From assembly GCA_016929495.1 (NCBI GenBank), contig JAFGIS010000511.1, forward strand, positions 1 through 62,433: a stretch of DNA of 62,433 bases, written 5' to 3'. Below are positions 1 to 62,433 of this stretch, in pieces. The notes beneath the pieces were generated by a model. The model worked only from the letters and a program-made list of their open reading frames with translations, was not told the DNA's origin and made no database searches. The DNA is from Polyangiaceae bacterium. Its GTDB lineage: Bacteria; Myxococcota_A; Polyangia; Polyangiales; Polyangiaceae. Position numbers and translations under genes: made by a program. Numbering within the stretch: position 1 is the stretch's first letter; each line of letters opens with the position of its first letter.

Positions 1-599
1 ACGCGGCTCGCAGCCGCGATGCGCCGCTTTGCAGTGGCCAGAGAGTAACCACACTGCGCCGCGACATCCTCCAAGCGTTCTCCCTGCAAGTAGCGCAGTG
101 TCCACGCGATCCGCTCGTTCGCTGGGAGCGACTCGAGCGCGCGGTACACCTGTAGCAGCAGAGTTCTCTGCTCCGGACTGGCAGCCCAATCGGCCGGGTC
201 CAGGGGCACAGGCGTGTCGAAGCCCACGAATTTGCGCGCCCGGCGCATGCGAAGCCGACGTCGGACGACGCGCACGGCGATGCACGCGAGCCAGCCCTTG
301 ACGGCCTCCGGGTCGCGTACCGATTTGAGCCCCCTCACCGCAATCACGAAGACCTCCTGGACCGTATCATCGACCTCGTGGTCGCCACCGAGAAGCCTGT
401 GAGCCGTGGCCGCCACGTAGGCTGCGTACCGGCGGTAGACCTTGTCGGGGTCGAGCGACGGCGGCACCCCGTCGCTGGAACGTCCGGCCGGCTCCCGTGG
501 CCGCGCGGACGATCCGATGTCGTCGGCGCTCGAGTCACAATGACCGGGTTCCTCCTGGGCCGGAGGCACCGCGCGGAGAACCGGCCGTGCACGTGTCAT
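1..599 (-). CDS. ECF-type RNA polymerase sigma factor (partial, C-terminus beyond left edge)
   Basis: Read on the minus strand from an ATG at 599, the frame stays open to the window edge (about 199 codons). After a 50-residue variable N-terminus there is a sigma region 2-like block (YRRYAAYVAATAHRLLGG, then DDTVQEVFVIAV). A region 4-like helix-turn-helix follows (LPANERIAWTLRYLQGE, then DVAAQCGYSLATAKRRI). ECF factors direct RNA polymerase to alternative promoters and are usually controlled by an anti-sigma factor, which here would lie off the left edge. The exported protein gene upstream (735-1760) has the same orientation. The family is clear from the two conserved regions; the regulon is unknown. 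Confidence 0.85.
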   Translation of the reverse strand, partial: MTRARPVLRAVPPAQEEPGHCDSSADDIGSSARPREPAGRSSDGVPPSLDPDKVYRRYAAYVAATAHRLLGGDHEVDDTVQEVFVIAVRGLKSVRDPEAVKGWLACIAVRVVRRRLRMRRARKFVGFDTPVPLDPADWAASPEQRTLLLQVYRALESLPANERIAWTLRYLQGERLEDVAAQCGYSLATAKRRIAAASR

Positions 600-734
600 G
601 GTCAGCTTCATTTATGTGGCCTCCGAGGGCGCAAACGGCTCACTCTGCCGAACGATGAGCCGATACCCTCCTACACGATCACTCGGCTTCAGTGCTGACG
701 CTACCCCTTCCGCCCCCGTTGCGCTTGGTTTTGG

Positions 735-1760
735 CTACAGGAACACTCCAAAACCCAGACTGAGGGCGCCCCACGGCCCAGCAATGTTCCGATCTGCATC
801 TGTCGAATAGCTGCCCTCGACCGACAGCTCGGAAAGGGCCCGTTTACCGAGTCTCACCGTCACGGAGCTCATCAACAGGGGCCAACCCAGGGCCGACACG
901 ACGTAGCTGGTACCCGGGGCCGCCGATTCGCTCCCAAGATTGGCGGTCACGGCCAAGCGCAGCCCCCCGCCGACACGGGCCGTGAGCACCGGGCCGCGGT
1001 GAAAGAAAAGGACTGCCGCGCCTATCGTGGTCGTTTGGATGGAATCCGAGCGCTGGTCTTCGGAGCCGGAATCCACCGTTTCCCCCGCCTCGGTCGTTCC
1101 GTCCACGCTCCACGACACTAGATTGGTGAGCTCTTCACCCAGCCTGAAGCCGCCACCGATCAAGAAAAGCCTACTGTCTCGATGGAAGAACTTTCGTGCT
1201 GACGCCAAGGCCACCATTCGGAGCTCGCTCGGCGGTGGGTCGCCGCGGCGACGCTTGCGCACGGCGGTCGGCTGCCCCGTCAGTCCGCGGGATGTTCTCT
1301 TGTCTTGCACGGTCTGCAGAGCTGCGGCGGAGAACTCGGGCTCAAGCACCGGGCCTTCAGGCTCCACGCGAGGCCTCGGGTTGAATTCGAGCTCAGACCA
1401 ACTTGCCAGCACGAGTTCGGTTGCGGCGAGAGCCACCAATCGCGTGTGCGCCTCCGGCTGCTGCTTCTCGAGGGATATCTGGCGACTGACGCCCTTGCGG
1501 GTGATTGGGTCGCGGACCCGAAGCACGATGCGGACCCCTAGACATTCCACCTCCACTTCAGTCGTCTCGGGCCGATCCCCCGTGTTGATTCGAGCTCCCA
1601 GCTCTGCCTCGAGTATCCGGCCTACCTCGCCCTGGGCGAGGCTCTTGCAGCCCAAGAGCGTCAGCTTCACCGGTGGCCCTGCCTGCGCCGACATCGCAAC
1701 GCTGACAAGCATTGCGCCGAAGGCTCCTGCCGCCCCGCGTGCCTTCATGACGTTACGCAT
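735..1760 (-). CDS. exported protein of unknown function
   Basis: 341 residues, beginning with a Sec-type signal peptide (basic MRNVMKAR, hydrophobic stretch, AQA cleavage motif near residue 27). The central part is Pro/Arg rich. The C-terminal half has alternating hydrophobic segments and ends in FGVFL, an aromatic C-terminus seen in outer-membrane beta-barrels. I do not recognise a family. The start at 1760 has a GAGAG stretch just upstream; an ATG at 1748 is the alternative. It is 135 bp upstream of the ECF sigma gene on the same strand, so co-transcription is possible. Confidence 0.6.
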   Translation of the reverse strand: MRNVMKARGAAGAFGAMLVSVAMSAQAGPPVKLTLLGCKSLAQGEVGRILEAELGARINTGDRPETTEVEVECLGVRIVLRVRDPITRKGVSRQISLEKQQPEAHTRLVALAATELVLASWSELEFNPRPRVEPEGPVLEPEFSAAALQTVQDKRTSRGLTGQPTAVRKRRRGDPPPSELRMVALASARKFFHRDSRLFLIGGGFRLGEELTNLVSWSVDGTTEAGETVDSGSEDQRSDSIQTTTIGAAVLFFHRGPVLTARVGGGLRLAVTANLGSESAAPGTSYVVSALGWPLLMSSVTVRLGKRALSELSVEGSYSTDADRNIAGPWGALSLGFGVFL

Positions 1761-2026
1761 AGGCTCTCAGGTCCATCATGAACTCTTCGTGGGCAACGGC
1801 CCAAACGTTCGAGCGTCGGTCCAAGGATCAGTCCGTGCACCGCGTGCCGTGAACGGAAACGGCACTTGCGTCCGCATTACCGCCCGTGGCGACCGACACT
1901 GACGACGACTTTCATACAATCATCCAGCCCTCGACGCGACACCCTTCGCGCGTGCATGTCTGGTCCGGCCGCAATCGGCGCTCCACGCGAGCCGATGCCA
2001 GAAGGACGCGCTACGATGGGCCCAGG

Positions 2027-2608
2027 ATGCGTAGAACATGGCGGAGGGCGTTGACTCTGGTGCTCGTTGGCGCAGGCGCTTGCGGCGGGCGTGCCGCGTT
2101 GGAACAGTCGCCGGGAGCCGGTACGCCGAACGCGCGTGCGGGCGCGTCAGCGGCCCATGAGGGGGGCGCAGGCGGCGCGCCGCCAGGCCAGAGTACAGGC
2201 CCCAAGGACGCCGGGAGCGATGCCTTGTCCGGGCGCTGGCGCCACGAGCTCGAAGGCGGGGTGCCCTGGGACACGCTACCCATGCCGGAAGCCGGCACGG
2301 ATGCGGATTGCCTGGCATGCGCGCGTGACAAGTGCCGGGAGGTCGTGGACCGCTGCGTGCAGGACGAGGCATGTCTTTGGGGCATGACCTGCGCGGCGCT
2401 CGACTGCGGAGACACGGACGCGCCGGTCTGCCCGCCACGGTGTCGCGAGGGAAACTCGAGCTCCATACTGGCTGGCGCCGCAGCTGCCGCCTGCCTGATC
2501 ACGCAATGCGAGAAGAGCTGCCGATCGTTTCTGTCGTTTGTCGAGGCCGAGAACACGGCGTCCAGCGCCGCGAGCCGGGCGGGGTCAGGCGGCGGCGTCG
2601 CGGAGTAG
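2027..2608 (+). CDS. Cys-rich lipoprotein, unknown function
   Basis: 193 residues from the ATG at 2027. I chose this start because it gives a lipoprotein signal peptide: basic MRRTWRR, a hydrophobic core, then a VGAGAC lipobox with the acylated Cys near residue 19. A Gly/Ala-rich linker follows. The C-terminal domain has about 14 cysteines in CxxC, CxxxC and CxxxxC patterns and should be disulfide bonded in the periplasm or at the surface. This is a familiar myxobacterial pattern of short lipoproteins with a cysteine module. The open frame continues upstream to 1886, but that part has no start context. Confidence 0.65.
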   Translation: MRRTWRRALTLVLVGAGACGGRAALEQSPGAGTPNARAGASAAHEGGAGGAPPGQSTGPKDAGSDALSGRWRHELEGGVPWDTLPMPEAGTDADCLACARDKCREVVDRCVQDEACLWGMTCAALDCGDTDAPVCPPRCREGNSSSILAGAAAAACLITQCEKSCRSFLSFVEAENTASSAASRAGSGGGVAE

Positions 2609-2808
2609 TCTCTGTCGGAGGCCTTGCCAGAGCTCGCCGACCAGCAGTCGCCTGCCCCAACCTGGCTCCCCCGCCCGGCCTACGCGCCCCGAAGGGGTGG
2701 GCCGCGAGGTGGGCCACAACTCAACGGGGCCAGCTCGCCTGTACGAGCCGGCTCCGTTGCCTGTTCAAGGGTCACCGGCGAGGCCAGCCTTGGCTCGGGC
2801 TCGGCATT

Positions 2809-2835
2809 GGAGTCGTCCCCAACGGGATTCGAACC
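2809..2835 (-). other. tRNA 3'-end-like fragment, possible left attachment site
   Basis: On the minus strand this reads as a T-loop (GGTTCGAATCCCG) followed by TGGGGACG, which resembles the 3' end of a bacterial tRNA-Glu. The rest of a tRNA is missing: the bases upstream on that strand do not fold into anticodon or D arms. It sits at the start of an integrase-tail frame, as the tRNA-Arg copies do at 6468 and 12813. I infer an old attachment site for a different tRNA. One T-stem pair is mismatched, so this is a weak call. Confidence 0.35.
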
Positions 2836-3150
2836 GGCGGCCGAACATCCGAACCGCAGGACGAGTCCGAAATTGGTTCTTCCTGCGACGCGAAGGCTCC
2901 GGAAAATGGCGACCTGGCCCAGGCTGGCCCACCCCTATGGCCGCGCGATTCCATTGAATGTAACGCCCCTGACCCGATCGAAGCGGCGCTGGCGAGCGCT
3001 CTGGAGTCTGCCGCGAAAGCCGGGGCGTGGTCGACGGTCGAGCGGCTGGCGGGGGAGCTTGAGGCGCGACGGAAGGCACGGAGCCAGACGGCGGGCGGCG
3101 AGGTGGTCACGCTGGAAGCTGCCCGTCGGGCTCGAAGGGACGAGCCGTGA
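2818..3150 (+). pseudogene. detached integrase C-terminal tail, copy T1
   Basis: This frame runs through the tRNA-like fragment and ends in a conserved tail block of about 60 residues (PIEAALASALESAAKAG, then TVERLAGELEARRKAR, then VVTLEAARRARRDEP). The same block ends the frames at 6516-6893 and 12860-13232, which are in register with the integrase across the att core. It has no start codon context of its own and no catalytic residues. I read it as the part of an integrase gene left behind at the far end of the element on integration. The link to the integrase is inferred from the other two copies. Confidence 0.6.
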
Positions 3151-3374
3151 TCCAGTCCCGGCTTCGGGTCGACCCTCCGCTCGAACGGCCCGCCGAGTCT
3201 AGGGACGCTCTGGCGGCAGAACTCGGGCTGCGCATCGTGTCGAGGCTCTGACGTTCGCGATCCGCTTGGTGCTTACCGGCAGCGAGTCAGCGGGCACCGA
3301 GCGGGACGCGAACGTCGGATGGTCCGGCGCGGACACCCCGTGCACCGAACGCGCAACCACGCGGGAGGCATCGC

Positions 3375-3683
3375 ATGAGCACTTTTCGAATGAGCGACGG
3401 GACGGTCGTCAAGACCGAGAACGCCGTCCAGAGCTGGGATGAAGACCGCTACTTCGATGGCCGCAACGACATCAGCAAGGCCACGGGCGACCAGTTCACG
3501 CATCAGCGGTTGCACAAGAGTCGCAAGGGCCGGTACTGGCTCGAGTGCTGGTCGCAGTGGCAGGGCAGCCATCCCCACGCAGAATGGCTCAGCCCCGAGG
3601 AGGCCGCGCGGTGGCTCTTGCAGAACGACGCAGACGGACTGCCCGACGACCTGGCGCACCTCGAGTCCGAGGTCAGTGAATGA
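3375..3683 (+). CDS. small hypothetical protein, first gene of a three-gene operon
   Basis: 102 residues, acidic, rich in Trp and Asp (SWDEDRYFDGRND, RYWLECWSQWQGSH). I do not recognise the family. The last bases overlap the next gene (ATGA at 3680-3683), so it is translationally coupled. The end of this gene is preserved as a short relic before the copy at 6926, which shows that the gene pair was once present in E2 too. Confidence 0.6.
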   Translation: MSTFRMSDGTVVKTENAVQSWDEDRYFDGRNDISKATGDQFTHQRLHKSRKGRYWLECWSQWQGSHPHAEWLSPEEAARWLLQNDADGLPDDLAHLESEVSE

Positions 3684-4027
3684 GCAAGCGCCAGCAGAGG
3701 GCTCCGGCTTCGGCTGGGGCCCGGGGGGCCTCCGACCCCTTCAGCGTCGCCCTGGCCGCCGTTCGCGACGAGCGGGAGGAAGCCCTCGCGACCCTCGCCC
3801 TGATCGAGGCCGCCGTCATCAAGGCCCGCACGTTGCCCCGCGCCGACGCCGTACGGTTGCTGGACGCGGCCGGCTCACTGGAGCATGAGTTGGGCCTGGC
3901 CGAGCGCGACTGCGCATGCGACGTGCTGCTCGAGGATGCCTTCGGGGATCGGCACAACCCGCAAGGCGAGGTCATCGAGGTCGGCGAGGCGCGGGCCATC
4001 CTGAAGGCCATGCGGGGGACGCCGTGA
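3680..4027 (+). CDS. small hypothetical protein (MSKRQQRAP family)
   Basis: 115 residues. After a basic Ala/Pro-rich N-terminus (MSKRQQRAPASAGARG) the body is predicted mostly helical (AAVRDEREEALATLALIEA and later ALAERD-like stretches). No known domain recognised. It overlaps the preceding gene by ATGA and the following gene by GTGA (4024-4027). Its first 18 codons recur almost unchanged at 6926 in E2, where the rest has been replaced, a sign of recombination inside the gene. Confidence 0.6.
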   Translation: MSKRQQRAPASAGARGASDPFSVALAAVRDEREEALATLALIEAAVIKARTLPRADAVRLLDAAGSLEHELGLAERDCACDVLLEDAFGDRHNPQGEVIEVGEARAILKAMRGTP

Positions 4028-4314
4028 CCATCCGCGGCCCCTGGTATCTGTCGGCCCGGGCCGTGCGAGACTACCTCGTGCTCACCGGGCGCGACCCGAA
4101 GGACGAGGACGCGTTCGCCAGTGGCGAGGACGAGCTCGCGGAACTTGTGAGGCGCGCGCAGTTCGTCAGGACCCAAGACAACGGCTTGCAGCAATGGCGC
4201 CTCACCGGCACGCCACGGCTCAGGCTCTTGGTCTCGACCCGTGCCCGGCCCGAAGGCAACCTGCCCCAGCTGGTGCGGGTGCTGCCCAAGCATGCGGGAG
4301 GGCGGGGCGCATGA
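4024..4314 (+). CDS. small hypothetical protein, third gene of the operon
   Basis: 96 residues from a GTG at 4024 that overlaps the previous stop (GTGA). The sequence has a WYLSARAVRDYLVLTG segment, an acidic middle part and a basic C-terminus (RLRLLVSTRARPEGN). The wording 'AVRDYL..TGR' and the overall size resemble small accessory proteins often found beside toxin-antitoxin genes, but I cannot name a family. The start is set by the overlap; the open frame itself extends further upstream. Confidence 0.55.
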   Translation: MTIRGPWYLSARAVRDYLVLTGRDPKDEDAFASGEDELAELVRRAQFVRTQDNGLQQWRLTGTPRLRLLVSTRARPEGNLPQLVRVLPKHAGGRGA

Positions 4315-4385
4315 CGGCGAGCCCATCACCCGGCGGAGCGTACACGGCCGCGGGCCGGGCCGGCCAGACCAAGCGACAAGCTGGG

Positions 4386-4414
4386 TTGACGCTTTCCGAA
4401 GCGCGCGCCAAAAT
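4386..4414 (+). promoter_or_regulatory. sigma70-like promoter of hicA copy 1, leaderless
   Basis: TTGACG (4386-4391), a 17-bp spacer and CAAAAT (4409-4414). Six bases separate the -10 hexamer from the ATG at 4421, so the transcript should begin at or next to the start codon. There is no Shine-Dalgarno sequence. The same geometry is found before hicA copy 2. Confidence 0.6.
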
Positions 4415-4420
4415 CAAGCC

Positions 4421-4630
4421 ATGACGGTCCGCGAGGTCATCCGACGATTGGTGGCCCTGGGCTGCACGAAGACACGCCAGACGGGTTCGCATTCTCGCTG
4501 GGTCACCCCCTGCGGCAAGTGCCGAACCACTGTGGCGATCCACGAAGGACACGACATTGCGCGAGGAACGCTCCGCGCCATTGAGAAGGACCTCGAACCA
4601 TGCCTCGGACCAAAGTGGCTACTCGGTTGA
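4421..4630 (+). CDS. hicA: HicA-type mRNA interferase toxin, copy 1
   Basis: 69 residues with the HicA dsRBD-like fold pattern: MTVREVIRRLVALGC, then TGSHSRW with the catalytic His, then TTVAIHEGHDIARGTLRAI. HicA cleaves mRNA ribosome-independently and is neutralised by HicB. The start at 4421 is supported by the promoter that ends six bases before it. The hicB start lies inside this gene, with a 31-bp overlap. It is closely related to the copy at 7125; the catalytic GSH is retained, so it could be active. Confidence 0.85.
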   Translation: MTVREVIRRLVALGCTKTRQTGSHSRWVTPCGKCRTTVAIHEGHDIARGTLRAIEKDLEPCLGPKWLLG

Positions 4631-5034
4631 CCTACAGGGTGGTCTACACGCCCGAAGGAACCAGCTGGAACGCGACGATCCCAGAGGTGCAGGGCTGCCA
4701 TACCTGGGGCCGCAGTCTTGCCGAAGCTCGGAGGCGAGTCCGGGACGCCCTGGCGTGTTCACTCGACGACCTGTCGGAGGTCGAGGCCGCCCGCGTGGCG
4801 CGCGATGCCGAACTCATCGAAGACGTACGGCTCCCGTCACCGACCCGCGGCGTGCTCCGGCGCTACGGTACGGTGCGAGCGCGGGTCGAGGCGGAGGAAG
4901 GCCGCCTGCGTGAAGTGGCCAGAGAAGCGGCGCGTTCCCTCACAACGACCGCAGGTGTGAGCCTACGCGACGCGGGAGAACTGCTCGGTCTGTCGCGCGA
5001 GCGGGTACGCCAGTTGCTCGACAAGGCGTCGTAA
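4600..5034 (+). CDS. hicB: HicB-type antitoxin with C-terminal HTH, copy 1
   Basis: 144 residues. The N-terminus is a HicB RNase H-like fold that begins YRVVYTPEGTSWNATIPEV and contains the HTWGRSLAEARRRVRDAL helix. The C-terminus has a helix-turn-helix (GVSLRDAGELLGLSRERVRQ). HicB binds HicA, and the HTH usually represses the hicAB promoter. It overlaps hicA by 31 bp. The start is the ATG at 4600, matching the start of copy 2 at 7304. The family is clear. Confidence 0.85.
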   Translation: MPRTKVATRLTYRVVYTPEGTSWNATIPEVQGCHTWGRSLAEARRRVRDALACSLDDLSEVEAARVARDAELIEDVRLPSPTRGVLRRYGTVRARVEAEEGRLREVAREAARSLTTTAGVSLRDAGELLGLSRERVRQLLDKAS

Positions 5035-5063
5035 ACGAACCGGTGACGCTCTGATAGGAGGCC

Positions 5064-5085
5064 GCGCGCCGCCCGAACGGCCGGG
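5064..5085 (+). other. degenerate copy of the leader hairpin
   Basis: The sequence around GCGCGCCGCCCGAACGGCCGGG preserves the upper stem (GCCG/CGGC) and the GATAGG lead-in of the hairpin seen at 9756 and 14315, but the lower stem is lost. It lies just after hicB copy 1, as the copy at 7759 lies just after hicB copy 2. Confidence 0.4.
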
Positions 5086-5196
5086 AGCCCCGGGGGCGTT
5101 GAAAGGTCTCCGGCCCAGATGTGGAGGGCGACGAGCTTGTTTGCGTTGTGGCTATCGAGTCGGGCGTCGTGGTTGTGACGGTGTACTGAGGCCAAC

Positions 5197-5658
5197 ATGA
5201 AGCGATGCGTCAACTGTGGTGAGTCCGATCTGGTCCGCGGCACGCAGCCCTACACCATCGATGTGGGTGGGCGCACCTTCGCGGGTGACGTGAAAGGCTG
5301 GCGGTGCCGTTCATGCTCCGAGCGGTACTACGACGGCAGAGCCCTCGAACGCTTCGAGGGCGCCGTGGCCCGCTGGCTTGCCGAGCACGGCTACCAGACG
5401 GGCGATGAGCTCCGCTTTCTGCGCAAGGCTGCCGGACTGCGCGCAGCAGACCTGGCTGAAGCGCTCGGTGTGAGCCCGGAAAGCGTCTCGCACTGGGAAA
5501 CCGGCAAGCACGCCCCCGACGTCGCTACCAGAAACGTGCTGGCAGCACTCGTGCTCGATGCGCTCGGCGGCAAGACGACGACGAAGGATCGACTCAAGGC
5601 GCTCCGATCGCCGCCTCGTGCGCGGCGGGTGAAGGTTGGGGCCCGCAAGGCAGCGTGA
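5197..5658 (+). CDS. MqsA-like zinc-ribbon and HTH protein (orphan antitoxin or regulator)
   Basis: 153 residues. The N-terminus has two CxxC pairs (MKRCVNCGESD and WRCRSCSERYYDG), as in the YgiT/MqsA zinc domain. The C-terminus is a helix-turn-helix of the MqsA/Xre type (LRFLRKAAGLRAADLAEALG, then VSPESVSHWETGK). MqsA binds the MqsR toxin and its own operator. No MqsR-like gene is adjacent: upstream is a 160-bp gap after hicB and downstream is integrase-tail debris. It may be an orphan antitoxin or a transcriptional regulator. Confidence 0.75.
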   Translation: MKRCVNCGESDLVRGTQPYTIDVGGRTFAGDVKGWRCRSCSERYYDGRALERFEGAVARWLAEHGYQTGDELRFLRKAAGLRAADLAEALGVSPESVSHWETGKHAPDVATRNVLAALVLDALGGKTTTKDRLKALRSPPRARRVKVGARKAA

Positions 5659-5671
5659 GACGATGCCTCCG

Positions 5672-5743
5672 GCCCGAGAGGCGCCGGGGGTGGCGTCGCT
5701 CGAAGCGGAGCGGCTGAGGGCCAAGCGCAATGCGCCGGGATGA
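5672..5743 (+). pseudogene. integrase-tail fragment T', last 24 codons only
   Basis: The frame encoding VASLEAERLRAKRNAPG and its stop is nearly identical to the end of tail T3 (13160-13232), including the TGA. It begins abruptly 13 bp after the end of the MqsA-like gene. As after T3, it is followed directly by an A gene. This marks a recombination junction between accessory DNA and a tail/A/B block. Confidence 0.6.
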
Positions 5744-5796
5744 GTGGAAGGTGGCTGGCGCTGAACCACATCGAGACGGCGCGCCTCCCGCGGCCT

Positions 5797-5825
5797 TTGC
5801 GAGACCGAGGAGCGGGTCGTACACT
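5797..5825 (+). promoter_or_regulatory. leaderless promoter of gene A, copy 1
   Basis: TTGCGA (5797-5802), 17-bp spacer, TACACT (5820-5825), then six bases to the GTG at 5832. The identical geometry and hexamers precede copy 3 at 13299-13327, although the spacer sequences differ. Confidence 0.6.
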
Positions 5826-5831
5826 CTGACC

Positions 5832-6020
5832 GTGCCCTTTGCCCCCACCAGCAAGCCGCCGACAGTCGACGCGTCGCCGCCGTATCGCTATCCCGAGGAG
5901 GTCACGGCCGAAGATCTAGCGGCCATGGATCGCGTGGTGGACGTCGACGCCGAAGAGTACCTGCGCTGGCTCGAGACCGGGGAAGGGCCTGAGCCGTGCG
6001 AACCCGAGGCCTCCGAATAG
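5832..6020 (+). CDS. gene A, copy 1: small acidic protein, possible antitoxin
   Basis: 62 residues from a GTG placed six bases after the -10 hexamer; an ATG at 5730 is upstream of the promoter and unlikely. After a Pro-rich start the core is YPEEVTAEDLAAMDRVVDVD, then a conserved EYLRWLETGEGPEPCEPEASE end. Copies at 7752 and 13334 conserve this core strongly. The size, acidity, leaderless promoter and a GTG-started second gene overlapping its 3' end resemble a toxin-antitoxin pair, but the family is not known to me. Confidence 0.6.
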   Translation: MPFAPTSKPPTVDASPPYRYPEEVTAEDLAAMDRVVDVDAEEYLRWLETGEGPEPCEPEASE

Positions 6021-6068
6021 CGGAGCAGTTTCGTCGCACTCAGCGCCGCGTGGCACCTGCCGGAACCC
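5996..6068 (+). pseudogene. gene B, copy 1: N-terminal fragment
   Basis: From the GTG at 5996, overlapping the end of gene A, the first 24 codons match B of E3 (RTRGLRIAEQFRRTQRRVAPAG). After position 6068 the similarity stops and the sequence becomes the excisionase fragment in another frame. The C-terminal half of B is gone. Confidence 0.6.
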
Positions 6069-6269
6069 GCACTCGCCGAATTCGACGGCGGACGAGCGCC
6101 CGAACCCGACCTTGTGGCCTCGGCCGTGATGGCGCAGCGGCTCGGCATCAGCAAGACGTCGCTCCACCGCCTCCGTCAACGTGGGTGCCCATCGGTCAAC
6201 GTTGGCGATGCAGTCCGGTACGACCCGGCCAGAGTGCTCGCGTGGCTCCAGAACGGGGGTGAACCGTGA
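6069..6269 (+). pseudogene. excisionase-like HTH gene, 5'-truncated
   Basis: This frame encodes LAEFDGGRAPEPDLVASAVM and then the HTH block AQRLGISKTSLHRLRQRGCP and VNVGDAVRYDPARVLAWL, ending at 6269. It aligns with residues 25 onward of the intact E3 gene at 18072. The first 24 or so codons and the start are missing because the fragment is joined to gene B at 6068/6069. The deletion removed everything that lies between B and xis in E3. Confidence 0.7.
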
Positions 6270-6467
6270 GCCCGAAGAACATCGCCCGGCGGGCACGGCG
6301 GCAGGAGGGTTTCGACTCGCCGGCGTCGACCGTGACGACCGAAGACCGCTTGGTGTGCGTGCCCCATCTACCCAAAGATCCTGGCACTCGCGTTGCGCGA
6401 CTCCGGGAAATCGTTCGGTTCATGCTACCGCCACGCCCCCGGCCACGCCCCGTCATGGCCATTTTCC

Positions 6468-6515
6468 CAGTACGCCACGGGCGATTCGAACGCCCGACCT
6501 TCGGCTCCGGAGGCC
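6468..6515 (-). other. attachment-site core, copy 1 (tRNA-Arg 3' end)
   Basis: These 48 bp are identical to 21357-21404, the 3' half of the tRNA-Arg gene from the discriminator base through the T-arm and variable loop into the anticodon loop. The bases to the left (GGCCATTTTCC) are shared with copy 2 but not with copy 3. This marks the E1/E2 junction. Confidence 0.85.
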
Positions 6516-6893
6516 CCGGGGCCGAATTCCACGGAGCAGAATTCAGCGCAATCTGAGCCAGCCAACGCACCGGCGGTCGCGCTGGAACAACGTGGAACGG
6601 GTCGTGGGACGAAACTCGTGGCCGAAACTCACGGGGTCGTGCAAACCGCGGAAAGACCCGACGAAACGGCTGTTCTGGGCCACGAGACGGGAGCGGGCTC
6701 CCCGGTGGCGGCCACTCCGGTGGACGCCGTTGAAGCGGCGCTCGCGCGAGCTGTCGAGCTCGCCAGCGCGGCCGGACAGTGGGAGGTCGTTGCAGCGCTG
6801 TCGCGAGAGCTCGGCGAACGCAGGCGGGCACGGACGGCGCCAGCGGTGACGAGCCTCGAGCAGGAGCGGGCTCGACGGGAGCGCAAGTCCTGA
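6516..6893 (+). pseudogene. detached integrase C-terminal tail, copy T2
   Basis: The frame crosses the att core in the same register as the integrase (SQYATGDSNARPSAPEA) and continues for 125 codons. It ends in the conserved block VEAALARAVELASAAGQW, EVVAALSRELGERRRAR and VTSLEQERARRERKS. Its middle part (LVAETHGVVQTAE) parallels T3. In an excised circle it would be fused to the end of an integrase. By itself it has no credible start. I infer that it is the left-end part of an integrase gene split by integration. Confidence 0.7.
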
Positions 6894-6925
6894 CGCTCGC
6901 GGCTCCTCGATTCCGAGGTCAGTGA

Positions 6926-7093
6926 ATGAGCAAGCGCCAGCAGAGGGCCCCGGCTTCGGCTGGGGCCCAGGGGACTTCGCGCCGTCACTCGGTCCACCTG
7001 GGACAGACCACGACTCGTCAGACCGTCGAGCTTGTCTGCCCCTGTTGCAGGGCCAAGGCCGAGGCCCGGGTCCACAACCGTCAACTAGGTTGA
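6926..7093 (+). CDS. chimeric small protein with a CxxC motif
   Basis: 55 residues. The first 18 codons and the upstream GAGGTCAGTGA repeat the start of the E1 gene at 3680. The remainder is unrelated and contains VELVCPCCRAKAEARVHNR, a single CxxC knuckle. It ends just before hicA copy 2; its last bases contain the -35 hexamer of the hicA promoter. It is a fusion made by recombination and may or may not be expressed. Confidence 0.45.
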   Translation: MSKRQQRAPASAGAQGTSRRHSVHLGQTTTRQTVELVCPCCRAKAEARVHNRQLG

Positions 7094-7118
7094 CGCAATG
7101 AACGCCCCAGGGTATTCT
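7090..7118 (+). promoter_or_regulatory. sigma70-like promoter of hicA copy 2, leaderless
   Basis: TTGACG (7090-7095), a 17-bp spacer and TATTCT (7113-7118), then six bases to the ATG at 7125. The -10 is close to consensus. The geometry equals that of copy 1, while the spacer has diverged, which supports selection on the promoter itself. Confidence 0.65.
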
Positions 7119-7124
7119 GAACCC

Positions 7125-7340
7125 ATGACCCCGCGTGAGGTCGTCCGTCGCCTGACGGCGCTCGGTTGCACGAAGGTGCGGCAGAAGGGGTCTCACGCCA
7201 CCTACATGGCCCCCGACGGCAAGTGCTGGACGACGGTGGCCATACACGAGGGACGCGACATTCCCGCGGGAACGCTGCGCGCCATCGAAAGGGAGCTGGA
7301 ACCATGCCTCGGAAGAAAGTGGCTGCTCGGTACCAAGTGA
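7125..7340 (+). CDS. hicA: HicA-type mRNA interferase toxin, copy 2
   Basis: 71 residues: MTPREVVRRLTALGC, then KGSHATYMAP with the catalytic His, then TTVAIHEGRDIPAGTLRAI. I chose the ATG at 7125 over the one at 7098 because the promoter ends at 7118 and copy 1 aligns to this Met. It overlaps hicB by 37 bp. Divergence from copy 1 is large enough for the two pairs not to be a recent duplication. Confidence 0.85.
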   Translation: MTPREVVRRLTALGCTKVRQKGSHATYMAPDGKCWTTVAIHEGRDIPAGTLRAIERELEPCLGRKWLLGTK

Positions 7341-7732
7341 TCTTCACCCCCGAGGGAACGAGCTGGAACGTGACCGTGCCCGCTGTGAGAGGCTGCCACA
7401 CCTGGGGGCGGAGCCTCGCCGAGGCCCGTCGACGGGTGCGGGAGGCCTTGGCCTGCGCACTGATAGAGCTGCCGGAGGCCGAGGCTGACCGCGTGGCCCG
7501 CGAAGCTGAGCTCGTCGAACGGATCCAGTTGCCCGGGCGCACTAGGAAGGTGCTCGGGGCGTGTCGTGCAAAGCGCATACGGCTGAACAAGGCACAAGCC
7601 GAACTCGTGGCTGAGTCGCGTCGGGCCGCCATCGCTCTCACGCGGGATGCCGGCGTTAGCCTTCGCGATGCTGGCGAGCTGTTGGGCCTGAGCCAGGAGC
7701 GGGTACGACAGCTGCTCGACAAGGCGTCGTGA
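7304..7732 (+). CDS. hicB: HicB-type antitoxin with C-terminal HTH, copy 2
   Basis: 142 residues from the ATG at 7304. The N-terminal HicB domain (YQVIFTPEGTSWNVTVPAV, HTWGRSLAEARRRVREAL) is followed by a helical linker and a helix-turn-helix (GVSLRDAGELLGLSQERVRQLL). It is the cognate antitoxin of the toxin at 7125 and probably its autorepressor. The protein is colinear with copy 1 at 4600-5034, and the last 26 residues are nearly identical in both. Confidence 0.85.
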   Translation: MPRKKVAARYQVIFTPEGTSWNVTVPAVRGCHTWGRSLAEARRRVREALACALIELPEAEADRVAREAELVERIQLPGRTRKVLGACRAKRIRLNKAQAELVAESRRAAIALTRDAGVSLRDAGELLGLSQERVRQLLDKAS

Positions 7733-7751
7733 ACGAACCGGTGATGCTCTG

Positions 7752-7943
7752 ATGGTAGGCCCCGCGCCGCGTGAACGGCCGGGGCGGTGGCGGAAAGGCA
7801 CTCCGCATCGCTATCCCGACGAGGTCACGGCGGAAGATCTCGCGGCCATGGATCGAGTGGTGGACGTCGACGCCGAAGCGTACCTGCGCTGGCTCGAGTC
7901 TGGGAAAGGGCCTGAGCCGTGCGAACCCGAGGCCTCCGAATAG
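7752..7943 (+). CDS. gene A, copy 2, with a replaced 5' end
   Basis: 63 residues. The conserved part (RYPDEVTAEDLAAMDRVVD, then AYLRWLESGKGPEPCEPEASE) matches copies 1 and 3. The 5' end is different: the TTGCGA/TACACT promoter and Pro-rich start are missing, and the ATG at 7752 lies at the edge of a leader-hairpin copy, so the first codons are made of hairpin sequence. It is a recombinant joint between the sequence downstream of hicB and the A/B block. Confidence 0.5.
   Translation: MVGPAPRERPGRWRKGTPHRYPDEVTAEDLAAMDRVVDVDAEAYLRWLESGKGPEPCEPEASE
7759..7785 (+). other. leader hairpin, copy inside gene A copy 2
   Basis: GCCCCG, a bulged C and GCCG pair with CGGC and CGGGGC around a six-base loop (CGTGAA), giving about ten pairs. 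It is the same structure as at 9756-9784, preceded by a related GATGGTAGG lead-in. Confidence 0.55.
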
Positions 7944-8062
7944 CGGAGCGTTTTCGTCGCACCCAGCGTCGCGTGACACCTGCCGGAACACCGGCAGCGC
8001 AGGCGCTCGCCGCAACGCTGGCGCGCCTGACCGTCGGCGAGCTTCCGGCCTGGCCCGACGAG
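7919..8062 (+). pseudogene. gene B, copy 2: N-terminal half only
   Basis: From the GTG at 7919, 48 codons match B of E3 (RTRGLRIAERFRRTQRRV through LTVGELPAWPDE). After that the frame runs on into unrelated sequence and eventually the protease. The RelE-like C-terminal part of B is absent, as in copy 1, while the partner A is kept. Confidence 0.55.
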
Positions 8063-8161
8063 TCTGGAGGAGGACAGGGCGCGACGGGAGCGGAAGACAT
8101 GATGCTCCTACTGCGCCGGGCGCGGGCTTCACAAATCGGCGCCGCGGCCGTTCTGCGAACC

Positions 8162-9655
8162 ATGCCCACGCAGGTCGGTCGGGCCGGAGGGCCGGGTTTG
8201 GGACTGCGCGGAAAGGCCCACTGCACTTTCACGTGTGTCGCCGCGGTGGTGTACGCCGGCTGCGGCACAGGCAGCTCACCGGTCGCGACACCGGGCTACA
8301 AGATCAAGTGCAAGCAGGACCGGGGCGACTGCCTCCAAGAAGCTGGAAAGCAGTGCTCCGGGGCCTACTACATCGTGAGCGAGGACCAGCACTGGGGCGG
8401 AGTACTGGCCGACGCAATCCCCGCGCAGACGCCATGGTGGACCCTGATTGTCGCGTGCGGTACTGCGCCGGCCGGGTATTCGCCGCCCAAGGTGACGACC
8501 GCTCCGCCTCCGCCCGCGCCGACCTCGACGGCAAGCCCCACGAGTCAGGACCCCGACGCGCCAAAGGAGCGCGACCTCCCCGAACTCCCGACGACGAAGC
8601 TCGCGGAGTTGTCGAGACAGGCCGTCGTTTCCGTGGAGAGCCCGAGCGGGCTGGGAAGCGGGTTTGCAGTCTCCCAGCGTCTCGTGGCCACCAACCTCCA
8701 CGTCGTCGCCGGACAACCGGCGATTCGGATCCGGCTGCCCAACGGCGAGGCGCACCCGGTCGCGCTTGTCGCAGCGTACGATCCCGACTGGGATCTGGCC
8801 CTACTTGTCGTTCCAACTCTGACGGCTCATCCGCTCGTGTTGGGCGATTCGAATGCCGTGGCAGTGGGGGAACGTGTCGTGGCGGTCGGCAACCCCCAGG
8901 GGCTCACTCTCACGGTCTCGGAGGGGATCGTCAGCGCGCTACGGGGCGCCCAAGGGAAGAGCGACATACTTCAGACAACTGCGCCGATCTCGCAGGGCTC
9001 ATCGGGCGGACCGCTCATGAGCTCACGAGGATTCGTCGTGGGCCTCACGACCGCCTACCTAGCCGGCGGCCAGGCGCTCAACTTCGCGATTGCGAGCTCA
9101 CATCTTCGCGCGCTTCTTCTCAAATCACGGGGCTCGCGTATCGCACTCGTCGACTTCGCTGACGCGACTCGGCCCCAAGAGCAGCCGAAGGCAGCACCAG
9201 CCCCTGCGCCGCCGCGATTGCCAAGTTTTCCCGACAACGTGGCGGGATTCCCGATGGGTCTGCCCGTCGACAAGCTGAAATACTACTGCCCCGGCTTCAC
9301 GTACATAGCCCCGACGATAGTGTCGTGCCCGTACGCTCTTGTCTCGTTGCCCTTCGCGTCGGCCCCCGTGGTCCTGACATTCGGCGCGGGGCAGATCACG
9401 AGTATTGGTGTTCGGGCGCACAGTAGGGCACGGGCGCACGCAATGCTCGCAGAGCGGTATGGGACGCCTGTCGCCCTGCGACAGGACAAGAAGCTCGGTT
9501 GGGTACCCGCCACCTCCTGGCCACGGGGCAGTCCCGGAGCTATCGAATGGCAGCTGGAGGGCGGGAGGATCCGTCTCGTTTCGCCTGACGGAAAGGACCT
9601 CTTGGTTGTGTTCGTCTCAGAGCTACAGGATAGACTGAGCGACGCCAGCTACTAG
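8162..9655 (+). CDS. secreted trypsin-like (HtrA/S1C-type) serine protease, putative lipoprotein
   Basis: 497 residues from the ATG at 8162; the open frame begins at 7919 in gene B debris, and ATGs at 8099 and 8102 are alternatives. The N-terminus has a hydrophobic stretch ending in VVYAGC, a possible lipobox. A Thr/Pro/Ala linker leads to a trypsin-fold protease domain with the triad His (ATNLHVVAG), Asp (DPDWDLALL) and Ser (SQGSSGGPL). No PDZ domain is visible. The C-terminal 170 residues after a second Pro-rich linker are unrecognised. No phage or replication role is evident; it is probably cargo. Confidence 0.75.
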   Translation: MPTQVGRAGGPGLGLRGKAHCTFTCVAAVVYAGCGTGSSPVATPGYKIKCKQDRGDCLQEAGKQCSGAYYIVSEDQHWGGVLADAIPAQTPWWTLIVACGTAPAGYSPPKVTTAPPPPAPTSTASPTSQDPDAPKERDLPELPTTKLAELSRQAVVSVESPSGLGSGFAVSQRLVATNLHVVAGQPAIRIRLPNGEAHPVALVAAYDPDWDLALLVVPTLTAHPLVLGDSNAVAVGERVVAVGNPQGLTLTVSEGIVSALRGAQGKSDILQTTAPISQGSSGGPLMSSRGFVVGLTTAYLAGGQALNFAIASSHLRALLLKSRGSRIALVDFADATRPQEQPKAAPAPAPPRLPSFPDNVAGFPMGLPVDKLKYYCPGFTYIAPTIVSCPYALVSLPFASAPVVLTFGAGQITSIGVRAHSRARAHAMLAERYGTPVALRQDKKLGWVPATSWPRGSPGAIEWQLEGGRIRLVSPDGKDLLVVFVSELQDRLSDASY

Positions 9656-9755
9656 GTCGTCTCGGCAGACGCTGACGCTGTCACCGCACCGGCCAGAGCA
9701 TTCACGGTGAACGCTTAGGGGGTGGAGCTCGCCGGGGAACCTGTCAGAATAGGAG

Positions 9756-9784
9756 CGCCCCGCGCCGCTCGAACGGCCGGGGCG
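9756..9784 (+). promoter_or_regulatory. leader hairpin upstream of the 9796 gene
   Basis: CGCCCCG, a bulged C, GCCG, a six-base loop, CGGC and CGGGGCG form an 11-bp G/C stem. It is followed at once by GGAGGG, which serves as the ribosome binding site for the ATG at 9796. GAATAGG precedes the stem. The structure recurs before an unrelated gene at 14315-14345 with a different loop, so it looks like a control element acting on translation or on transcript ends. Confidence 0.6.
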
Positions 9785-9795
9785 GAGGGTCGAGA

Positions 9796-10542
9796 ATGGC
9801 GACCGAGAAGAAGACTACAGCGAAGCGGGCGAGAGGCAAGGGCGCGAACGCTCCCCCGGCACAGGGCCAGGAGGCGGAGCGACAGGCACGGCGACGCCTG
9901 ATTGTATTGGACAGCGCGCAACAAGCTTGGGCGAACTTCGGCCGCTTCTCGCAGCCGGGGCGCGAGCGTGACCGCGGGCTTGCGGTCGCACGAATCGTGA
10001 AGGCGGCGTTCGACGCCTACATCGCGGAAGATGACGCCGAGCTTGACAGACTCGGCAAGGCAGCCAGAAGGTCCCTGCGCAGCACTCTTCGAAGGTGGGA
10101 GGAGCAGCAGTCGCCAAACGGGATGGTGAGAGTCGACGGTCCAAACGGCCCATCCCTTCACACGTTGGGCGACATCGTCGCGACGAAGGGCGCTTCGGGA
10201 GGACGCTACGACGCAATTCGTGGCAAACTGAACACGCTTGAGTGGATGCATGAAAAGGGGCAGCTGAACGCGGACAGCTACGCGAACTGGATGCTACTCA
10301 TGCTTCGATCGCCCTTCTTTGACTTCTTCGACGTCATACGAGACAGAAGGATTCTCGAGGCACCTCGCGTCCGGGACAAGCTTCGTCTCAGTTTCGATCG
10401 CGAGTACAACGCATCGCGGCCGCTGGACTGCGAGAGGCTCTTCGTTATCGGCCTGCGCACGCTGGGTGTGTCGTCGCAGGTCGCGCATAACCTTCTCAAG
10501 GCCGAGGATATGCGTGCGAAACGGGGCAAGGGGACGGACTAG
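9796..10542 (+). CDS. hypothetical cargo protein of E2
   Basis: 248 residues. A Lys/Ala-rich start (MATEKKTTAKRARGKG) is followed by a mostly helical body, including AQQAWANFGRFSQPGRERDR, FFDFFDVIRDRR and a C-terminal RLFVIGLRTLGVSSQ. No family recognised. It occupies the same slot as the gene at 14357 of E3 and shares with it the leader hairpin and the MAT-K start, but the rest does not align by eye. This is the kind of position where satellites carry variable cargo. Confidence 0.6.
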   Translation: MATEKKTTAKRARGKGANAPPAQGQEAERQARRRLIVLDSAQQAWANFGRFSQPGRERDRGLAVARIVKAAFDAYIAEDDAELDRLGKAARRSLRSTLRRWEEQQSPNGMVRVDGPNGPSLHTLGDIVATKGASGGRYDAIRGKLNTLEWMHEKGQLNADSYANWMLLMLRSPFFDFFDVIRDRRILEAPRVRDKLRLSFDREYNASRPLDCERLFVIGLRTLGVSSQVAHNLLKAEDMRAKRGKGTD

Positions 10543-10557
10543 CACTCGCCGAACCGC

Positions 10558-10764
10558 TCAACGCATGCGCTGTTGAGCTGCGGCGCAGCGGGCGTGTAGC
10601 ACTCCGTCGCGGCGCACCTGGCGACCGAGAAGCGCGACCGGTTCCCCGCAGTGCAGACACGCGCACCAGGGACACCGGTCACCGCAGTGCGTGCTGCGAC
10701 AGATGCTGCAACGCTTGCGCCTGTGCCCCCACAACCATTCATCAATCCGAAGTAGACGTCCCAC
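10558..10764 (-). CDS. small zinc-ribbon protein, divergent from the replication operon
   Basis: 68 residues on the minus strand with nine cysteines in knuckle-like spacing: KRCSICRSTHCGDRCPWC, then CLHCGEPV and a closing ARC. It probably binds two zinc ions. The pattern makes it more credible than the plus-strand frames here. It is transcribed away from the HTH-primase-ATPase operon, with two palindromes between the two. A short protein with a similar CVWCSC pattern lies at 15304 in E3. Confidence 0.5.
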   Translation of the reverse strand: MGRLLRIDEWLWGHRRKRCSICRSTHCGDRCPWCACLHCGEPVALLGRQVRRDGVLHARCAAAQQRMR

Positions 10765-10806
10765 GGTAAGAATCGTGGCGCCGAGGCAGTGCCAAGCATC
10801 TGCTCA

Positions 10807-10828
10807 GTAACAGAAGCGCCGCTGTTAC
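10807..10828. promoter_or_regulatory. palindromic operator-like site 1
   Basis: GTAACAG-N8-CTGTTAC, a perfect 7-bp inverted repeat. The same half-sites and spacing recur 57 bp to the right. It lies between the divergent zinc-ribbon gene and the HTH gene. Confidence 0.6.
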
Positions 10829-10863
10829 ATGGACAGGGAGGCAGCGCTGTCTGCGCGGAGTGT

Positions 10864-10885
10864 GTAACAGACGGCCGACTGTTAC
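10864..10885. promoter_or_regulatory. palindromic operator-like site 2
   Basis: GTAACAG-N8-CTGTTAC, extended by one more base pair on each side (TGTAACAG/CTGTTACA). The spacer differs from site 1. It probably binds the HTH protein encoded at 10932 or an initiator of the element. Confidence 0.6.
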
Positions 10886-10931
10886 ATGCGTGTCTACAGA
10901 CCGGCCACATTGGGGTAGGGCCAAGATCAAA

Positions 10932-11159
10932 ATGGCAGCTAGACCATCGCCTTCAACGCCGCCGCGTTGGCGTATTCTCGCGCTCTCCGTGCGAGCCGGG
11001 TGTGACCCACGGACGCTCACCAATGTGCTGCGCGGTGGTCCCATCCGCACCAGGGCCTCGGCTCGAGCCTACGAGACACTCGTCGCGGACGGTCTCATCC
11101 GCCCAGTTCAGGAGCCCGTTGGTCCGCGCCGATGGCGCGTGCAGCAGGCGAGGGCGTGA
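10932..11159 (+). CDS. small HTH DNA-binding protein of E2 (LacI/Cro-like)
   Basis: 75 residues from the ATG at 10932; the frame is open further upstream, but through the operator. The core ILALSVRAGCDPRTLTNVLRG is a helix-turn-helix of the LacI/Cro kind, followed by the recognition-helix-like ASARAYETLVADG. It overlaps the primase start (TGATG at 11157-11161), so the two are coupled. The equivalent E3 gene (15083) has AVAASCDPRTVVRVLRG. It probably represses its own operon through the palindromes. Confidence 0.65.
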   Translation: MAARPSPSTPPRWRILALSVRAGCDPRTLTNVLRGGPIRTRASARAYETLVADGLIRPVQEPVGPRRWRVQQARA

Positions 11160-12223
11160 TGACCGTGTCGACTGTCGAACGCGCCGCCCAGTACCTCCGG
11201 CAAGTGCCCCCGGCGCTTTCTGGCTCGGGCGGACACGGCACGACGTTCGCGGCCGCAGTGGCGTTGACTCGCGGGTTTGCGCTGGATGAGCAGACCGCGT
11301 TTAGGCTGCTCTCAGAGATCCACAACCCGACGTGTGAACCGCCCTGGTCGGAGCGGGAGCTCCGTCACAAGGTTGAATCGGCAGCCAAGGGCAGCACGCG
11401 CGCGCCCGGATACCTACTTGAGCGCAACGACCGGCGTGACTGGCAATCGCCCCGCAAGGCGCAGCCGTCAGAGCAACTGGATCCGACGAGCTATCACAAC
11501 GTGATCGCCCGGCTCCTGGACCTCTGCCCGTTCGTGGATGAGTCGGACGTGCTCGCCTACTGCGAGCGGCGCGTGCTGGTCATCGAAGGCGCCAATGTCC
11601 GGCTCGGTGGACTACCACCGCCACATGCGCAGCGGCCCATCGTGGCCGAGCTCCTGCGGCTGTTCGAGACCCAGACTCTGGTCCGCGCGGGCCTGCTTCG
11701 GTGCGACGAATCGGGAGCCGTCGACACCAGCCGGTTCATGTGGCCCCGGCATCGACTGCTCATCCCATGGCGTGATCCGGACGGGCGGATCGATATCCTG
11801 CAACGGCGACGGCTCGACGCTGGCGATCCGAAGTACGTCTTTCCGAGAGGCCGCAAACCTCCGTATCCCTTCGGCGTCGAGCAGTTCGCTGTGGCACCGG
11901 ACGAGCACACGATCGTTTGGTGCGAAGGCGCGGTGGACGTTCTGGCGCTCCGTCTGCTTGCGTTCCGCGACCGACTGCCAATCGTTCCGCTTGGGCTACC
12001 GGGGCTCGACGGTTGGCGCGCGGACTGGGCGGGCCCGTGCGGTGGAAGACATGTCCGAGTCGGGTTCGACGCCGACAGCGCGGACGACAAGCACGCGGAG
12101 CGCATCACCCGAGACCTGTACGCGGCAGACGCGGCATCGGTGAGCCGCTGGACGCCGAGCGGCGCAAAAGACTGGGCCGAGGCAATGGAGCGCGGCGTGC
12201 CACGGCCGGAGGTAGTAGCGTGA
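11159..12223 (+). CDS. Toprim-type DNA primase of E2
   Basis: 354 residues from the ATG at 11159. The N-terminal 85 residues resemble the primase C-terminal/PriCT fold (AAQYLRQVPPALSGSGGHG, then ERELRHKVESAAKG). The rest has Toprim motifs: VWCEGAVDVLAL with the acidic Glu, and VGFDADSADDK with the DxD pair. The segment LLIPWRDPDGRIDILQRR is typical of phage and plasmid primases. It makes RNA primers for element replication. The next gene overlaps by GTGA, so the two are an operon. Confidence 0.75.
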   Translation: MTVSTVERAAQYLRQVPPALSGSGGHGTTFAAAVALTRGFALDEQTAFRLLSEIHNPTCEPPWSERELRHKVESAAKGSTRAPGYLLERNDRRDWQSPRKAQPSEQLDPTSYHNVIARLLDLCPFVDESDVLAYCERRVLVIEGANVRLGGLPPPHAQRPIVAELLRLFETQTLVRAGLLRCDESGAVDTSRFMWPRHRLLIPWRDPDGRIDILQRRRLDAGDPKYVFPRGRKPPYPFGVEQFAVAPDEHTIVWCEGAVDVLALRLLAFRDRLPIVPLGLPGLDGWRADWAGPCGGRHVRVGFDADSADDKHAERITRDLYAADAASVSRWTPSGAKDWAEAMERGVPRPEVVA

Positions 12224-12710
12224 CGCAACCGAAAGACGCCTGGGGAAACCAGGCCGGCGAGGTCATCCCGCTACCGCGCCCGGACACGCCGCAGCTCGAC
12301 ACCCACGCGAACCCACGGCTGGTCCGCCTTGACGTCGACCACATCTTTGCTCCGCTCCCGCCCGTCCCGTGGCTCATCCGGGCGCTCGACATGTGCCCCG
12401 GAGCGCCGACACTGGTGGCCGGCTACGGATTCTCCGGCAAGTCGGTGGCAATGCAGTCCGCGGCCGTGTCAATTGCCGCCGGACGGAAGGTATGGGAGTG
12501 CTTCGCGGCTCGAAAAGGGCGCGTACTCTGGTGCGACTTCGAGCAAGGTCAGCGACTGACCAGGGCACGGTTCCAGCGCTTGGCTGCTTCTCTCATGCTG
12601 TCGCCCGACGACGTGCGGGGTCGTCTGGAGCTTGTGAGTATGCCGGGTGTGTATCTCGATAGCCCGGGCGCGGAGGACTACTGGAGCCGCGAGTGTGAAG
12701 GTGTCGGCGT
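12220..12710 (+). pseudogene. RepA-like AAA ATPase of E2, 3'-truncated
   Basis: From the GTG at 12220, which overlaps the primase stop. It has a Walker A motif (GYGFSGKSV, around residue 67) and Walker B (RVLWCDFEQ), as in RepA/DnaB-like hexameric helicases of small replicons. These are normally 270-350 residues. Here recognisable sequence ends after about 160, and the frame then runs through the att region to 13032. A deletion joined the gene to the end of a lost integrase. It is presumably inactive as a helicase. Confidence 0.65.
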
Positions 12711-12812
12711 TTCGTTCATGGCCGCGCTTCACACAGTGCGCGTCCGCCGGCACATCAGTACCCGCAACGGTACCCGCACGGCCCAGGCCCTTCCCCATCA
12801 GGGCCATTTTCC

Positions 12813-12859
12813 CAGTACGCCACGGGCGATTCGAACGCCCGACCTTCGGCTCCGGAGGC
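12813..12859 (-). other. attachment-site core, copy 2 (tRNA-Arg 3' end)
   Basis: 47 bp identical to the tRNA-Arg 3' end at 21357-21403. It marks the E2/E3 junction. Both flanks resemble copy 1: GGCCATTTTCC on the left and a CCGGGGCCGAA-CCACGG-type sequence on the right. Confidence 0.85.
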
Positions 12860-13232
12860 TCCGGGGCCGAACTCCACGGAGCCGAATTCAGCGCAATTTG
12901 AGCCAGGCGAGGAGACGGCGGTCGGCGTGGAACAGGATGAAACGGGGTGTGGGGCGAAACTCGTGGCCGAAACTCGGGTGCCTGCGCAAAACCCGGGAAG
13001 CCCCGACGAAAGGGCCCAAACCGCAGGCGTAGCCCTTCCAACGGGCGCAGAGCCGTCTCCCGTCGAGGCCGCGCTCGGGCATGCCATCAGACTTGCCGCC
13101 GACGCGGGCCAGTGGGCGGTAGTGGCGGAGCTCGGACGCGAGCTTTCGGCACGCCGCTTGGCCCGAGATGCGCCGGGGGTGACGTCGCTTGAAGCGGAGC
13201 GGCTGAGGGCCAAGCGCAATGCGCCGGGATGA
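12860..13232 (+). pseudogene. detached integrase C-terminal tail, copy T3 (tail of E3)
   Basis: The frame is open across att copy 2 in the integrase register and continues 123 codons to the TGA at 13230. It ends with VEAALGHAIRLAADAGQW, AVVAELGRELSARRLAR and VTSLEAERLRAKRNAPG. Excision of E3 at the 47-bp core would fuse it in frame to the integrase that now ends at 21422. It has no start codon of its own before the att; an internal ATG at 12927 would make only part. The stop overlaps the upstream region of gene A copy 3. Confidence 0.75.
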
Positions 13233-13298
13233 GCATCTGTTCGTGGCATGGGCGCCCTGCCGGGCGGGCAGGCAGCAAAGACGCCTGTCTTCCCGCCT

Positions 13299-13327
13299 TT
13301 GCGAGACTGAAGAGCCGGACGTACACT
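13299..13327 (+). promoter_or_regulatory. leaderless promoter of gene A, copy 3
   Basis: TTGCGA (13299-13304), 17-bp spacer, TACACT (13322-13327), six bases, GTG at 13334. It matches copy 1 at 5797 in hexamers and distances. Confidence 0.6.
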
Positions 13328-13333
13328 TTGAGC

Positions 13334-13522
13334 GTGTCCTCTCCCCCGAAAAGCACGCCGCCCGCGGGCGACGCGCCGCCTCTGTATCGCTATCCTGGCG
13401 AGCTCACGGCGGAAGATCTCGCGGCCATGGACCATGTCGTCGACGTCGACGGCGAAGCGTACCTGCGCTGGCTCGAGACCGGGGAGGGGCCTGATCCGTG
13501 CGAACCAGAGTCCTCCGAATAA
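13334..13522 (+). CDS. gene A, copy 3: small acidic protein, possible antitoxin
   Basis: 62 residues from a GTG six bases behind the -10 hexamer. The Pro-rich start (VSSPPKSTPPAGDAPP) is followed by the conserved core YPGELTAEDLAAMDHVVDVD and AYLRWLETGEGPDPCEP. Its last 25 bases overlap the GTG start of gene B. This is the only A/B pair in which B is full length. The antitoxin role is inferred from size, charge and arrangement. Confidence 0.6.
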   Translation: MSSPPKSTPPAGDAPPLYRYPGELTAEDLAAMDHVVDVDGEAYLRWLETGEGPDPCEPESSE

Positions 13523-13791
13523 CGGAGCAGTTTCGTCGCACCCAGCGTCGCGTGGCGCCAGCCGGAACCCCGGCAGCCCAGGCGCTTGCCGCCACACTGG
13601 CGCGCCTGACCTTCGGCGAGCTTCCGGCATGGCCCGATAGCGAAACCCTGGTTCCGCCCGTGCGTCGCTACTGGTTCCGTCGCGTGCCGAACATGAACCT
13701 GTGGGTTCTCTATTCGTTCGATGATGCTCACGTCACCGCGCGCGCGGTGGTGTCGAGCCCGCCGGTGCCGGTGGGCGGCCGCGAGGGATAG
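13498..13791 (+). CDS. gene B, copy 3: small basic protein, possible RelE-like toxin
   Basis: 97 residues, starting at a GTG inside the end of gene A. The N-terminus is basic (RTRVLRITEQFRRTQRRV), then AQALAATLARLTFGELPAW. The C-terminus (RRYWFRRVPNMNLWVLYSFD, then AHVTARAVVSSPPVPVG) has the strand pattern Arg-x-LY-x-hydrophobic-D-x-x-V of RelE/ParE-type ribonuclease toxins. That resemblance is by eye only. Copies 1 and 2 have both lost this C-terminal part, which fits a harmful activity. Confidence 0.5.
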   Translation: MRTRVLRITEQFRRTQRRVAPAGTPAAQALAATLARLTFGELPAWPDSETLVPPVRRYWFRRVPNMNLWVLYSFDDAHVTARAVVSSPPVPVGGREG

Positions 13792-13807
13792 ACGGGCGGA
13801 GCGGGCT

Positions 13808-13951
13808 GGAGTCTGCGGCCAAGGCCGGGGCGGCGAGTACGGTCGAACGGCTCGGCGGGGACTCGAGCCACGACGAAAAGCCACGGCCGACAAGGACAAC
13901 GCGGACGTCATTACGCTGGACTCGGCTCGACGCGCTAGGGGTGACACATAG
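13808..13951 (+). pseudogene. degenerate integrase tail, copy T4
   Basis: The DNA matches T1 (ESAAKAGA-STVERLGG at 13809-13856) and then shifts frame; the end VITLDSARRARGDT resembles the T1 end. A small indel near 13860 splits it into two frames. It indicates another ancient element end inside E3. Confidence 0.55.
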
Positions 13952-14314
13952 CCGCCAGGATGCCGGGGCGACACGCGCCGTCGCTCCTGCCCCGTGGTCT
14001 TGACGGGTCTGGCCGCGACCCGCAGACTACGGCTATCCTCCGGGGGACAGTACCCGAGAGCCAAGACAGCTGCCTGGCTGCGTTCCCGTCCCGCTTTGTT
14101 GGACGAGCGGCAAGAGAGACCGACCGATTCTCTCGGCGGCAGACGATGTGACAGCCTGGGCCCTGCGACCGAAGCACCAGGGGTCAACTGGTGGCTTTTG
14201 TGCGTCAGCGCCGCCGCACGGGGGCTGTCGCGAGGGTGTGCGTCGGTACCGTCTGCGGGCGGCGAATCTGCTGGGCGGCAAGACACCTCCCTGATCCAGG
14301 TGCGAGAATAGGTT
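13952..14314. other. gene-poor stretch before the hairpin-led cargo gene
   Basis: A 363-bp stretch with only unconvincing open frames (for example 13994-14311, without family likeness or ribosome site). Codon bias does not favour any frame. No repeats beyond the leader hairpin at its right end are visible. Confidence 0.5.
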
Positions 14315-14345
14315 CGCCCCGCGCCGCTTGGACTCGGCCGGGGCG
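14315..14345 (+). promoter_or_regulatory. leader hairpin upstream of the 14357 gene
   Basis: CGCCCCG, bulged C and GCCG pair with CGGC and CGGGGCG around an eight-base loop (CTTGGACT). The stem is identical to that at 9756, but the loop has changed in length and sequence. GAATAGG precedes it and GGAGGG follows it, in front of the GTG at 14357. Confidence 0.6.
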
Positions 14346-14356
14346 GAGGGTCGACT

Positions 14357-15016
14357 GTGGCGACCAAGAAGCAGGATACCCCGACGTCGGGTGGGAGAAA
14401 GCACGGCAACGATCGCATCGGCCCGTTGCTAGACCAGGTTCGACAGGCCTACTTCGGAGCCAAGTTGGAGTACCTCAAGGCCAAGCCTGACGACGCGGCA
14501 CGTCTCGAGGTTGCCGCGCTCGGGGTGGCCGCGGCTGCACTTCATAAGGCGCAGACCGTGCGCGGCCTCAGCGAAGAGCAGACCGGCCCAATTGCGAAAC
14601 GGCTGCAGCAGGCCCTTACGTTGCTGGAGCGGGACGGAGGGACGCGAGAGACGGACCAGCGGTACGCGGCTATCGCACGTATCCACACTTTCATGAGCAA
14701 TTCCTGGCCCGAGCCCTCACCGGGGAACCCATTGCGCACGAAGCGAAGCAGCGCCCTAGTCGTCGAGGTCCTCGCTGCCTTGACGTTCGCTTCTCCCGTG
14801 GGAGAAGCGGCTGGGTTCGTGAGTGGTGGCAATGAGGCCGCCGAGCGTGTCATCGCGACGTGGCGGAAGCCGGGGCAGTGGGTCGCGATCAACGCCCTGC
14901 TTGCACTCTGGGGGCTGCATCTGCCCGACGATGCGGGGAACAAGCGTCGCCGCTACGGAGCCACCCACCGGCTGGCAAACTGGTACTCAACCGCGCGCAA
15001 GCGCCGCGCGGGATGA
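14357..15016 (+). CDS. hypothetical cargo protein of E3
   Basis: 219 residues from a GTG that follows the hairpin and GGAGGG ribosome site. The N-terminus is Lys/Gly rich (MATKKQDTPTSGGRKHG). The rest is mainly helical and has no motif that I recognise; there is an Ala-rich EVAALGVAAAALHKAQ helix and a NALLALWGLHLP segment. It lies in the same slot, with the same leader, as the E2 gene at 9796. A defence or satellite function is conceivable but unsupported. Confidence 0.6.
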   Translation: MATKKQDTPTSGGRKHGNDRIGPLLDQVRQAYFGAKLEYLKAKPDDAARLEVAALGVAAAALHKAQTVRGLSEEQTGPIAKRLQQALTLLERDGGTRETDQRYAAIARIHTFMSNSWPEPSPGNPLRTKRSSALVVEVLAALTFASPVGEAAGFVSGGNEAAERVIATWRKPGQWVAINALLALWGLHLPDDAGNKRRRYGATHRLANWYSTARKRRAG

Positions 15017-15082
15017 CGATCGTCCATGTACAGACTCTGTACCTGATGCGCCAGCCGAAATAGGCCTCATTTTGGTTGGGTC

Positions 15083-15307
15083 ATGCCAACTGAATCAAGG
15101 CTCACGGCCCCGGAACTGCGCGAGATCGCCGTGGCCGCATCATGTGATCCCCGCACCGTTGTCCGAGTCCTACGGGGGCACGCCCGCGACACGCTCGCTT
15201 CCCGCAGAATCCGGGCGGTCCTGGTGCGTCGGGGCATCTACCCCACCGGCCCAGTCAGACAGGTCGACCCGACAACCCTGCCTCCCACGCGGGAGGCCAA
15301 GCCGTGA
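15083..15307 (+). CDS. small HTH DNA-binding protein of E3
   Basis: 74 residues. LTAPELREIAVAASCDPRTV and VRVLRGHARDTLASRRIRAV form a LacI/Cro-like helix-turn-helix followed by a basic helix. The counterpart at 10932 in E2 has the same CDPRT-V-LRG core and the same place directly before the primase genes. The end overlaps the following small gene by GTGA (15304-15307). No obvious palindrome precedes it, unlike in E2. Confidence 0.65.
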   Translation: MPTESRLTAPELREIAVAASCDPRTVVRVLRGHARDTLASRRIRAVLVRRGIYPTGPVRQVDPTTLPPTREAKP

Positions 15308-15462
15308 GGAAGCGCTCGCTCGCCTCGCGCTGGCAGCGTTGGGCGCGCGCCATGCGGTCCTGCGTCTGGTGCAGCTGTCGCGTCCCTCGAGGGCATGACG
15401 TCCGATTACGTAGTCGCGTTGCGCACCCGCGGTGCCCCCGCACGGTGGAGCGCGGACGATGA
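15304..15462 (+). CDS. short zinc-knuckle-like protein
   Basis: 52 residues from a GTG overlapping the previous stop; the end overlaps the PrimPol start (ATGA, 15459-15462). It is strongly basic, with a CVWCSCRVPRGHD segment and a terminal HPRC, a possible small zinc knuckle. The two exact overlaps with its neighbours are the main argument that it is translated. It may be the E3 counterpart of the zinc-ribbon protein at 10558. Confidence 0.5.
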   Translation: MRKRSLASRWQRWARAMRSCVWCSCRVPRGHDVRLRSRVAHPRCPRTVERGR

Positions 15463-16244
15463 CCAACCTCTCGCGCCTCGCGCGCGCAGCACTCTGGTAC
15501 TCCCGACGGCTGGGCTGGGCGGTGTTCCCGTTGCGGCCTCGGGACAAGACGCCACTGATTCCGCGGGCGGACGGGGGACGCGGGTACCTCGATGCGACGG
15601 ACGATCCCGGGCAGATCGCCCAATGGTGGGCCGAAACGCCGGACGCGAACGTCGGGGTTGCCTGCGGCGCGTCGGGCTTGACCATCGTCGACATCGACCC
15701 GCGAAATGGCGGCGACGACGCGTGGGAGGAACTCACCCGCGACAGCGAGATACCTAGTACGGTCGAGTGTCTGACCGGTGGCGGAGGACGGCACCTGTAC
15801 TTCGCTGGCGCTGGCCGAACGTGTGCGCTCCGCGATGGTGTCGAGGTCGCGAGCCACGGCCACTATGTCGTGGCTCCGCCGAGCATTCACCCGAGCGGGC
15901 GACAGTACAACTGGGAAGCATCCAGCCGACCCAATGAGGTCGAGTTGGCCCCCCTGCCCGAATGGCTCTGCCGGATGATTGGCGAGCGTCCAGCGTGCCG
16001 AATCTACGACCCGGGCAGCGGCACGACGGATCCACAGTCGTTCCCGCTTGGGGCCGCGTTCGCGGCTGATGGACTGCTCGGGTCCGAGCTCCGACCGGGT
16101 GTCTGGGCCGTGTTGTGCCCCAACCGCGCCCAGCACACCACGGGCAGAGACTTCGACTCCAGCACGATCCTGTTTGCTCCGGGAGCGGGGCAGCGGCGCG
16201 GATACGTGCACTGTTCCCACGCGCATTGCCGGGAGATCTATTGA
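15459..16244 (+). CDS. PrimPol (archaeo-eukaryotic primase-polymerase) domain protein
   Basis: 261 residues from the ATG at 15459. The bifunctional primase/polymerase N-terminal domain is recognisable by GWAVFPLRPRDKTPLIP, the metal-binding TIVDIDPRNGG (DxD) and the GGGGRHLYF His motif. The conserved HYVVAPPSIHPSGRQYNW follows. Such proteins synthesise primers and extend them on element DNA. The next gene, a D5-type helicase, overlaps by TGATG, the usual primase-helicase pairing, which is often a single protein in phages and plasmids but is split here. Confidence 0.85.
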   Translation: MTNLSRLARAALWYSRRLGWAVFPLRPRDKTPLIPRADGGRGYLDATDDPGQIAQWWAETPDANVGVACGASGLTIVDIDPRNGGDDAWEELTRDSEIPSTVECLTGGGGRHLYFAGAGRTCALRDGVEVASHGHYVVAPPSIHPSGRQYNWEASSRPNEVELAPLPEWLCRMIGERPACRIYDPGSGTTDPQSFPLGAAFAADGLLGSELRPGVWAVLCPNRAQHTTGRDFDSSTILFAPGAGQRRGYVHCSHAHCREIY

Positions 16245-17884
16245 TGGCGGCGAAGAAGAACGTCCTGAGGAGCATGTCGCCGAAGGCCCAGGCGGCCGCG
16301 ACGGCACTGCTTCCTGGGGCTTTCCAATTGACGGACATGGGAAACGCCGAGCGACTGGTGGCCCGCTTTCGCGACCGGATCCGCTTCTGCCCTCCACGCA
16401 AGCTGTGGCTGCTGTGGGACGGGAAACGCTGGGCGTGGGACCAGACGGGCGAGGTCATGGCGCTGGCCAAGCAGACAGCCCGCGCAATCTACGGCGAGGC
16501 CGAAGCCTGCAACGACTCCGACAAGCGGGGACAGATCGCTAAGCACGCGCACGCGAGCGAGAAGGCCGCGCGCCTGCAGGCGATGATCACGCTTGCCGAA
16601 AGCGAGGCAGGGATCCCGGTAATGCCTGCCGCGCTCGATGGGGATCCTTGGCTGCTCTGCTGTAAGAACGGCACGCTGGACCTCAGGACGGGAGAGCTTC
16701 GCGAGCATCGGCAGAGCGACCTGATCACCAAGATGGCCGGAGCCGAGTACCAGGCCGGAGCGACGTCCAAGCTGTGGGATAGGTTCCTTTCCGACGCGAC
16801 CGGAGGGGACACCGAGCTTGCCGCGTACCTCCAGCGGCTTGCCGGGTATTGCCTGTACGGGGCGGTAGCAGAGAAGGCGTTCTGGTTCTTCTACGGCCCA
16901 CCCGACGGCATGAAGTCGACCTACATCGGCGCGCAATGCGCGACGCTCGGAGACTATGCCGCGGCCACGGACTTCAACACCTGGCTCGTGCAGACGCACG
17001 TCGGGGGCAACCGCGACGACATCGTTGCGCTGTTGGGGTCGCGTCTCGTGGTCAGTGTCGAGGTGCGGAAAGGTGCCATGTTCGACTCGGCCATGGTGAA
17101 GCGCGTCACGGGTAACGACACCTTCAGCGCGGCCGCCAAGTACGAGAAGCCCATCGAGTTCCGAGCGAGTTTCGCTCTGCTTCTGGCAGGAAACCACGCT
17201 CCGATCGTGGGTGATGACGACGACGGCATGTGGTCGAGGGTTCGACGGGTGCCGTTCACCAACTCGCTCCCGAAGGACAGGCAAGACCCGCTGATGCGCG
17301 ACAAGCTGAACGCGCCGGAGGTGCGTAACGCAATCCTGGCTTGGGCGGTCGAAGGCTTCCGAAACTGGAACGAGCAGGGTGTGGGTACATGTGCCGCAGT
17401 CGAGCGCTCCAACGCCGAATATCGAAAAGACATGGATCGGGCAGAGGGGTTCTTCGACGAGCGGTGTTCTTTCGAGCCGGTCGCGTCCGAGCAGACCCCA
17501 GCGCTGCGCCGGGCCTATGAGGATTGGGCGGATGAGCTCGGAATCAAGCCCCTGAGCGGCAAGGAACTCGCCAAGCGGCTTGAGGGCAAGGGGTGCACGC
17601 GGGGCAAGTCCAATGGCAAGCGTGTGTGGGATGGGGTGCGCCTCCTTGAGAACCGGGATGACGCACCGTGGACAGCTGGACAGCAGGGACAGCAGGGACA
17701 GCAGGGACAGCAGGGACAGCAAGATTCCAAGACTCTTCCATGTACCGGCTCACGAAGGGACTTCTGTGGATCTGCCGACCCTAGTGACCCTGGTGACCCT
17801 GGTGACCCGGACGGAGGCAAGTATGACGATGAAGAACGTCGGGGAATCCAAGGGGAGCTTGGGCACGACCGAGGTGGAGAGTGA
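16244..17884 (+). CDS. D5/P4-type superfamily 3 helicase (phage/plasmid primase family)
   Basis: 546 residues from the ATG at 16244, overlapping the PrimPol stop; a longer open frame starting at 16115 lies within PrimPol. The D5 N-terminal domain (residues about 60-200) precedes an SF3 ATPase with Walker A FYGPPDGMKST (about residue 217), Walker B RLVVSVEV and the NDTFSAAAKYEKPIEF and LLAGNHAPIV motifs. It unwinds the element origin. The last 70 residues are low complexity, with GQQ and DPG repeats coded by 9-bp repeats. Together with PrimPol it forms a self-contained replication module. Confidence 0.85.
   Translation: MAAKKNVLRSMSPKAQAAATALLPGAFQLTDMGNAERLVARFRDRIRFCPPRKLWLLWDGKRWAWDQTGEVMALAKQTARAIYGEAEACNDSDKRGQIAKHAHASEKAARLQAMITLAESEAGIPVMPAALDGDPWLLCCKNGTLDLRTGELREHRQSDLITKMAGAEYQAGATSKLWDRFLSDATGGDTELAAYLQRLAGYCLYGAVAEKAFWFFYGPPDGMKSTYIGAQCATLGDYAAATDFNTWLVQTHVGGNRDDIVALLGSRLVVSVEVRKGAMFDSAMVKRVTGNDTFSAAAKYEKPIEFRASFALLLAGNHAPIVGDDDDGMWSRVRRVPFTNSLPKDRQDPLMRDKLNAPEVRNAILAWAVEGFRNWNEQGVGTCAAVERSNAEYRKDMDRAEGFFDERCSFEPVASEQTPALRRAYEDWADELGIKPLSGKELAKRLEGKGCTRGKSNGKRVWDGVRLLENRDDAPWTAGQQGQQGQQGQQGQQDSKTLPCTGSRRDFCGSADPSDPGDPGDPDGGKYDDEERRGIQGELGHDRGGE
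17678..17722 (+). repeat. 9-bp tandem repeat in the helicase gene (GQQ repeat)
   Basis: Five copies of GGACAGCAG, the last with one change. The unit is a multiple of three, so changes in copy number keep the frame. Confidence 0.85.
17777..17812 (+). repeat. second 9-bp tandem repeat in the helicase gene (DPG repeat)
   Basis: Four copies of GACCCTGGT with small changes, coding for DPS-DPG-DPG-DPD. Confidence 0.8.
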
Positions 17885-18075
17885 CCAGAAACACGCGCTT
17901 CCGGTCTGTCACCCCAATTGTTGACGGGCTGCCCGCCGGCATGACCCGCGTCCTTTCGAACCTCGCCGCTGCCCCGGAACGGGCCCGGAGGGGTTCGAAT
18001 CCGAACCGCACGCGCCGTCATGGGGCAGGCCAGAAACAGAATGCAGCTTCAACGGAGCAAGGGGGACCGGTATGA
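17881..18075 (+). CDS. small hypothetical protein between helicase and excisionase
   Basis: 64 residues from a GTG that overlaps the helicase stop (GTGA); its own stop overlaps the excisionase start (ATGA, 18072-18075). It is basic and has no known domain. The two overlaps are the reason to accept it. A stretch near 17990 looks like a tRNA T-loop (GGTTCGAATCC) but has no partner arms. Confidence 0.45.
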   Translation: MTRNTRFRSVTPIVDGLPAGMTRVLSNLAAAPERARRGSNPNRTRRHGAGQKQNAASTEQGGPV

Positions 18076-18512
18076 CGGAACCGTTGGCACTCCTAACCGC
18101 CACCCAGCTCCGGGAGCTCGTGGCCGACGCCGTCGCGGGAGCTCTCGCCAGTTTCGAGGCTGGACGTGCACCGGAGCCTGACCTCGTGTCGAGTGTCGAG
18201 ATGGCTCGACGGTTGTGTGTCAGCCGAACCAAGCTGCACCGACTCCGGCTCGCTGGGTGCCCAGCAGTGCGCGTTGGCGATACCTACCGCTACCGGCCGT
18301 CAACCGTGCTTGCGTGGCTGGAGGAGCAAACCGCCGGCTGCTCGAGCCGACAGCTGACGGAACGAACCACTGACGAATCAGCCACTTCCGCGATCGGCGC
18401 GCTGAGTTTCGTCCCTACAGTTTTGGCCCCCCCTGACAAAGGTCCGAGAACACGCGCTGGTTCGGCGTCGACCCGAACGACTCAAGAGACGAAGCCCGGA
18501 GGCATCCGGTGA
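18072..18512 (+). CDS. excisionase-like HTH protein
   Basis: 146 residues. Residues 35-90 form a MerR/AlpA-type winged helix: VEMARRLCVSRTKLHRLRLA, then VRVGDTYRYRPSTVLAWLEE. This is the HTH_17 arrangement found in recombination directionality factors and element regulators. The C-terminal 55 residues are Ser/Thr rich and probably disordered. A truncated relative is at 6069-6269 in E1. Its closeness to the integrase supports a role in excision; transcriptional regulation is an alternative. Confidence 0.7.
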   Translation: MTEPLALLTATQLRELVADAVAGALASFEAGRAPEPDLVSSVEMARRLCVSRTKLHRLRLAGCPAVRVGDTYRYRPSTVLAWLEEQTAGCSSRQLTERTTDESATSAIGALSFVPTVLAPPDKGPRTRAGSASTRTTQETKPGGIR

Positions 18513-19054
18513 GCTGGCGCGCTGCCCACGGGCACGCGCGTAGGTGCGGCCGCCTGGCGGTTCTCGAGAGCCCGCCGAGCGACGAGCTACGGTCCGCTAT
18601 GCCAATCCCTCCGGTCCGTGGTGACCGAGACACCGGCGGTCGGTTCCTACCGGGAAACAGGGCCGGGGCTGCCAAGCGCTTCAAGGCGGGAGCGCGGGGC
18701 GCGCTCCCCGCACTTGAGAAACAGGGTGACCCCGCAGCCCGGGCGGCCTTGGCCTTCGCTCGTCGCTACGCGGCACACCGGCGAGTGGAATTGGCTGCCG
18801 CACATGGCGGCACCCTGAGTGCTGGTGTGGGCGCCATGATTGAGAGCGCCGGGGAGCTGCTCGCGTTGGCCCGCTACTGGTCAGCTCGCGGCCTTGCCGA
18901 GGCGTCACCAGACTTCGCCCGCCTGGCTGCGACCCTGATTGCTGGGCAGCGTCAGGCCGAGCGCGACGCTTGGGAACTGGCGTCCAGAGAGGCTTCACAG
19001 CGCCGCGTTGACTACCACGCTGCGCTGGCCGCCCTCGTCCCTGAGGGAAAATGA
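18509..19054 (+). CDS. hypothetical protein with a GRFLPGN motif
   Basis: 181 residues from a GTG overlapping the excisionase stop. DTGGRFLPGNRAGAAKRFK resembles the N-terminal motif of small terminase-like and DUF5681-type phage proteins. The remainder is helical and Ala rich. Without a large terminase, a packaging role cannot be claimed; a satellite might redirect a helper terminase. The first about 30 codons are poorly conserved-looking, and an ATG at 18599 is an alternative start. Confidence 0.5.
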   Translation: MSWRAAHGHARRCGRLAVLESPPSDELRSAMPIPPVRGDRDTGGRFLPGNRAGAAKRFKAGARGALPALEKQGDPAARAALAFARRYAAHRRVELAAAHGGTLSAGVGAMIESAGELLALARYWSARGLAEASPDFARLAATLIAGQRQAERDAWELASREASQRRVDYHAALAALVPEGK

Positions 19055-19392
19055 TGGTCCAAGACCGTGACCGGGACTGGCCCCCTACACCGCTGGTGGG
19101 GCCGGGGGGGTCGATCGCTCCGGGGGGCCCCAGCGCGCGCCAAACGACGCCTTTGGCGGGGCGAATCCGCACGAGACCACGACCGGCCACGCTCCTGCGG
19201 GGAAACCCAGTGCGACCTGCACGGCTGCACCCACAAACTGCCAGGGCTCGTGGTTGGCCCCGTCTGGCGCGACCTCCGACGGTTGTGTCCCCGGCCAATA
19301 TCGGCGATCAATACGAGATGGCCGGAGACGGCTCGTCTGCCGCCACGCCCGCCCGATGGTCAGCGAAGAAGGGCGTTCAAGAGGAGAATACG
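19055..19392. other. gene-poor stretch before the lipoprotein
   Basis: A 338-bp stretch in which open frames extend from 19051 and 19067, but neither has a recognisable domain or a ribosome site. It contains G-runs near 19105. I see no convincing gene. Confidence 0.45.
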
Positions 19393-20070
19393 ATGCCAGG
19401 CTACATGGTTCGCAGATACGCTCGGGCGACGTGCGCGATTCGTTGGCTCTGGCCGCTCGCGACGGTCATCGCGCTGGCATGCGCCCCCCAAACCGTGGGA
19501 GTGAGAGGCCCGACCGTGGGAGGCAACGAGAACAACGCAGCTCCAGCGGCCCAGCCGCCGCCGCAATCGCCGCCGCAGCGGACGGAGCAACCCACGCCGG
19601 GTTCGGTAGCCGCTTCAACCTGTCAACCGTGTCCCGAGTGTACGGTGGCCGCGCCAAAACCACAGACCGATGGACCGCTCAAGCTCGATGCGGTTCCCTG
19701 GTGCTACGTGGCCGGGACTTCGCGGAACCTTGCCGTTCAGACAATAGTAACCACGGTCTATGTCCGCCCGGGCGGGACGCGAGAGACGTCCAGGCTCCTG
19801 TGGTACATCATGTGCGGTCCCACAAATGAATGCCGCGGCGCAAGCGTTCGCCTTGGCAATATCGACGAAGGTCGGCCGCTGCAGGTACTAGACATGGGTC
19901 TCATGACCGGACAGATCGCGTCCTGGACGCCTTCCCGGGTCGTGATCCAGTGGGGCCCGTGGCAGACATTCACGGTGGACCTTGCAGCGGGCAAGGTCTT
20001 CTATTCGGAGTCGGGAGAGGGAGCTAAGGGCGGGGACTACGAAGGCCGCGGGGAAGGGCGATGCGGGTGA
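19393..20070 (+). CDS. lipoprotein carried by E3
   Basis: 225 residues from the ATG at 19393, which has GAGGAG six bases upstream. The signal peptide (MVRRYARATCAIRWLWPLAT) ends in a VIALAC lipobox. A Pro/Gln/Ala-rich linker is followed by a cysteine-containing C-terminal domain (CQPCPECTV, WYIMCGPTNEC) that I do not recognise. It overlaps the integrase start by ten bases. Surface lipoproteins on mobile elements can act in exclusion of related phages, but there is no direct sign of that here. Confidence 0.6.
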   Translation: MPGYMVRRYARATCAIRWLWPLATVIALACAPQTVGVRGPTVGGNENNAAPAAQPPPQSPPQRTEQPTPGSVAASTCQPCPECTVAAPKPQTDGPLKLDAVPWCYVAGTSRNLAVQTIVTTVYVRPGGTRETSRLLWYIMCGPTNECRGASVRLGNIDEGRPLQVLDMGLMTGQIASWTPSRVVIQWGPWQTFTVDLAAGKVFYSESGEGAKGGDYEGRGEGRCG

Positions 20071-21422
20071 ACCTGGGACGGCACGCGGGAGGCCGGCCGC
20101 GAAAAGGCACGCTGGAACTCCGCGCCGGAACGTGGCACGCGCGCATCACAACCATTGTGGACGGCGAGCCCGTCCGCAAGCGCATATCGCTCGGCACCGA
20201 TAACGCAGCCGTGGCTCGTGCAAAGCTCCGCCGGCTCCTGCGCGGCGAGTTGAAACCCGAAGCCGCGCCAGAGACCGAGACCTTCGAGCAAGCCGCGGAC
20301 CGTATCGTCGACACGCAAGAGAAGGTCCAAGGCCTGGCCACCGCGACCGAACGACGCTCCCGGCTCCGGCGCTACGTCTTCCCCACCCTCGGCCCGATGC
20401 CGGTCACGGGGATCAAGGCCGCCCACGTGCGCGGTGTACTCGAAGCCGCTCGCGACGCGGGACGTAGTCGCCAGACGATGCTTCACATCCTGCACGACGT
20501 CTCGAGCGTGCTCGGCGAGCTCTGGCGCGCGGAGCTCTTGCCCGAGAACGTGGCCAAGCGCGTGAGCGTCAAGGACATACTGCCGCACCGCGAACAGAAG
20601 CGCGAACGGGCCGTGCTCACGGACGATGAACTGGTTCGGTACCTAGCGTGGCAGCATCCGGACGGGCAGCACCGCATGGCTGCCCTCGAACGGCAAGTCA
20701 TGGCCTGCGTCGCTCGGATGCTCGGCGGCCAGCGAACGAGCGACCTTCATGCCGCACGCTGGGAGGACTTCGAGCTCCCCGAGTTCACCGAGGCGCGAGT
20801 CCGAAGCGAGAAGACGGGCAAGACCCGGCGCCTGCACGTGCCCGAAATGCTCCGCCCCATCCTGGCAGACTGGTGGACCCGGCGGGGCGAGCCCAAGACG
20901 GGGCTCCTGTTCCCGACACGGCGCGGAGACCGGGCTGGCCAGCAACGCATCGGGATCACCCATGCCAAGGCGTTCCGCCGGGACCTGCGCCGGGCGTTCG
21001 GGCTCGAGGTCCCCGAGCGGGTGCGGATCATGCGCTCGCACGGCACGCCCGACACCCGGATCCGCTGGAAGCCAGGACGCCAGCCCACCGCTCGCGAGCG
21101 GACCCTCTTGGACGGTGACGCCAACACCCTCCCCGTGGACTTCCACAGCTGGCGCCGAGCCTTCAGCCAGGCACTTGCCGAGGCGGGCTTGAACGAACAG
21201 CAGGCCATGGCCCTCGCCGGTCACGAGAGCGAGGAAGCGCACCGGCGCTACCTCCGAGCACGCGACCGCCTGCGGGAATTGCCGATCGCTGCCCTGCCCC
21301 GCCTGGGAGTTTCGTCCCACCCCTGGCCTAAACTCCCCAGCGGATCCCCCCTTTCTCAGTACGCCACGGGCGATTCGAACGCCCGACCTTCGGCTCCGGA
21401 GGCCGACGCTCTATCCAGCTGA
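20061..21422 (+). CDS. int: tyrosine integrase of E3, C-terminus altered by integration
   Basis: 453 residues as integrated. An N-terminal arm-binding part (GRPRKGTLELRAGTWHARIT) and a SAM-like core-binding domain precede the catalytic domain. Catalytic residues visible are Arg in GGQRTSDLHAARWEDF, HSWRR (HxxR), the His of AGHES and the nucleophile Tyr in HRRYLRA. About 40 codons after the Tyr the frame enters the tRNA-Arg gene, read antisense (YATGDSNARPSAPEA), and stops at 21422. The attachment core therefore lies inside the gene. In a circle the frame would continue into the tail now at 12860-13232. Confidence 0.9.
   Translation: MRVNLGRHAGGRPRKGTLELRAGTWHARITTIVDGEPVRKRISLGTDNAAVARAKLRRLLRGELKPEAAPETETFEQAADRIVDTQEKVQGLATATERRSRLRRYVFPTLGPMPVTGIKAAHVRGVLEAARDAGRSRQTMLHILHDVSSVLGELWRAELLPENVAKRVSVKDILPHREQKRERAVLTDDELVRYLAWQHPDGQHRMAALERQVMACVARMLGGQRTSDLHAARWEDFELPEFTEARVRSEKTGKTRRLHVPEMLRPILADWWTRRGEPKTGLLFPTRRGDRAGQQRIGITHAKAFRRDLRRAFGLEVPERVRIMRSHGTPDTRIRWKPGRQPTARERTLLDGDANTLPVDFHSWRRAFSQALAEAGLNEQQAMALAGHESEEAHRRYLRARDRLRELPIAALPRLGVSSHPWPKLPSGSPLSQYATGDSNARPSAPEADALSS
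21357..21404 (-). other. attachment-site core, copy 3 (within the intact tRNA-Arg)
   Basis: The 48-bp sequence shared with 6468-6515. It covers the tRNA from the discriminator base back to the anticodon loop and also codes for the last residues of the integrase on the other strand. Confidence 0.85.
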
Positions 21423-21433
21423 GCTAGTGGCGC
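21360..21433 (-). tRNA. tRNA-Arg (anticodon CCG)
   Basis: On the minus strand a complete cloverleaf can be folded: acceptor GCGCCAC/GTGGCGT, D-arm GCTC-AGCTGGATA-GAGC, anticodon arm TCGGC-CTCCGGA-GCCGA with CCG at positions 34-36, and T-arm GGGCG-TTCGAAT-CGCCC. CCA is not encoded. It reads CGG codons. Its 3' half is the integration site of the array, and the integrated elements keep it intact. Confidence 0.95.
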
Positions 21434-21525
21434 AGAAGTCAGAAATCACGAGTCGGTCAGGGCCGGGCTCACGGGTCGGGCACGGCGGGTCCCCGTTCGG
21501 GGGGCGTTAGTGTACCCTTTGTTCG

Positions 21526-22296
21526 ATGCGTGTCACTCCGATCCTGTGCCTGAGGGACAACTACGCTTACCTCGTCCAGCCTAACGCCGGGCCGGAGGCT
21601 CTGATCGTGGACCCGAGCGAAGCGGCTCCGGTGCTTCGTGCCGTCCGGGACGCTGGCCCCCGGATCGCCGCCGTCCTGTGCACGCACCATCACTGGGATC
21701 ACGTGGGCGGAGTCGAAGAGCTCTGCGCGCGAGCTGGCCCCATCGGCGTGTACGGGCACAGCTCCGAACGGTCGCGACTGCCGGGCCTGAACCAACCCCT
21801 CGACGACGGCAGCGTCTTCGAGGCAGCAGGACTGTCTGTCACGGCTCTGCACGTTCCGGGGCACACACGCGGGTCGGTGGCGTATCGGATCGAAGACGCC
21901 GTGTTCACGGGGGATACGTTGTTCGTTGCCGGCTGCGGGCGTCTGTTCGAGGGGACAGCCACCGACATGCACAGCTCCCTGGGCAGGCTCGCGAGCTTGC
22001 CTGACCAAACGCTCGTCTACCCGGGCCACGAATACACCCTGAACAACCTCCAGTTCGCCGCAAAGCTCGAGCCGGACAACCAGCGCATCCGTGCCAAGCT
22101 CGACCGGGTCGCCGAGCAGCGGCGTCGCGGTAAGCCGACCGTGCCCTCCAGCATGGGCGAGGAAAGGCTGACCAATCCATTCCTACGCGTGCGCGAGAAC
22201 CCCATCGTGCGAAGCGTGAGCGGCAGCCTCGGCCCTGACCCAGACGACGTGGCTGTCTTCGCTTCAGTGCGTGCGGCAAAGGATCGGTTCCAGTGA
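21526..22296 (+). CDS. gloB: hydroxyacylglutathione hydrolase (glyoxalase II)
   Basis: 256 residues, the usual size. The metallo-beta-lactamase fold has the metal motif THHHWDHVGG, then GHTRGSVAY, VFTGDTLF-AGCGRLFEG and PGHEYTLNNL, which is specific for glyoxalase II. The C-terminal segment (NPFLRVREN) is also typical. It hydrolyses S-lactoylglutathione to lactate and glutathione in methylglyoxal detoxification. The stop overlaps the next start (TGATG), so it is the first gene of a two-gene operon just outside the tRNA. Confidence 0.9.
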   Translation: MRVTPILCLRDNYAYLVQPNAGPEALIVDPSEAAPVLRAVRDAGPRIAAVLCTHHHWDHVGGVEELCARAGPIGVYGHSSERSRLPGLNQPLDDGSVFEAAGLSVTALHVPGHTRGSVAYRIEDAVFTGDTLFVAGCGRLFEGTATDMHSSLGRLASLPDQTLVYPGHEYTLNNLQFAAKLEPDNQRIRAKLDRVAEQRRRGKPTVPSSMGEERLTNPFLRVRENPIVRSVSGSLGPDPDDVAVFASVRAAKDRFQ

Positions 22297-23339
22297 TGCG
22301 CCGGATCCCATTCATCGCTCGCGAACGCTTTCACAGTTGGGCGCTGCTGCTCGGCCTGACGCTGCTCACCGCGGCCGCAACGCCGTCGTGCCGGGCCCGC
22401 GGAGCTGACCCGAGCGGAGCGAGCTCCCAGGCTCCAAGAACGCTGGGCGCGCACGCGGCCACCGGTCGTCCTATCGCGGGTCAACGGCCAAGTGCCAGCG
22501 GGGACAGCGCGGTCGAAGCTCCCTCGCAGGAGCTGGTCTGGGATTTCCCCGAATCACCCGAAGGTCCGACCCGCGTGGTCGTGTCGGTGCCAGCACACCG
22601 AGCGGAAGGCGCCAGGTACCCGGTTTTGGTGGCTTTCCACGGCAAGGGCGAAGCCCTGAAGGGACCCGAGCGGGGAGCGCGCGGCTGGGTGGACGACTAC
22701 CGGATGCACGCGGCCATCGCTCGATTGCATGCTCCGCCCCTGACGGACGCGGACCTGCACGGCTTCGTGTCACAGTCCCGCCTCAGCCGCCATAACCGGG
22801 CGCTCGCGAGCACGCCCTATCGCGGCCTGATCGTGGTCATGCCGTACACGCCTGTTTCGCTCGGCGGGGAGAAGCCGTTCGAAGTCGTTCTACCGTATGG
22901 CAGGTTTCTAGTCGAACGGGTGCTGCCGCGCGTCTATCGCGAGACGCCAGCGGTTGGGACCGCGGAGTCGACGGGTATCGACGGGGTGAGCCTCGGCGGG
23001 CGTGTGGGGCTGCTCGTCGGCCTGCAGCTACCGAAGGCATTTGCAGCGGTCTCAGTGCTCCAGGCCGCTTTCGACTCGGCGAATGCAACCGAAATCATGA
23101 CCCTGGCGCGCGAGGCTCGCGCCAACAACCCCAAGCTCGTGCTGCGCTTGGTCACGAGCGAGGACGACTACTTCCGGAATGCCAACCAGAACATTTCGCG
23201 CGCGCTCAGCGCCGCAGGGGTCGCGCACGAGCTGGTGGTGGTGCCTGGACCGCACGACTACGAGTTCAACCGGGGCCCTGGTGTCATAGAGATGCTGTTG
23301 TTCCATGACCGAGTCCTGCGGGGCCTTCCGGCGCCATAG
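22293..23339 (+). CDS. exported alpha/beta-hydrolase (esterase-like)
   Basis: 348 residues. The N-terminal signal segment (SWALLLGLTLLTAAATPSC) ends in a Cys that could be a lipobox. The catalytic domain has YPVLVAFHGKGE (oxyanion region), the nucleophile elbow GVSLGG and a late GPHDYEFNRG with the likely catalytic His. This is the esterase D/PHB depolymerase-like layout. It overlaps gloB by four bases. Substrate unknown. Confidence 0.7.
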   Translation: MMRRIPFIARERFHSWALLLGLTLLTAAATPSCRARGADPSGASSQAPRTLGAHAATGRPIAGQRPSASGDSAVEAPSQELVWDFPESPEGPTRVVVSVPAHRAEGARYPVLVAFHGKGEALKGPERGARGWVDDYRMHAAIARLHAPPLTDADLHGFVSQSRLSRHNRALASTPYRGLIVVMPYTPVSLGGEKPFEVVLPYGRFLVERVLPRVYRETPAVGTAESTGIDGVSLGGRVGLLVGLQLPKAFAAVSVLQAAFDSANATEIMTLAREARANNPKLVLRLVTSEDDYFRNANQNISRALSAAGVAHELVVVPGPHDYEFNRGPGVIEMLLFHDRVLRGLPAP

Positions 23340-23678
23340 AGAGCGCCGGTCGATGGACGGAACGGTTGTCGCCGCGGCGCGGCGCCTCCCGCAGGCACGC
23401 CCAGAGGCACCCGGCCCGCTCGGCCCGTCCGGCAAGCCAGCTCGCGAAGACGAGCCAACTGGAGGGGACCCGCTGCGAAAAACCGCCAAGATGGCCGTTC
23501 TAGCGCGGACTGGCTCCGGAGTAGGTGCTAGAGAGTGGTCCTGATATGGTGTAGGCTGCGGCGTCCGGGAACGGGCACTGGGGCGTATGTACCTCGAACA
23601 AGTTGGGTTACTCGACCGGCCTCCGCTAGGATAGCTGACCGTCGTACAGCGACGCTACAAGCGTGATTTCGGAGAAGT
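23340..23678. promoter_or_regulatory. intergenic region with a possible promoter of the PilZ gene
   Basis: 339 bp without a gene. TTGGGT (23603-23608), an 18-bp spacer and TAGGAT (23627-23632) make a sigma70-like promoter about 47 bp before the ATG at 23679. A GGAG ribosome site lies at 23670. Confidence 0.4.
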
Positions 23679-25043
23679 ATGGCCCAGGACACCAGGAAGG
23701 ATCCGCGCGCCAAGGTGCTCACCATGACGGTCCGCTACAAGAGCGCGACCCTGGACGAGTTCATCGAAAACCACTCTCACGACGTGAGCCGCGGCGGGAT
23801 GTTCATCAAGACCCCGTCGCCTTTCCCTCCTGGGACGCTGCTCAAGTTCGAAGTGAAGATCGCCGGGGAGCAGCGACTCATTCAGGGGGTCGGTCGCGTG
23901 GTGTGGCGGCGCGACACCTCTGACTCGGCGACCGAACGCCCTGCAGGAATGGGCATCAAGTTCATCAAGCTCGATGACAAGTCGAAACAGGTCATCGAGA
24001 GCCTAGTGGAGAAGCGGCGGGATGAAGAGTCCGCCTTCGAGCTGGGCGCGAAGGCCTCGGTGAGCGGGGGCGCGCCACGCCCGGAACGCGAAGCGGCCGA
24101 GGACGTTCCGACGAAGATGATCTTCCCCGAGGGCCCTTCCAACCCTCCCGCCCCCGAAGACCGGACGATGGTCAAGCAAGCGGCAGAGCTGCTGCAGGAG
24201 GCTCTGCGTGAAGCCGGTGGTTCCATCCAAGACGTCGAAGAGGCGCCCGCGGAGAAACCGCCTCCCAAACCAGAGCCTGCTCGTCGGATGCCTGAGCAGA
24301 GCGAGCAAGAGACGGCAAAGCCCGCCTCGGCGCCCGCGCAGACGGACAAGGCCCAGGCAGCCCCAGCACCCGAGCCAGAGCGCCTCGCACAACGCACGCA
24401 AGAGAAGGCCCGTCGCGTCTCCACGCCCGCGCGCGCGGCGCAGAGCGACGAGCGCGGCGGGGGCGGTGGTCGCGCGGTCGTCATCCTGCTCGCGCTCGGC
24501 GTGGCCGTGGCAGCCGTCTACCTCTTCGCGCAACGCGAGCCCAGTGCGCCCACACCCAAGGAGAGCCCTTCCGCCGAGCAGCAGGCAGCGGAGAGGGCCA
24601 AGCCCGAAGAGGTGGCGCCCCCCAGAACAGAAGAACCTGCCGGTACGGTCGCGGCCGCTGATGCTGCCGTGGCGGACGCGGGCAAGCCGGACGCTGAGGT
24701 AGAGACCAAACCCGTGGTCGCGAAACCGGCGCCCATGCCCGAGGTCAAACCGGAGAAGCGCGCGGCGGTCAAACCCGCACCTGTGGTCCCCAAGGTCTCG
24801 CTGAGGCCTGCCAAGCCCGAACCCGAGGAGCCGGTCGCTGGCGATGCCGGGCCTGCCGCGGCGACGCCCACGCCCTTCGCACCGGAGAGCGCGCCAGAAC
24901 CGGCTCCGGCACCCGCACCGGCTCCGACACCGGTGACGGCACCGATCCCGGCACCCACACCGGCCCCTGAGCTACCGGCCGCTGGACCTGAACCCAAGAA
25001 TCAACCGGCGCCCAGCGCGCCTGCCGAGACAAACCCCTACTGA
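23679..25043 (+). CDS. PilZ-domain protein with a transmembrane segment and Pro/Ala-rich tail
   Basis: 454 residues. Residues 1-110 form a PilZ domain of the type common in myxobacteria (HDVSRGGMFIKTPSPFPPGT, then GVGRVVW and PAGMGIKFIKL); the Arg of the classical RxxxR and the DxSxxG motif (DVSRGG) are visible. A Glu/Pro/Ala linker leads to one transmembrane helix (VVILLALGVAVAAVYLF, about 268-284) and a long Pro/Ala repeat. PilZ domains can bind cyclic di-GMP; this type often acts without it. The kinase gene follows after 107 bp. Confidence 0.75.
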   Translation: MAQDTRKDPRAKVLTMTVRYKSATLDEFIENHSHDVSRGGMFIKTPSPFPPGTLLKFEVKIAGEQRLIQGVGRVVWRRDTSDSATERPAGMGIKFIKLDDKSKQVIESLVEKRRDEESAFELGAKASVSGGAPRPEREAAEDVPTKMIFPEGPSNPPAPEDRTMVKQAAELLQEALREAGGSIQDVEEAPAEKPPPKPEPARRMPEQSEQETAKPASAPAQTDKAQAAPAPEPERLAQRTQEKARRVSTPARAAQSDERGGGGGRAVVILLALGVAVAAVYLFAQREPSAPTPKESPSAEQQAAERAKPEEVAPPRTEEPAGTVAAADAAVADAGKPDAEVETKPVVAKPAPMPEVKPEKRAAVKPAPVVPKVSLRPAKPEPEEPVAGDAGPAAATPTPFAPESAPEPAPAPAPAPTPVTAPIPAPTPAPELPAAGPEPKNQPAPSAPAETNPY

Positions 25044-25150
25044 AGCCAGGCTGACCCGCACGTTTCTCACGAAGGCACTGGCGCTTCGCTCGAGCAAACA
25101 CGCAGCGCGTAGCCGCGTGCCGGTCATGCCCGCTACAATCACCGCGGCGC

Positions 25151-27880
25151 ATGGTTGAAGCACCCAACAAGTCGGACCCTGGCACGGAGAAGAGCGATCC
25201 GCGCGTCGGGACAGTCCTGGCGGAGCGCTACCGCTTGGGCCGGCTGCTCGGGGTCGGCGGCATGGGGCGCGTCTACGCGGCCGAGCACGTGCTGATGCGC
25301 AAGCGCCTGGCCGTCAAGGTGCTGCACCGCGAATTGACACGGGTGCCCGAGGTCGTCGCTCGATTCGAGCGGGAGGCGATGGCCGCGGCCAACATCGATC
25401 ATCCGAACATCGCAGCAGCGACGGATTTCGGCAAGCTTCCGGATGGGGCCGTGTTCCTGGTTCTGGAATACGTGAGCGGACGAAGTCTTCGGGACGAAAT
25501 GTCGGCAGGTCCCATGCCACCCGCCCGGGCCCTGCACATCGCGAAACAGATCGCCTCGACCCTCGCGGCTGCCCACGCGCTCAACATCGTGCACCGCGAT
25601 CTCAAGCCGGAAAACGTGATGCTCGTCGAGAAGGGGAGCGACCGGGACTTCGTGAAGGTCCTGGACTTCGGCATCGCGAAGGTGCCCTTCGACGAAATCA
25701 GTGAACGCGGGTCGCTTCGTCCCGGTCAGAAGATAACCAAGGCGGGGATGGTATTCGGTACCCCGGAGTACATGGCACCGGAGCAGGCGCTGGCACAGCC
25801 GCTCGATGGGCGGGCTGATCTCTATGCTCTCGGCGTGATCCTGTTCGAGATGCTGGCCGGTGTTCGGCCCTTCAGCAGCGCGACTCAGGTCGGTATCCTC
25901 GGTCAGCAGCTATCGCTTCCAGTGCCGCGCATTGCCGACCGGGCTCCGGACGTAACGGTGCCGCCGCAACTCGAGCGCCTGTTGCAGACACTGCTCGCAA
26001 GGGACGCTTCAGAGCGATACGCTTCCGCGTCGGAAGTGGTGGACCTCATGGAGCAGCTGCGCGGCATTGCACCGACACACTTGCACCAACTGTTCACGTT
26101 GGCGCAGGGTTCGGGGCCTCTGCCGAGCGACTCATCTTCCCCCGAGTCCGTCCTACTCGAGAAGGCGGCACATATGGCTGATTCCACTGATCGGTCCAAG
26201 GCCCCCGACGACAGCCAGGCCTCAGCCCCGGCTCCTGTGGCGTCCCCGCAGGCTCCGGCGTCCGCGCCAGAGCGCGCGGCACCGACGAAGGTAGCGGCTT
26301 CACGCCCTCCGCTTGCGGCCCCGCGCCCTGGTAGTTCGCCTTCCCGCCCTCCCCTGTCGGCCCGCCCTCCCCTGTCGGGCCCGCGCCCTGGTAGTTCGCC
26401 TTCCCGCCCTCCCCTGTCGGCCCGCCCTCCTCTTCGGCCATCTCGGCCTCCCCCTTCAGCGTCTCGGCCTCCCCTCAGGCTGTCGCGGCCTCCCCCCGCC
26501 CCCTCCTCGAGGAGACCCAAACCCGCACCGCCCACATCGACGCGAGACGATGCACGCGACGCCCGTCCGCAGGCCGAGCCACCGGCAGCGCCCCTGTCCA
26601 CGGACGAAGCTCCGGATCGTGTCGTGAAGGCTGACGCGCCTGTCATCAGTGATGCTTCGACGGCCAACGCGGCCGACACGCCTGCCATCAGTGATGTTTC
26701 GACGGCCAGCGCGGCCGACACGCCTGCCATCAGTGATGTTTCGACGGCCAGCGCGGCCGATGCGCCTGCCATCAGTGATGCTGCGACGGCCCACGAAGTG
26801 TCGGACAACAAGCTCGCGTTTCCTCTCGGCGGGCCGCCAGCGCCGCCCGAAGTGGCCGTTTCCAAGGAAGCTGCGCCGCTCGACGAGCCTTTCGAGATCC
26901 CGCTGACCCCGTCGCTCGGCCGGTGGCTGCTTGGCATGGCACGGGCGCCCGTCGCCGCCTGGACCGCGGCGCGCGCGCGCCACAGCCGCTCAGCGGCCAT
27001 GAACCTCGCCAACGAATCGCCCAGCAGAACGACCGAACCTGTGCGCGCTGGCGCGCTACGCAGCGCGCTTGCCGGTGTGCCGCTGCCGGCCGTGGTCGCT
27101 GGAGTGGTGTTGTTCGTGGCTGTCTCGGTTGCCGGGGTGCTATTCCTATCCGGACGGTGGCACGGGCCCGCGCCCAGCCAGCCCCCTGGTGCCAAGGCAT
27201 CCCCCAAGGATCAGTCGGTCGCGCAGAAGCCGGCTCCGGCCCAGCCAAGCCCGCCCGCAGTCGTGACGCCGCCCGAGGCCGCGCCCAGCCTCGAAGAGCT
27301 CGCCAAGGCCGGGGAATCGGGAACCGCCGCGCTGCGTGCTCTGTCGGAGCGGTATCCGCGTGACGGCCGTACCGTGTTGGAGCTGGCCAAAAGCCTGCGA
27401 CGCGATGAGCGGTTCAGCGACGTCACCGAGGCGCTCGCTCGTGCGCTGTCCATCGACCCGAAGCTCAGCACCAGTGGAGAAGTCGCGACGCTGCTCTGGC
27501 AGGCCACGCAGAAGAGCGAAAGCCGGGCGCAAGCCTTTGCGCTGCTCGAGGACTCGATGGGAACGCGCGGCACGGACATCGCCTACGATCTGGTCACCAC
27601 CGAGGGCATTCAGCCCGTCGTCAAACGGAGAGCCGGGCAGTTGCTGCGCGGCGACAGGTTCGAACAGCAAGCCTCCGAGGCGCTCAAGGTAGCGGTGGCG
27701 CTGCGCACGGCGAAGAACTGCAAAGAGCAACGCGCGCTCATCGACCGCGTCGAGAAGTCCGGGGACCGGCGAAGCGTGCCCTACCTCCAGGCCATGCAGA
27801 AGAACCGATGCGTGGTGGGCAGCGCCGAGCAGCGCCTGCGCGCTGCCATCGAAGCGATTCAGCGGCGCCCGCGACGTTGA
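25151..27880 (+). CDS. Hanks-type Ser/Thr protein kinase, membrane anchored
   Basis: 909 residues. The kinase domain occupies about residues 25-290 with GVGGMGRVY (P-loop), AVKVLHREL (Lys), VHRDLKPENVM (catalytic loop), LDFGIAK and GTPEYMAPEQA (activation segment), so all catalytic residues are present. A long Pro/Ser/Arg-rich linker contains a 42-bp repeat. A transmembrane helix (VVAGVVLFVAVSVAGVLFL, about residue 650) precedes a helical C-terminal domain with TPR-like content. The 3' end overlaps the convergent DsbA-like gene by 22 bp. Confidence 0.9.
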   Translation: MVEAPNKSDPGTEKSDPRVGTVLAERYRLGRLLGVGGMGRVYAAEHVLMRKRLAVKVLHRELTRVPEVVARFEREAMAAANIDHPNIAAATDFGKLPDGAVFLVLEYVSGRSLRDEMSAGPMPPARALHIAKQIASTLAAAHALNIVHRDLKPENVMLVEKGSDRDFVKVLDFGIAKVPFDEISERGSLRPGQKITKAGMVFGTPEYMAPEQALAQPLDGRADLYALGVILFEMLAGVRPFSSATQVGILGQQLSLPVPRIADRAPDVTVPPQLERLLQTLLARDASERYASASEVVDLMEQLRGIAPTHLHQLFTLAQGSGPLPSDSSSPESVLLEKAAHMADSTDRSKAPDDSQASAPAPVASPQAPASAPERAAPTKVAASRPPLAAPRPGSSPSRPPLSARPPLSGPRPGSSPSRPPLSARPPLRPSRPPPSASRPPLRLSRPPPAPSSRRPKPAPPTSTRDDARDARPQAEPPAAPLSTDEAPDRVVKADAPVISDASTANAADTPAISDVSTASAADTPAISDVSTASAADAPAISDAATAHEVSDNKLAFPLGGPPAPPEVAVSKEAAPLDEPFEIPLTPSLGRWLLGMARAPVAAWTAARARHSRSAAMNLANESPSRTTEPVRAGALRSALAGVPLPAVVAGVVLFVAVSVAGVLFLSGRWHGPAPSQPPGAKASPKDQSVAQKPAPAQPSPPAVVTPPEAAPSLEELAKAGESGTAALRALSERYPRDGRTVLELAKSLRRDERFSDVTEALARALSIDPKLSTSGEVATLLWQATQKSESRAQAFALLEDSMGTRGTDIAYDLVTTEGIQPVVKRRAGQLLRGDRFEQQASEALKVAVALRTAKNCKEQRALIDRVEKSGDRRSVPYLQAMQKNRCVVGSAEQRLRAAIEAIQRRPRR
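26636..26794 (+). repeat. 42-bp tandem repeat in the kinase linker
   Basis: Three full units and a partial fourth, each coding for a 14-residue peptide (TPAISDVSTASAAD and variants). The units keep the frame. Confidence 0.8.
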
Positions 27881-29871
27881 GGGCTCGCGGCCTTTGGCGC
27901 CGGGCTCGCGGCCATCGCTCGCTCGAGCGCCAGATCGATGACGCGCCGGAATCGCGTCACGGACTGCAGCCCCTCCACGACATAGCCGTTGATCAATGTG
28001 GTTGGAGTACCACGGATGTTGGCCCTCGCGGCCGCAGCCTCGTCTCGCGCAATCGTGGGCTCGTGCCGGCCGTCCTTCAGCGCCAGATCGAAGCGCGTGC
28101 GGTCGAGCCCCAGTGCGTCGGCGTGGCTCTCGAGCACGTCTCGGCTCAGCTCCTCCGGCCCCGTCCCGCCGGGCCCTTGCTCGATGAGTTCACGCATCTT
28201 CCAGAACGCCGCCGGGCCGTGCTGCGCCGCGGCTTCGAGCACGGCCATGGACGCCATGCGCGCGTGCGGATGCGTTGCGAGCGGGAGGTGACGCCACACG
28301 ATGCGCAGCTGAGTCGGGTACAGCTTCTCCAACGCCTCGAGAGTCCGAGCGAGCGCGTGGCAGTATGGGCACGTGAGGTCGGCAAATAGCTGCAGTACCA
28401 CTGGCGCATCGGCGGGCCCGCGACTCGGACTGTCCGGGGGTACGTCGATCTCGGCGCGCCTTGGCTCCTTGGGTCCGCGAGCCGATTCCATGATGGTCGC
28501 GTAGACGCGCTTGGGCGCAATGCCCCGCTCGGCCACGAGTCGTTCGGCCAGAGCCTGCGATTCGGCGATCACCTCTTCGAAACGGTCGATGGGCTGCGCA
28601 CCGACGAGGCGGCGCCCGTTGATGAAGAACTGAGGGGTAGCCTGCACGTCGAGTTCGTCCGCCAACGCCTCGTCCGCTTCGATGACCGCGCGGTGCTTGT
28701 GTTGATCGAGAGCAGCCTGGGTGCGTCGCAGGTCCAGACCGGCTTCTCGGGCTATCCGAAGCAGCGTGTCTCGGTCCAGGTGGTGCTGTTCGGCAAACAA
28801 GCGCTCGGCTACCTGGAAGAACGCCCTATCGCCGCGTTGGGCACGAGCCTCGATGGCGAGCTGTGCAGCCGGCTCGGCATGCTCGTGAAACGGAAGATGT
28901 CGAAACACGACACGGAGCTGACCCGGATGCCGTCGCAACAGCTCAGCCAGCGTTTTCTCGGCCATGGCGCAGAAGGGGCACTCGAACTCGCTGAACTCGA
29001 CCATCGTCACCAAGGCGTCGGGCGCACCGCGGAAAGGCGCTCCGTCGGCAGGAATGCGCCAGATGCTCGTGTCCTCCTCGACAACGGGCTCCTCTTCGTC
29101 GGGCTCCTCTGGCTCGACCTTCAGGTTCACGGACACGCGCCGGACGTATAGATCCTCGGCGGGCACGCCCTGTCGCAGGAGCTCGGCCGTCGCAGCGAGC
29201 TCGCGGTCGATGATTGACTGGAATGACTCGATGGGCATCGCCCCGGAAAGCGTGGACCCGTTGATGCGAAATGCGGGTGTGCCCGGAGCGCCGATCTGGT
29301 CGGCCAGCTTCACGTCGGCGAGCACGTGTTCGCGCACCCGAAGCGAGGCGCTGTGGGCGCGGAATGTATCGCCGTCGACCCCGACCTGTTCCGCCCACTC
29401 GGCCAGGTTCGCCCGCTCGAGCGAGCGCTGGTTGCGGAACAGGAGCTCGGAATAGGCCAGGAACGCGTCGAGCCCGCCGAGCTCGTACACGGCTTGTGCG
29501 GCCAGGGCCGCGGGCATGGCCGATTCATGAAACGGCAGCGGGTGCTGTTTGAGCACGATGCGGAGCTGCCCGAGCTTGTACCTGTCGTGCAGCTCGCTCA
29601 GCGTCTGGTAGCCCTCGCCGGAGTAGGGGCATTCGTAGTCCAGAAACGCCACGATCGTGACGGGGGCGTCGGATGATCCCCAGCTTGGATCGTCGGCGTG
29701 GATCGGCACGCCGGATCCACGCGCAGCCGCCCCTCGACCGGCGGACGGCTGCGCGCGTACCTGGCTCGAGACGGGCACGCGCGCCGGTGAGCTCGGCGTC
29801 GCACAGCCGGCCGTGCTCAGGGCGAGCGCGGTCCCGAGCAGGACCGCGCCCCAGGCCCTCACACCGATCAT
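27859..29871 (-). CDS. lipoprotein with three DsbA-like thioredoxin domains (I)
   Basis: 670 residues. The signal peptide ends in a STAGC lipobox. Three consecutive DSBA/thioredoxin-4 domains each show an active-site region after a D/E-F-x-x-C pattern and a cis-Pro loop. Domain 1 has ECPYS (only one Cys), domain 2 ECPFC, domain 3 TCPYC; cis-Pro motifs are GTPAF, ATPQF and GTPTT. It should act in periplasmic disulfide formation or reduction. The start overlaps the stop of the second triple protein by ATGA (29868-29871), so the two are one operon transcribed leftward. Confidence 0.85.
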   Translation of the reverse strand: MIGVRAWGAVLLGTALALSTAGCATPSSPARVPVSSQVRAQPSAGRGAAARGSGVPIHADDPSWGSSDAPVTIVAFLDYECPYSGEGYQTLSELHDRYKLGQLRIVLKQHPLPFHESAMPAALAAQAVYELGGLDAFLAYSELLFRNQRSLERANLAEWAEQVGVDGDTFRAHSASLRVREHVLADVKLADQIGAPGTPAFRINGSTLSGAMPIESFQSIIDRELAATAELLRQGVPAEDLYVRRVSVNLKVEPEEPDEEEPVVEEDTSIWRIPADGAPFRGAPDALVTMVEFSEFECPFCAMAEKTLAELLRRHPGQLRVVFRHLPFHEHAEPAAQLAIEARAQRGDRAFFQVAERLFAEQHHLDRDTLLRIAREAGLDLRRTQAALDQHKHRAVIEADEALADELDVQATPQFFINGRRLVGAQPIDRFEEVIAESQALAERLVAERGIAPKRVYATIMESARGPKEPRRAEIDVPPDSPSRGPADAPVVLQLFADLTCPYCHALARTLEALEKLYPTQLRIVWRHLPLATHPHARMASMAVLEAAAQHGPAAFWKMRELIEQGPGGTGPEELSRDVLESHADALGLDRTRFDLALKDGRHEPTIARDEAAAARANIRGTPTTLINGYVVEGLQSVTRFRRVIDLALERAMAASPAPKAASPQRRGRR

Positions 29872-31829
29872 CTAGCTTCTTTGAGCGCTCGCTGGATGAT
29901 CTTCTTGAACGCCGAGTATGGCTGGGCGCCGTTGATGAAGTAGCCGTTGATGACAAAGGCCGGCGTCCCGTTGATCTGCGCCTTGCTGCCGTCTTGCGCA
30001 TCAGACTCGATGCGCGCCTTGTGCTTGTGGCTATCGAGCGCCTGCTTGAACCTGGTCATATCCAGACCCAGCTCTTGAGCGATCTTCTCGAGGCTCGCCC
30101 GCTCCAGACCGCCCTGCTGGCTCTGAGCCGCCCAGAGCTTGTCGTGGAACTTCCAGAAGCCGTCGTCGCCTTTCTGTTCATACGCTTCTCGGGCGGCTTC
30201 GGCGGCGGGCATCGCGTTGTTGTGGAAGCTGAGCGGCAAATCCCGCCAGACGATCTTGACCTGGGTGCCGAAGTTCTTCTCGACCTCCTTGATCGAGTCG
30301 GCGCCTCGCTTGCAGTACGGGCACTGGAAGTCCGAGAACTCCTGGATCGTGACCTTGGCGTCCTTCGGGCCCTTGACGGGCGAGTCCTTGGGCACCGGGC
30401 CAACGTCCTTTTTCTCTGGGGGCGGGGGCGCCTTGGCGTCCTTCATGATCTCGTCGTAGACGCTGGCGCGGGCCACGCCCTTGGCGACCAAGGCCTTGGC
30501 CTTGGCCAGCTGCGCATCGATGACCTGCTGGAACTTGTCGAACGGCTGCGCGCCCTTGACGCGATAGCCGTTGACGAAAAAGTGGGGGGTTCCCCTGGCC
30601 TCCAGGTCGTCGGCCAGCGCCTGGTCTGCTCCGAACGCTTCCTTGTACTTCTGGCTGTCGATGGCCTGCTTGACCATGGGCCACGGCACCCCCACCTCAC
30701 CCGCGATGCGCTGCAGGTCCTGGTCCTCCAGCTTGGGCGCGCTCTCGAAGAGCAAATGATGGGCCTTCCAGAAGCCCTCCTCGCCCTTCTGCTTGAAGGC
30801 CACCATGGCCAGTGTCGCCGCCGGCACTGCGCGCGGGTGAAACGCGAGCGGGTTGTTCTTCCAGACGACACGCACGTCCTGCCCATACTTCTCCATCACC
30901 TTGTCGATGGTGGGCTCTACCCGCTTGCAGAACGGGCACTGGAACTCGGAGAACTCGACGATGGTGACCAGGGCTTCCTTGGCGCCTTTCTTCGGGTTGT
31001 CCTTGCTGACGGGGACCTTCCAGATGGTCGTGTCGTCGGGCGGGGCCTTCTTTTCCTCGCGCTTGTTCGTGTCCTCGGCGGCAGCCGTCGAGCCGGCGTT
31101 CTTCTTGGTGAGCTCGACGTAGACCCGACTCCTGGGAGTACCGGAAGCGACGAGCGCCTTGGCTTCCTTGAGCTGGGCGTCGACGATCTCCTTGAACTTG
31201 TCATACGGCTGTGCACCGACCAACGTGACGCCGTTGATGCGGAAGGCCGGAGTACCGGTGGCGCCGAGCTTCTTGGCCAGCGCCGAATCCTCCTCGATCT
31301 TCTTCTTGGTCTCGTCGGAGGCGATCGCCGCCTTGTACTTCGCCGGGTCGGCACCGACCTGCTGCGCCCACTTGGCAAGGTTGTCTTCGGTGAGACTGCG
31401 CTGGTTGGCGAACAGGAGCTCCCGGTACTTCCAGAAGGCGTCGTTCCCAGCGACCGAGTGCACGGCCGCCGCGGCAATGGCAGCCGCTTTCGCGTCCTTG
31501 TGGAACGGCAGCGGGTTGTTCTTCCAGACAGCGCGGAACTGACTCGGCCCGTACTCCTCCTTGAGTCGCTTGATGGTCGGCCCAACACGAGAGCAGAAGG
31601 GACACTGGAAGTCACTGATCTCCACGAGCGTGACCAGAGCATCTGGCTTGCCCCACTGCGGGTCCTGAGCGGTCACCGGGACCGGAGCGGCGCTCTGGTC
31701 CAGAGCGGCCTCGCCCGTGGACTCCTCGGAGGCGATCTGGACGCCTGCACTGCGGTCGATGCCGTACATGAGGGCTATCCCAGCGAGGAAGCTGAGGATG
31801 AACCCGACAATCGCGGTACCCTTGTTCAT
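29868..31829 (-). CDS. membrane-anchored protein with three DsbA-like thioredoxin domains (II)
   Basis: 653 residues. An N-terminal membrane anchor (AIVGFILSFLAGIALMYGI) has no lipobox. Three DSBA-type domains carry QCPFC, QCPFC and QCPYC, with cis-Pro motifs GTPAF, GTPHF and GTPAF, so all three are redox competent by sequence. Lys-rich linkers separate them. Domain order and linkers match protein I, so the two genes arose by duplication after the triplication. It is upstream of protein I in the operon. A typical DsbA has one such domain. Confidence 0.85.
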   Translation of the reverse strand: MNKGTAIVGFILSFLAGIALMYGIDRSAGVQIASEESTGEAALDQSAAPVPVTAQDPQWGKPDALVTLVEISDFQCPFCSRVGPTIKRLKEEYGPSQFRAVWKNNPLPFHKDAKAAAIAAAAVHSVAGNDAFWKYRELLFANQRSLTEDNLAKWAQQVGADPAKYKAAIASDETKKKIEEDSALAKKLGATGTPAFRINGVTLVGAQPYDKFKEIVDAQLKEAKALVASGTPRSRVYVELTKKNAGSTAAAEDTNKREEKKAPPDDTTIWKVPVSKDNPKKGAKEALVTIVEFSEFQCPFCKRVEPTIDKVMEKYGQDVRVVWKNNPLAFHPRAVPAATLAMVAFKQKGEEGFWKAHHLLFESAPKLEDQDLQRIAGEVGVPWPMVKQAIDSQKYKEAFGADQALADDLEARGTPHFFVNGYRVKGAQPFDKFQQVIDAQLAKAKALVAKGVARASVYDEIMKDAKAPPPPEKKDVGPVPKDSPVKGPKDAKVTIQEFSDFQCPYCKRGADSIKEVEKNFGTQVKIVWRDLPLSFHNNAMPAAEAAREAYEQKGDDGFWKFHDKLWAAQSQQGGLERASLEKIAQELGLDMTRFKQALDSHKHKARIESDAQDGSKAQINGTPAFVINGYFINGAQPYSAFKKIIQRALKEAR

Positions 31830-32236
31830 CTGAACCTGTCTCCTGAAAACGCTTGGACTCTAGGAGTTCGACTCTGTGGCGTCGACCCTCGCTGGTGCCA
31901 CGGAGCCTTCCCCGCGTCTGTCATGCGGAACGGCTCGCTCTGAGCCCGGCGCTCGGGCGCTAACGCGGAACCGCTCCGGCAGCAACCCTGTGATGCTCGT
32001 GGCCCGACTCCGCCCAGCGCTCGAGCGGCCACCGGTCCGGACTCGACTGCTGCGGCAGCCGGCTGCGGGCCGGAGGATTCGATGCTGGTCAGGGGCCATG
32101 GTCGTCGTCGGCCGCGAGTGTAGCCAGGCGCGGCATGCTCACCAACCGATTCGCAAAGACCACTGTTCCCATCTTCCACCTATCACCGGTGTGTCAGTAA
32201 GTTGGCCACCTTGTACTACATTGGCACCATCCTGAT
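31830..32236. other. divergent intergenic region
   Basis: 407 bp between the leftward DsbA-like operon and the rightward kinase gene; it must hold both promoters. I see no clear -35/-10 pair or palindrome. The open frame at 31876-32235 has no supporting features. Confidence 0.5.
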
Positions 32237-35014
32237 ATGGCGAGCCTTGCCCACAGCAACAAATACCCGGAATCAGAGACAAATCTCTCGGCAGCCGCAC
32301 CTCGGGTGCACACGGAGCCGGCTGCGGACCCGGAAGTGCTTCCGCGGACGTTCGAGCGCCGACTGCTGCTCAGGCAGCTCGCGCGCGGGGGCATGGGCGA
32401 GGTGTTTCTGGCCGCTACCGCCGGCATCGAGGGAGCAGAGCGCCCGTGCGTCGTGAAGATCGTGCGGCGCGAACACGCTGAGGACAGCTCGTTTCTGGCC
32501 CGCTTCCTGGACGAGGCCCGGATCCAGGCGCAGCTCGGTCACCCAGGGGTCGCGCAGGTCATGGAGGCGGCCACCGATGCTTCGGGAAAGCCCTACGTCG
32601 TGGTCGAGTACGTCGAAGGACGCCATCTGGGTGACGTGCGCTCGCGGGCGGTGTCGCTCGGCCTGAGCATGTCCTGGCCGGACGCAACGGCCATCGGCAT
32701 CGCCATCGGCGATGCGCTCGCGCACATCCACGAGCAGACCGACGCCGCCGGTAGACCGCTCGAGATCGCGCACCGCGACCTCAGTCCGCACAACGTGATG
32801 GTCGGCTACGGCGGGGACGTCAAGCTGATCGATTTCGGAACGGCGCGTGGACACAATCGGCGCTGCCGGACCGTTGCCGGCGTCGTGTTCGCCAAACCCG
32901 GCTATGTCGCGCCGGAAGTGGCAAACAACTGCCCCGGTGGGCCGCCCGCGGATCTCTACGCTTTCGGCATCATTCTGTGGGAGCTGCTGTCGGGTCAACG
33001 CTTCCTGCGCGGCGACGCCTCGCTGCACCTGGAACTCGTCGCCGCCGGCGAGCGCAACCCCACCCCGGTCGCGCACCTAGTGCAAGGTCCGGCCGCGATC
33101 GACGACATCATCGCGCGCTTGACGGCCGTGTCGCCCGACGCCCGCTACGCGTCCGCCCGCGAGGCGACGCTGGATCTGGTCGACCTGCTCAAACGCGCCC
33201 CGTCGCTGGTGGGGGGGCAGCGCAGCGTCCGCGAGCGCGTCGCGCAGTTGATGAAGCGGCTGTATCCCACCGAGCCAGGCCGCTCACGCGCAGAGTTCGC
33301 GCGCCTGCTGGCCCAGGCCAAGCTCGAGACAGCGCGTCCAGCAGAGCAGCCGAGTCCAGGGCCGGCCGAGCCCGAGCAGCCGCCCGCCAGTCTGCCGGCG
33401 GCCAGTGCCGACCCGGTCGCGGGACTGCTTCCGGGCACGCGCTATCGCATCCTGGGCGAGCTCGGACGCGGCGGCATGGGTGTGGTCCACGAGGCGTACC
33501 ATGTCGACCTGGGACGTAGCGTCGCGTTGAAGCTGCTTCCCGACCACTTCAGGACGGACGCCGAGCTCAGTTCGCGCTTTCGTACCGAGGCCAGGGCCAT
33601 CGCGAAGCTGTCGCACGACAATCTGGTGAAGTTGCACGACTTCGGCGTCATGTCAGACGGTCGCCCATTCTATGCAATGGAGCTTCTGCAGGGACGCACT
33701 GTCGACGCATGGCTCGCCTGCGACCGCGTGGTTGAGTGGCGCGAAGCGGTCGCCATCGGCATTCAGGTGTGCCGCGCCCTGGAGGCGGCACACGAAGCCG
33801 GCGTCGTCCATCGTGATATCAAGCCCAGCAACTTGTTCGTCACGCGCAGCGGCACGGTCAAGCTCGTCGACTTCGGTGTTGCCACCTTGATACGAGAGAG
33901 CGAAGCGGGACCGGGCCGAACGCGCACCGCCATTGCCGGAACGCCCGAGTACATGGCACCGGAACAGGCCGCAGGCGCAGCCGCCGACGAGCGGTGCGAC
34001 ATCTACGCTCTGGGTGCGGTGCTCTACGAGATGGTCACGGGACGACTGCCCCACGTCGCCGCCGACCACGCGACACTGCTCGAGATCAAGCAGCACTGCG
34101 TGGTCGAGCCTCCGAGTCGGTGTGCTCCGCGGCTGTCACTCCCGAAGCCCTTCGACGCCGTGGTGCTTAAGGCCCTGAGCCGCGGCCCCAAGGATCGCTA
34201 CCAGACAGCACGCCAGATGCGCCAGGGGCTACAGTGGGCCTTGCAGACCGTAGCGCGCAGGCGCAATCGGCGCCGCGCCCTGGGCTTCGCGGCGGTCACG
34301 GCGATTCTGTTCGGTGTCGGCGCCATCGCGATGAGAGCCGGACAAGACGCGGACATCCGGGCTCGAGCGTATGCGAGCGCGCGTCCCTTGCTGCTCAAAT
34401 GGCGCGGCCTGACACGCGCGCACGTGCCTGCGCTCGGGCGGCTGCCCGTACCCGCCGTGCTCGAGATGCCCCGTTTCGCGGCAGCGAAGAACCGTGGGGA
34501 GCCTTCGCCGGACACAACCGCACGTGAGCTCGCCGGCGACGTGCCGGCTGCCGCACCCGCACCCAACGCGGAGTCGGCTTCGCCACAAGGCTCTGCGCAC
34601 GAGGACCTCGATGAACATGCGGCACTGTCGGCGCAAACCTCGAGCGCACCGTCGGATGAGCTCGACTCGGCCATGGCCCTGACCCGGACGCCTGCAAAGG
34701 CCAAGGCGCTCGCGCGACTGCGCGATCTCGGTCGGCGCTATCCGCGCGATGCGCGTGTGCTGCGGGCTTGGTCGTCTGCAGCGCTCGAGTTGGATGCGTG
34801 GGGAGAGGCGCTGCGCGCCGCCCAGCGGTGGGCCGCCGTGGACGACGCGCCGCAGGCTCGGATGGAGCTCGCGCGTCTTCAGCGCGCCACGGGCCACGCG
34901 AGCGAGGCCGTCGCCACCCTCTCGTCCGTTCTTGGGGACCATCCGGACTTCGAGCCGGCTCGCAGGATGCTCGCGACGGCCGGCCTACGAGGCCGACTCG
35001 CGCTCAAGCCGTAG
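32237..35014 (+). CDS. Ser/Thr protein kinase with two kinase domains
   Basis: 925 residues. Domain 1 (about 35-310) has ARGGMGEVF, CVVKIV, AHRDLSPHNVM and LIDFGTAR; the catalytic loop has Ser instead of Lys after HRDL, a known myxobacterial variant. Domain 2 (about 395-660) has GRGGMGVVH, VALKLL, VHRDIKPSNLF, LVDFGVA and GTPEYMAPEQ. A membrane helix (LGFAAVTAILFGVGAIAM) follows, and the C-terminus has TPR-like helices (RLRDLGRRYPRDARVLRAW). Two complete kinase domains in one chain are unusual in bacteria. No partner gene is adjacent. Confidence 0.85.
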   Translation: MASLAHSNKYPESETNLSAAAPRVHTEPAADPEVLPRTFERRLLLRQLARGGMGEVFLAATAGIEGAERPCVVKIVRREHAEDSSFLARFLDEARIQAQLGHPGVAQVMEAATDASGKPYVVVEYVEGRHLGDVRSRAVSLGLSMSWPDATAIGIAIGDALAHIHEQTDAAGRPLEIAHRDLSPHNVMVGYGGDVKLIDFGTARGHNRRCRTVAGVVFAKPGYVAPEVANNCPGGPPADLYAFGIILWELLSGQRFLRGDASLHLELVAAGERNPTPVAHLVQGPAAIDDIIARLTAVSPDARYASAREATLDLVDLLKRAPSLVGGQRSVRERVAQLMKRLYPTEPGRSRAEFARLLAQAKLETARPAEQPSPGPAEPEQPPASLPAASADPVAGLLPGTRYRILGELGRGGMGVVHEAYHVDLGRSVALKLLPDHFRTDAELSSRFRTEARAIAKLSHDNLVKLHDFGVMSDGRPFYAMELLQGRTVDAWLACDRVVEWREAVAIGIQVCRALEAAHEAGVVHRDIKPSNLFVTRSGTVKLVDFGVATLIRESEAGPGRTRTAIAGTPEYMAPEQAAGAAADERCDIYALGAVLYEMVTGRLPHVAADHATLLEIKQHCVVEPPSRCAPRLSLPKPFDAVVLKALSRGPKDRYQTARQMRQGLQWALQTVARRRNRRRALGFAAVTAILFGVGAIAMRAGQDADIRARAYASARPLLLKWRGLTRAHVPALGRLPVPAVLEMPRFAAAKNRGEPSPDTTARELAGDVPAAAPAPNAESASPQGSAHEDLDEHAALSAQTSSAPSDELDSAMALTRTPAKAKALARLRDLGRRYPRDARVLRAWSSAALELDAWGEALRAAQRWAAVDDAPQARMELARLQRATGHASEAVATLSSVLGDHPDFEPARRMLATAGLRGRLALKP

Positions 35015-35199
35015 CCAAGCAATCGGGCTCGTCGTCATGAACCATCGGGCCGAAGTGAGGCCTCCAGCGGCCGTTGCGCACTCGTCACTTGCCGCTGCGG
35101 CACGCGGGACATAGACCGAGGCGGCCCGCGTCACCGGCCCGGAACGAAGGGCCACGGGGGAAGCGCGGTCGCGCTGATTGTTGCCTCTCTTGCCACAGC

Positions 35200-36636
35200 A
35201 TGGCGCCGACCCACATCGAGCCCGGTCAAAACGTCGTCACAAGCGGCTCGCCGGCGCGTGCCGTGTTGCGCCTCGCGTTGCCGACCGTACTGGCCATGCT
35301 CAGCCAGAGCGTCGTCAACGAGATCGACATCGTCTTCTTCGCGAGGCTGCCCCACCCCGAGTCGTCGAACGCCCAGGCAGCACTGCTGCCGTCTTTGATC
35401 CTGCTCTGGATGTTCGGGGGTTCGCTCAGCGCTATCTCGGTGGGCACGCAGGCCATCACGGCGCGGCGTTTCGCCGAAGGCAAGCTCGATGAGGCCGGGG
35501 CCGTCCTGGTCAACTCCTGGGTCTTCTCGCTGTTGGCGGGCATCGCGTTCACGGCTATCGGCTATCTCAGCCTTCCCTACGTCTTGCCTCTGATCATCAA
35601 GGTGCCGGCCGTGCAGGCTGCTGCGGGCTCCTACTTGAAATGGAGGCTGCTCGGGATCGCCTCGATGGCTATGACCTTCTCCTACAAGGCGTTCTTCGAC
35701 GGCATCGGCCGGACCTACGTGCACATGGTGAGCGCCATCGTCATGAACGCGATGAACGTACTGTTGTGCGTGACGCTGATCTTCGGCAACTTCGGCGCGC
35801 CACGCATGGGCATCGCCGGCGCCGGCATGGCCGCCTTCGTTTCCACCTGGCTGGGGCTCGGCATCATGATCGTGTGGTCGGCGCTGCCCACCTACCGACG
35901 TGACCACCGCCCGTTCCACCTGGGCAAGCTCGACAGGAAGGTGACGTGGGGGATCTTGCGCCTGAGCATACCGAGCGCCGTGGCCACCATCGCGGTGATG
36001 ACGGGATTCCTGCTGTTCTCGGTGATCGTCAGCATACTGGACAGTCGAACTCACGCACAGATCCTGGCCGCCGGCGGTAGCGGCGGCACCGAACCGGTCA
36101 ACAGCGCCGCGACCACCGTGATCGTGGGCATCCTCAAGCTGACGTTCACCGCCTGCCTGGCATTCGGCACGTCCACCGCTACGCTCGTGAGCCAATCGCT
36201 CGGCGAGGGCGACGCACGCAAAGCCACCCGTTTTGGCTGGGTTTCGGTGCGACTTGGACTGCTCATCTTCGGCGCCGTCGGCCTGCTCGAAGGCGTCCTC
36301 CTGCCCCAGAAGATCCTCGCCTTCGTGACCGAGAGCCCAGCCGTGGCCGACGCGGCGCTCTGGCCGCTGCGCATGATGGGCGTGAGCACGCCGCTCATCG
36401 CCGTCGGCATGATTCTCACGCAGGCCCTGTTCGGCGCGGGCAACTCGCGCTTCGTCATGGTGGTCGAGCTGGTGCTGCACTTCACCTGCCTGGTGCCGAT
36501 GGCCTGGTTGTTCGGCATTACGCTCGGTTATGGGTTGATCGGGATATGGACGGCAGCCATTCTGTACATCGTCCTGCTCAGCGGCACGATGACCTGGAAG
36601 TTTGCGAGGGGCGACTGGGCGACGATACGGATCTAG
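35200..36636 (+). CDS. MATE-family multidrug/metabolite efflux transporter
   Basis: 478 residues from the ATG at 35200; an upstream extension to 35074 has no hydrophobic or conserved sequence. About 12 transmembrane helices. The first half begins ALPTVLAMLSQSVVNEIDIV and contains TQAITARRFAEGK; the second half has the equivalent TATLVSQSLGEGDARKA. The paired V/T-x-x-(S/A)-x-x-x-G-E/GDAR signature is characteristic of MATE transporters, which use a proton or sodium gradient to export cationic compounds. Substrate unknown. Confidence 0.85.
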   Translation: MAPTHIEPGQNVVTSGSPARAVLRLALPTVLAMLSQSVVNEIDIVFFARLPHPESSNAQAALLPSLILLWMFGGSLSAISVGTQAITARRFAEGKLDEAGAVLVNSWVFSLLAGIAFTAIGYLSLPYVLPLIIKVPAVQAAAGSYLKWRLLGIASMAMTFSYKAFFDGIGRTYVHMVSAIVMNAMNVLLCVTLIFGNFGAPRMGIAGAGMAAFVSTWLGLGIMIVWSALPTYRRDHRPFHLGKLDRKVTWGILRLSIPSAVATIAVMTGFLLFSVIVSILDSRTHAQILAAGGSGGTEPVNSAATTVIVGILKLTFTACLAFGTSTATLVSQSLGEGDARKATRFGWVSVRLGLLIFGAVGLLEGVLLPQKILAFVTESPAVADAALWPLRMMGVSTPLIAVGMILTQALFGAGNSRFVMVVELVLHFTCLVPMAWLFGITLGYGLIGIWTAAILYIVLLSGTMTWKFARGDWATIRI

Positions 36637-36667
36637 AAGCGCGCCCGCTCCCCTTCGCAGCCCTTTT

Positions 36668-38005
36668 TCACTCTCCAGACGACGCAAGCGCACAGGCCGC
36701 GCGCACCCGCACCTCGGGGCTCGAATCGGTCAGCGACAGGGCGGCAATGGGCTGCTGTCCGAGCTCGACCAAGTGCTCGGCCGCTGCGGCACGCGTCTCC
36801 TCTTGCTTGGCCGAGAGCTCGGCTAGAAACAGGGGCACCACACTCGGGTCGCCTGCCTTCACCAGGGCCTCCCGAGCCGCGCGGCCGGCGCTATCCTGCC
36901 GCGCGCAGTGCTCCCTGAGCTGCTGGAGGGCCTCTGGCCGCAGGGATTCGACATCGAGGAGCCGAGCCCAAGCCGCAACGCGTAGCGCCTTGTCGTCGTC
37001 CTTTGCAGCCTTTTCGAGCGCCTCGCGTACCAGGGGCTCCTTGGGATCCGCAAGCTCGACGGCGTACTGGCGTTGCGGCGCGCTTCCTTCGGCAATGAAC
37101 CACGCGACCAGAGCGCGGCCGAGCTCGCGCGACTCCGCAGCGGAGCCGTGGCTGTGCGTGTGCTTCGAGGCGCCTGCGCCAGAGGGTTCGAGCCGCGCCA
37201 AGGCGGCCGCCGCGGCGACGCCTTCCCGCGAGCCCCGCGTCTCGGCGGCCCATGCGAGCTCGCGCGCGCCGCCCGCCGAGCGCACCCGGGGAGCAGCCCA
37301 GGCGTCCACGATGCCAAGCCGAGTCTCCGAGTCGCTCTGAGCCCAACTGTCGCGCAGCGCCAGCGCCACCCGCGGCCCGCCGAGCGCGCCGATGGCCGCG
37401 AGCGCCAACCGGCGGCTCTTTGCGTCTGGGTCCAGGCGTGACGCGTCGAGCAGGTCGCCCAGATCATCCGGGTCCTTCGCGATCCTCGCCGCCGTCAAAG
37501 CGCTTCGGCGCACGCGTTCGTCCGGATCGTCGACGAAGCTGCGCCGGAGCTTGCCCCAGCCGGGCCGGACCAAGGCCCTGGCCAATGCCGCGCGCCAGGC
37601 GTCGCCGGACATGCGACGTGTGCGCCCGATCACCGCGTCGGGACTGACGGCTCCGCTGTCGAGCAGCAGCAGGGTCGCTTGCGCTGCGGCGTCGTCCTTG
37701 GCCCGGGCGCGCTCGCGCAGTTCGCTCGAGAGCGCCTTGGCGCAAGGAGAAAGCAGCCCGACCAGCCGCGCGGCCTGTTCAGGCTTGGCCGTGCGCAGGT
37801 CATGTGCCACGGTGGCTCGCGAGAGCTGCAACACGAGCCGTGGGGCGAGCGCGCCGCGACTCTGACCCAGTGCCGCCAGCTCGCGCTTGACCCCGGCGAG
37901 GTCGCCCTGCCTCGCTAGGTCGACGATTCCTGCCCCGGCGCACCCGGCCACCACCGTGACGGCAAGCAGCAGAGCTCCGGTATGCCGTAGGCTTGGGCGT
38001 CGCAC
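36668..38005 (-). CDS. HEAT-repeat lipoprotein
   Basis: 445 residues. The signal peptide ends in a VVAGC lipobox. The body is a series of helical pairs with HEAT-type features (DDPDERVRRSALTAARIAKD, SRRLALAAIGALGGPRVALA, DKALRVAAWARLLDVESL, SSPEVRVRAACALASSGE). Such scaffolds bind other proteins; this one should be on the periplasmic face of a membrane. There is a His-rich HTHSHG loop around residue 282. It is convergent with the MATE gene and divergent from the lipid-kinase-like gene. Confidence 0.7.
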   Translation of the reverse strand: MRRPSLRHTGALLLAVTVVAGCAGAGIVDLARQGDLAGVKRELAALGQSRGALAPRLVLQLSRATVAHDLRTAKPEQAARLVGLLSPCAKALSSELRERARAKDDAAAQATLLLLDSGAVSPDAVIGRTRRMSGDAWRAALARALVRPGWGKLRRSFVDDPDERVRRSALTAARIAKDPDDLGDLLDASRLDPDAKSRRLALAAIGALGGPRVALALRDSWAQSDSETRLGIVDAWAAPRVRSAGGARELAWAAETRGSREGVAAAAALARLEPSGAGASKHTHSHGSAAESRELGRALVAWFIAEGSAPQRQYAVELADPKEPLVREALEKAAKDDDKALRVAAWARLLDVESLRPEALQQLREHCARQDSAGRAAREALVKAGDPSVVPLFLAELSAKQEETRAAAAEHLVELGQQPIAALSLTDSSPEVRVRAACALASSGE

Positions 38006-38049
38006 GTCCTACGATCTAGCACAACTCGCTCAGGGCCCCATACGCCAAC

Positions 38050-38982
38050 ATGCCCCCGTCGACCGCCTTGATCCTCAATCCCCATGCTCGGCGATTGCAC
38101 CGAGACCCCGAGCTGGTGGCCAGGCTCGAACGCGTCGCCGAGGGCCGCGCCCCCATGCTGGTGACCGAAACGCTGGCCGATCTCGATCTCGCTTGTGCGA
38201 CCATGGCCGGTCAGCCTCCGGACCAGGTACTGGTGTGCGGAGGAGACGGGACCGTCATGTCGGCCATCACCGCCCTCTGGCGCGCCTTCGGTCCGCGCCC
38301 GTTGCCGCGTCTGGTGCTGGTCCCGGCCGGAACCGTCTCGACGACCGCGCGTCGCTTCTCCGGCCACGCCGACCCGCTGCAGCTGGTGGACCAAGCCCTT
38401 GCGGGCGCCCTGGCGGCAACAAGCCGGCAACCGACACTCGAGGTGACCGAGCCCGACGCCGCAGCGCGGCTTGGGTTCACCTTCGGTACAGGACTGGTCG
38501 CCCGTTTCTTCGAGCGGTACGACGCGGCCACCCACCGAGGTCGGCTGCGCGCGGCCGCCATCGTCGCACGCACCCTGCTCGGATCCCTGGTCGGGGACGC
38601 GTACGCCCGGAGCGTGCTCGAGCCCGTCGCATGCACGCTTCGGGCCGATGAGCTCGTGCTTCGAGCCCGAGCGTTCAGCCTGGTGGTCGCGTCCGTTCTG
38701 AAGAACGTCGGTCTCGGCATGCGCGTCACCTACCGCGCGGGAGAAGACCCGATGCGCCCTCATGTCGTGGCCAGCGCGCTCGTGCCACGACGGCTCGGAC
38801 CGCAACTGTGGCGCGTGCTGCTCGGGCGTCGGCTGCGCGGCGAAGGCGGGTTCGACGGGCTGGTGCACGAGCTCGGCCTCGAATTCCACGAGCCCACGAG
38901 CTATGTGCTCGATGGTGAACGTTTCGTCGCGTCGGCGGTGACGGTGAGGGCGGGGCCGGTGGTCGAGATCGCGGTGCCTTAG
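38050..38982 (+). CDS. diacylglycerol/sphingosine kinase-like lipid kinase
   Basis: 310 residues. The DAGK catalytic domain is recognised by ALILNPHARRLHRDPEL at the start and VLVCGGDGTVMSAITAL (GGDGT nucleotide motif), then LVLVPAGTVSTTARR in place of the usual GTxNDFAR. The C-terminal half has the typical TYRAGEDPM and TSYVLDGERF segments (DGE motif). It would phosphorylate a lipid hydroxyl. The change in the GT-N-D-A-R region may mean a different substrate. Confidence 0.75.
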   Translation: MPPSTALILNPHARRLHRDPELVARLERVAEGRAPMLVTETLADLDLACATMAGQPPDQVLVCGGDGTVMSAITALWRAFGPRPLPRLVLVPAGTVSTTARRFSGHADPLQLVDQALAGALAATSRQPTLEVTEPDAAARLGFTFGTGLVARFFERYDAATHRGRLRAAAIVARTLLGSLVGDAYARSVLEPVACTLRADELVLRARAFSLVVASVLKNVGLGMRVTYRAGEDPMRPHVVASALVPRRLGPQLWRVLLGRRLRGEGGFDGLVHELGLEFHEPTSYVLDGERFVASAVTVRAGPVVEIAVP

Positions 38983-39235
38983 TCCTTCCCTTCCGCCAAG
39001 ACGTCCCAGTGCAATCCGGTCTGTCCGCGGCAGACACCAAGCTGGACGTCACTGTCGTAGTAGCGGAACACCCTGGGCAGGGCTGCGTCACAGGGCTCGC
39101 ACGTCGCTGCACTGTCGGCGCAGGTTCCGGGTTCGGGGGCGCCTTCGGTGAGTACACGGGCCGTCCAGCGCGGAAACGCCGAGGTCCAGCAAGGGTCGTG
39201 CCTCTGCCAACTGACCGCTCTACACTGCGACGGTC

Positions 39236-39397
39236 ATGGACGTGGCCGTGATCATCGGTTTGGCGGTGTGCGCGCTCGCGGGTGCCGCAGTCCTCGGCCT
39301 GCTGGGTATCGCGCTGCGCAACGCGACCGGCCACTGCTGGAGCACCCCGAGTCCGCTTACTGCCGAAGGTCAGGCACGCGGCGCCCTCGATGCATGA
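39236..39397 (+). CDS. possible single-pass membrane microprotein
   Basis: 53 residues. MDVAVIIGLAVCALAGAAVL and the next GLLGIAL make one strong transmembrane helix; the tail is polar. It overlaps the 3' end of the arylsulfotransferase gene on the other strand by 41 bp. No ribosome site is obvious, so this is a weak call based on hydrophobicity. Confidence 0.35.
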   Translation: MDVAVIIGLAVCALAGAAVLGLLGIALRNATGHCWSTPSPLTAEGQARGALDA

Positions 39398-40946
39398 GGT
39401 ACATACTGCCGGCTTTGCCACGCACGTTCAGCTCGAACAGCCGGGTGCCGTCCGGGGCGACCTCGAGTACCTGAGCGTAGACCCGATCAAAGGGCTTGGT
39501 TGCCAGCACGGCGTTGGCGAGCAGCACGTTGCCGGTCGAGGGCAGCCACTCTGCGCTTCCCATCGCCGAAGAAAAGAAGGAATCGGCGCCCGATGGTTCT
39601 CCGTAGCTCCGACGCTGCTCCACCGTCATCGCCTCCTCGTCGACGGCGTACAGGACCGCGCGGCTGTACTCCGTCCCAGGAGTCTCATAGGCGGCTGCAC
39701 GGTAGTTGCCGTTGTCGTACATCCCGATCCCATCTGCCGTCACTTGTACGGCGTGCTGGTGATACGGCCACTCGAGCGATCCCACGGGTGACAGCAGCCT
39801 CTCTGTCCAGGGGCTCCGCCAGTTGGAGGGCGTCCCGAGGATCCAGGTCAAGGATTCGTCACTTCGGCGCACCTTGATCACCGCATCCTGGTGTCGAAGC
39901 GAAACGTAGTACGAGTCAGAGCTTTCCTCGTACACCAAGGCGTTCGCGTGGTCCCAGTCGTGAGCGGGTACCCCCTCCCGTTCGCCGTAGTACAATGCGA
40001 CTTCCCACGGATAGGCTTCCATCAAGGAATTGCGGCCAATCCTCGTCGGATCGAGCAGATCCATCAGGGAGATCCGCTTCACGATTTCACCCGCGGCCGT
40101 GAACTGAACGATCACGCAACCCACGACGTAGGCTCGCTCCGTGGGCGCGTCCGGGTCGTCCTCCGAGGTGGGGAAGTGATCGACCCAGCGTGCCTCCGTC
40201 GACAACACGAGCAGATCCCCGTTGGGTAGCATGGTCATCTCGTGGTGAACCGAGTCGATCGGCACGGGCACGCTCCCCTCCGGCACCTCGCATTGCACGG
40301 GGTGGTTGGCGGAGTACCAGGAACGGACGAGATGGCCGAGCACATCGACCTCGACGAGAACACATTGGTCCGGAGTGAAGAGGAAATTGCCGTTGCTGAG
40401 CCGGCGATGGTCGTCGAACACTCGGTATCCTTCGTAGTACCAACGAACCACGCCCTCGTGGTCCACCATCACGAGAGGAGCCCGGAAGTCGTCGTCCTCG
40501 TTCACCCCCACCCACGGATTGAACTCGGTCAACCCCGGCTCCATCTGCGCGGCATCGCTGATGGCCACGTCCATGGGCGGGAAGTCGATGGGCAACGGCG
40601 GTGTGGACCATACCAAGGGCCCCGCATAGACCGATGCTTCCTCGGTCTTCAGGATGGCTGACAGAGCGTATCTCGTGTCCGGCTTCAGTCCAACGATCGG
40701 CTCCCGGAACTTCGTTGCAGCCGGCCGAGCCAGGGACCATTGCTCCCCGCCCCCAGCAACCTTGACAAACAGGTCAGCCTCGACCTCCGTCTCGAGCTCC
40801 AGAATGCCCGCCTGGGGCACCGCGGGATTGTCGTTGCCTCGAAAGACGGCCTGTACGGAGAAGGCAGGGGACTGCCGCGCACCGCCACCATCCGAGCAAG
40901 CCGCGATGAGCAAAGCGAACGAGATGGCTGTTGCTCTGACTGACAT
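39357..40946 (-). CDS. arylsulfotransferase (ASST)-family lipoprotein
   Basis: 529 residues from the ATG at 40946, chosen because it has GGAG upstream and gives a lipoprotein signal (FALLIAACSDGGG). The frame itself opens at 41072. An Ig-like N-terminal region is followed by a beta-propeller with ASST features: LVMVDHEGVVRWYY, DHRRLSNGNFLF, VHHEMTMLPNGDLLVLS and HDWDHANALVYEE. The His residues of the HH-x-M and H-x-N motifs correspond to the active-site histidines of the family. It would transfer sulfate between phenols in the periplasm or act as a related propeller. Confidence 0.8.
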   Translation of the reverse strand: MSVRATAISFALLIAACSDGGGARQSPAFSVQAVFRGNDNPAVPQAGILELETEVEADLFVKVAGGGEQWSLARPAATKFREPIVGLKPDTRYALSAILKTEEASVYAGPLVWSTPPLPIDFPPMDVAISDAAQMEPGLTEFNPWVGVNEDDDFRAPLVMVDHEGVVRWYYEGYRVFDDHRRLSNGNFLFTPDQCVLVEVDVLGHLVRSWYSANHPVQCEVPEGSVPVPIDSVHHEMTMLPNGDLLVLSTEARWVDHFPTSEDDPDAPTERAYVVGCVIVQFTAAGEIVKRISLMDLLDPTRIGRNSLMEAYPWEVALYYGEREGVPAHDWDHANALVYEESSDSYYVSLRHQDAVIKVRRSDESLTWILGTPSNWRSPWTERLLSPVGSLEWPYHQHAVQVTADGIGMYDNGNYRAAAYETPGTEYSRAVLYAVDEEAMTVEQRRSYGEPSGADSFFSSAMGSAEWLPSTGNVLLANAVLATKPFDRVYAQVLEVAPDGTRLFELNVRGKAGSMYLMHRGRRVPDLRQ

Positions 40947-41135
40947 GGCGAGTTCTCCGAGCCCGACTCCCATGACGGATGGCCGCAGTGCGACGCATCC
41001 ACCTGACGACGCCGTGCGTCGGCAAGTCTGCCCTCCTCCCGCAGGCACCGCAAGCAGTGCAGCCTCCACCATCGACTTCAGCTGCTGCGGCGGATTCTGG
41101 GGGAGGCAAGGCCTACGCGCGCCCGCCCCAGCGCC

Positions 41136-43247
41136 CTACCTCACCCGCTGCCCCGGCGTCGCGCCCTCGTCGGGCGAGAGCAGGAACAGCTCGCTCCCGC
41201 CCTCGCCTGATGCGAGAATCATGCCTTCGCTGACTCCGAACTTCATCGTCCGAGGTGCCAGGTTGGCGACCAAGACGACCAGGCGACCCACCAAGTCGCT
41301 GGGCGAGTAGGCGGACTTGATGCCGGCAAACACCGTGCGGGTTTCTCGTTCCCCGAGGTCCACGCTGAGCTTGACGAGCTTGCGGGCCTCGGGGACATCC
41401 TCGGCGGCAACGATCCGGGCGATGCGCAGATCTATACGCTCGAAATCCTCGAGGGTGCATGTGGCGGACGTCGCGGCGCTCTTCGCCGTCGGCGTGCCGG
41501 TGGAGGCGTTTGTGGGCGCAGGCGTTCGGCGCGGTGGCGGCGACGCGCCGGCGTGAACGTTGGACACAGAGGCCGGCGGCTCCGCGGCGGCCGCGGCATT
41601 GGCGAGGGGCTCGACCTCGGCGCTGGCCGCCAACATGGCCTGTACCGCCTTCGGATCCACGCGGGTCATCATGTGCTCGAAGGGCGCCACGGCCGTGCCC
41701 CTGAGTGGGGTCTTGACGTCGTCCCAGTGGCGGACGGGTACGTTGAGGAGCCTCTCGCAACGCCGGGCGAAGTCTGGGAGGACCGGGGCCAGATAGACGG
41801 CAAGCTGGCGGAGCAGGTTCAATCCGACCGAGCAGACCGCCTGCGCCTCCTCTGCCCGCCCCGGCTGCTTGCGGAGCGCCCAGGGCTGCTTGCGGTCGAT
41901 GTACTCGTTGGCCCGGTCTGCCAGGGCCATGACCAGCCGCATGGCCCTGGCCGTGTCGGCGGCCTCGTAGGCCTTGGCGATTTCCTCGGCCTCGGCTGCG
42001 GCGGCGGCGAACAGCCCTTCGTCGTCCGGATACTGGGGGGACAGACCGGTCTCTTGCACGAAACGAGCCGTCCGGCTCGCGAGGTTGACGACCTTGCCCA
42101 CGAGGTCGGAATTGACCTTCTGCACGAACTCCTCTGGGTTCAGGTCCAGATCGTCGACTCGCCCGTTGAGCTTGCTCGCATAGTAGTAGCGCAGATACGA
42201 CGGGTGCAGGTGAGCCAGATAGGTCGAGGCGTGCACGAAGGTGCCCTTGCTCTTGGACATCTTCTCGCCGTTCACCTTCAAGAACCCGTGCACCTGCACG
42301 CGAGCAGGGAGCTGGAAGCCCGCTGCCTGGAGCATGGCGGGCCAGAAGAGCGTGTGGAAGTAGGCAATGTCCTTGCCTATGAAATGATGGATCTCCGTCT
42401 GTTCGGAGCGCCACCAGTCCTGCAGCGACTCGCCTTGGGCCTGGCACCACTCCGCCGTGGCGCCGATGTAGCCGATGGGCGCATCGAACCAGACGTACCA
42501 GTAGTGGCCGGGAGCATCCGGGATCTCGAAGCCGAAGTAGGGCGCCGGCCGTGAGACATCCCATTGTCGCAGGGGCTCCGAGAGGAAGTGCCCTTTGAGG
42601 TAGTTGACGATATCCGGCTGCAGCCGTCCCGGCTCCTGCACCCATTGCTCCAAGAGCTCGTGACGTCGCTCCACGTCGACGAACAGGTGCGACGCGGTGC
42701 GCATCTCCGGTCGCGCTCCGCTCAGCGTGCTCGTCGCGTCGATGAGCTCTGCGGCCGAGTACGTGGCCCCGCATTGGTCGCAGTTGTCTCCGTACTGCTG
42801 GGCAGCCCCGCACTTCGGGCAGGTACCCTTCACGAAACGGTCTGCCAGGAACACGCCCGCCTCCGGGTCGTACAGTTGCGTCACGTCCTGCTCGACGATC
42901 AGATCCTCCCGCCGGAGCGCGCTCCATATGGCTTTGCAGATCTCGAGATTCGCGCTGGAATGCGTGCTGCCGTAGTGGTCGAATGCGATCTGAAAACCGG
43001 CGAAATCGCGCTGATGGGCGACGCTCATGTCGGCGATAAGGGCTTCTTCCGTGCGGCCCTCCTGACGCGCACGGATCATGATCGCGGTACCGTGCGTGTC
43101 GTCCGCGCATACGTACAGGCACCGATGTCCCCTGAGCCTCTGGAAGCGAGCCCAGATGTCCGTCTGAATGTACTCGACCAAGTGGCCCAAATGGATGGGA
43201 CCGTTGGCGTACGGCAGTGCACTGGTGACCAGAATGCGACGAGTCAT
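41136..43247 (-). CDS. metG: methionyl-tRNA synthetase
   Basis: 703 residues from the ATG at 43247 ([20 protein letters not shown]); an extra ten codons to 43277 lie outside the conserved start. It has the HIGH-type motif (HLGH), the zinc knuckle [22 protein letters not shown] at about residue 333, and a C-terminal EMAP/Trbp111-like tRNA-binding domain after an Ala/Thr/Pro linker. It charges tRNA-Met and initiator tRNA. The linker ([12 protein letters not shown] to [10 protein letters not shown]) is long. Housekeeping gene, monocistronic here. Confidence 0.95.
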
Positions 43248-43418
43248 GGGAGCCCCCAGGGTAGCCGTACGAACCATCCGGAGCCACCGGCGGCCCCCGG
43301 GCCCCGGGCCTCTGGCTGCCCGCGGCCGCGTCGTTTGCTGCCGGTCGGATCGGATGTTACGTTCCGGGAAGCTCTCGGGCGTCGGCAGGTGCGAACGTCG
43401 CGTCCCGGTTCAGAGCGA

Positions 43419-45113
43419 ATGATGTCCCGCGATACGCATATTCCCCTTGTTTTCTGGATCGCGGCTGCCGCGCTTGCGCATGTGTTGTGGGCCGGGGGGA
43501 CGGACAGGATCATCGATCTGCTCGAGCGCCGAATGCACCTCGTCCAGTTCTTGGTGCGTGTCGACGCACGAGCCGAGGCGGCCAACAGGCCAATGGAGGT
43601 GACCCTGGAGGCAGCTCCGGCGCCGAGACCAGAGGTGACTCCCCCACCGCCTGAACCCCGCGTGGCCGCAGTGCCCCCCGAGCCCAAAGTCGAACCCCCT
43701 CCCGAACCTCCGCGGCCGCGACCGGCCCCGCCCAAACCGACCAAGCCACGCGACAAACCCGACCCCGAGCTGGCCATCATCACGCCGGTCAGACCCAAGC
43801 CAGTCAAGCCGAAGCCCCCTGAGCCTCCCGACCAGCACCGGCGGCGCATCTCGGTGCGCCAGCATGTCGAGGACCAGAACCAGAAGCCCAACCCCGATGC
43901 CGAGTTCCTCGGCAAGTATGCCAACCGCGTCAAGGAACAGACGCAGGCGCGCATCACCTCGACCGACCAAGACCATCCCAGGCCAACGCCGGGCAGCAGC
44001 CACGCTGGTCCGATCGAGTTCCCCGGCAACTCGGACCAGACCCGTGTGGCTCAGTCCGAAGACAAGGCCGGCACGCCCAATCTGGCGCCAGACCCGGCAC
44101 CTGCTCCCACGCGCGAAGAGCGCCCTTCCGAAACAGCAACGGCCGCATCGCAATCGCCACGCCCACGTGCTCCGAGCAAGCCTGCCGTCAATCCCGAAGC
44201 GGCTCGCCCGCCTACGCCAGAACAACAAGCCCAGGCTGCGGCTTCCCGCACCGTCACGTCCGAACAAGGCGCGTACGCACTCGGAGCGGACCGGAGTCAG
44301 CAGCGCCGGGAGGCGGTCAAGGGCCGGCCACGCAAGCGGCAACGCCGGATCGATCCGCTGGAAATGCTGGGGCTCGGCAGCCAGGGCACCACATCGCGCG
44401 GCATCAACCTGAATCTGAGCCCACAAGCCGCCATAGCGGCGGTCGGCCAGGACACGCTGGCGCGTGAACGCAAACGCGATGCAGAAAGACGTCTGAGCGA
44501 ACACCGTGGCTCGTGGAAGTCGCTCGGGCTCAAACGCTGGCGCAGCGCCATCGAAAACTACGTGCCTTCCGTGAAGCTCGGAACCCAGACGGCGCTCAAC
44601 ACTGCGGCGGCTCCCTTCGCCGAGTACCTGAACCAGATCCACAACCGCATTCACCCCATCTTTGCCGACACGTTTCTGCCGTCCTTGGACAGTCTTCCGA
44701 GCGACCATGCGATGAACGATCCCGAGCTCAAGACGTTCCTGGAGCTCGTGCTGAGCCAGACGGATGGGCATATCGTAAGGATGGGCGTGACTCGCACCAG
44801 CGGAATCACCGCGTTCGACATCGGGGCACTCGAGTCCGTGCAGAGGGCTTCGCCGTTCGGCCCGCCGCCGCCCGAAATCGTCTCCCCGGACGGCAGCGTG
44901 TACCTCCACTGGGAGTTCCATCGCCACCCTTGGTACGCTTGTTCGACGTACTTCGCGAGGCCGTACATCCTCAAGGGCCGGCCTGAAAACGCGCCCTCGA
45001 ACATCAAGCCGTCCCCACCGTTCGAGAACAAGGAAAGGCCGCCTTCGGAGCCACGCCGCGGCCGTCTGTTTCCACCCGCCGCGCCACGCTGGGCAGCGTT
45101 GCTGTCCAGGTGA
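43419..45113 (+). CDS. TonB-like energy-transducer protein with Pro-rich linker
   Basis: 564 residues from ATG at 43419 (43422 also possible); the frame opens at 42564 but the upstream part is antisense to metG. An N-terminal helix (LVFWIAAAALAHVLWAGG) is followed by a periplasmic Pro/Lys-rich linker (PPPEPRVAAVPPEPKVEPP and more) and a charged middle region. The last 180 residues contain a TonB-like C-terminal domain (PPPEIVSPDGSVYLHWEFHR, then ACSTYFARPYIL). It may couple inner-membrane energy to outer-membrane import. No ExbB/ExbD genes are adjacent. Confidence 0.6.
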   Translation: MMSRDTHIPLVFWIAAAALAHVLWAGGTDRIIDLLERRMHLVQFLVRVDARAEAANRPMEVTLEAAPAPRPEVTPPPPEPRVAAVPPEPKVEPPPEPPRPRPAPPKPTKPRDKPDPELAIITPVRPKPVKPKPPEPPDQHRRRISVRQHVEDQNQKPNPDAEFLGKYANRVKEQTQARITSTDQDHPRPTPGSSHAGPIEFPGNSDQTRVAQSEDKAGTPNLAPDPAPAPTREERPSETATAASQSPRPRAPSKPAVNPEAARPPTPEQQAQAAASRTVTSEQGAYALGADRSQQRREAVKGRPRKRQRRIDPLEMLGLGSQGTTSRGINLNLSPQAAIAAVGQDTLARERKRDAERRLSEHRGSWKSLGLKRWRSAIENYVPSVKLGTQTALNTAAAPFAEYLNQIHNRIHPIFADTFLPSLDSLPSDHAMNDPELKTFLELVLSQTDGHIVRMGVTRTSGITAFDIGALESVQRASPFGPPPPEIVSPDGSVYLHWEFHRHPWYACSTYFARPYILKGRPENAPSNIKPSPPFENKERPPSEPRRGRLFPPAAPRWAALLSR

Positions 45114-45165
45114 GCGTAGACTAGCCAGCGCCGTACGGCCTTCGATGCCCGAGATGTAGCGCGCC

Positions 45166-46335
45166 ATGGATCCGAACCAGCCGACACAACCGGCGCCGAC
45201 GAGTACGCCAGCGACCGAGCTCGGTCCGAGCAGCTCCCAGCCCTCGCGCACCGAGCATGGCCGCGCGCACGTGCGGCTTGCGAGCGATGCACCCGCCGTG
45301 GCCCGCGTGCCCTGGCTTGCGTCCGACGCGCAGGCCATGCGATGGCTGGCAGGCCTCGGCGTCCTGGCCGTCGTGCTGGCCAAAGGCTTGGCCCCGGCGC
45401 TCAGGGGCTGGAAGTCGGGGATAGGAAGCTGGATCGCCAGGGCCGACAACCTGGCCGCTCTGATCAGCCAGTTGCTCATCGTGTGCGCGGTGATGGCGTG
45501 CTTCCGCCTGCTTCTGGCGACGTTGCGCGAGCGGAAGTTGCCGGCCCTGCAGCGCCTGGTGACCGTGCCGGCAGCGGCAGGCGTGCTGACTCTGGCCGTC
45601 GCGGCATCGAAGGCCGACTTGACACCGAAGCTGACACTGACCATCGGGTGCGCCAGTTCGCTGGTAACCCTGATTTCGGGTTTTCGCGCGCTCCACCTGC
45701 CGAGAACTCGGGCCCTGGGGCTGGTGCTTGGCATGGTCGGGACCGCGTCCATGATCCAGACCGCCGTGCGCGCCGTCGCGCTCGAGGCGAGCGATCGAGC
45801 CCTGGCCGATCTGTTCGACACCGCGCGCGCCCTGGCCACTCTGGGATTCGTGCTCTTCGTGGTCGCCGTGGCCGTCGTCGTGGCATGGCTCCTCGCCGGG
45901 ATGAGGTACAGCGCCATCGCGGCCGGAGCGGCGCTGTTGACGTGCGCTCTGTTGGCGTGGCTTGCGGACGCGGGCTCGAGGTACGGCGCGACGGGTATGT
46001 CGTACCTCTTCGGCCGTACGCTCATGGAGTTGAGCCGGCCGCCCTCGCCCCTGATTGCCCCGCTCGTGCGCAACTGGGTGCTGCTCGTGAGTCTAGCGGC
46101 AGCTTCCGCAGCCGTGCTGTGGCCGGGTCGCGATCGTCTGGTTCAGGCCTGCTTGGCCCTGGGTGTGCTCACTGGCGTCGAAGCAGACATCCCCGTTCTC
46201 GGCTTGTTGCTCGTCTTGGCCGCTCTGAGCGCCGCGCTCGCATCGACGATGGACGGCAGCGTGTATGGCGCTGGCTCCGAGGCGTCGTCCGCGGTCGGCG
46301 CGGCCCCGAGCGGCAGCGGAGCCTCCGGAGCATAG
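45166..46335 (+). CDS. multi-pass membrane protein, unknown function
   Basis: 389 residues. A Pro/Ser-rich cytoplasmic start of about 55 residues is followed by roughly nine hydrophobic helices (for example MRWLAGLGVLAVVLAKGLAP, LGFVLFVVAVAVVVAWLLAG, CLALGVLTGVEADIPVLGLL). No transport or enzyme signature recognised. It lies between the TonB-like gene and the UbiA-family gene with only small gaps (52 and 3 bp), so the three may be co-transcribed. Confidence 0.6.
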   Translation: MDPNQPTQPAPTSTPATELGPSSSQPSRTEHGRAHVRLASDAPAVARVPWLASDAQAMRWLAGLGVLAVVLAKGLAPALRGWKSGIGSWIARADNLAALISQLLIVCAVMACFRLLLATLRERKLPALQRLVTVPAAAGVLTLAVAASKADLTPKLTLTIGCASSLVTLISGFRALHLPRTRALGLVLGMVGTASMIQTAVRAVALEASDRALADLFDTARALATLGFVLFVVAVAVVVAWLLAGMRYSAIAAGAALLTCALLAWLADAGSRYGATGMSYLFGRTLMELSRPPSPLIAPLVRNWVLLVSLAAASAAVLWPGRDRLVQACLALGVLTGVEADIPVLGLLLVLAALSAALASTMDGSVYGAGSEASSAVGAAPSGSGASGA

Positions 46336-46338
46336 CGA

Positions 46339-47349
46339 ATGCAGGGATCGGGGCTGCGTGAACTGGGGCTCGCGCTGACCCGCTATCTTGGCGCGGCAGC
46401 GCACGGCAGCCTTCCCGCTCCGGAACCGTCGTGGCGCGCGTTCTTCCGCACTGTCGCTGAGGCGACGCGGGTTCACTTCTTCGCGATCCCCGCCGGCGCT
46501 GCGCTCGCCGGAGCGGCGGCGGCGCGCCCTATCGATGAGCCGTGGCGTGTGCTCTTGGCCGTCGCCTCCGCGGGACTCGGCTGGGGCGGCGGCCAGCTGC
46601 TCAATGACCTACTCGACATTCGCGCTGACGAACTGGACGCGCCGCATCGTCCGGCGGTTCGCGGGGCACTGCCTGCCGGGCCCACCCTGCTGGTCGTGAC
46701 CGGCTTGGGAGTCCTGGTCTGTTCGGCCGTTGTGCTCGTCCACCCTGCCGGCTACCTCCTGGCCTCGACGGCCGCCCTGCTGCTGTTGTGCTACGGCACC
46801 GCACGCAGAGTGCCACTCCTCGGCAATCTGGCGCATGCGGCCCTGGTGGGAACGGCCGCATGCATCGGCGCTGCCGCGGCTCGACCCCATCTCGCGCTCT
46901 CCGAGTGCCTCGGCAGCACGTGGCAGCGGGCGGCTCTCTGCGGCGGCTGGGCAGCGCTGTATCTGGAAGCCAACTACGAGAAGGACCGCCGCGGAGACAG
47001 GGCAGCGGGCTATGTGAGCCTGGCTCATCTATTGGGCGTGCGCTGGAGCGCGGCACTGCGCGCGTGCTGCGTCCTGTTTCTAGCATGGGCCGCGTTGCCG
47101 AGCCTCACCGGGTACCTGGAGCGCATCGCTTTCGCTGTCTCGACGCTGCTCGTGCTCGTCTCCGCTGCGCCGCCGCTCCGAGCCAGCTCCGAGACAGCCG
47201 CCCTGCGCGGCTACCGCTTTGCCGTGCACGGGGCGAACGTCGGTCTGTTGTCGCTCGGCACGAGCGTATGCCCCACTCTAGTCCTCGCGTGCATGTTGGC
47301 GAGCGTCGCGCTGACCGAGCGCGCCTTCAGGAGGAGCGGGAACCCGTAG
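46339..47349 (+). CDS. UbiA-family prenyltransferase
   Basis: 336 residues, about nine membrane helices. The first Asp-rich motif is NDLLDIRADELDAPHRPAVR (NDxxDxxxD) and the second EKDRRGDRAAGYVSL (DxxxD), which bind the prenyl diphosphate through magnesium. The family transfers prenyl chains to aromatic rings or similar acceptors (quinones, haem, chlorophyll). Which acceptor is used here cannot be told. It starts three bases after the preceding membrane protein gene. Confidence 0.8.
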   Translation: MQGSGLRELGLALTRYLGAAAHGSLPAPEPSWRAFFRTVAEATRVHFFAIPAGAALAGAAAARPIDEPWRVLLAVASAGLGWGGGQLLNDLLDIRADELDAPHRPAVRGALPAGPTLLVVTGLGVLVCSAVVLVHPAGYLLASTAALLLLCYGTARRVPLLGNLAHAALVGTAACIGAAAARPHLALSECLGSTWQRAALCGGWAALYLEANYEKDRRGDRAAGYVSLAHLLGVRWSAALRACCVLFLAWAALPSLTGYLERIAFAVSTLLVLVSAAPPLRASSETAALRGYRFAVHGANVGLLSLGTSVCPTLVLACMLASVALTERAFRRSGNP

Positions 47350-47369
47350 GGCCGGACGAGCGGTGTAGC

Positions 47370-47636
47370 CTACGTCGTCTTCTCGCTCTTCTCCTCTTCG
47401 GGCGCACGCTTCTCGGCGTCCGCGCGGTCCTCGTCCGGCGCCGACGCAGCGGGAAGTTGCTTCGGCGGGGCCGGCTCCTCCGCCTGCTTGTTCTCCTTCT
47501 CGTCGTCGGACAGACCTTTCTTGAGGGATCGAATGCCCTCCCCGAGGCCCTTGCCGATGTCCGCGAGGCGACTTCCGCCGAACAGGAGCAAGACGATGAT
47601 GGCAATAATCAGAAGCTGCCAGGGACCGATGGACAC
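47370..47636 (-). CDS. tatA: Sec-independent translocase subunit TatA/TatE
   Basis: 88 residues from the GTG at 47636, with GGAGG six bases upstream; a longer frame to 47768 is less likely. The sequence VSIGPWQLLIIAIIVLLLFG, then SRLADIGKGLGEGIRSLKKG is the typical TatA pattern: short membrane helix, hinge, amphipathic helix with FG motif, then an acidic Lys/Glu/Asp-rich tail. It forms the pore for folded proteins with twin-arginine signals. No tatB or tatC is adjacent. Confidence 0.9.
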   Translation of the reverse strand: MSIGPWQLLIIAIIVLLLFGGSRLADIGKGLGEGIRSLKKGLSDDEKENKQAEEPAPPKQLPAASAPDEDRADAEKRAPEEEKSEKTT

Positions 47637-47718
47637 GACGACCTCCGAACGGTGACGCTTGGCTGATATCACCGCGCAGCACGCCGGGCAACGAGCGGTC
47701 GGCGCCCTCGGGCGTCTG

Positions 47719-48726
47719 CTAGCGACCCAGGGGGCTGAGGCGCCGAGTGACCAGCTTGCGACGCACATTGCGCGCCCGGATCAGCAGCTGGCCCCCGACC
47801 CACGGTGCGACTCCGGCCCAGGGGACGAGCCAGTACGGTGCAGGCCCTGACGCGAACGCCTCGACGCGATGCAGCAGGGTCAAACTCAGCGCAGCGACGA
47901 CCAGGCCCGCCACCGCTGCGACGATGCGCGAGCGCAGACCGAGTTCGAAGGCCATCGTCGCCAAGGAAAGGGCCAGCACCGCGGCCGTGAGTCCCACGAC
48001 GAGCGCTCGCGAGACGTTGGAGATCCCAGCCGGACGTCCCCAAGGGGTCAGACCCTCGAAACGCGCCTGGCTCGCCCGGGCGCGAAACGCGGGTTTGCTG
48101 CCGTCGGGCAGAACGAACAGCTCAAGCCTCTCGAGGTCCATGCGTCTCAAATCATCGCTGGGCACGGCGTTGCGAGCGGACAGCCATGCGCGACCACGTG
48201 ACTTCGGGACGGGGCCCACGAGGACAGGCGCACGTCCCGGGTGGCAAAGCCAGGTGAAGGAGGTCATCGGAACCAGCGCCGCACGAGGACGGGTGGCCCC
48301 AGCGCAGCTCTGGCGCCCCTGCTCGACCAGATCTCGCGCAAAGCGGCCGGGCACACCCGCGCCGGGGTCAATCAGCGCGCTCGCTGCCGAGCAGCAGACT
48401 GTGCACACGAGCAAGGTCGGCAGCGCGCCGAGCGCGATTCTCAGCGGCCGCGCACCAAGCGCGCAGAGTGCCGTGAGCTCACCTCGGTCCGCGAGGATGG
48501 CCGCGGCTACGACGAAACCCACGGGCACGCCGATGAGCACGGCGGTCTCGACGGCAACGGCCGTCAACGCACGTGCGAACGGCAGAGCGACCAACAGCGG
48601 GACGTCGGGAGAGCTCAGCCAGGGCAAGAGGCGTACGACACCCGCGCCTGTTGCGACCACGAACACGATGCCAACGACCGCGAGGGTCGTGGCCGTGGCG
48701 ATCCGCGAGAATGCATCCACTGACAA
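47719..48726 (-). CDS. LptF/LptG-like (YjgP/YjgQ) permease family protein
   Basis: 335 residues. Three membrane helices precede a periplasmic domain and three helices follow (VVGLTAAVLALSLATMAFEL, IVAAVAGLVVAALSLTLLH, PYWLVPWAGVAPWVGGQLLI). GVPVGFVVAAAILADRGELT and ALCALGARPLRIALG resemble the conserved cytoplasmic-loop region of LptF/G. In E. coli the pair moves lipopolysaccharide across the periplasm with LptB. Only one copy is here and it is shorter than LptF (about 366), so it may be a partner of a gene elsewhere. Confidence 0.65.
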   Translation of the reverse strand: MSVDAFSRIATATTLAVVGIVFVVATGAGVVRLLPWLSSPDVPLLVALPFARALTAVAVETAVLIGVPVGFVVAAAILADRGELTALCALGARPLRIALGALPTLLVCTVCCSAASALIDPGAGVPGRFARDLVEQGRQSCAGATRPRAALVPMTSFTWLCHPGRAPVLVGPVPKSRGRAWLSARNAVPSDDLRRMDLERLELFVLPDGSKPAFRARASQARFEGLTPWGRPAGISNVSRALVVGLTAAVLALSLATMAFELGLRSRIVAAVAGLVVAALSLTLLHRVEAFASGPAPYWLVPWAGVAPWVGGQLLIRARNVRRKLVTRRLSPLGR

Positions 48727-49041
48727 AACACTAGCGGACAGAGCTAGGCTTGGGCGAAGGTCAGGCGTCGGGGCTTCCGACGGTTTCGTCCCGATCGCGC
48801 ACCCGCCGGCCAGGCCCCCACCCGCGCGGATCCGAGACAGCGGAGCCTGGAACGGTCGACCGCTCGGTCCCGATCGCGCTCACGGCTGCAGATCCAGCGA
48901 CTCGACGAGCGCAGCATATGGGAGCAGCATACAGAGCGTGCCGCTGTGCCGCGCGACTCTCGGTGTTATGCTGGGCTCACCGGGCTCGATTCCAACTCGA
49001 CGAGTCGAACCATCGCGGCAATCCGCCACCGGAGGAGTTCC

Positions 49042-49659
49042 ATGCATAGTGCGCGCACTTCGTTCGCCTGCGCCCTGATCAGCGTCGGTTTCTTGGTCGT
49101 GAGCACACGCCCGGCGCGAGCGGACACTGTAGATGTCTCGCCTACAGGAAAAGGGATCGTCGGCGGAGCGCTACTCGGGGCCGAAGCGGTGACCGCCACT
49201 GAAGCCGCGCTGCACCTGAAGCCCGCGTGGGCCTACCTCGTGGGCGGCGGAGCCGGCGCGGCCGCCGGCGGGGTCGGCGGCTATTTCTTGGAGAAGCATG
49301 CGACCTCCAAGACGAACATGCTGGTGCTGGCAGCGGGCATGTTGCTCGTCATCCCCACGACCGTCGCCATCCTGTCGGCCACGGCTTACGAACCGCCCAG
49401 GGACTACACCGAGGACCGAGGTCCCACCGACGAGCCTCTGGCTGAACCCGCGGCTCCCGACCAACCCCCGCCCGTCCCGAGCGAGACACCGTCAGCCCGC
49501 AGCACCATGCCCTCGCTGGTTGGAGTCACGAGCACCCAGCTGAGCTTGAGCGTTCCGGCGGTGGAGGTTCTCGACATGTACTCGGCTCGCGAACGGCTAC
49601 AGTTCGGAATGAAGCAGCAGACCGAGGTCCGAGTCCCGGTGCTCTCCGTTGTCTTCTGA
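49042..49659 (+). CDS. exported protein with Gly-zipper segment
   Basis: 205 residues from the ATG at 49042, which has GGAGGAG eight bases upstream; the signal peptide MHSARTSFACALISVGFLVV ends at PARA. After it come a Gly/Ala-rich stretch (YLVGGGAGAAAGGVGGYFLE), a hydrophobic helix (MLVLAAGMLLVIPTTVAIL) and a Pro-rich C-terminal part. No family recognised; similar short proteins are frequent in myxobacterial genomes. The 315-bp upstream region holds no other gene. Confidence 0.55.
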   Translation: MHSARTSFACALISVGFLVVSTRPARADTVDVSPTGKGIVGGALLGAEAVTATEAALHLKPAWAYLVGGGAGAAAGGVGGYFLEKHATSKTNMLVLAAGMLLVIPTTVAILSATAYEPPRDYTEDRGPTDEPLAEPAAPDQPPPVPSETPSARSTMPSLVGVTSTQLSLSVPAVEVLDMYSARERLQFGMKQQTEVRVPVLSVVF

Positions 49660-49900
49660 ACTGGCCGTTCTGTCCGCGGCCGGGCGCTTCCAAGCTGGGT
49701 TCGGCTCGACGCGCTGGGCTCGCCCGCGCGCCGATGGCCGAGTGCTCCGTCTCCACGCGTGAGCGCCTTGCTGCCCACATCGACACCGAGTCACCGCACG
49801 CGTGTGGCCCAGTATTTGGAAGTAGCCCCCTTTTCCGGAGCTGGGGGCTTGCCGTACCATCGCGAGCGGCGGCTTCCCACGAGCCGCGACCCACTGCAAC

Positions 49901-51637
49901 ATGGCAAATGCAGCGCCGCAGCGAGCACCAATGTCCCGGAATCGCAGCAGCCATGATCCGGCGTTGGGACGGGTCGTAGCCGGTCGCTACCGGCTGGAGT
50001 CCCGTATCGGTGAGGGCGGGATGGGCATCGTCTATCGCGCCCGTCACGTGCTGATCGACCGCGTCGTGGCCGTGAAGCTCATACGGCCCGATCTGCGGGG
50101 CGAGACCCACTTGCGTGCATGGATGCTTCGTGAAGCCCGCGCCGCCAACCGGGTCGACCACGCCCATATCATTGACATCCACGACATCGGCGAAACGGAC
50201 GAGGGGGAGCTCTACCTGGTCATGGAGTACCTCGTCGGGGTACCCCTCTCGAGCGAGGTAGCACGCGGACCGCTTCTGCTCAGCCGCTCCGTGGATATTC
50301 TGGAGCAGATGGGGGCCGCGCTGGCCCGTGCACACGATCTCGGCGTCGTGCACCGCGACCTCAAGAGCGACAACATCCTGCTGACCACCCGCGGCGGCCG
50401 AAAGGACTTCGTCAAAATCCTCGACTTCGGGCTGGCCGGGTTGGCGCACGACCCGCGGCTTGCGCCAAAGGGAGCGGTTTTCGGCACGCCGGAGTACATG
50501 TCGCCGGAACAGGCCCGTGGCGAGCAAGCGGGTCCCCAGTCGGACCTGTATGCGCTCGGTATTCTGTTCTACGAGATGCTGACGGGGCAACTGCCGTTCC
50601 GTTCCAATGACCGGGAAACGCTGCTCGAGCTGCAGCGCACGGCAGCTGCTCCCCGCCCGAGCAGCATCCGCAGAGACTGCCATGCCGACGCCGAACGCAT
50701 CGTTCTGCGCCTGCTCGAGAAGGACCCGCGCAAGCGCTACAGCGACGGGCATCACCTGCTCGAAGAGCTGAAGGCGCTGCAGCGCGCGCTACCGAGCACC
50801 TCGTGGGACAAGGAAACCACCGACGCAGCAACGCCGCTCGCGCCGCCTCCGCCGCCCAGGTCGCCGGGCGTCGTGGAATGGGCCAATCGAGCCGGGCTCT
50901 TCGCGCGTATGGTCGCGCGCACGCATCCGTCCGGCAACCCTCCCAGAGAGGTGGCGACAGCGCTGGAGCTGCTCTGGGATCTGGCAGCCAAAGCCAATCG
51001 TCTGGAGGGCGAGGTCGCCAGCCACACCCGCAAGCTCGAGGCGCTCGAACGACGCGGACGCGCACTGCGTGCCGAGATCGGCAGGAAGGTGGAGGAGCTC
51101 GCGCAGGACGAGTCGCGTGCGCTCCGGGAAGCCGCCGGATTGGCCGAGGAGGAGGAATCTGCTCGCACGGAGGTCGTGCGGGCGGAGCACAGAGCCGAGC
51201 AGGCCCTACAGGCCGCTCGCCGCGAAGAGCAACGAGGACGGGCAACACGCGAGATCTTCGTTCAGTTGGGCGCCGCACAGGCCATGGTCGAGGCCAAGCG
51301 AGACTGGCTGCAGACCCGACGCGCCAAACGTGACCAGCGTGAAGCAGTGGCACGAGATCTCCGCGCGCAGATCGAGGAGCTTCGAGGGCAGCTGGCACGC
51401 TACGCCGAGGCGCTCGAGGAAGAACTGCAGAGCGGACGTGACAAGGTGGCGGTGCGAGCCCGAGAGGGCCTGGAGTACGAGCGCTCCTACCAAGAAGCCG
51501 CTTCGGTCCTTCTGGCCCACCTGAAGGGCAAGCCCGAGTGCCGCGATCTCATGAACGAACTCATGGCCGAGGGCAGCATCATGGCCGCTCAGTCGCCACG
51601 CTACGGGTCGCCCGGAGCGCGCAACAGCAACCCGTAA
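49901..51637 (+). CDS. cytoplasmic Ser/Thr protein kinase with C-terminal coiled coil
   Basis: 578 residues. The kinase domain (about 25-290) shows GEGGMGIVY, VAVKLIRPDL, VHRDLKSDNILL, LDFGLAG and GTPEYMSPEQ; all catalytic residues are present. There is no membrane helix. Residues 340-540 are a long heptad-rich, Glu/Arg/Ala coiled coil (NRLEGEVASHTRKLEALERR, RALREAAGLAEEEESARTEV), which could mediate dimers or binding of a target. The start at 49901 may instead be the Met at 49931. Confidence 0.85.
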   Translation: MANAAPQRAPMSRNRSSHDPALGRVVAGRYRLESRIGEGGMGIVYRARHVLIDRVVAVKLIRPDLRGETHLRAWMLREARAANRVDHAHIIDIHDIGETDEGELYLVMEYLVGVPLSSEVARGPLLLSRSVDILEQMGAALARAHDLGVVHRDLKSDNILLTTRGGRKDFVKILDFGLAGLAHDPRLAPKGAVFGTPEYMSPEQARGEQAGPQSDLYALGILFYEMLTGQLPFRSNDRETLLELQRTAAAPRPSSIRRDCHADAERIVLRLLEKDPRKRYSDGHHLLEELKALQRALPSTSWDKETTDAATPLAPPPPPRSPGVVEWANRAGLFARMVARTHPSGNPPREVATALELLWDLAAKANRLEGEVASHTRKLEALERRGRALRAEIGRKVEELAQDESRALREAAGLAEEEESARTEVVRAEHRAEQALQAARREEQRGRATREIFVQLGAAQAMVEAKRDWLQTRRAKRDQREAVARDLRAQIEELRGQLARYAEALEEELQSGRDKVAVRAREGLEYERSYQEAASVLLAHLKGKPECRDLMNELMAEGSIMAAQSPRYGSPGARNSNP

Positions 51638-51710
51638 CGGCAACTGCCGGTTTCTCGCGCGCCCTCCGAAACGGTGGAATGTCGGCCGAAATCGACAGAA
51701 GCCAACGGAC

Positions 51711-52274
51711 TCAAGCAGGCAGTTTCGTGTCGAGAAACGCCGAAAGCTTGATCAGCGTCCGTGGATCGCGTTCGAATAGCGGGTCTTCGTAGCTGTTCTG
51801 CCACGCTTGGATCTCGGAAACCAGCGCGGCGCGCCGCTCCGAATCGATCACGATGTCCTGCGCGCTCCGCCCGCGCGCGGACAGGTCGCTCAGACGCGCG
51901 GCGTATCGCTCGAGGCGAGGATACTGTGCGCCCATGAAGCGTTCGATGAGCCGGGCGTCGCTCGCCAAGCTCGCGAGCACCGGAAGCGCTTCGCGATCCG
52001 GTTCGGGCACCTGGTCCAGAGCCAGCGCGCTCGCGACACGGACCACGAACGCATCATCGATGTAGCCGAGATCCTCCACGCCGTCCGGGATCAAATCGAG
52101 CGACTTCACCAGATACGTGAGTGCGCCGGCCACGAGGACGCGGGCCTCCGTGGGGAGTTCCTCGGCATCGACCAAACCGGCCAGGGCACCAACGTCGCGC
52201 GCGAGCGACCGCAGCCAACGGGGAAAGGCGTCGAGGCAACGTTCGTCCAAGTCTTCCGTCAGGGTGTCTTCCAT
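51711..52274 (-). CDS. YkvA-like (DUF1232) protein
   Basis: 187 residues. The central segment YLVKSLDLIPDGVEDLGYID, then DAFVVRVASAL is the hallmark of the YkvA/DUF1232 domain (a short Leu-Asp-x-IPD motif with a membrane-associated helix). The C-terminal 80 residues are charged and helical. Function unknown for the family. The start overlaps the end of the dipeptidase gene by 16 bp, so it is co-transcribed with it. Confidence 0.7.
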   Translation of the reverse strand: MEDTLTEDLDERCLDAFPRWLRSLARDVGALAGLVDAEELPTEARVLVAGALTYLVKSLDLIPDGVEDLGYIDDAFVVRVASALALDQVPEPDREALPVLASLASDARLIERFMGAQYPRLERYAARLSDLSARGRSAQDIVIDSERRAALVSEIQAWQNSYEDPLFERDPRTLIKLSAFLDTKLPA

Positions 52275-53398
52275 GAGCGCGCTTCTCCTCTGTGGCGCCC
52301 ATTAGCATGGACCAGCCCCGCGGAGGAACCTTCGAACGGCGGACTCGGACACAGGAGCCGCAACGCGTTGCCGGACATGATGCCTCGGACATCCTCCACG
52401 CTCAGCCCTGCGGCAACCAACGCGCGGGCCAAAGGCCGGAACCCACGGACGGTCTCCAGGCCAGGAGGTGGCCGGATCCCGCCCTCGAAGTCGGACCCGA
52501 TCCCAACGTGCTCCGCGCCGGCCACGCGCACGACATGCCGAATGTGCTCGACGACGTCGTGCAAGGTGGCCGAACGGCCTCTTGCCAAGAAACGCGAATG
52601 GAAGTTGATGCCCACGACGCCGCCGGTCGAGGCGATGAGCGCGAGCTCCGCGTCCGCCAAGTTGCGTGGATGCGGCGCCAAGGCCGCTGCATCGGAGTGC
52701 GTGGCGACCACGGGCACCCGAGCCTGCCGAGCCAGTTCGACTACGTCGCGCAGCGTCGCGCTGGAGGCGTGGGAGACATCGACGATGCCCCCCAACGCGT
52801 GGATCTGCCTGACGAGGCGCCGTCCCAGCGCCGTGAGCCCGACGGCCCCACCACTGGCTCCGGTCGACGAACTCGCAAGCCGATTGTCTTGTGCGTGTAC
52901 GAGCCCGAAGAACCGAACCCCGCGCGCGACCCACCAGCGTACCAAGTCAGGCCGTTCGCCGAGCGGCGCCGAACCCTCGAAGGCCAGCCAGGTGCGCACG
53001 GCCTGGCCGCTCTCGGGATAGCAGCCGGGCCATCGATACGGCGGCGTGTTGTCGAGCCACTCGAATACCCGCGCGTACGAGTGATCCAGATCCTCGAGTC
53101 TCGGGCCACTCGGTGAGACGTCGTGCGGAACGAACAGGGGCAGGACGACGCCCACGACCCCAGCCTCGATCAAGTCAGCCGCGACGAACTGGCCCAGACC
53201 GCGCGCGAACGGCCGCGCGCGATAGTTCGCCTGGTACGACAGATCGACGTGCAGGTCCACCACCGGCATCGGCCCGACCTCGGTCTCGGCTCCGCGAACC
53301 GGCAGCGCGACCAACGCGCAAAGCAGACAGGCGAGCGCGGTCGTCAGCAGAAGCTCCGGCAGGCGTTCGAGCACACAACGAGCGAGCATGGGGCGCAC
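52259..53398 (-). CDS. membrane dipeptidase (peptidase M19, renal dipeptidase type)
   Basis: 379 residues with an N-terminal signal or anchor (LLTTALACLLCALVALPVRG). Metal-site motifs of the M19 family are visible: VVDLHVDLS, LAFEGSAPLG (Glu), GIVDVSHAS (His), VATHSDAAAL (His) and HVGIGSDFEGG (Asp). It would cleave dipeptides, including some with D-amino acids, in the periplasm. The usual size is 350-400 residues. It is followed by the overlapping YkvA-like gene. Confidence 0.85.
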   Translation of the reverse strand: MRPMLARCVLERLPELLLTTALACLLCALVALPVRGAETEVGPMPVVDLHVDLSYQANYRARPFARGLGQFVAADLIEAGVVGVVLPLFVPHDVSPSGPRLEDLDHSYARVFEWLDNTPPYRWPGCYPESGQAVRTWLAFEGSAPLGERPDLVRWWVARGVRFFGLVHAQDNRLASSSTGASGGAVGLTALGRRLVRQIHALGGIVDVSHASSATLRDVVELARQARVPVVATHSDAAALAPHPRNLADAELALIASTGGVVGINFHSRFLARGRSATLHDVVEHIRHVVRVAGAEHVGIGSDFEGGIRPPPGLETVRGFRPLARALVAAGLSVEDVRGIMSGNALRLLCPSPPFEGSSAGLVHANGRHRGEARSWKTP

Positions 53399-53540
53399 GG
53401 AAACGGGACCCTAGCATCCCGAGGTACAGAGCGCCCACGCCACACGCGCGCCCGCCCGGGTTCGGCCTCGGATGGAGCTCGCCTGCGAGCGCACCGCGTC
53501 GGGTCGCACGGACGCGGTGCGAAACGAGCTCCGGCGAGAG

Positions 53541-54845
53541 CTACTTGATGATCGACTTGCAGCCGTACAGGACCTGAATGCCGGCGCGGGCGTCCGAGCG
53601 CACCAACGTGCAAGTCTCCTCACAGAGCCGGATCTTGGTCTTGTCCGAGTTCCAATACCACCCCTGGGCCCCGTCATTGCAATCCGCCTTCGTGACCAGC
53701 GGCACGACGTACTGGTCCTCGTTGCCATCCATGAACTTGATGCCCACCTCGCTCAGGTCGAGGTCCAGTCCGTTGGGAGGCGTCGGCGGGGAGTACGCAC
53801 ACGCCACGATCTGTCCGAGGATCTGAGCCAGGGCGTTGTTGAGCCCCTGAGCGAAGTTGACACTCGGATCGGTCAGGTCGAAGTGGCAGTAGACCGGTCC
53901 GTTGTCGTCGCAGTCGACCGGCGCCGTACCGCCGAGCCGCGCCGCCTCTGACAGCCAGGGCCGTGCGTCCGACTTGGTATAGGTCATTTCGCTGCCCGGC
54001 GAGCCGATCACGAACGTACCGACCGGGATGTCGGAAGCGCCGACGTCCCATGCCCCCTCGATCGCCGCCTGCGTGTCCGTGATGAACTCGGGCTTGATGT
54101 TGTCCGCCATGGTCGTCCCGTTGCCGACGCAGCCGACGCCATAGGTGGGCTCGCCGTCCGTCATGAGCACCACGTACTTGTTGCCCGGAAGGTCCGACTC
54201 CTGAACCGCAGCGAGCCCGACCGTATAGGCCGTGTACGTGGGCGTTCCGCCGAGCACGGCCTCTCTGTCGTCCACCGCGGTGAGCGAGTCTGTGAGAGCC
54301 TGCCGTTGCTTGTTCTTCATGAGCTCGGGAGGGACCAACGCGTCGACATTCACGCACGCCGAAGGATCGTCCGTCGGGTCCTCGTGCTCTTCGGGCGGTG
54401 GATTCATATTGGGATAGTAGAGGACACCCATGGCGACATTGTCGGGCAGACCGTCGATCACGGACTGCAGCGCGGCCTTCGTGTCGTCCCACTTCGTGTT
54501 TCCGGTATTCGACGTCTGCAGCATCGATTTGCTGACGTCCACCACGAACATCAGGATCACGTCGAAGGGCTCGGGCACCTGGAGCTGGTCCTGGCACGCG
54601 TCCACCTGCTCGTCGTCCTTCCACACCTCCAAGCCGTACTTGGTGTCGACACCGCCGCCGGTCGAGGTACCGGTGCTGCTGCCGGTGGCGAGGCCGGTGC
54701 CGGTGCCCGTCGAGCTGCCCGTGCTGGTGCCGCTATCGTCGTTGTCGTTGTCGTTGTCGTCGTCATCGCCCTTGAGCGAGCTACAAGCAGCGACGACCAA
54801 CGAAGCTCCTGCGAGAACTGCCCCGAGCTTCCAAAGACTGCGCAT
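53541..54845 (-). CDS. VWA-domain lipoprotein with Asp/Asn and Thr/Ser-Gly repeats
   Basis: 434 residues. A LVVAAC lipobox is followed by a run of Asp and Asn, then a Ser/Thr-Gly repeat linker (GTSTGSSTGTGTG and further). The VWA domain starts at FDVILMFVVDVSKSMLQ with the MIDAS DxSxS (DVSKS), continues with GGTPTYTAYTVG and VVLMTDGEPTYG, which is the Thr/Asp part of MIDAS. The C-terminus has paired cysteines. It is a surface protein that probably binds ligands through a metal ion. The repeat type is common in Polyangia. Confidence 0.8.
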   Translation of the reverse strand: MRSLWKLGAVLAGASLVVAACSSLKGDDDDNDNDNDDSGTSTGSSTGTGTGLATGSSTGTSTGGGVDTKYGLEVWKDDEQVDACQDQLQVPEPFDVILMFVVDVSKSMLQTSNTGNTKWDDTKAALQSVIDGLPDNVAMGVLYYPNMNPPPEEHEDPTDDPSACVNVDALVPPELMKNKQRQALTDSLTAVDDREAVLGGTPTYTAYTVGLAAVQESDLPGNKYVVLMTDGEPTYGVGCVGNGTTMADNIKPEFITDTQAAIEGAWDVGASDIPVGTFVIGSPGSEMTYTKSDARPWLSEAARLGGTAPVDCDDNGPVYCHFDLTDPSVNFAQGLNNALAQILGQIVACAYSPPTPPNGLDLDLSEVGIKFMDGNEDQYVVPLVTKADCNDGAQGWYWNSDKTKIRLCEETCTLVRSDARAGIQVLYGCKSIIK

Positions 54846-55145
54846 CGGCTTCCTCCTGGCCCCAGATCCGGGGCGTACCTGAAGATTCCAGAGCTGTAGC
54901 TAGGTGTGTCCGTCGGTGGCCTAGAGCTCAATGTAGCGCATGCCTGACCTCCCAGGGGGGACCGCCTCTCGGCCGATGCTGGCTCGTCCCTGGCTCGGAC
55001 TGCCACATGCGGACGATGCCCGCCCACCCCGGCGGGCCCGGAACCGTCTTCCCCAGGGTAGAATGCGAGAGAAACCGAAGTCCGGGGCTCGTCGCCACGT
55101 TTGTTCAGGCTCTTCTCTTCCAGCCTCACTAAAACAAGGCGATTC
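54846..55145. other. intergenic region between VWA gene and transporter
   Basis: 300 bp. Both flanking genes read leftward, so the VWA promoter must be here and the transporter operon should end here. There is no evident gene; a G/C-rich dyad near 54950 (CCTCCCAGGGGGGACC) could be a terminator without a T-run. Confidence 0.4.
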
Positions 55146-56189
55146 TCACGCCTTCACCTTCATCCTGGGGTCCAGGGCATCACGAAGACCTTCGCCTGCG
55201 ATGTTGTATGCCGTGACGGTCAGGAAGATCGCAGCGCCAGGGAAGATCGCGAGCCACCAGGCCTCGGAGTTGGCCCGCCCGTCGCTGAGCAAACCGCCCC
55301 ACGACGCCATGTCATCGGGAATACCGAAGCCCAGGAACGACAGGGCGCTCTCCATCAGGATGGCGGCGGCCATGGAGAAGCTGGCGCTGACGAGCACCGG
55401 GCTGATCGAGTTGGGCAAGATGTGACGGAGGATGATACGCGCATCGCTGGCCCCCACGGCTCTCGAAGCCTGAACGTAGTCGAGCGTCCTCACCCGTAGG
55501 ATCTCCCCCCGGACCAGGCGAGCCACGTCCGTCCAGCGCACCAGGCCGATCACCAGCATCATGGCGAAGACCGCGCCCCAACCCTCGGGCGCGAGCACGG
55601 CGAGCATGGTGACCAGAAGCAGGATAGTCGGGATGGAGTGCACGACCTCGACAACACGCATCAGAACGACGTCGACCAGACCGCCATAGTACGCGGCCAG
55701 CGTTCCGAGGAGCGTCCCTATGGCGACCAGGACGGTCACGGCCATGGCGCCCACCGCCAGACTCACGCGAGCGCCGTGCAGCACGCGAGCCAAGACGTCG
55801 CGACCGCTGCTATCGGTGCCGAGCCAATGGCGGGAGCTCGGCGGAGCAAGTACGCTGCTCAAGTCGTGGGAGTTGTAGCCCCAGGGCACCACGGTGACGA
55901 TGGCCCAGTCGCCGTCTTTCATCGCGCGCATCAAGAGCTGGTTGTCGTACATCCGGAGCTCGGGCGGATCGCGCAGGTTCGGCAGCACGTACAGCTTGCC
56001 TCCCAGATGCGCGATGAGAGGCTTGTCCGAGGCGACCCAATCGGCGCTCGCCGCGACGGCGATCAATGCGGCGATGACGTACAGGGCCATGCGGTTGAGG
56101 CGATATTGCCAGAGCTGGCGCCGTACGATGCGGAAGTAGCTCGGCGCCGTGGCCAGGCGCACAGCCGGCTCGGGCAATTCAGCGGTCAT
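55146..56189 (-). CDS. oligopeptide ABC transporter permease (DppC/OppC type)
   Basis: 347 residues from the ATG at 56189. A cytoplasmic N-terminus and first helix precede a large periplasmic insert, then HWLGTDSSGRDVLARVLHGA, the OppC signature, and five more helices. The cytoplasmic EAA loop is YVQASRAVGASDARIILRHI. It pairs with the DppB-like permease upstream (ATGA overlap at 56186-56189). No ATPase gene is within reach downstream, so DppD/DppF homologues must be encoded elsewhere. Confidence 0.9.
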   Translation of the reverse strand: MTAELPEPAVRLATAPSYFRIVRRQLWQYRLNRMALYVIAALIAVAASADWVASDKPLIAHLGGKLYVLPNLRDPPELRMYDNQLLMRAMKDGDWAIVTVVPWGYNSHDLSSVLAPPSSRHWLGTDSSGRDVLARVLHGARVSLAVGAMAVTVLVAIGTLLGTLAAYYGGLVDVVLMRVVEVVHSIPTILLLVTMLAVLAPEGWGAVFAMMLVIGLVRWTDVARLVRGEILRVRTLDYVQASRAVGASDARIILRHILPNSISPVLVSASFSMAAAILMESALSFLGFGIPDDMASWGGLLSDGRANSEAWWLAIFPGAAIFLTVTAYNIAGEGLRDALDPRMKVKA

Positions 56190-57211
56190 GTTCCCCTCCG
56201 GCTGTAGGCGATGCGTGGATCGACGATGGCGTACAGCACATCGGAAACCAACACCCCCAGCATCGTCACCACCGCAGTGAAGGCGACGATCGTAATGACC
56301 AGTGGATAGTCCGGCATCCGGATCGCCTCGAGCGCCACGTAGCCCATGCCCGGGATCCCGAAGATGCTCTCGACGATCACGGAACCTCCGATGAGGTAGG
56401 GCAAGGTCAACCCCAGCAGTGTGATGAGCGAAATGATGCTGTTGCGGAGGACGTGCTTGTAGATCACCACGCGCTCGCTGAGGCCTTTGGCGCGCGCGGT
56501 CCGGACGTAGTCCTGCCGTATCTCGTCGAGCACGCCGGCACGCATGTAGCGCGACAGACTCGCGAAGGCGTTGTACGTGAGCGTGACCAGCGGCAGCACC
56601 ATGTGCCATGCCACATCGCCAGCTTTCGCCGGGAGCGACATGTTTTCGAATCCCTCGAACGCATGCCAACCCTGGAGCGGAAAGCAGCCGGGTGAGGCTG
56701 ACCAACCACAGTCGACATACTTGCCGCTCGCCAGGAAGACGAGCAGCACCGTTCCGACCCAGAAACTCGGGAGCGAATAGAGCATGAACAGAACGACGGT
56801 GGTAGCGCGATCGCCGAGTGTGTGCTGACGCACGGCCGATGCGATACCTACCGGGACGGCGATCGCGTACGCAATGACGAGAGACAGGAACGAGAGGAGC
56901 AGCGTGATGGGAAGCGCATCGCCGATGACTTGTTTGATGGGACGGCCATCCTGCCAGCGAGTACCCAGATCGAAGGTGACCAGCCGAGAGACGAGCCGGC
57001 CGTACTGGACGTACCAGGGCTTGTCTAGATCGTAGAGTCTCCTGAGCTGCTCGAGTGCCTCCTGACTGATCTGTCGGCCCTGAAGGCTCCCCTCGAGACC
57101 AGCCGTGACCGGGTCGGCGTTCGCCATGCGCATGACCATGAAACACACGAGCGTGATCCCGAAGAAGGTCGGAATCATGATGAGCAGGCGCCGGGCAACG
57201 TATCTGAGCAC
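56186..57211 (-). CDS. oligopeptide ABC transporter permease (DppB/OppB type)
   Basis: 341 residues from the GTG at 57211, with an AAGGA ribosome site; the open frame reaches 57349. Starts with VLRYVARRLLIMIPTFFGIT, typical for OppB. The EAA loop is YVRTARAKGLSERVVIYKHV, and the ending GGSVIVESIFGIPGMGYVAL is conserved in the family. There is an unusual insert with two Cys (VDCGWSASPGCFPLQGWHAF) between helices. Operon order is binding protein, DppB, DppC. Confidence 0.9.
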   Translation of the reverse strand: MLRYVARRLLIMIPTFFGITLVCFMVMRMANADPVTAGLEGSLQGRQISQEALEQLRRLYDLDKPWYVQYGRLVSRLVTFDLGTRWQDGRPIKQVIGDALPITLLLSFLSLVIAYAIAVPVGIASAVRQHTLGDRATTVVLFMLYSLPSFWVGTVLLVFLASGKYVDCGWSASPGCFPLQGWHAFEGFENMSLPAKAGDVAWHMVLPLVTLTYNAFASLSRYMRAGVLDEIRQDYVRTARAKGLSERVVIYKHVLRNSIISLITLLGLTLPYLIGGSVIVESIFGIPGMGYVALEAIRMPDYPLVITIVAFTAVVTMLGVLVSDVLYAIVDPRIAYSRRGT

Positions 57212-57225
57212 GTCCGTGATCCTTC

Positions 57226-58971
57226 CTACGGCGTCTTGGCGCTGGTGCCGTCGACCCACCAGTCCTCGTAGCGCCACCCCATCAGGCTCTCTCGGACTCC
57301 ATGCAACCGCCGGTGTATGAGGGTGAGCCGAGGTCGCACCCAGAGCCAAGTGTAGGGCTGCTCGTCATACAGGATCTTCCCGAGTTGACGGTACAGCTTG
57401 TTTCTGCGTCGGTCGTTCAACATGACCCTCGCACGGTCCATGAGCCGATCGGCTTCGCGGTTGCTGAAGCTGATGTAGTTCGAGCCGCCCGCGATCGAGC
57501 TCGAATGCCAGATCTGGGTCGGATCCTCCTTGGAAGAGCCAACCCAGGCCAAGGTACACGCATCGAAATCCTTGTCGCGCAAGCGTCGGACGAAGGCGGA
57601 CCACTCCACTCGCTGCAGGCGCATGTCGATTCCGGCCCGGCGCATGTCTTCTTTGATCTTGGTTGCGGCGTGGACCATGCCCTCCTGGTTCGCCGGGATC
57701 ATGAGGGTGAAGCACAACTCCAGCTTGCCGTGCTCTCGAACCCCATCCCCGTCACGGTCCACCCAGCCCGCGTGCTCGAGAAGCTTCGCTGCAGCCAGCG
57801 GGTCGTACGGCAGCGGAGAGAGCTTGCCATCGCAGGCATCGCTGGCCCAGTAGAAGTGGCAGGTCGTCGGTTTCGGCAACCCGTACATCATGGCGCCAGC
57901 AAGCCCCGGGCGGTCGACGAGCATCGTCAGCGCCGAACGGACGACGGCGTCCCGGAACTGCGGGCGCTTCAGGTTCCAGCCAATCCACGCGTAGTTCGCA
58001 TCGTGATACCTGGAACGATAGTACCTGCGGCGCAGGATCGGGCTCTTCATCCTGTGCCATTCCTGCGCCGTTACCGTGACGATGTCGAGCTCCTGACGCT
58101 CGGCGAGCTGGAGCGCCACGGTGTGATCCTTGACCGTGCGGAAGACCAGCTCCGAAATGTGCGGCTTGCTTCCCCAGTACTTCGCGAAGCGTCTCAGGAC
58201 GATTTTGCTATTGCTCTCCCACTTGACGAAACGGAACGGCCCGGTGCCGATGGGATGGCGGTTCAACGAGTTCGCGGCCGCTTCGTTGTACTGCATCGGT
58301 TTGAGAGACTCGAGGACATGGGCAGGCTGGATGGGAACGCTCGCGAAGATGCCGTCGAGCGCCAGGAAGTAGGGCTTCTTGAACGTGAAGCGGACGGTGA
58401 AGGCGTCGAGCGCCTCGTAGCGCAGGAGCTCCTTGGTATACGCGCGAATGTGCACCGCCTTGGTCTGTTCGTTCTGAACCTTGTCGAAGGTGGCTATCAC
58501 GTCGCGGGCCGTGAACGGACGTCCGTCGTGCCAGCGTACGCCGTGTCGAAGATGGAACGTGTAGACGCGATCGGCGGAGGCGATCTCCCAGCTCTTCGCC
58601 AGTTCGGGCACGACGCGGTAGTTCGGATGGTCGTACGGATCGTTGCTCACGAGCGCCTGGTAGACACGATGCTCGGTGATCTGGGATGCCCACCAGTCCG
58701 CGTCGATGATGGTGTTCAGCGAGGGGGGCTCGGTGTACATGTGAACGGCGATCTGTCCACCGTCACGCGGCCTGCCCTTAGCAAGCGACATCGGCAAGCG
58801 CCCCGCTTCCCACGGGTCCTTGGGCTCACGCGCGGTGACGCTGCCGAGACGGGCCAGCTCTTTCGGGTCGATGTGACCACCTCGCTCACAACGGCAGCCG
58901 GTCGCGACGCATAGCGCGAGAACGATCGAGAGCACGACCGGCGTACGGGTGTGCACGGCTCGCGTGCATAC
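57226..58971 (-). CDS. oligopeptide ABC transporter substrate-binding lipoprotein
   Basis: 581 residues from the GTG at 58971; GTG 58956 is an alternative and the open frame to 59151 overlaps the upstream gene. The signal LSIVLALCVATGC ends in a lipobox. The SBP_bac_5 domain follows: YTEPPSLNTIIDADWWASQI, VPELAKSWEI, FHLRHGVRWHDGRPFTARDV and RHPIGTGPFRFVKWE. It delivers peptides or other solutes to the DppBC-like permeases 15 bp downstream. Confidence 0.85.
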   Translation of the reverse strand, partial: VCTRAVHTRTPVVLSIVLALCVATGCRCERGGHIDPKELARLGSVTAREPKDPWEAGRLPMSLAKGRPRDGGQIAVHMYTEPPSLNTIIDADWWASQITEHRVYQALVSNDPYDHPNYRVVPELAKSWEIASADRVYTFHLRHGVRWHDGRPFTARDVIATFDKVQNEQTKAVHIRAYTKELLRYEALDAFTVRFTFKKPYFLALDGIFASVPIQPAHVLESLKPMQYNEAAANSLNRHPIGTGPFRFVKWESNSKIVLRRFAKYWGSKPHISELVFRTVKDHTVALQLAERQELDIVTVTAQEWHRMKSPILRRRYYRSRYHDANYAWIGWNLKRPQFRDAVVRSALTMLVDRPGLAGAMMYGLPKPTTCHFYWASDACDGKLSPLPYDPLAAAKLLEHAGWVDRDGDGVREHGKLELCFTLMIPANQEGMVHAATKIKEDMRRAGIDMRLQRVEWSAFVRRLRDKDFDACTLAWVGSSKEDPTQIWHSSSIAGGSNYISFSNREADRLMDRARVMLNDRRRNKLYRQLGKILYDEQPYTWLWVRPRLTLIHRRLHGVRESLMGWRYEDWWVDGTSAKTP

Positions 58972-58976
58972 CACGC

Positions 58977-61502
58977 TTACCCCTGCGACCCCAGGGGCAA
59001 GCGCAGCACCTCGCTCGCGCGCTCGGGGTGGGACAACAACGCGTAGACCGCACGGCTCGACAACACCCGTTTCGTGTAGCGCCGCGTTTCCTCGAACGGA
59101 ATGAGCTCGACCCAAACGTCGAAGTCGAGGCCTGGGTGTTCGCGCAACCACCGCCTCGGGCGGCCGGGTCCCGCATTGTAGCCGGGAATGGCCAACAGCG
59201 GGTTAGTGTCGAACTTGCGCGTTAGATCGCCGAGCATGCGACAGCCCAACGCAATGCTGATCGCCGGCTCTTTGAGCGACTCGGGGTCCCAGGGCAGGCC
59301 CGCCTCTTTGGCGTACTGGCGCGCCGTCGGAACAATCATCTGCATCAAGCCGTAGGCCCGAGCTGGGCTCTCGGCCGCGGGATCGAACGCACTCTCCTCG
59401 CGCATGATGGCATAGACCAGTTCCTCGGCGATCCCACTGCGCTGCGCTTCCCTCTTGACCAACGCCTCATAGGGGCGCGGGAACGCAATCTGCCACGCCC
59501 GGGTCCATTCGCCGGCTGGATATCGCCCGAGCCAGTCCGTCAGAAGTCCACGCGCAATGGCATGACTCAGTCTCGTGGCTCCTGCGCGGTCGTACAGTAC
59601 CGCGACGCCCCACAGAATGGCTGGCTGTGCGTTGCGCGTGGCGAACCCGAGCGCTGCGATCTCGCGTTGTGCGAAGTCGATCTCGCCCAGCCGCAGAAGC
59701 TCCATGGCTCGAATGAACCCCGGCGTGGAGAATTCCGGCCGAGCAACCAACAGCCCCTTCTGCCCGGCGGAACGAGCCAGAGCGTCGTCGAGCAGGCGCC
59801 GCGCACGTTCGGAATCGAGCGAGCTGAGGCGCGTAAACGCCTGAAGCATGTAGTACGATAGCGGTACTTCCACGATGAGCTGCTCGAGCTCTGCTCTGCC
59901 TCTGTCGAGCTCGCCTGTCTGCATCAGTGCGCGCGCATGGAAGTAGCGCTCACGGCCGGAGAACTCGGCACCGCGACCGGTCTCGTGTTCGCGAGCCATG
60001 ACCGCGGCTCTTCCGAGGACGCTGGCTGCACCCGGCCAATCGCCCTTCTCGATGCGGCGGATCGCGAGTCGAAATACGCCTTCGAGCGTCCGGTCGCCGA
60101 CCGGATAGTCGTCGAGCATCGTGCTGAGCAACTCCGTGAAGCGCGCTTCGACACCGAGTTCGAGGTACGCATTCGCCGCATTGAGGCGCGCGTCGTCTGC
60201 GAGAGAATGCTCGCGCGCCTCGCGCTCGAGCTGCGTATAGTAGCGGATCGCTTCGGCATCGCGACCATCCGAGGCCGAATACTTGCCCGCCAGGTACAAA
60301 ATGCGCGCCCGCTGGTCGCCATCGGAACGACAATGCGCGGCGGCCTGCCCGAGCCCGCTCGATGCGGGTCCCCATTGTCGCGTCCCGGCAAGCGCCTTGG
60401 CGCGAAGGATCTCCACGGCGCAGCCCATGGTACCGAACCGCTCCGTCTGCGGAAGCGCATCCACCACTGCGGCCGCGGATACCAGCGCGTCTTCCCAATG
60501 ACGACGGTCGACCAGTGCCTGGACCTCGAGCAGACGTTCGTCTGGACTCGGCGGCGCTATGGCCTGGCGCTCGTCGGGCGGAAACGCGAGCAGAGCGCGC
60601 TCTTCGATCTCCTTCGCCCGCTCGGCGAGCCCCGCCGAACCCGCGTTCTTGAGGCGCACGCGGCGGGCGAGCTGGAGCGCTTCACGCACCGGAGAAAGCT
60701 CGGTCGCGGTGGACGTCTGCGCGGCCGGAGACGCCTGGCCTTCGAGCAAGGCGGATGCCAGATGAAGAGACGCGTCGGCCCAATCATCGGGCAACGGCTG
60801 GATCGCCAGGTGGCTCCTGTACAAGCCAACGGCGCGGGGAAAATCGCGGCACAGTTCGGCGGCCTCGGCGAGAAGCAGCCCAGCGTCAGCGGCCGGTGGA
60901 CCCTCGCCCGGTACACGCTCGAGCATCGCAGTGGCCTCATCCGTCCGACCCAAGCGCACGAGCGCCCTGCCAGCGCCGAGTACGGCGTACCCTCGAAGCG
61001 GCCAAGACCGTGCGCTCGCAAGCTGGTAGGAGGCGAGAGCGCCCGGGATGTCCCCCGATTTCTCGCGTAGACGGCCGAGAAGATACTGCCAGCGAGGAAC
61101 GTCGCGGCTAGTCGGCGGCTCAGCGGTCATGGCTTGCTCGACCTCGTGAACAGCCGCCGCGAACCGGCCATCCTGCAGCGCCTGGGCCGCCTGGGCCAGT
61201 TTCGGCAGTGCCAGAAGCGGGGTGAAGCGGTCGAGGTCGAGCTCCTCCCGAGAGGCCCTCTTGCTGGCCTGCGCTACGGCAGCGGCCGACGCCCTCACGG
61301 CTCGCGGGGCGGTACGAACGGGTCCGAGCTCCGAGTTCTGGGCCGAGCAGCAGCCGCCCAGCACCCCCAGTGCAACGAAGGCCGCCTTGCCTGCTGGGGT
61401 CCGCGCCGCCACGCTCGCCCAGAGCGCCGCGGGCACCCGGACCGGCCCCCTGGCGGTAGTCGGCCATAGCCGGTGGCGATGGGTCGGCGCTCTGCGAGTC
61501 AT
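58977..61502 (-). CDS. soluble lytic murein transglycosylase-like lipoprotein
   Basis: 841 residues. A LGVLGGCC lipobox follows a long basic N-terminus. The middle 550 residues are helical repeats (TPR-like; YQLASARSWPLRGYAVLGAG, DDARLNAANAYLELGVEARF), as in the Slt70 ring. The C-terminal SLT domain has YAIMREESAFDPAAESPARA with the catalytic Glu, YGLMQMIVPTARQYAKEAG and IPGYNAGPGR. It cleaves peptidoglycan to make room for envelope machines. The start overlaps the upstream gene by ATGA. Confidence 0.85.
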   Translation of the reverse strand: MTRRAPTHRHRLWPTTARGPVRVPAALWASVAARTPAGKAAFVALGVLGGCCSAQNSELGPVRTAPRAVRASAAAVAQASKRASREELDLDRFTPLLALPKLAQAAQALQDGRFAAAVHEVEQAMTAEPPTSRDVPRWQYLLGRLREKSGDIPGALASYQLASARSWPLRGYAVLGAGRALVRLGRTDEATAMLERVPGEGPPAADAGLLLAEAAELCRDFPRAVGLYRSHLAIQPLPDDWADASLHLASALLEGQASPAAQTSTATELSPVREALQLARRVRLKNAGSAGLAERAKEIEERALLAFPPDERQAIAPPSPDERLLEVQALVDRRHWEDALVSAAAVVDALPQTERFGTMGCAVEILRAKALAGTRQWGPASSGLGQAAAHCRSDGDQRARILYLAGKYSASDGRDAEAIRYYTQLEREAREHSLADDARLNAANAYLELGVEARFTELLSTMLDDYPVGDRTLEGVFRLAIRRIEKGDWPGAASVLGRAAVMAREHETGRGAEFSGRERYFHARALMQTGELDRGRAELEQLIVEVPLSYYMLQAFTRLSSLDSERARRLLDDALARSAGQKGLLVARPEFSTPGFIRAMELLRLGEIDFAQREIAALGFATRNAQPAILWGVAVLYDRAGATRLSHAIARGLLTDWLGRYPAGEWTRAWQIAFPRPYEALVKREAQRSGIAEELVYAIMREESAFDPAAESPARAYGLMQMIVPTARQYAKEAGLPWDPESLKEPAISIALGCRMLGDLTRKFDTNPLLAIPGYNAGPGRPRRWLREHPGLDFDVWVELIPFEETRRYTKRVLSSRAVYALLSHPERASEVLRLPLGSQG

Positions 61503-62008
61503 GGTCCGCGGTCCCGCTTGCGGCTGCTGGGATGGCGCTCGCGGCTGAGCCAGACGTCTGCCGCATCGTCGTCAGCTCGCGTCTGCGCACAGGCCGCCTC
61601 GCGCGACTGCCAACGCGCCCGGTGCTCGTCCGCGGCCTTCACATCTGCTTCTGCGGCAGCCAGCAGCTTTCGAGCAGCCCCCTGGGCCGAGCGCTCCTCG
61701 GAGCACTGCCGTTCGGTCTTCCGCACTTGCCGGGCGAGGCTCGCCGCTTGCCGGTCCGCAGCAGAGCGCCAGGCGCCGGTCGCTGCCAGGTCACCCGCAC
61801 GCGCCTTGCCCTCCACGAGCCGCTTGCGCTCGTCGAGTTCGATGGCACCCGCGGCCTCGATGTGCCGTTGGTGGGCCGCCCGGGCGCTGGCCAAGGCTGT
61901 CTCGGCATTCTCGGTCCGCTGAGTCTGGCAGTTGAGGTCGCGGGCACGACGCTCCTTGGAAAGCCGCCGTACGGCTCCCAGGGACTCGAGCGGGTAGTGC
62001 CTGGCCAC
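61499..62008 (-). CDS. coiled-coil protein, possibly YscO/FliJ-like
   Basis: 169 residues, almost entirely charged helix. MARHYPLESLGAVRRLSKER resembles the start of type III secretion stalk proteins (YscO/FliJ: a Y-P-L-x-x-L-x-x-V/L-R pattern), followed by NAETALASARAAHQRHI heptads. Its overlap with a lytic transglycosylase gene fits a secretion or flagellar context, because such enzymes open the wall for these machines. No other secretion gene is in view, so the role is a guess. Confidence 0.45.
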   Translation of the reverse strand: MARHYPLESLGAVRRLSKERRARDLNCQTQRTENAETALASARAAHQRHIEAAGAIELDERKRLVEGKARAGDLAATGAWRSAADRQAASLARQVRKTERQCSEERSAQGAARKLLAAAEADVKAADEHRARWQSREAACAQTRADDDAADVWLSRERHPSSRKRDRGP

Positions 62009-62433
62009 GTCGATAACCTAGTCGAATGCTCGAAGTGTGGCGATATTCTGCGCCACGAGCCAGGCGCACGACCTCACGCCCATCCCTCCGAGACCACGGA
62101 ATGCGGTGTGGTAGGGCCGGCGACGCTGAGCGGGCACGTACGGGCCGGTGCCCCCCGCTCAAGGCCGTCGGAGCAACGACCTGCTTCACCCCCGAGCCGC
62201 GGTCTGTTCGTACCGATGACCGAGCGTTCGGTCCGACGCCCGCCTGTCGCAAGGGGACGCTGGTTCTGCTATGGGAAGGGGGTCCGTCTGCAGGTCTTGC
62301 ACCCGTTGGTCTTCCCTCGAGTTCGTGATCTGACCGGGCTGCCCTCTGGGGCAATCGGCGAATGCAATGGGCGCCAGGCCTTCGTCGGGGAAAGACGGCG
62401 CTGGAAGAAGGAATGCAGGAATGAGCACCAAGT
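61997..62433 (+). CDS. possible partial CDS running off the right edge
   Basis: A frame from a GTG at 61997 stays open to the edge (145 codons); an ATG at 62216 is an alternative start. It has a CSKCGDILRHEPG segment, a possible zinc knuckle, and a later WFCYGKGVRLQVLHPLVFPR. The GTG lies inside the first codons of the coiled-coil gene on the other strand. No family recognised, so it could be a chance open frame in G/C-rich DNA. Confidence 0.3.
   Translation, partial: MPGHVDNLVECSKCGDILRHEPGARPHAHPSETTECGVVGPATLSGHVRAGAPRSRPSEQRPASPPSRGLFVPMTERSVRRPPVARGRWFCYGKGVRLQVLHPLVFPRVRDLTGLPSGAIGECNGRQAFVGERRRWKKECRNEHQ

Follow-up and report, generated by a model that had tools for sequence, protein, structure and literature searches.

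An integrative element of a myxobacterium with its attachment site inside its own integrase gene and a predicted exchange of the integrase C-terminus upon integration

A satellite-like integrative element of 8.5 kb, probably spanning positions 12860-21403 of a DNA stretch from a soil myxobacterium, appears to carry its whole attP (the core and both arm regions) inside its own integrase gene. Because attP lies within int, integration would swap the conserved tail of the integrase for a stop codon from the host tRNA gene, and the C-terminus of the enzyme is thereby predicted to be exchanged while the catalytic domain is kept. The stretch analysed, termed the window, comprises 62,433 nt of a Polyangiaceae bacterium (GCA_016929495.1, contig JAFGIS010000511.1, positions 1-62,433, forward strand).

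In the integrated state, int (20061-21422, + strand) encodes a tyrosine integrase of 453 aa (PF00589 E 5.4e-12, PF22022; phrog_1 E 3e-37). The tyrosine recombinase motifs GGQRT, HSWRR, GHES and HRRYL are present in this order, with key residues that are invariant across the integrase clade (profile A2), and the catalytic Tyr (HRRY) is located near residue 397, about 36 residues ahead of the att core, which starts at codon 433. The right copy of the core (21357-21403), within both int and the tRNA-Arg gene, and the left copy (12813-12859) form an exact direct repeat of 47 bp, one less than the 48 bp given in an earlier note on this DNA, which was otherwise right in pairing the two; only a third core (6468-6515), absent from the note, matches the right copy exactly over 48 bp. 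An intact tRNA-Arg(ccg) gene, regenerated by integration, occupies 21359-21433 on the - strand (ARAGORN; Rfam E 7e-12). As the note had seen, the int frame crosses the core in this gene and stops; the stop, at codon 453, comes six codons beyond the core and not eight residues later, and the TGA that ends the frame is the antisense of tRNA-Arg(ccg) positions 12-14. The displaced 3' end of int (the tail, 123 codons plus stop, 12860-13232, + strand) was recognized by its phase with int across the core and by its dN/dS ratio. When 20061-21403 was joined to 12860 onward, a single open frame of 571 codons was obtained, compared to 453 in the chromosome, which bears out the claims that the core at 12813 continues in the same register into a 123-codon tail and that attP inside int specifies a longer integrase in the circle. 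The truncation comes after the catalytic tyrosine and the short form would keep the catalytic domain, also as proposed. Joining of the outer flanks without the element restored an intact tRNA-Arg with either of the left cores; this fixes the assignment of attL and attR and places the tail inside the element.

Between its ends, the element carries a Prim-Pol primase/polymerase (15432-16244, + strand; PF09250 E 3e-43), a D5_N primase-helicase (16238-17884, + strand; PF08706 E 8e-35; phrog_2478) and an HTH protein that is a candidate excisionase (RDF) (18072-18512, + strand; HTH_17 E 3e-5, below the Pfam cut-off; phrog_66 excisionase E 4e-7). Replication genes are thus present and no virion genes were recognizable in the element with Pfam and PHROG, in agreement with its earlier description as satellite-like. 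A primase-helicase, an integrase and a regulatory HTH protein without virion genes make up the gene set of P4-like satellites, with which the element has in common the Prim-Pol and D5-type primase-helicase, an AlpA-like HTH, int and a tRNA site; unlike in these satellites, a helper or capsid-hijacking gene was not identified in the window element.

Repeat analysis revealed putative arm-type integrase sites on both sides of the core. Two copies of CGAAACTC, 13 bp apart, constitute putative P' arm sites in the tail linker (12955-12975), and GGAGTTTCG and AAACTCCCC putative P arm sites in the int coding region (21306-21338). Pairs of CGAAACTC spaced by 13 bp are found at 6610/6623 and 12955/12968, with no other copy on the + strand of the 62 kb, and GAGTTTCG, the complement of CGAAACTC, occurs three times in the window, one of these copies being that on the int side at 21307. 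Comparing the interval -80 to -12 on the int side with the interval +120 to +180 on the tail side, we found an 8-mer common to both arms in 14/14 elements tested, compared to a mean of 2.9 and a maximum of 8 in 2000 control draws. The sequences of the arm repeats vary between elements and their geometry is kept, as expected for putative arm-type sites bound by the N-terminal domain of the integrase. As these candidate sites lie within the linker, the poorly conserved tail linker would be P' arm DNA too.

To the left of the first element lies a second (6468-12812), which has a core and a tail of its own but no integrase at its right end. The tail (6516-6893, + strand, 125 aa) is in phase with the core at 6468, is homologous to 12860-13232 and includes the CGAAACTC pair at 6610/6623. 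The element also encodes a truncated ATPase and, at 11132-12223, a Toprim/PriCT-like primase whose matches fall below Pfam cut-offs. The last dozen bases to the left of both left cores are nearly alike (6440-6467 and 12785-12812); these segments encode residues resembling the end of int (PFSQYATGD), but lack a P-arm site, and upstream of them the frames do not encode integrases. A fourth tail of the same family (2812-3150) follows a different tRNA-like fragment with a T-arm motif in frame, indicating that this region of the window has gathered several such elements.

The conserved part of the tail is a helical hairpin, termed the VEAALA type (13062-13229, + strand; family profile A1). The window tail is predicted to form a two-helix hairpin (pLDDT 92-98) after a disordered linker, and a full-length model of a relative from a virus contig (L065) shows the same layout at moderate quality (mean pLDDT 61). 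For the tails at 12860 and 6516, dN/dS was 0.50 when read in the int phase, compared to 0.92-0.99 for the alternative frames; by part, it was 0.28 for the helical segment and 0.87 for the linker, which is nearly neutral. Three more tails of the same genome gave 0.14-0.24. With ratios of 0.14-0.28, the tails evolve as protein. No Pfam or PHROG family was found for the tail. This tail type was detected in 44/108 Polyangiaceae genomes, and a tRNA T-arm motif lay within 450 nt upstream in 28 of the 43 Polyangiaceae tail loci examined (expected, 0.23 per locus). The tails of different elements do not all belong to one family, and the ends seen are mostly basic and not ssrA-like. In another genome (G103:C1 3129001-3169000; L184, L185), the same tail type follows an unrelated integrase at a tRNA-Pro(ggg) gene, with a 47-bp core in phase. 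That integrase is akin to the window integrase across 56 catalytic residues only, and the presence of one tail type behind unrelated integrases points to a modular tail.

The clade was surveyed with profile A2 across 108 genomes of Polyangiaceae and 379 of Myxococcota. At a cut-off of E 1e-40, which favours close relatives, members were found in 20 Polyangiaceae genomes and in two genomes of other families in the order. Among the 34 chromosomal integrase copies, which are not independent samples, an intact tRNA gene is located at the 3' end in 27 and lacking in 7, and in 25/34 the int frame enters the intact tRNA gene in antisense. The 25 targeted tRNAs represent 12 anticodon types, or 13 when two short-stopping copies are added; the integrases of G388a and G283a end ahead of the tRNA. 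The int stop lies inside the tRNA in 18 copies, and in 16 of these it is a TGA at sense positions 12-14 or 13-15 or a TAA/TAG at positions 7-9. A single contig carried both ends for 17 core pairs, two of which are those of the window. In 15 of these 17, the frame that continues int beyond the displaced core was the longest of the three (binomial p 4e-6); over all 17 pairs it stays open for 22-126 codons (median 82), the two other frames having medians of 25 and 17. Integrated frames mostly end 1-16 codons past the core, the exceptions being 44 and 71. In G432b, whose tail has 22 codons, integration would lengthen the protein instead of shortening it, and in G260 the in-phase frame is exceeded by one that is out of phase. 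The two core copies of G260 (L062, L063) have 119 bp in common, upstream int sequence included, which suggests a former tandem pair or a recent duplication. Combined, the survey results argue that the entry of int into a tRNA gene across the clade is not due to chance.

Fused forms were present in virus contigs. In the four IMG/VR relatives (L064-L067, 34-42% identical), a single frame runs from the catalytic domain through a tRNA-derived peptide into a helical tail in 4/4 cases, and the tRNA-derived peptide that the earlier note had proposed to look for in full-length, tail-bearing integrases is thus present. In each, a single tRNA T-arm motif is found where it is expected, and the site has no intact tRNA; an Rfam tRNA remnant was detected in L065 (E 0.0007) and weakly in L067, and not in L064 and L066. 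The L065 tail matches the window tail type (E 3e-7). No end repeats were found in these contigs, which therefore show a joined attP junction and not a proven circle. Integrase and tail queries against phage and plasmid collections gave no useful match.

The closest precedent, already named in the earlier note, is Myxococcus phage Mx8, in which attP and repeats lie inside intP (D86464 record) and in which, as stated in a review, integrase activity is altered and not lost after integration (PMC6070905). The two systems are alike in having the attP core within the int frame, in the window downstream of the catalytic Tyr, with flanking repeats (in the window, putative arm sites) on both sides in the same frame; both keep the catalytic domain, both come from the same phylum, and in both a tRNA-antisense-like peptide is followed by a tail, which is about 100 aa long in Mx8. 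The loss upon integration of an in-phase C-terminal extension present in the circle form is likewise predicted here from the joined sequence. The Mx8 integrase is, however, only distantly similar (blastp 26% over just 62 aa, E 7e-4; both match phrog_1), its tail falls outside the VEAALA type, with no significant profile score, and Mx8 is a full phage and not a satellite-like element. The Mx9 integrase (L188 18795-20441) also has a C-terminal extension beyond the catalytic domain, on a similar principle according to the review (PMC6070905); instead of a helical hairpin, this extension consists of an HTH_17 domain (E 3.5e-11), as if an excisionase had been fused to the integrase. Integration of Mx9 would remove HTH_17 if attP precedes it, as the review suggests. 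Archaeal suicidal integrases of the SSV, pTN3 and pT26-2 type share the location of the recombination site within the integrase gene, but in these archaeal systems the gene is broken in two, with the catalytic part cut off from the remainder (PMC8371274). The window integrase loses the C-terminal tail only: the core (codon 433) falls after the catalytic Tyr near 397 and recombination does not detach the catalytic part, so that the comparison with SSV made earlier fails. Recombinases that disrupt their own gene are described as exclusive to archaea (PMC8371274); the window integrase is truncated and not disrupted. Integration-dependent immunity of the BPs type is alike in that integration truncates a C-terminus and changes regulation, and unlike in that attP lies in the repressor gene and not in int (PMC4557955). 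The Islander program exempts integrases that extend across attP, naming Mx8 and SSV (PMC4383910). We found no report of a clade-wide pattern or of the tail family in the open-access literature searched.

We consider it probable that this is an attP-in-int element in which the long form integrates and loss of the tail stabilises the integrated state. In the circular form, the integrase would be of 571 aa and consist of the catalytic part, the tRNA-antisense peptide, a flexible linker that also carries the putative P' arm sites, and the conserved helical hairpin. Recombination at the tRNA-Arg gene would cut 124 codons from the 3' end of the frame, which would instead be completed by the host-derived half of the tRNA gene, in this element with six codons followed by a TGA that lies opposite tRNA positions 12-14. 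We infer that the tail helps integration: the long form would act in this step, with the tail as an aid to assembly or to activity on attP. Loss of the tail would leave a less active or differently specific short form, the built-in switch supposed in the earlier note, stabilising the integrated state and biasing against reversal. Excision may then require the short form together with an excisionase such as the HTH protein at 18072, and would bring back the long form.

The opposite direction is unlikely: the tail would be a restraining or destabilising domain, the circle would make a weak or short-lived integrase, and integration would lift this brake to give a stable short form that excises. 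The repressor of mycobacteriophage BPs does lose a C-terminal degradation tag on integration, and the BPs integrase has a proteolysis signal too (PMC4557955); the tails are likewise short C-terminal add-ons on a disordered linker. Their conserved part is, however, a predicted folded hairpin and not a short tag, their mostly basic ends do not resemble ssrA, and an unstable enzyme in the sole state that needs integration is harder to account for. It is quite improbable that there is no switch, attP merely lying at the int 3' end with a frame open by accident and a tail that is roleless or leaves the action unchanged. Long chance open frames do occur in high-GC genomes, many tRNA-targeting elements have attP at the int 3' end, and some tails are short (22 codons in G432b) or beaten by another frame (G260); against this stand the in-phase bias, the purifying selection in the int phase only, the four virus contigs with fused forms and the recurrence of this tail type behind an unrelated integrase. 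We give little credence to the idea that the left end of the integrated element also expresses the displaced tail as a small protein of its own, which would act on the short integrase in trans. A GTG codon at 12927 might begin a 101-aa product, but it sits in the poorly conserved linker, the aligned codon in the sister tail 6516-6893 is CTG, and the tails at 2962, C394 and C288 of the same genome have, by eye, no common upstream start. That repeats make the tail only seem joined, by chance or misassembly in a draft genome of 675 contigs, is extremely improbable, as the same architecture is found in about 20 other genomes, including the near-complete G103 (5 contigs), and in virus contigs. Beyond the preferred reading, in which the long form integrates, we tentatively suggest a broader possibility, that of a lineage-wide control module: unrelated tyrosine integrases of myxobacterial elements may have gained an exchangeable C-terminal hairpin beyond attP, integration, with a stop from conserved tRNA positions, may switch the form of the enzyme, and excision between different core pairs in tandem arrays could vary the tails.

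Site-specific recombination poses the central question of how an integrase is kept from reversing the reaction it has carried out, and the usual answer is excisionases. A clade whose reaction rewrites the enzyme would provide a second answer to this reversal problem. An attP within int and a changed C-terminus are already known from phage Mx8; new here are the spread over a clade, the modular helical tail, the tRNA positions giving the stop codon and the satellite-like setting. These findings also carry a warning for annotation, as chromosomal copies of such elements present the integrase gene with a wrong end, and orphan tails resemble unrelated small genes. In conclusion, a principle known from two Myxococcus phages now appears to be widespread and associated with a common tail domain, and the idea of a switch thereby becomes directly testable.
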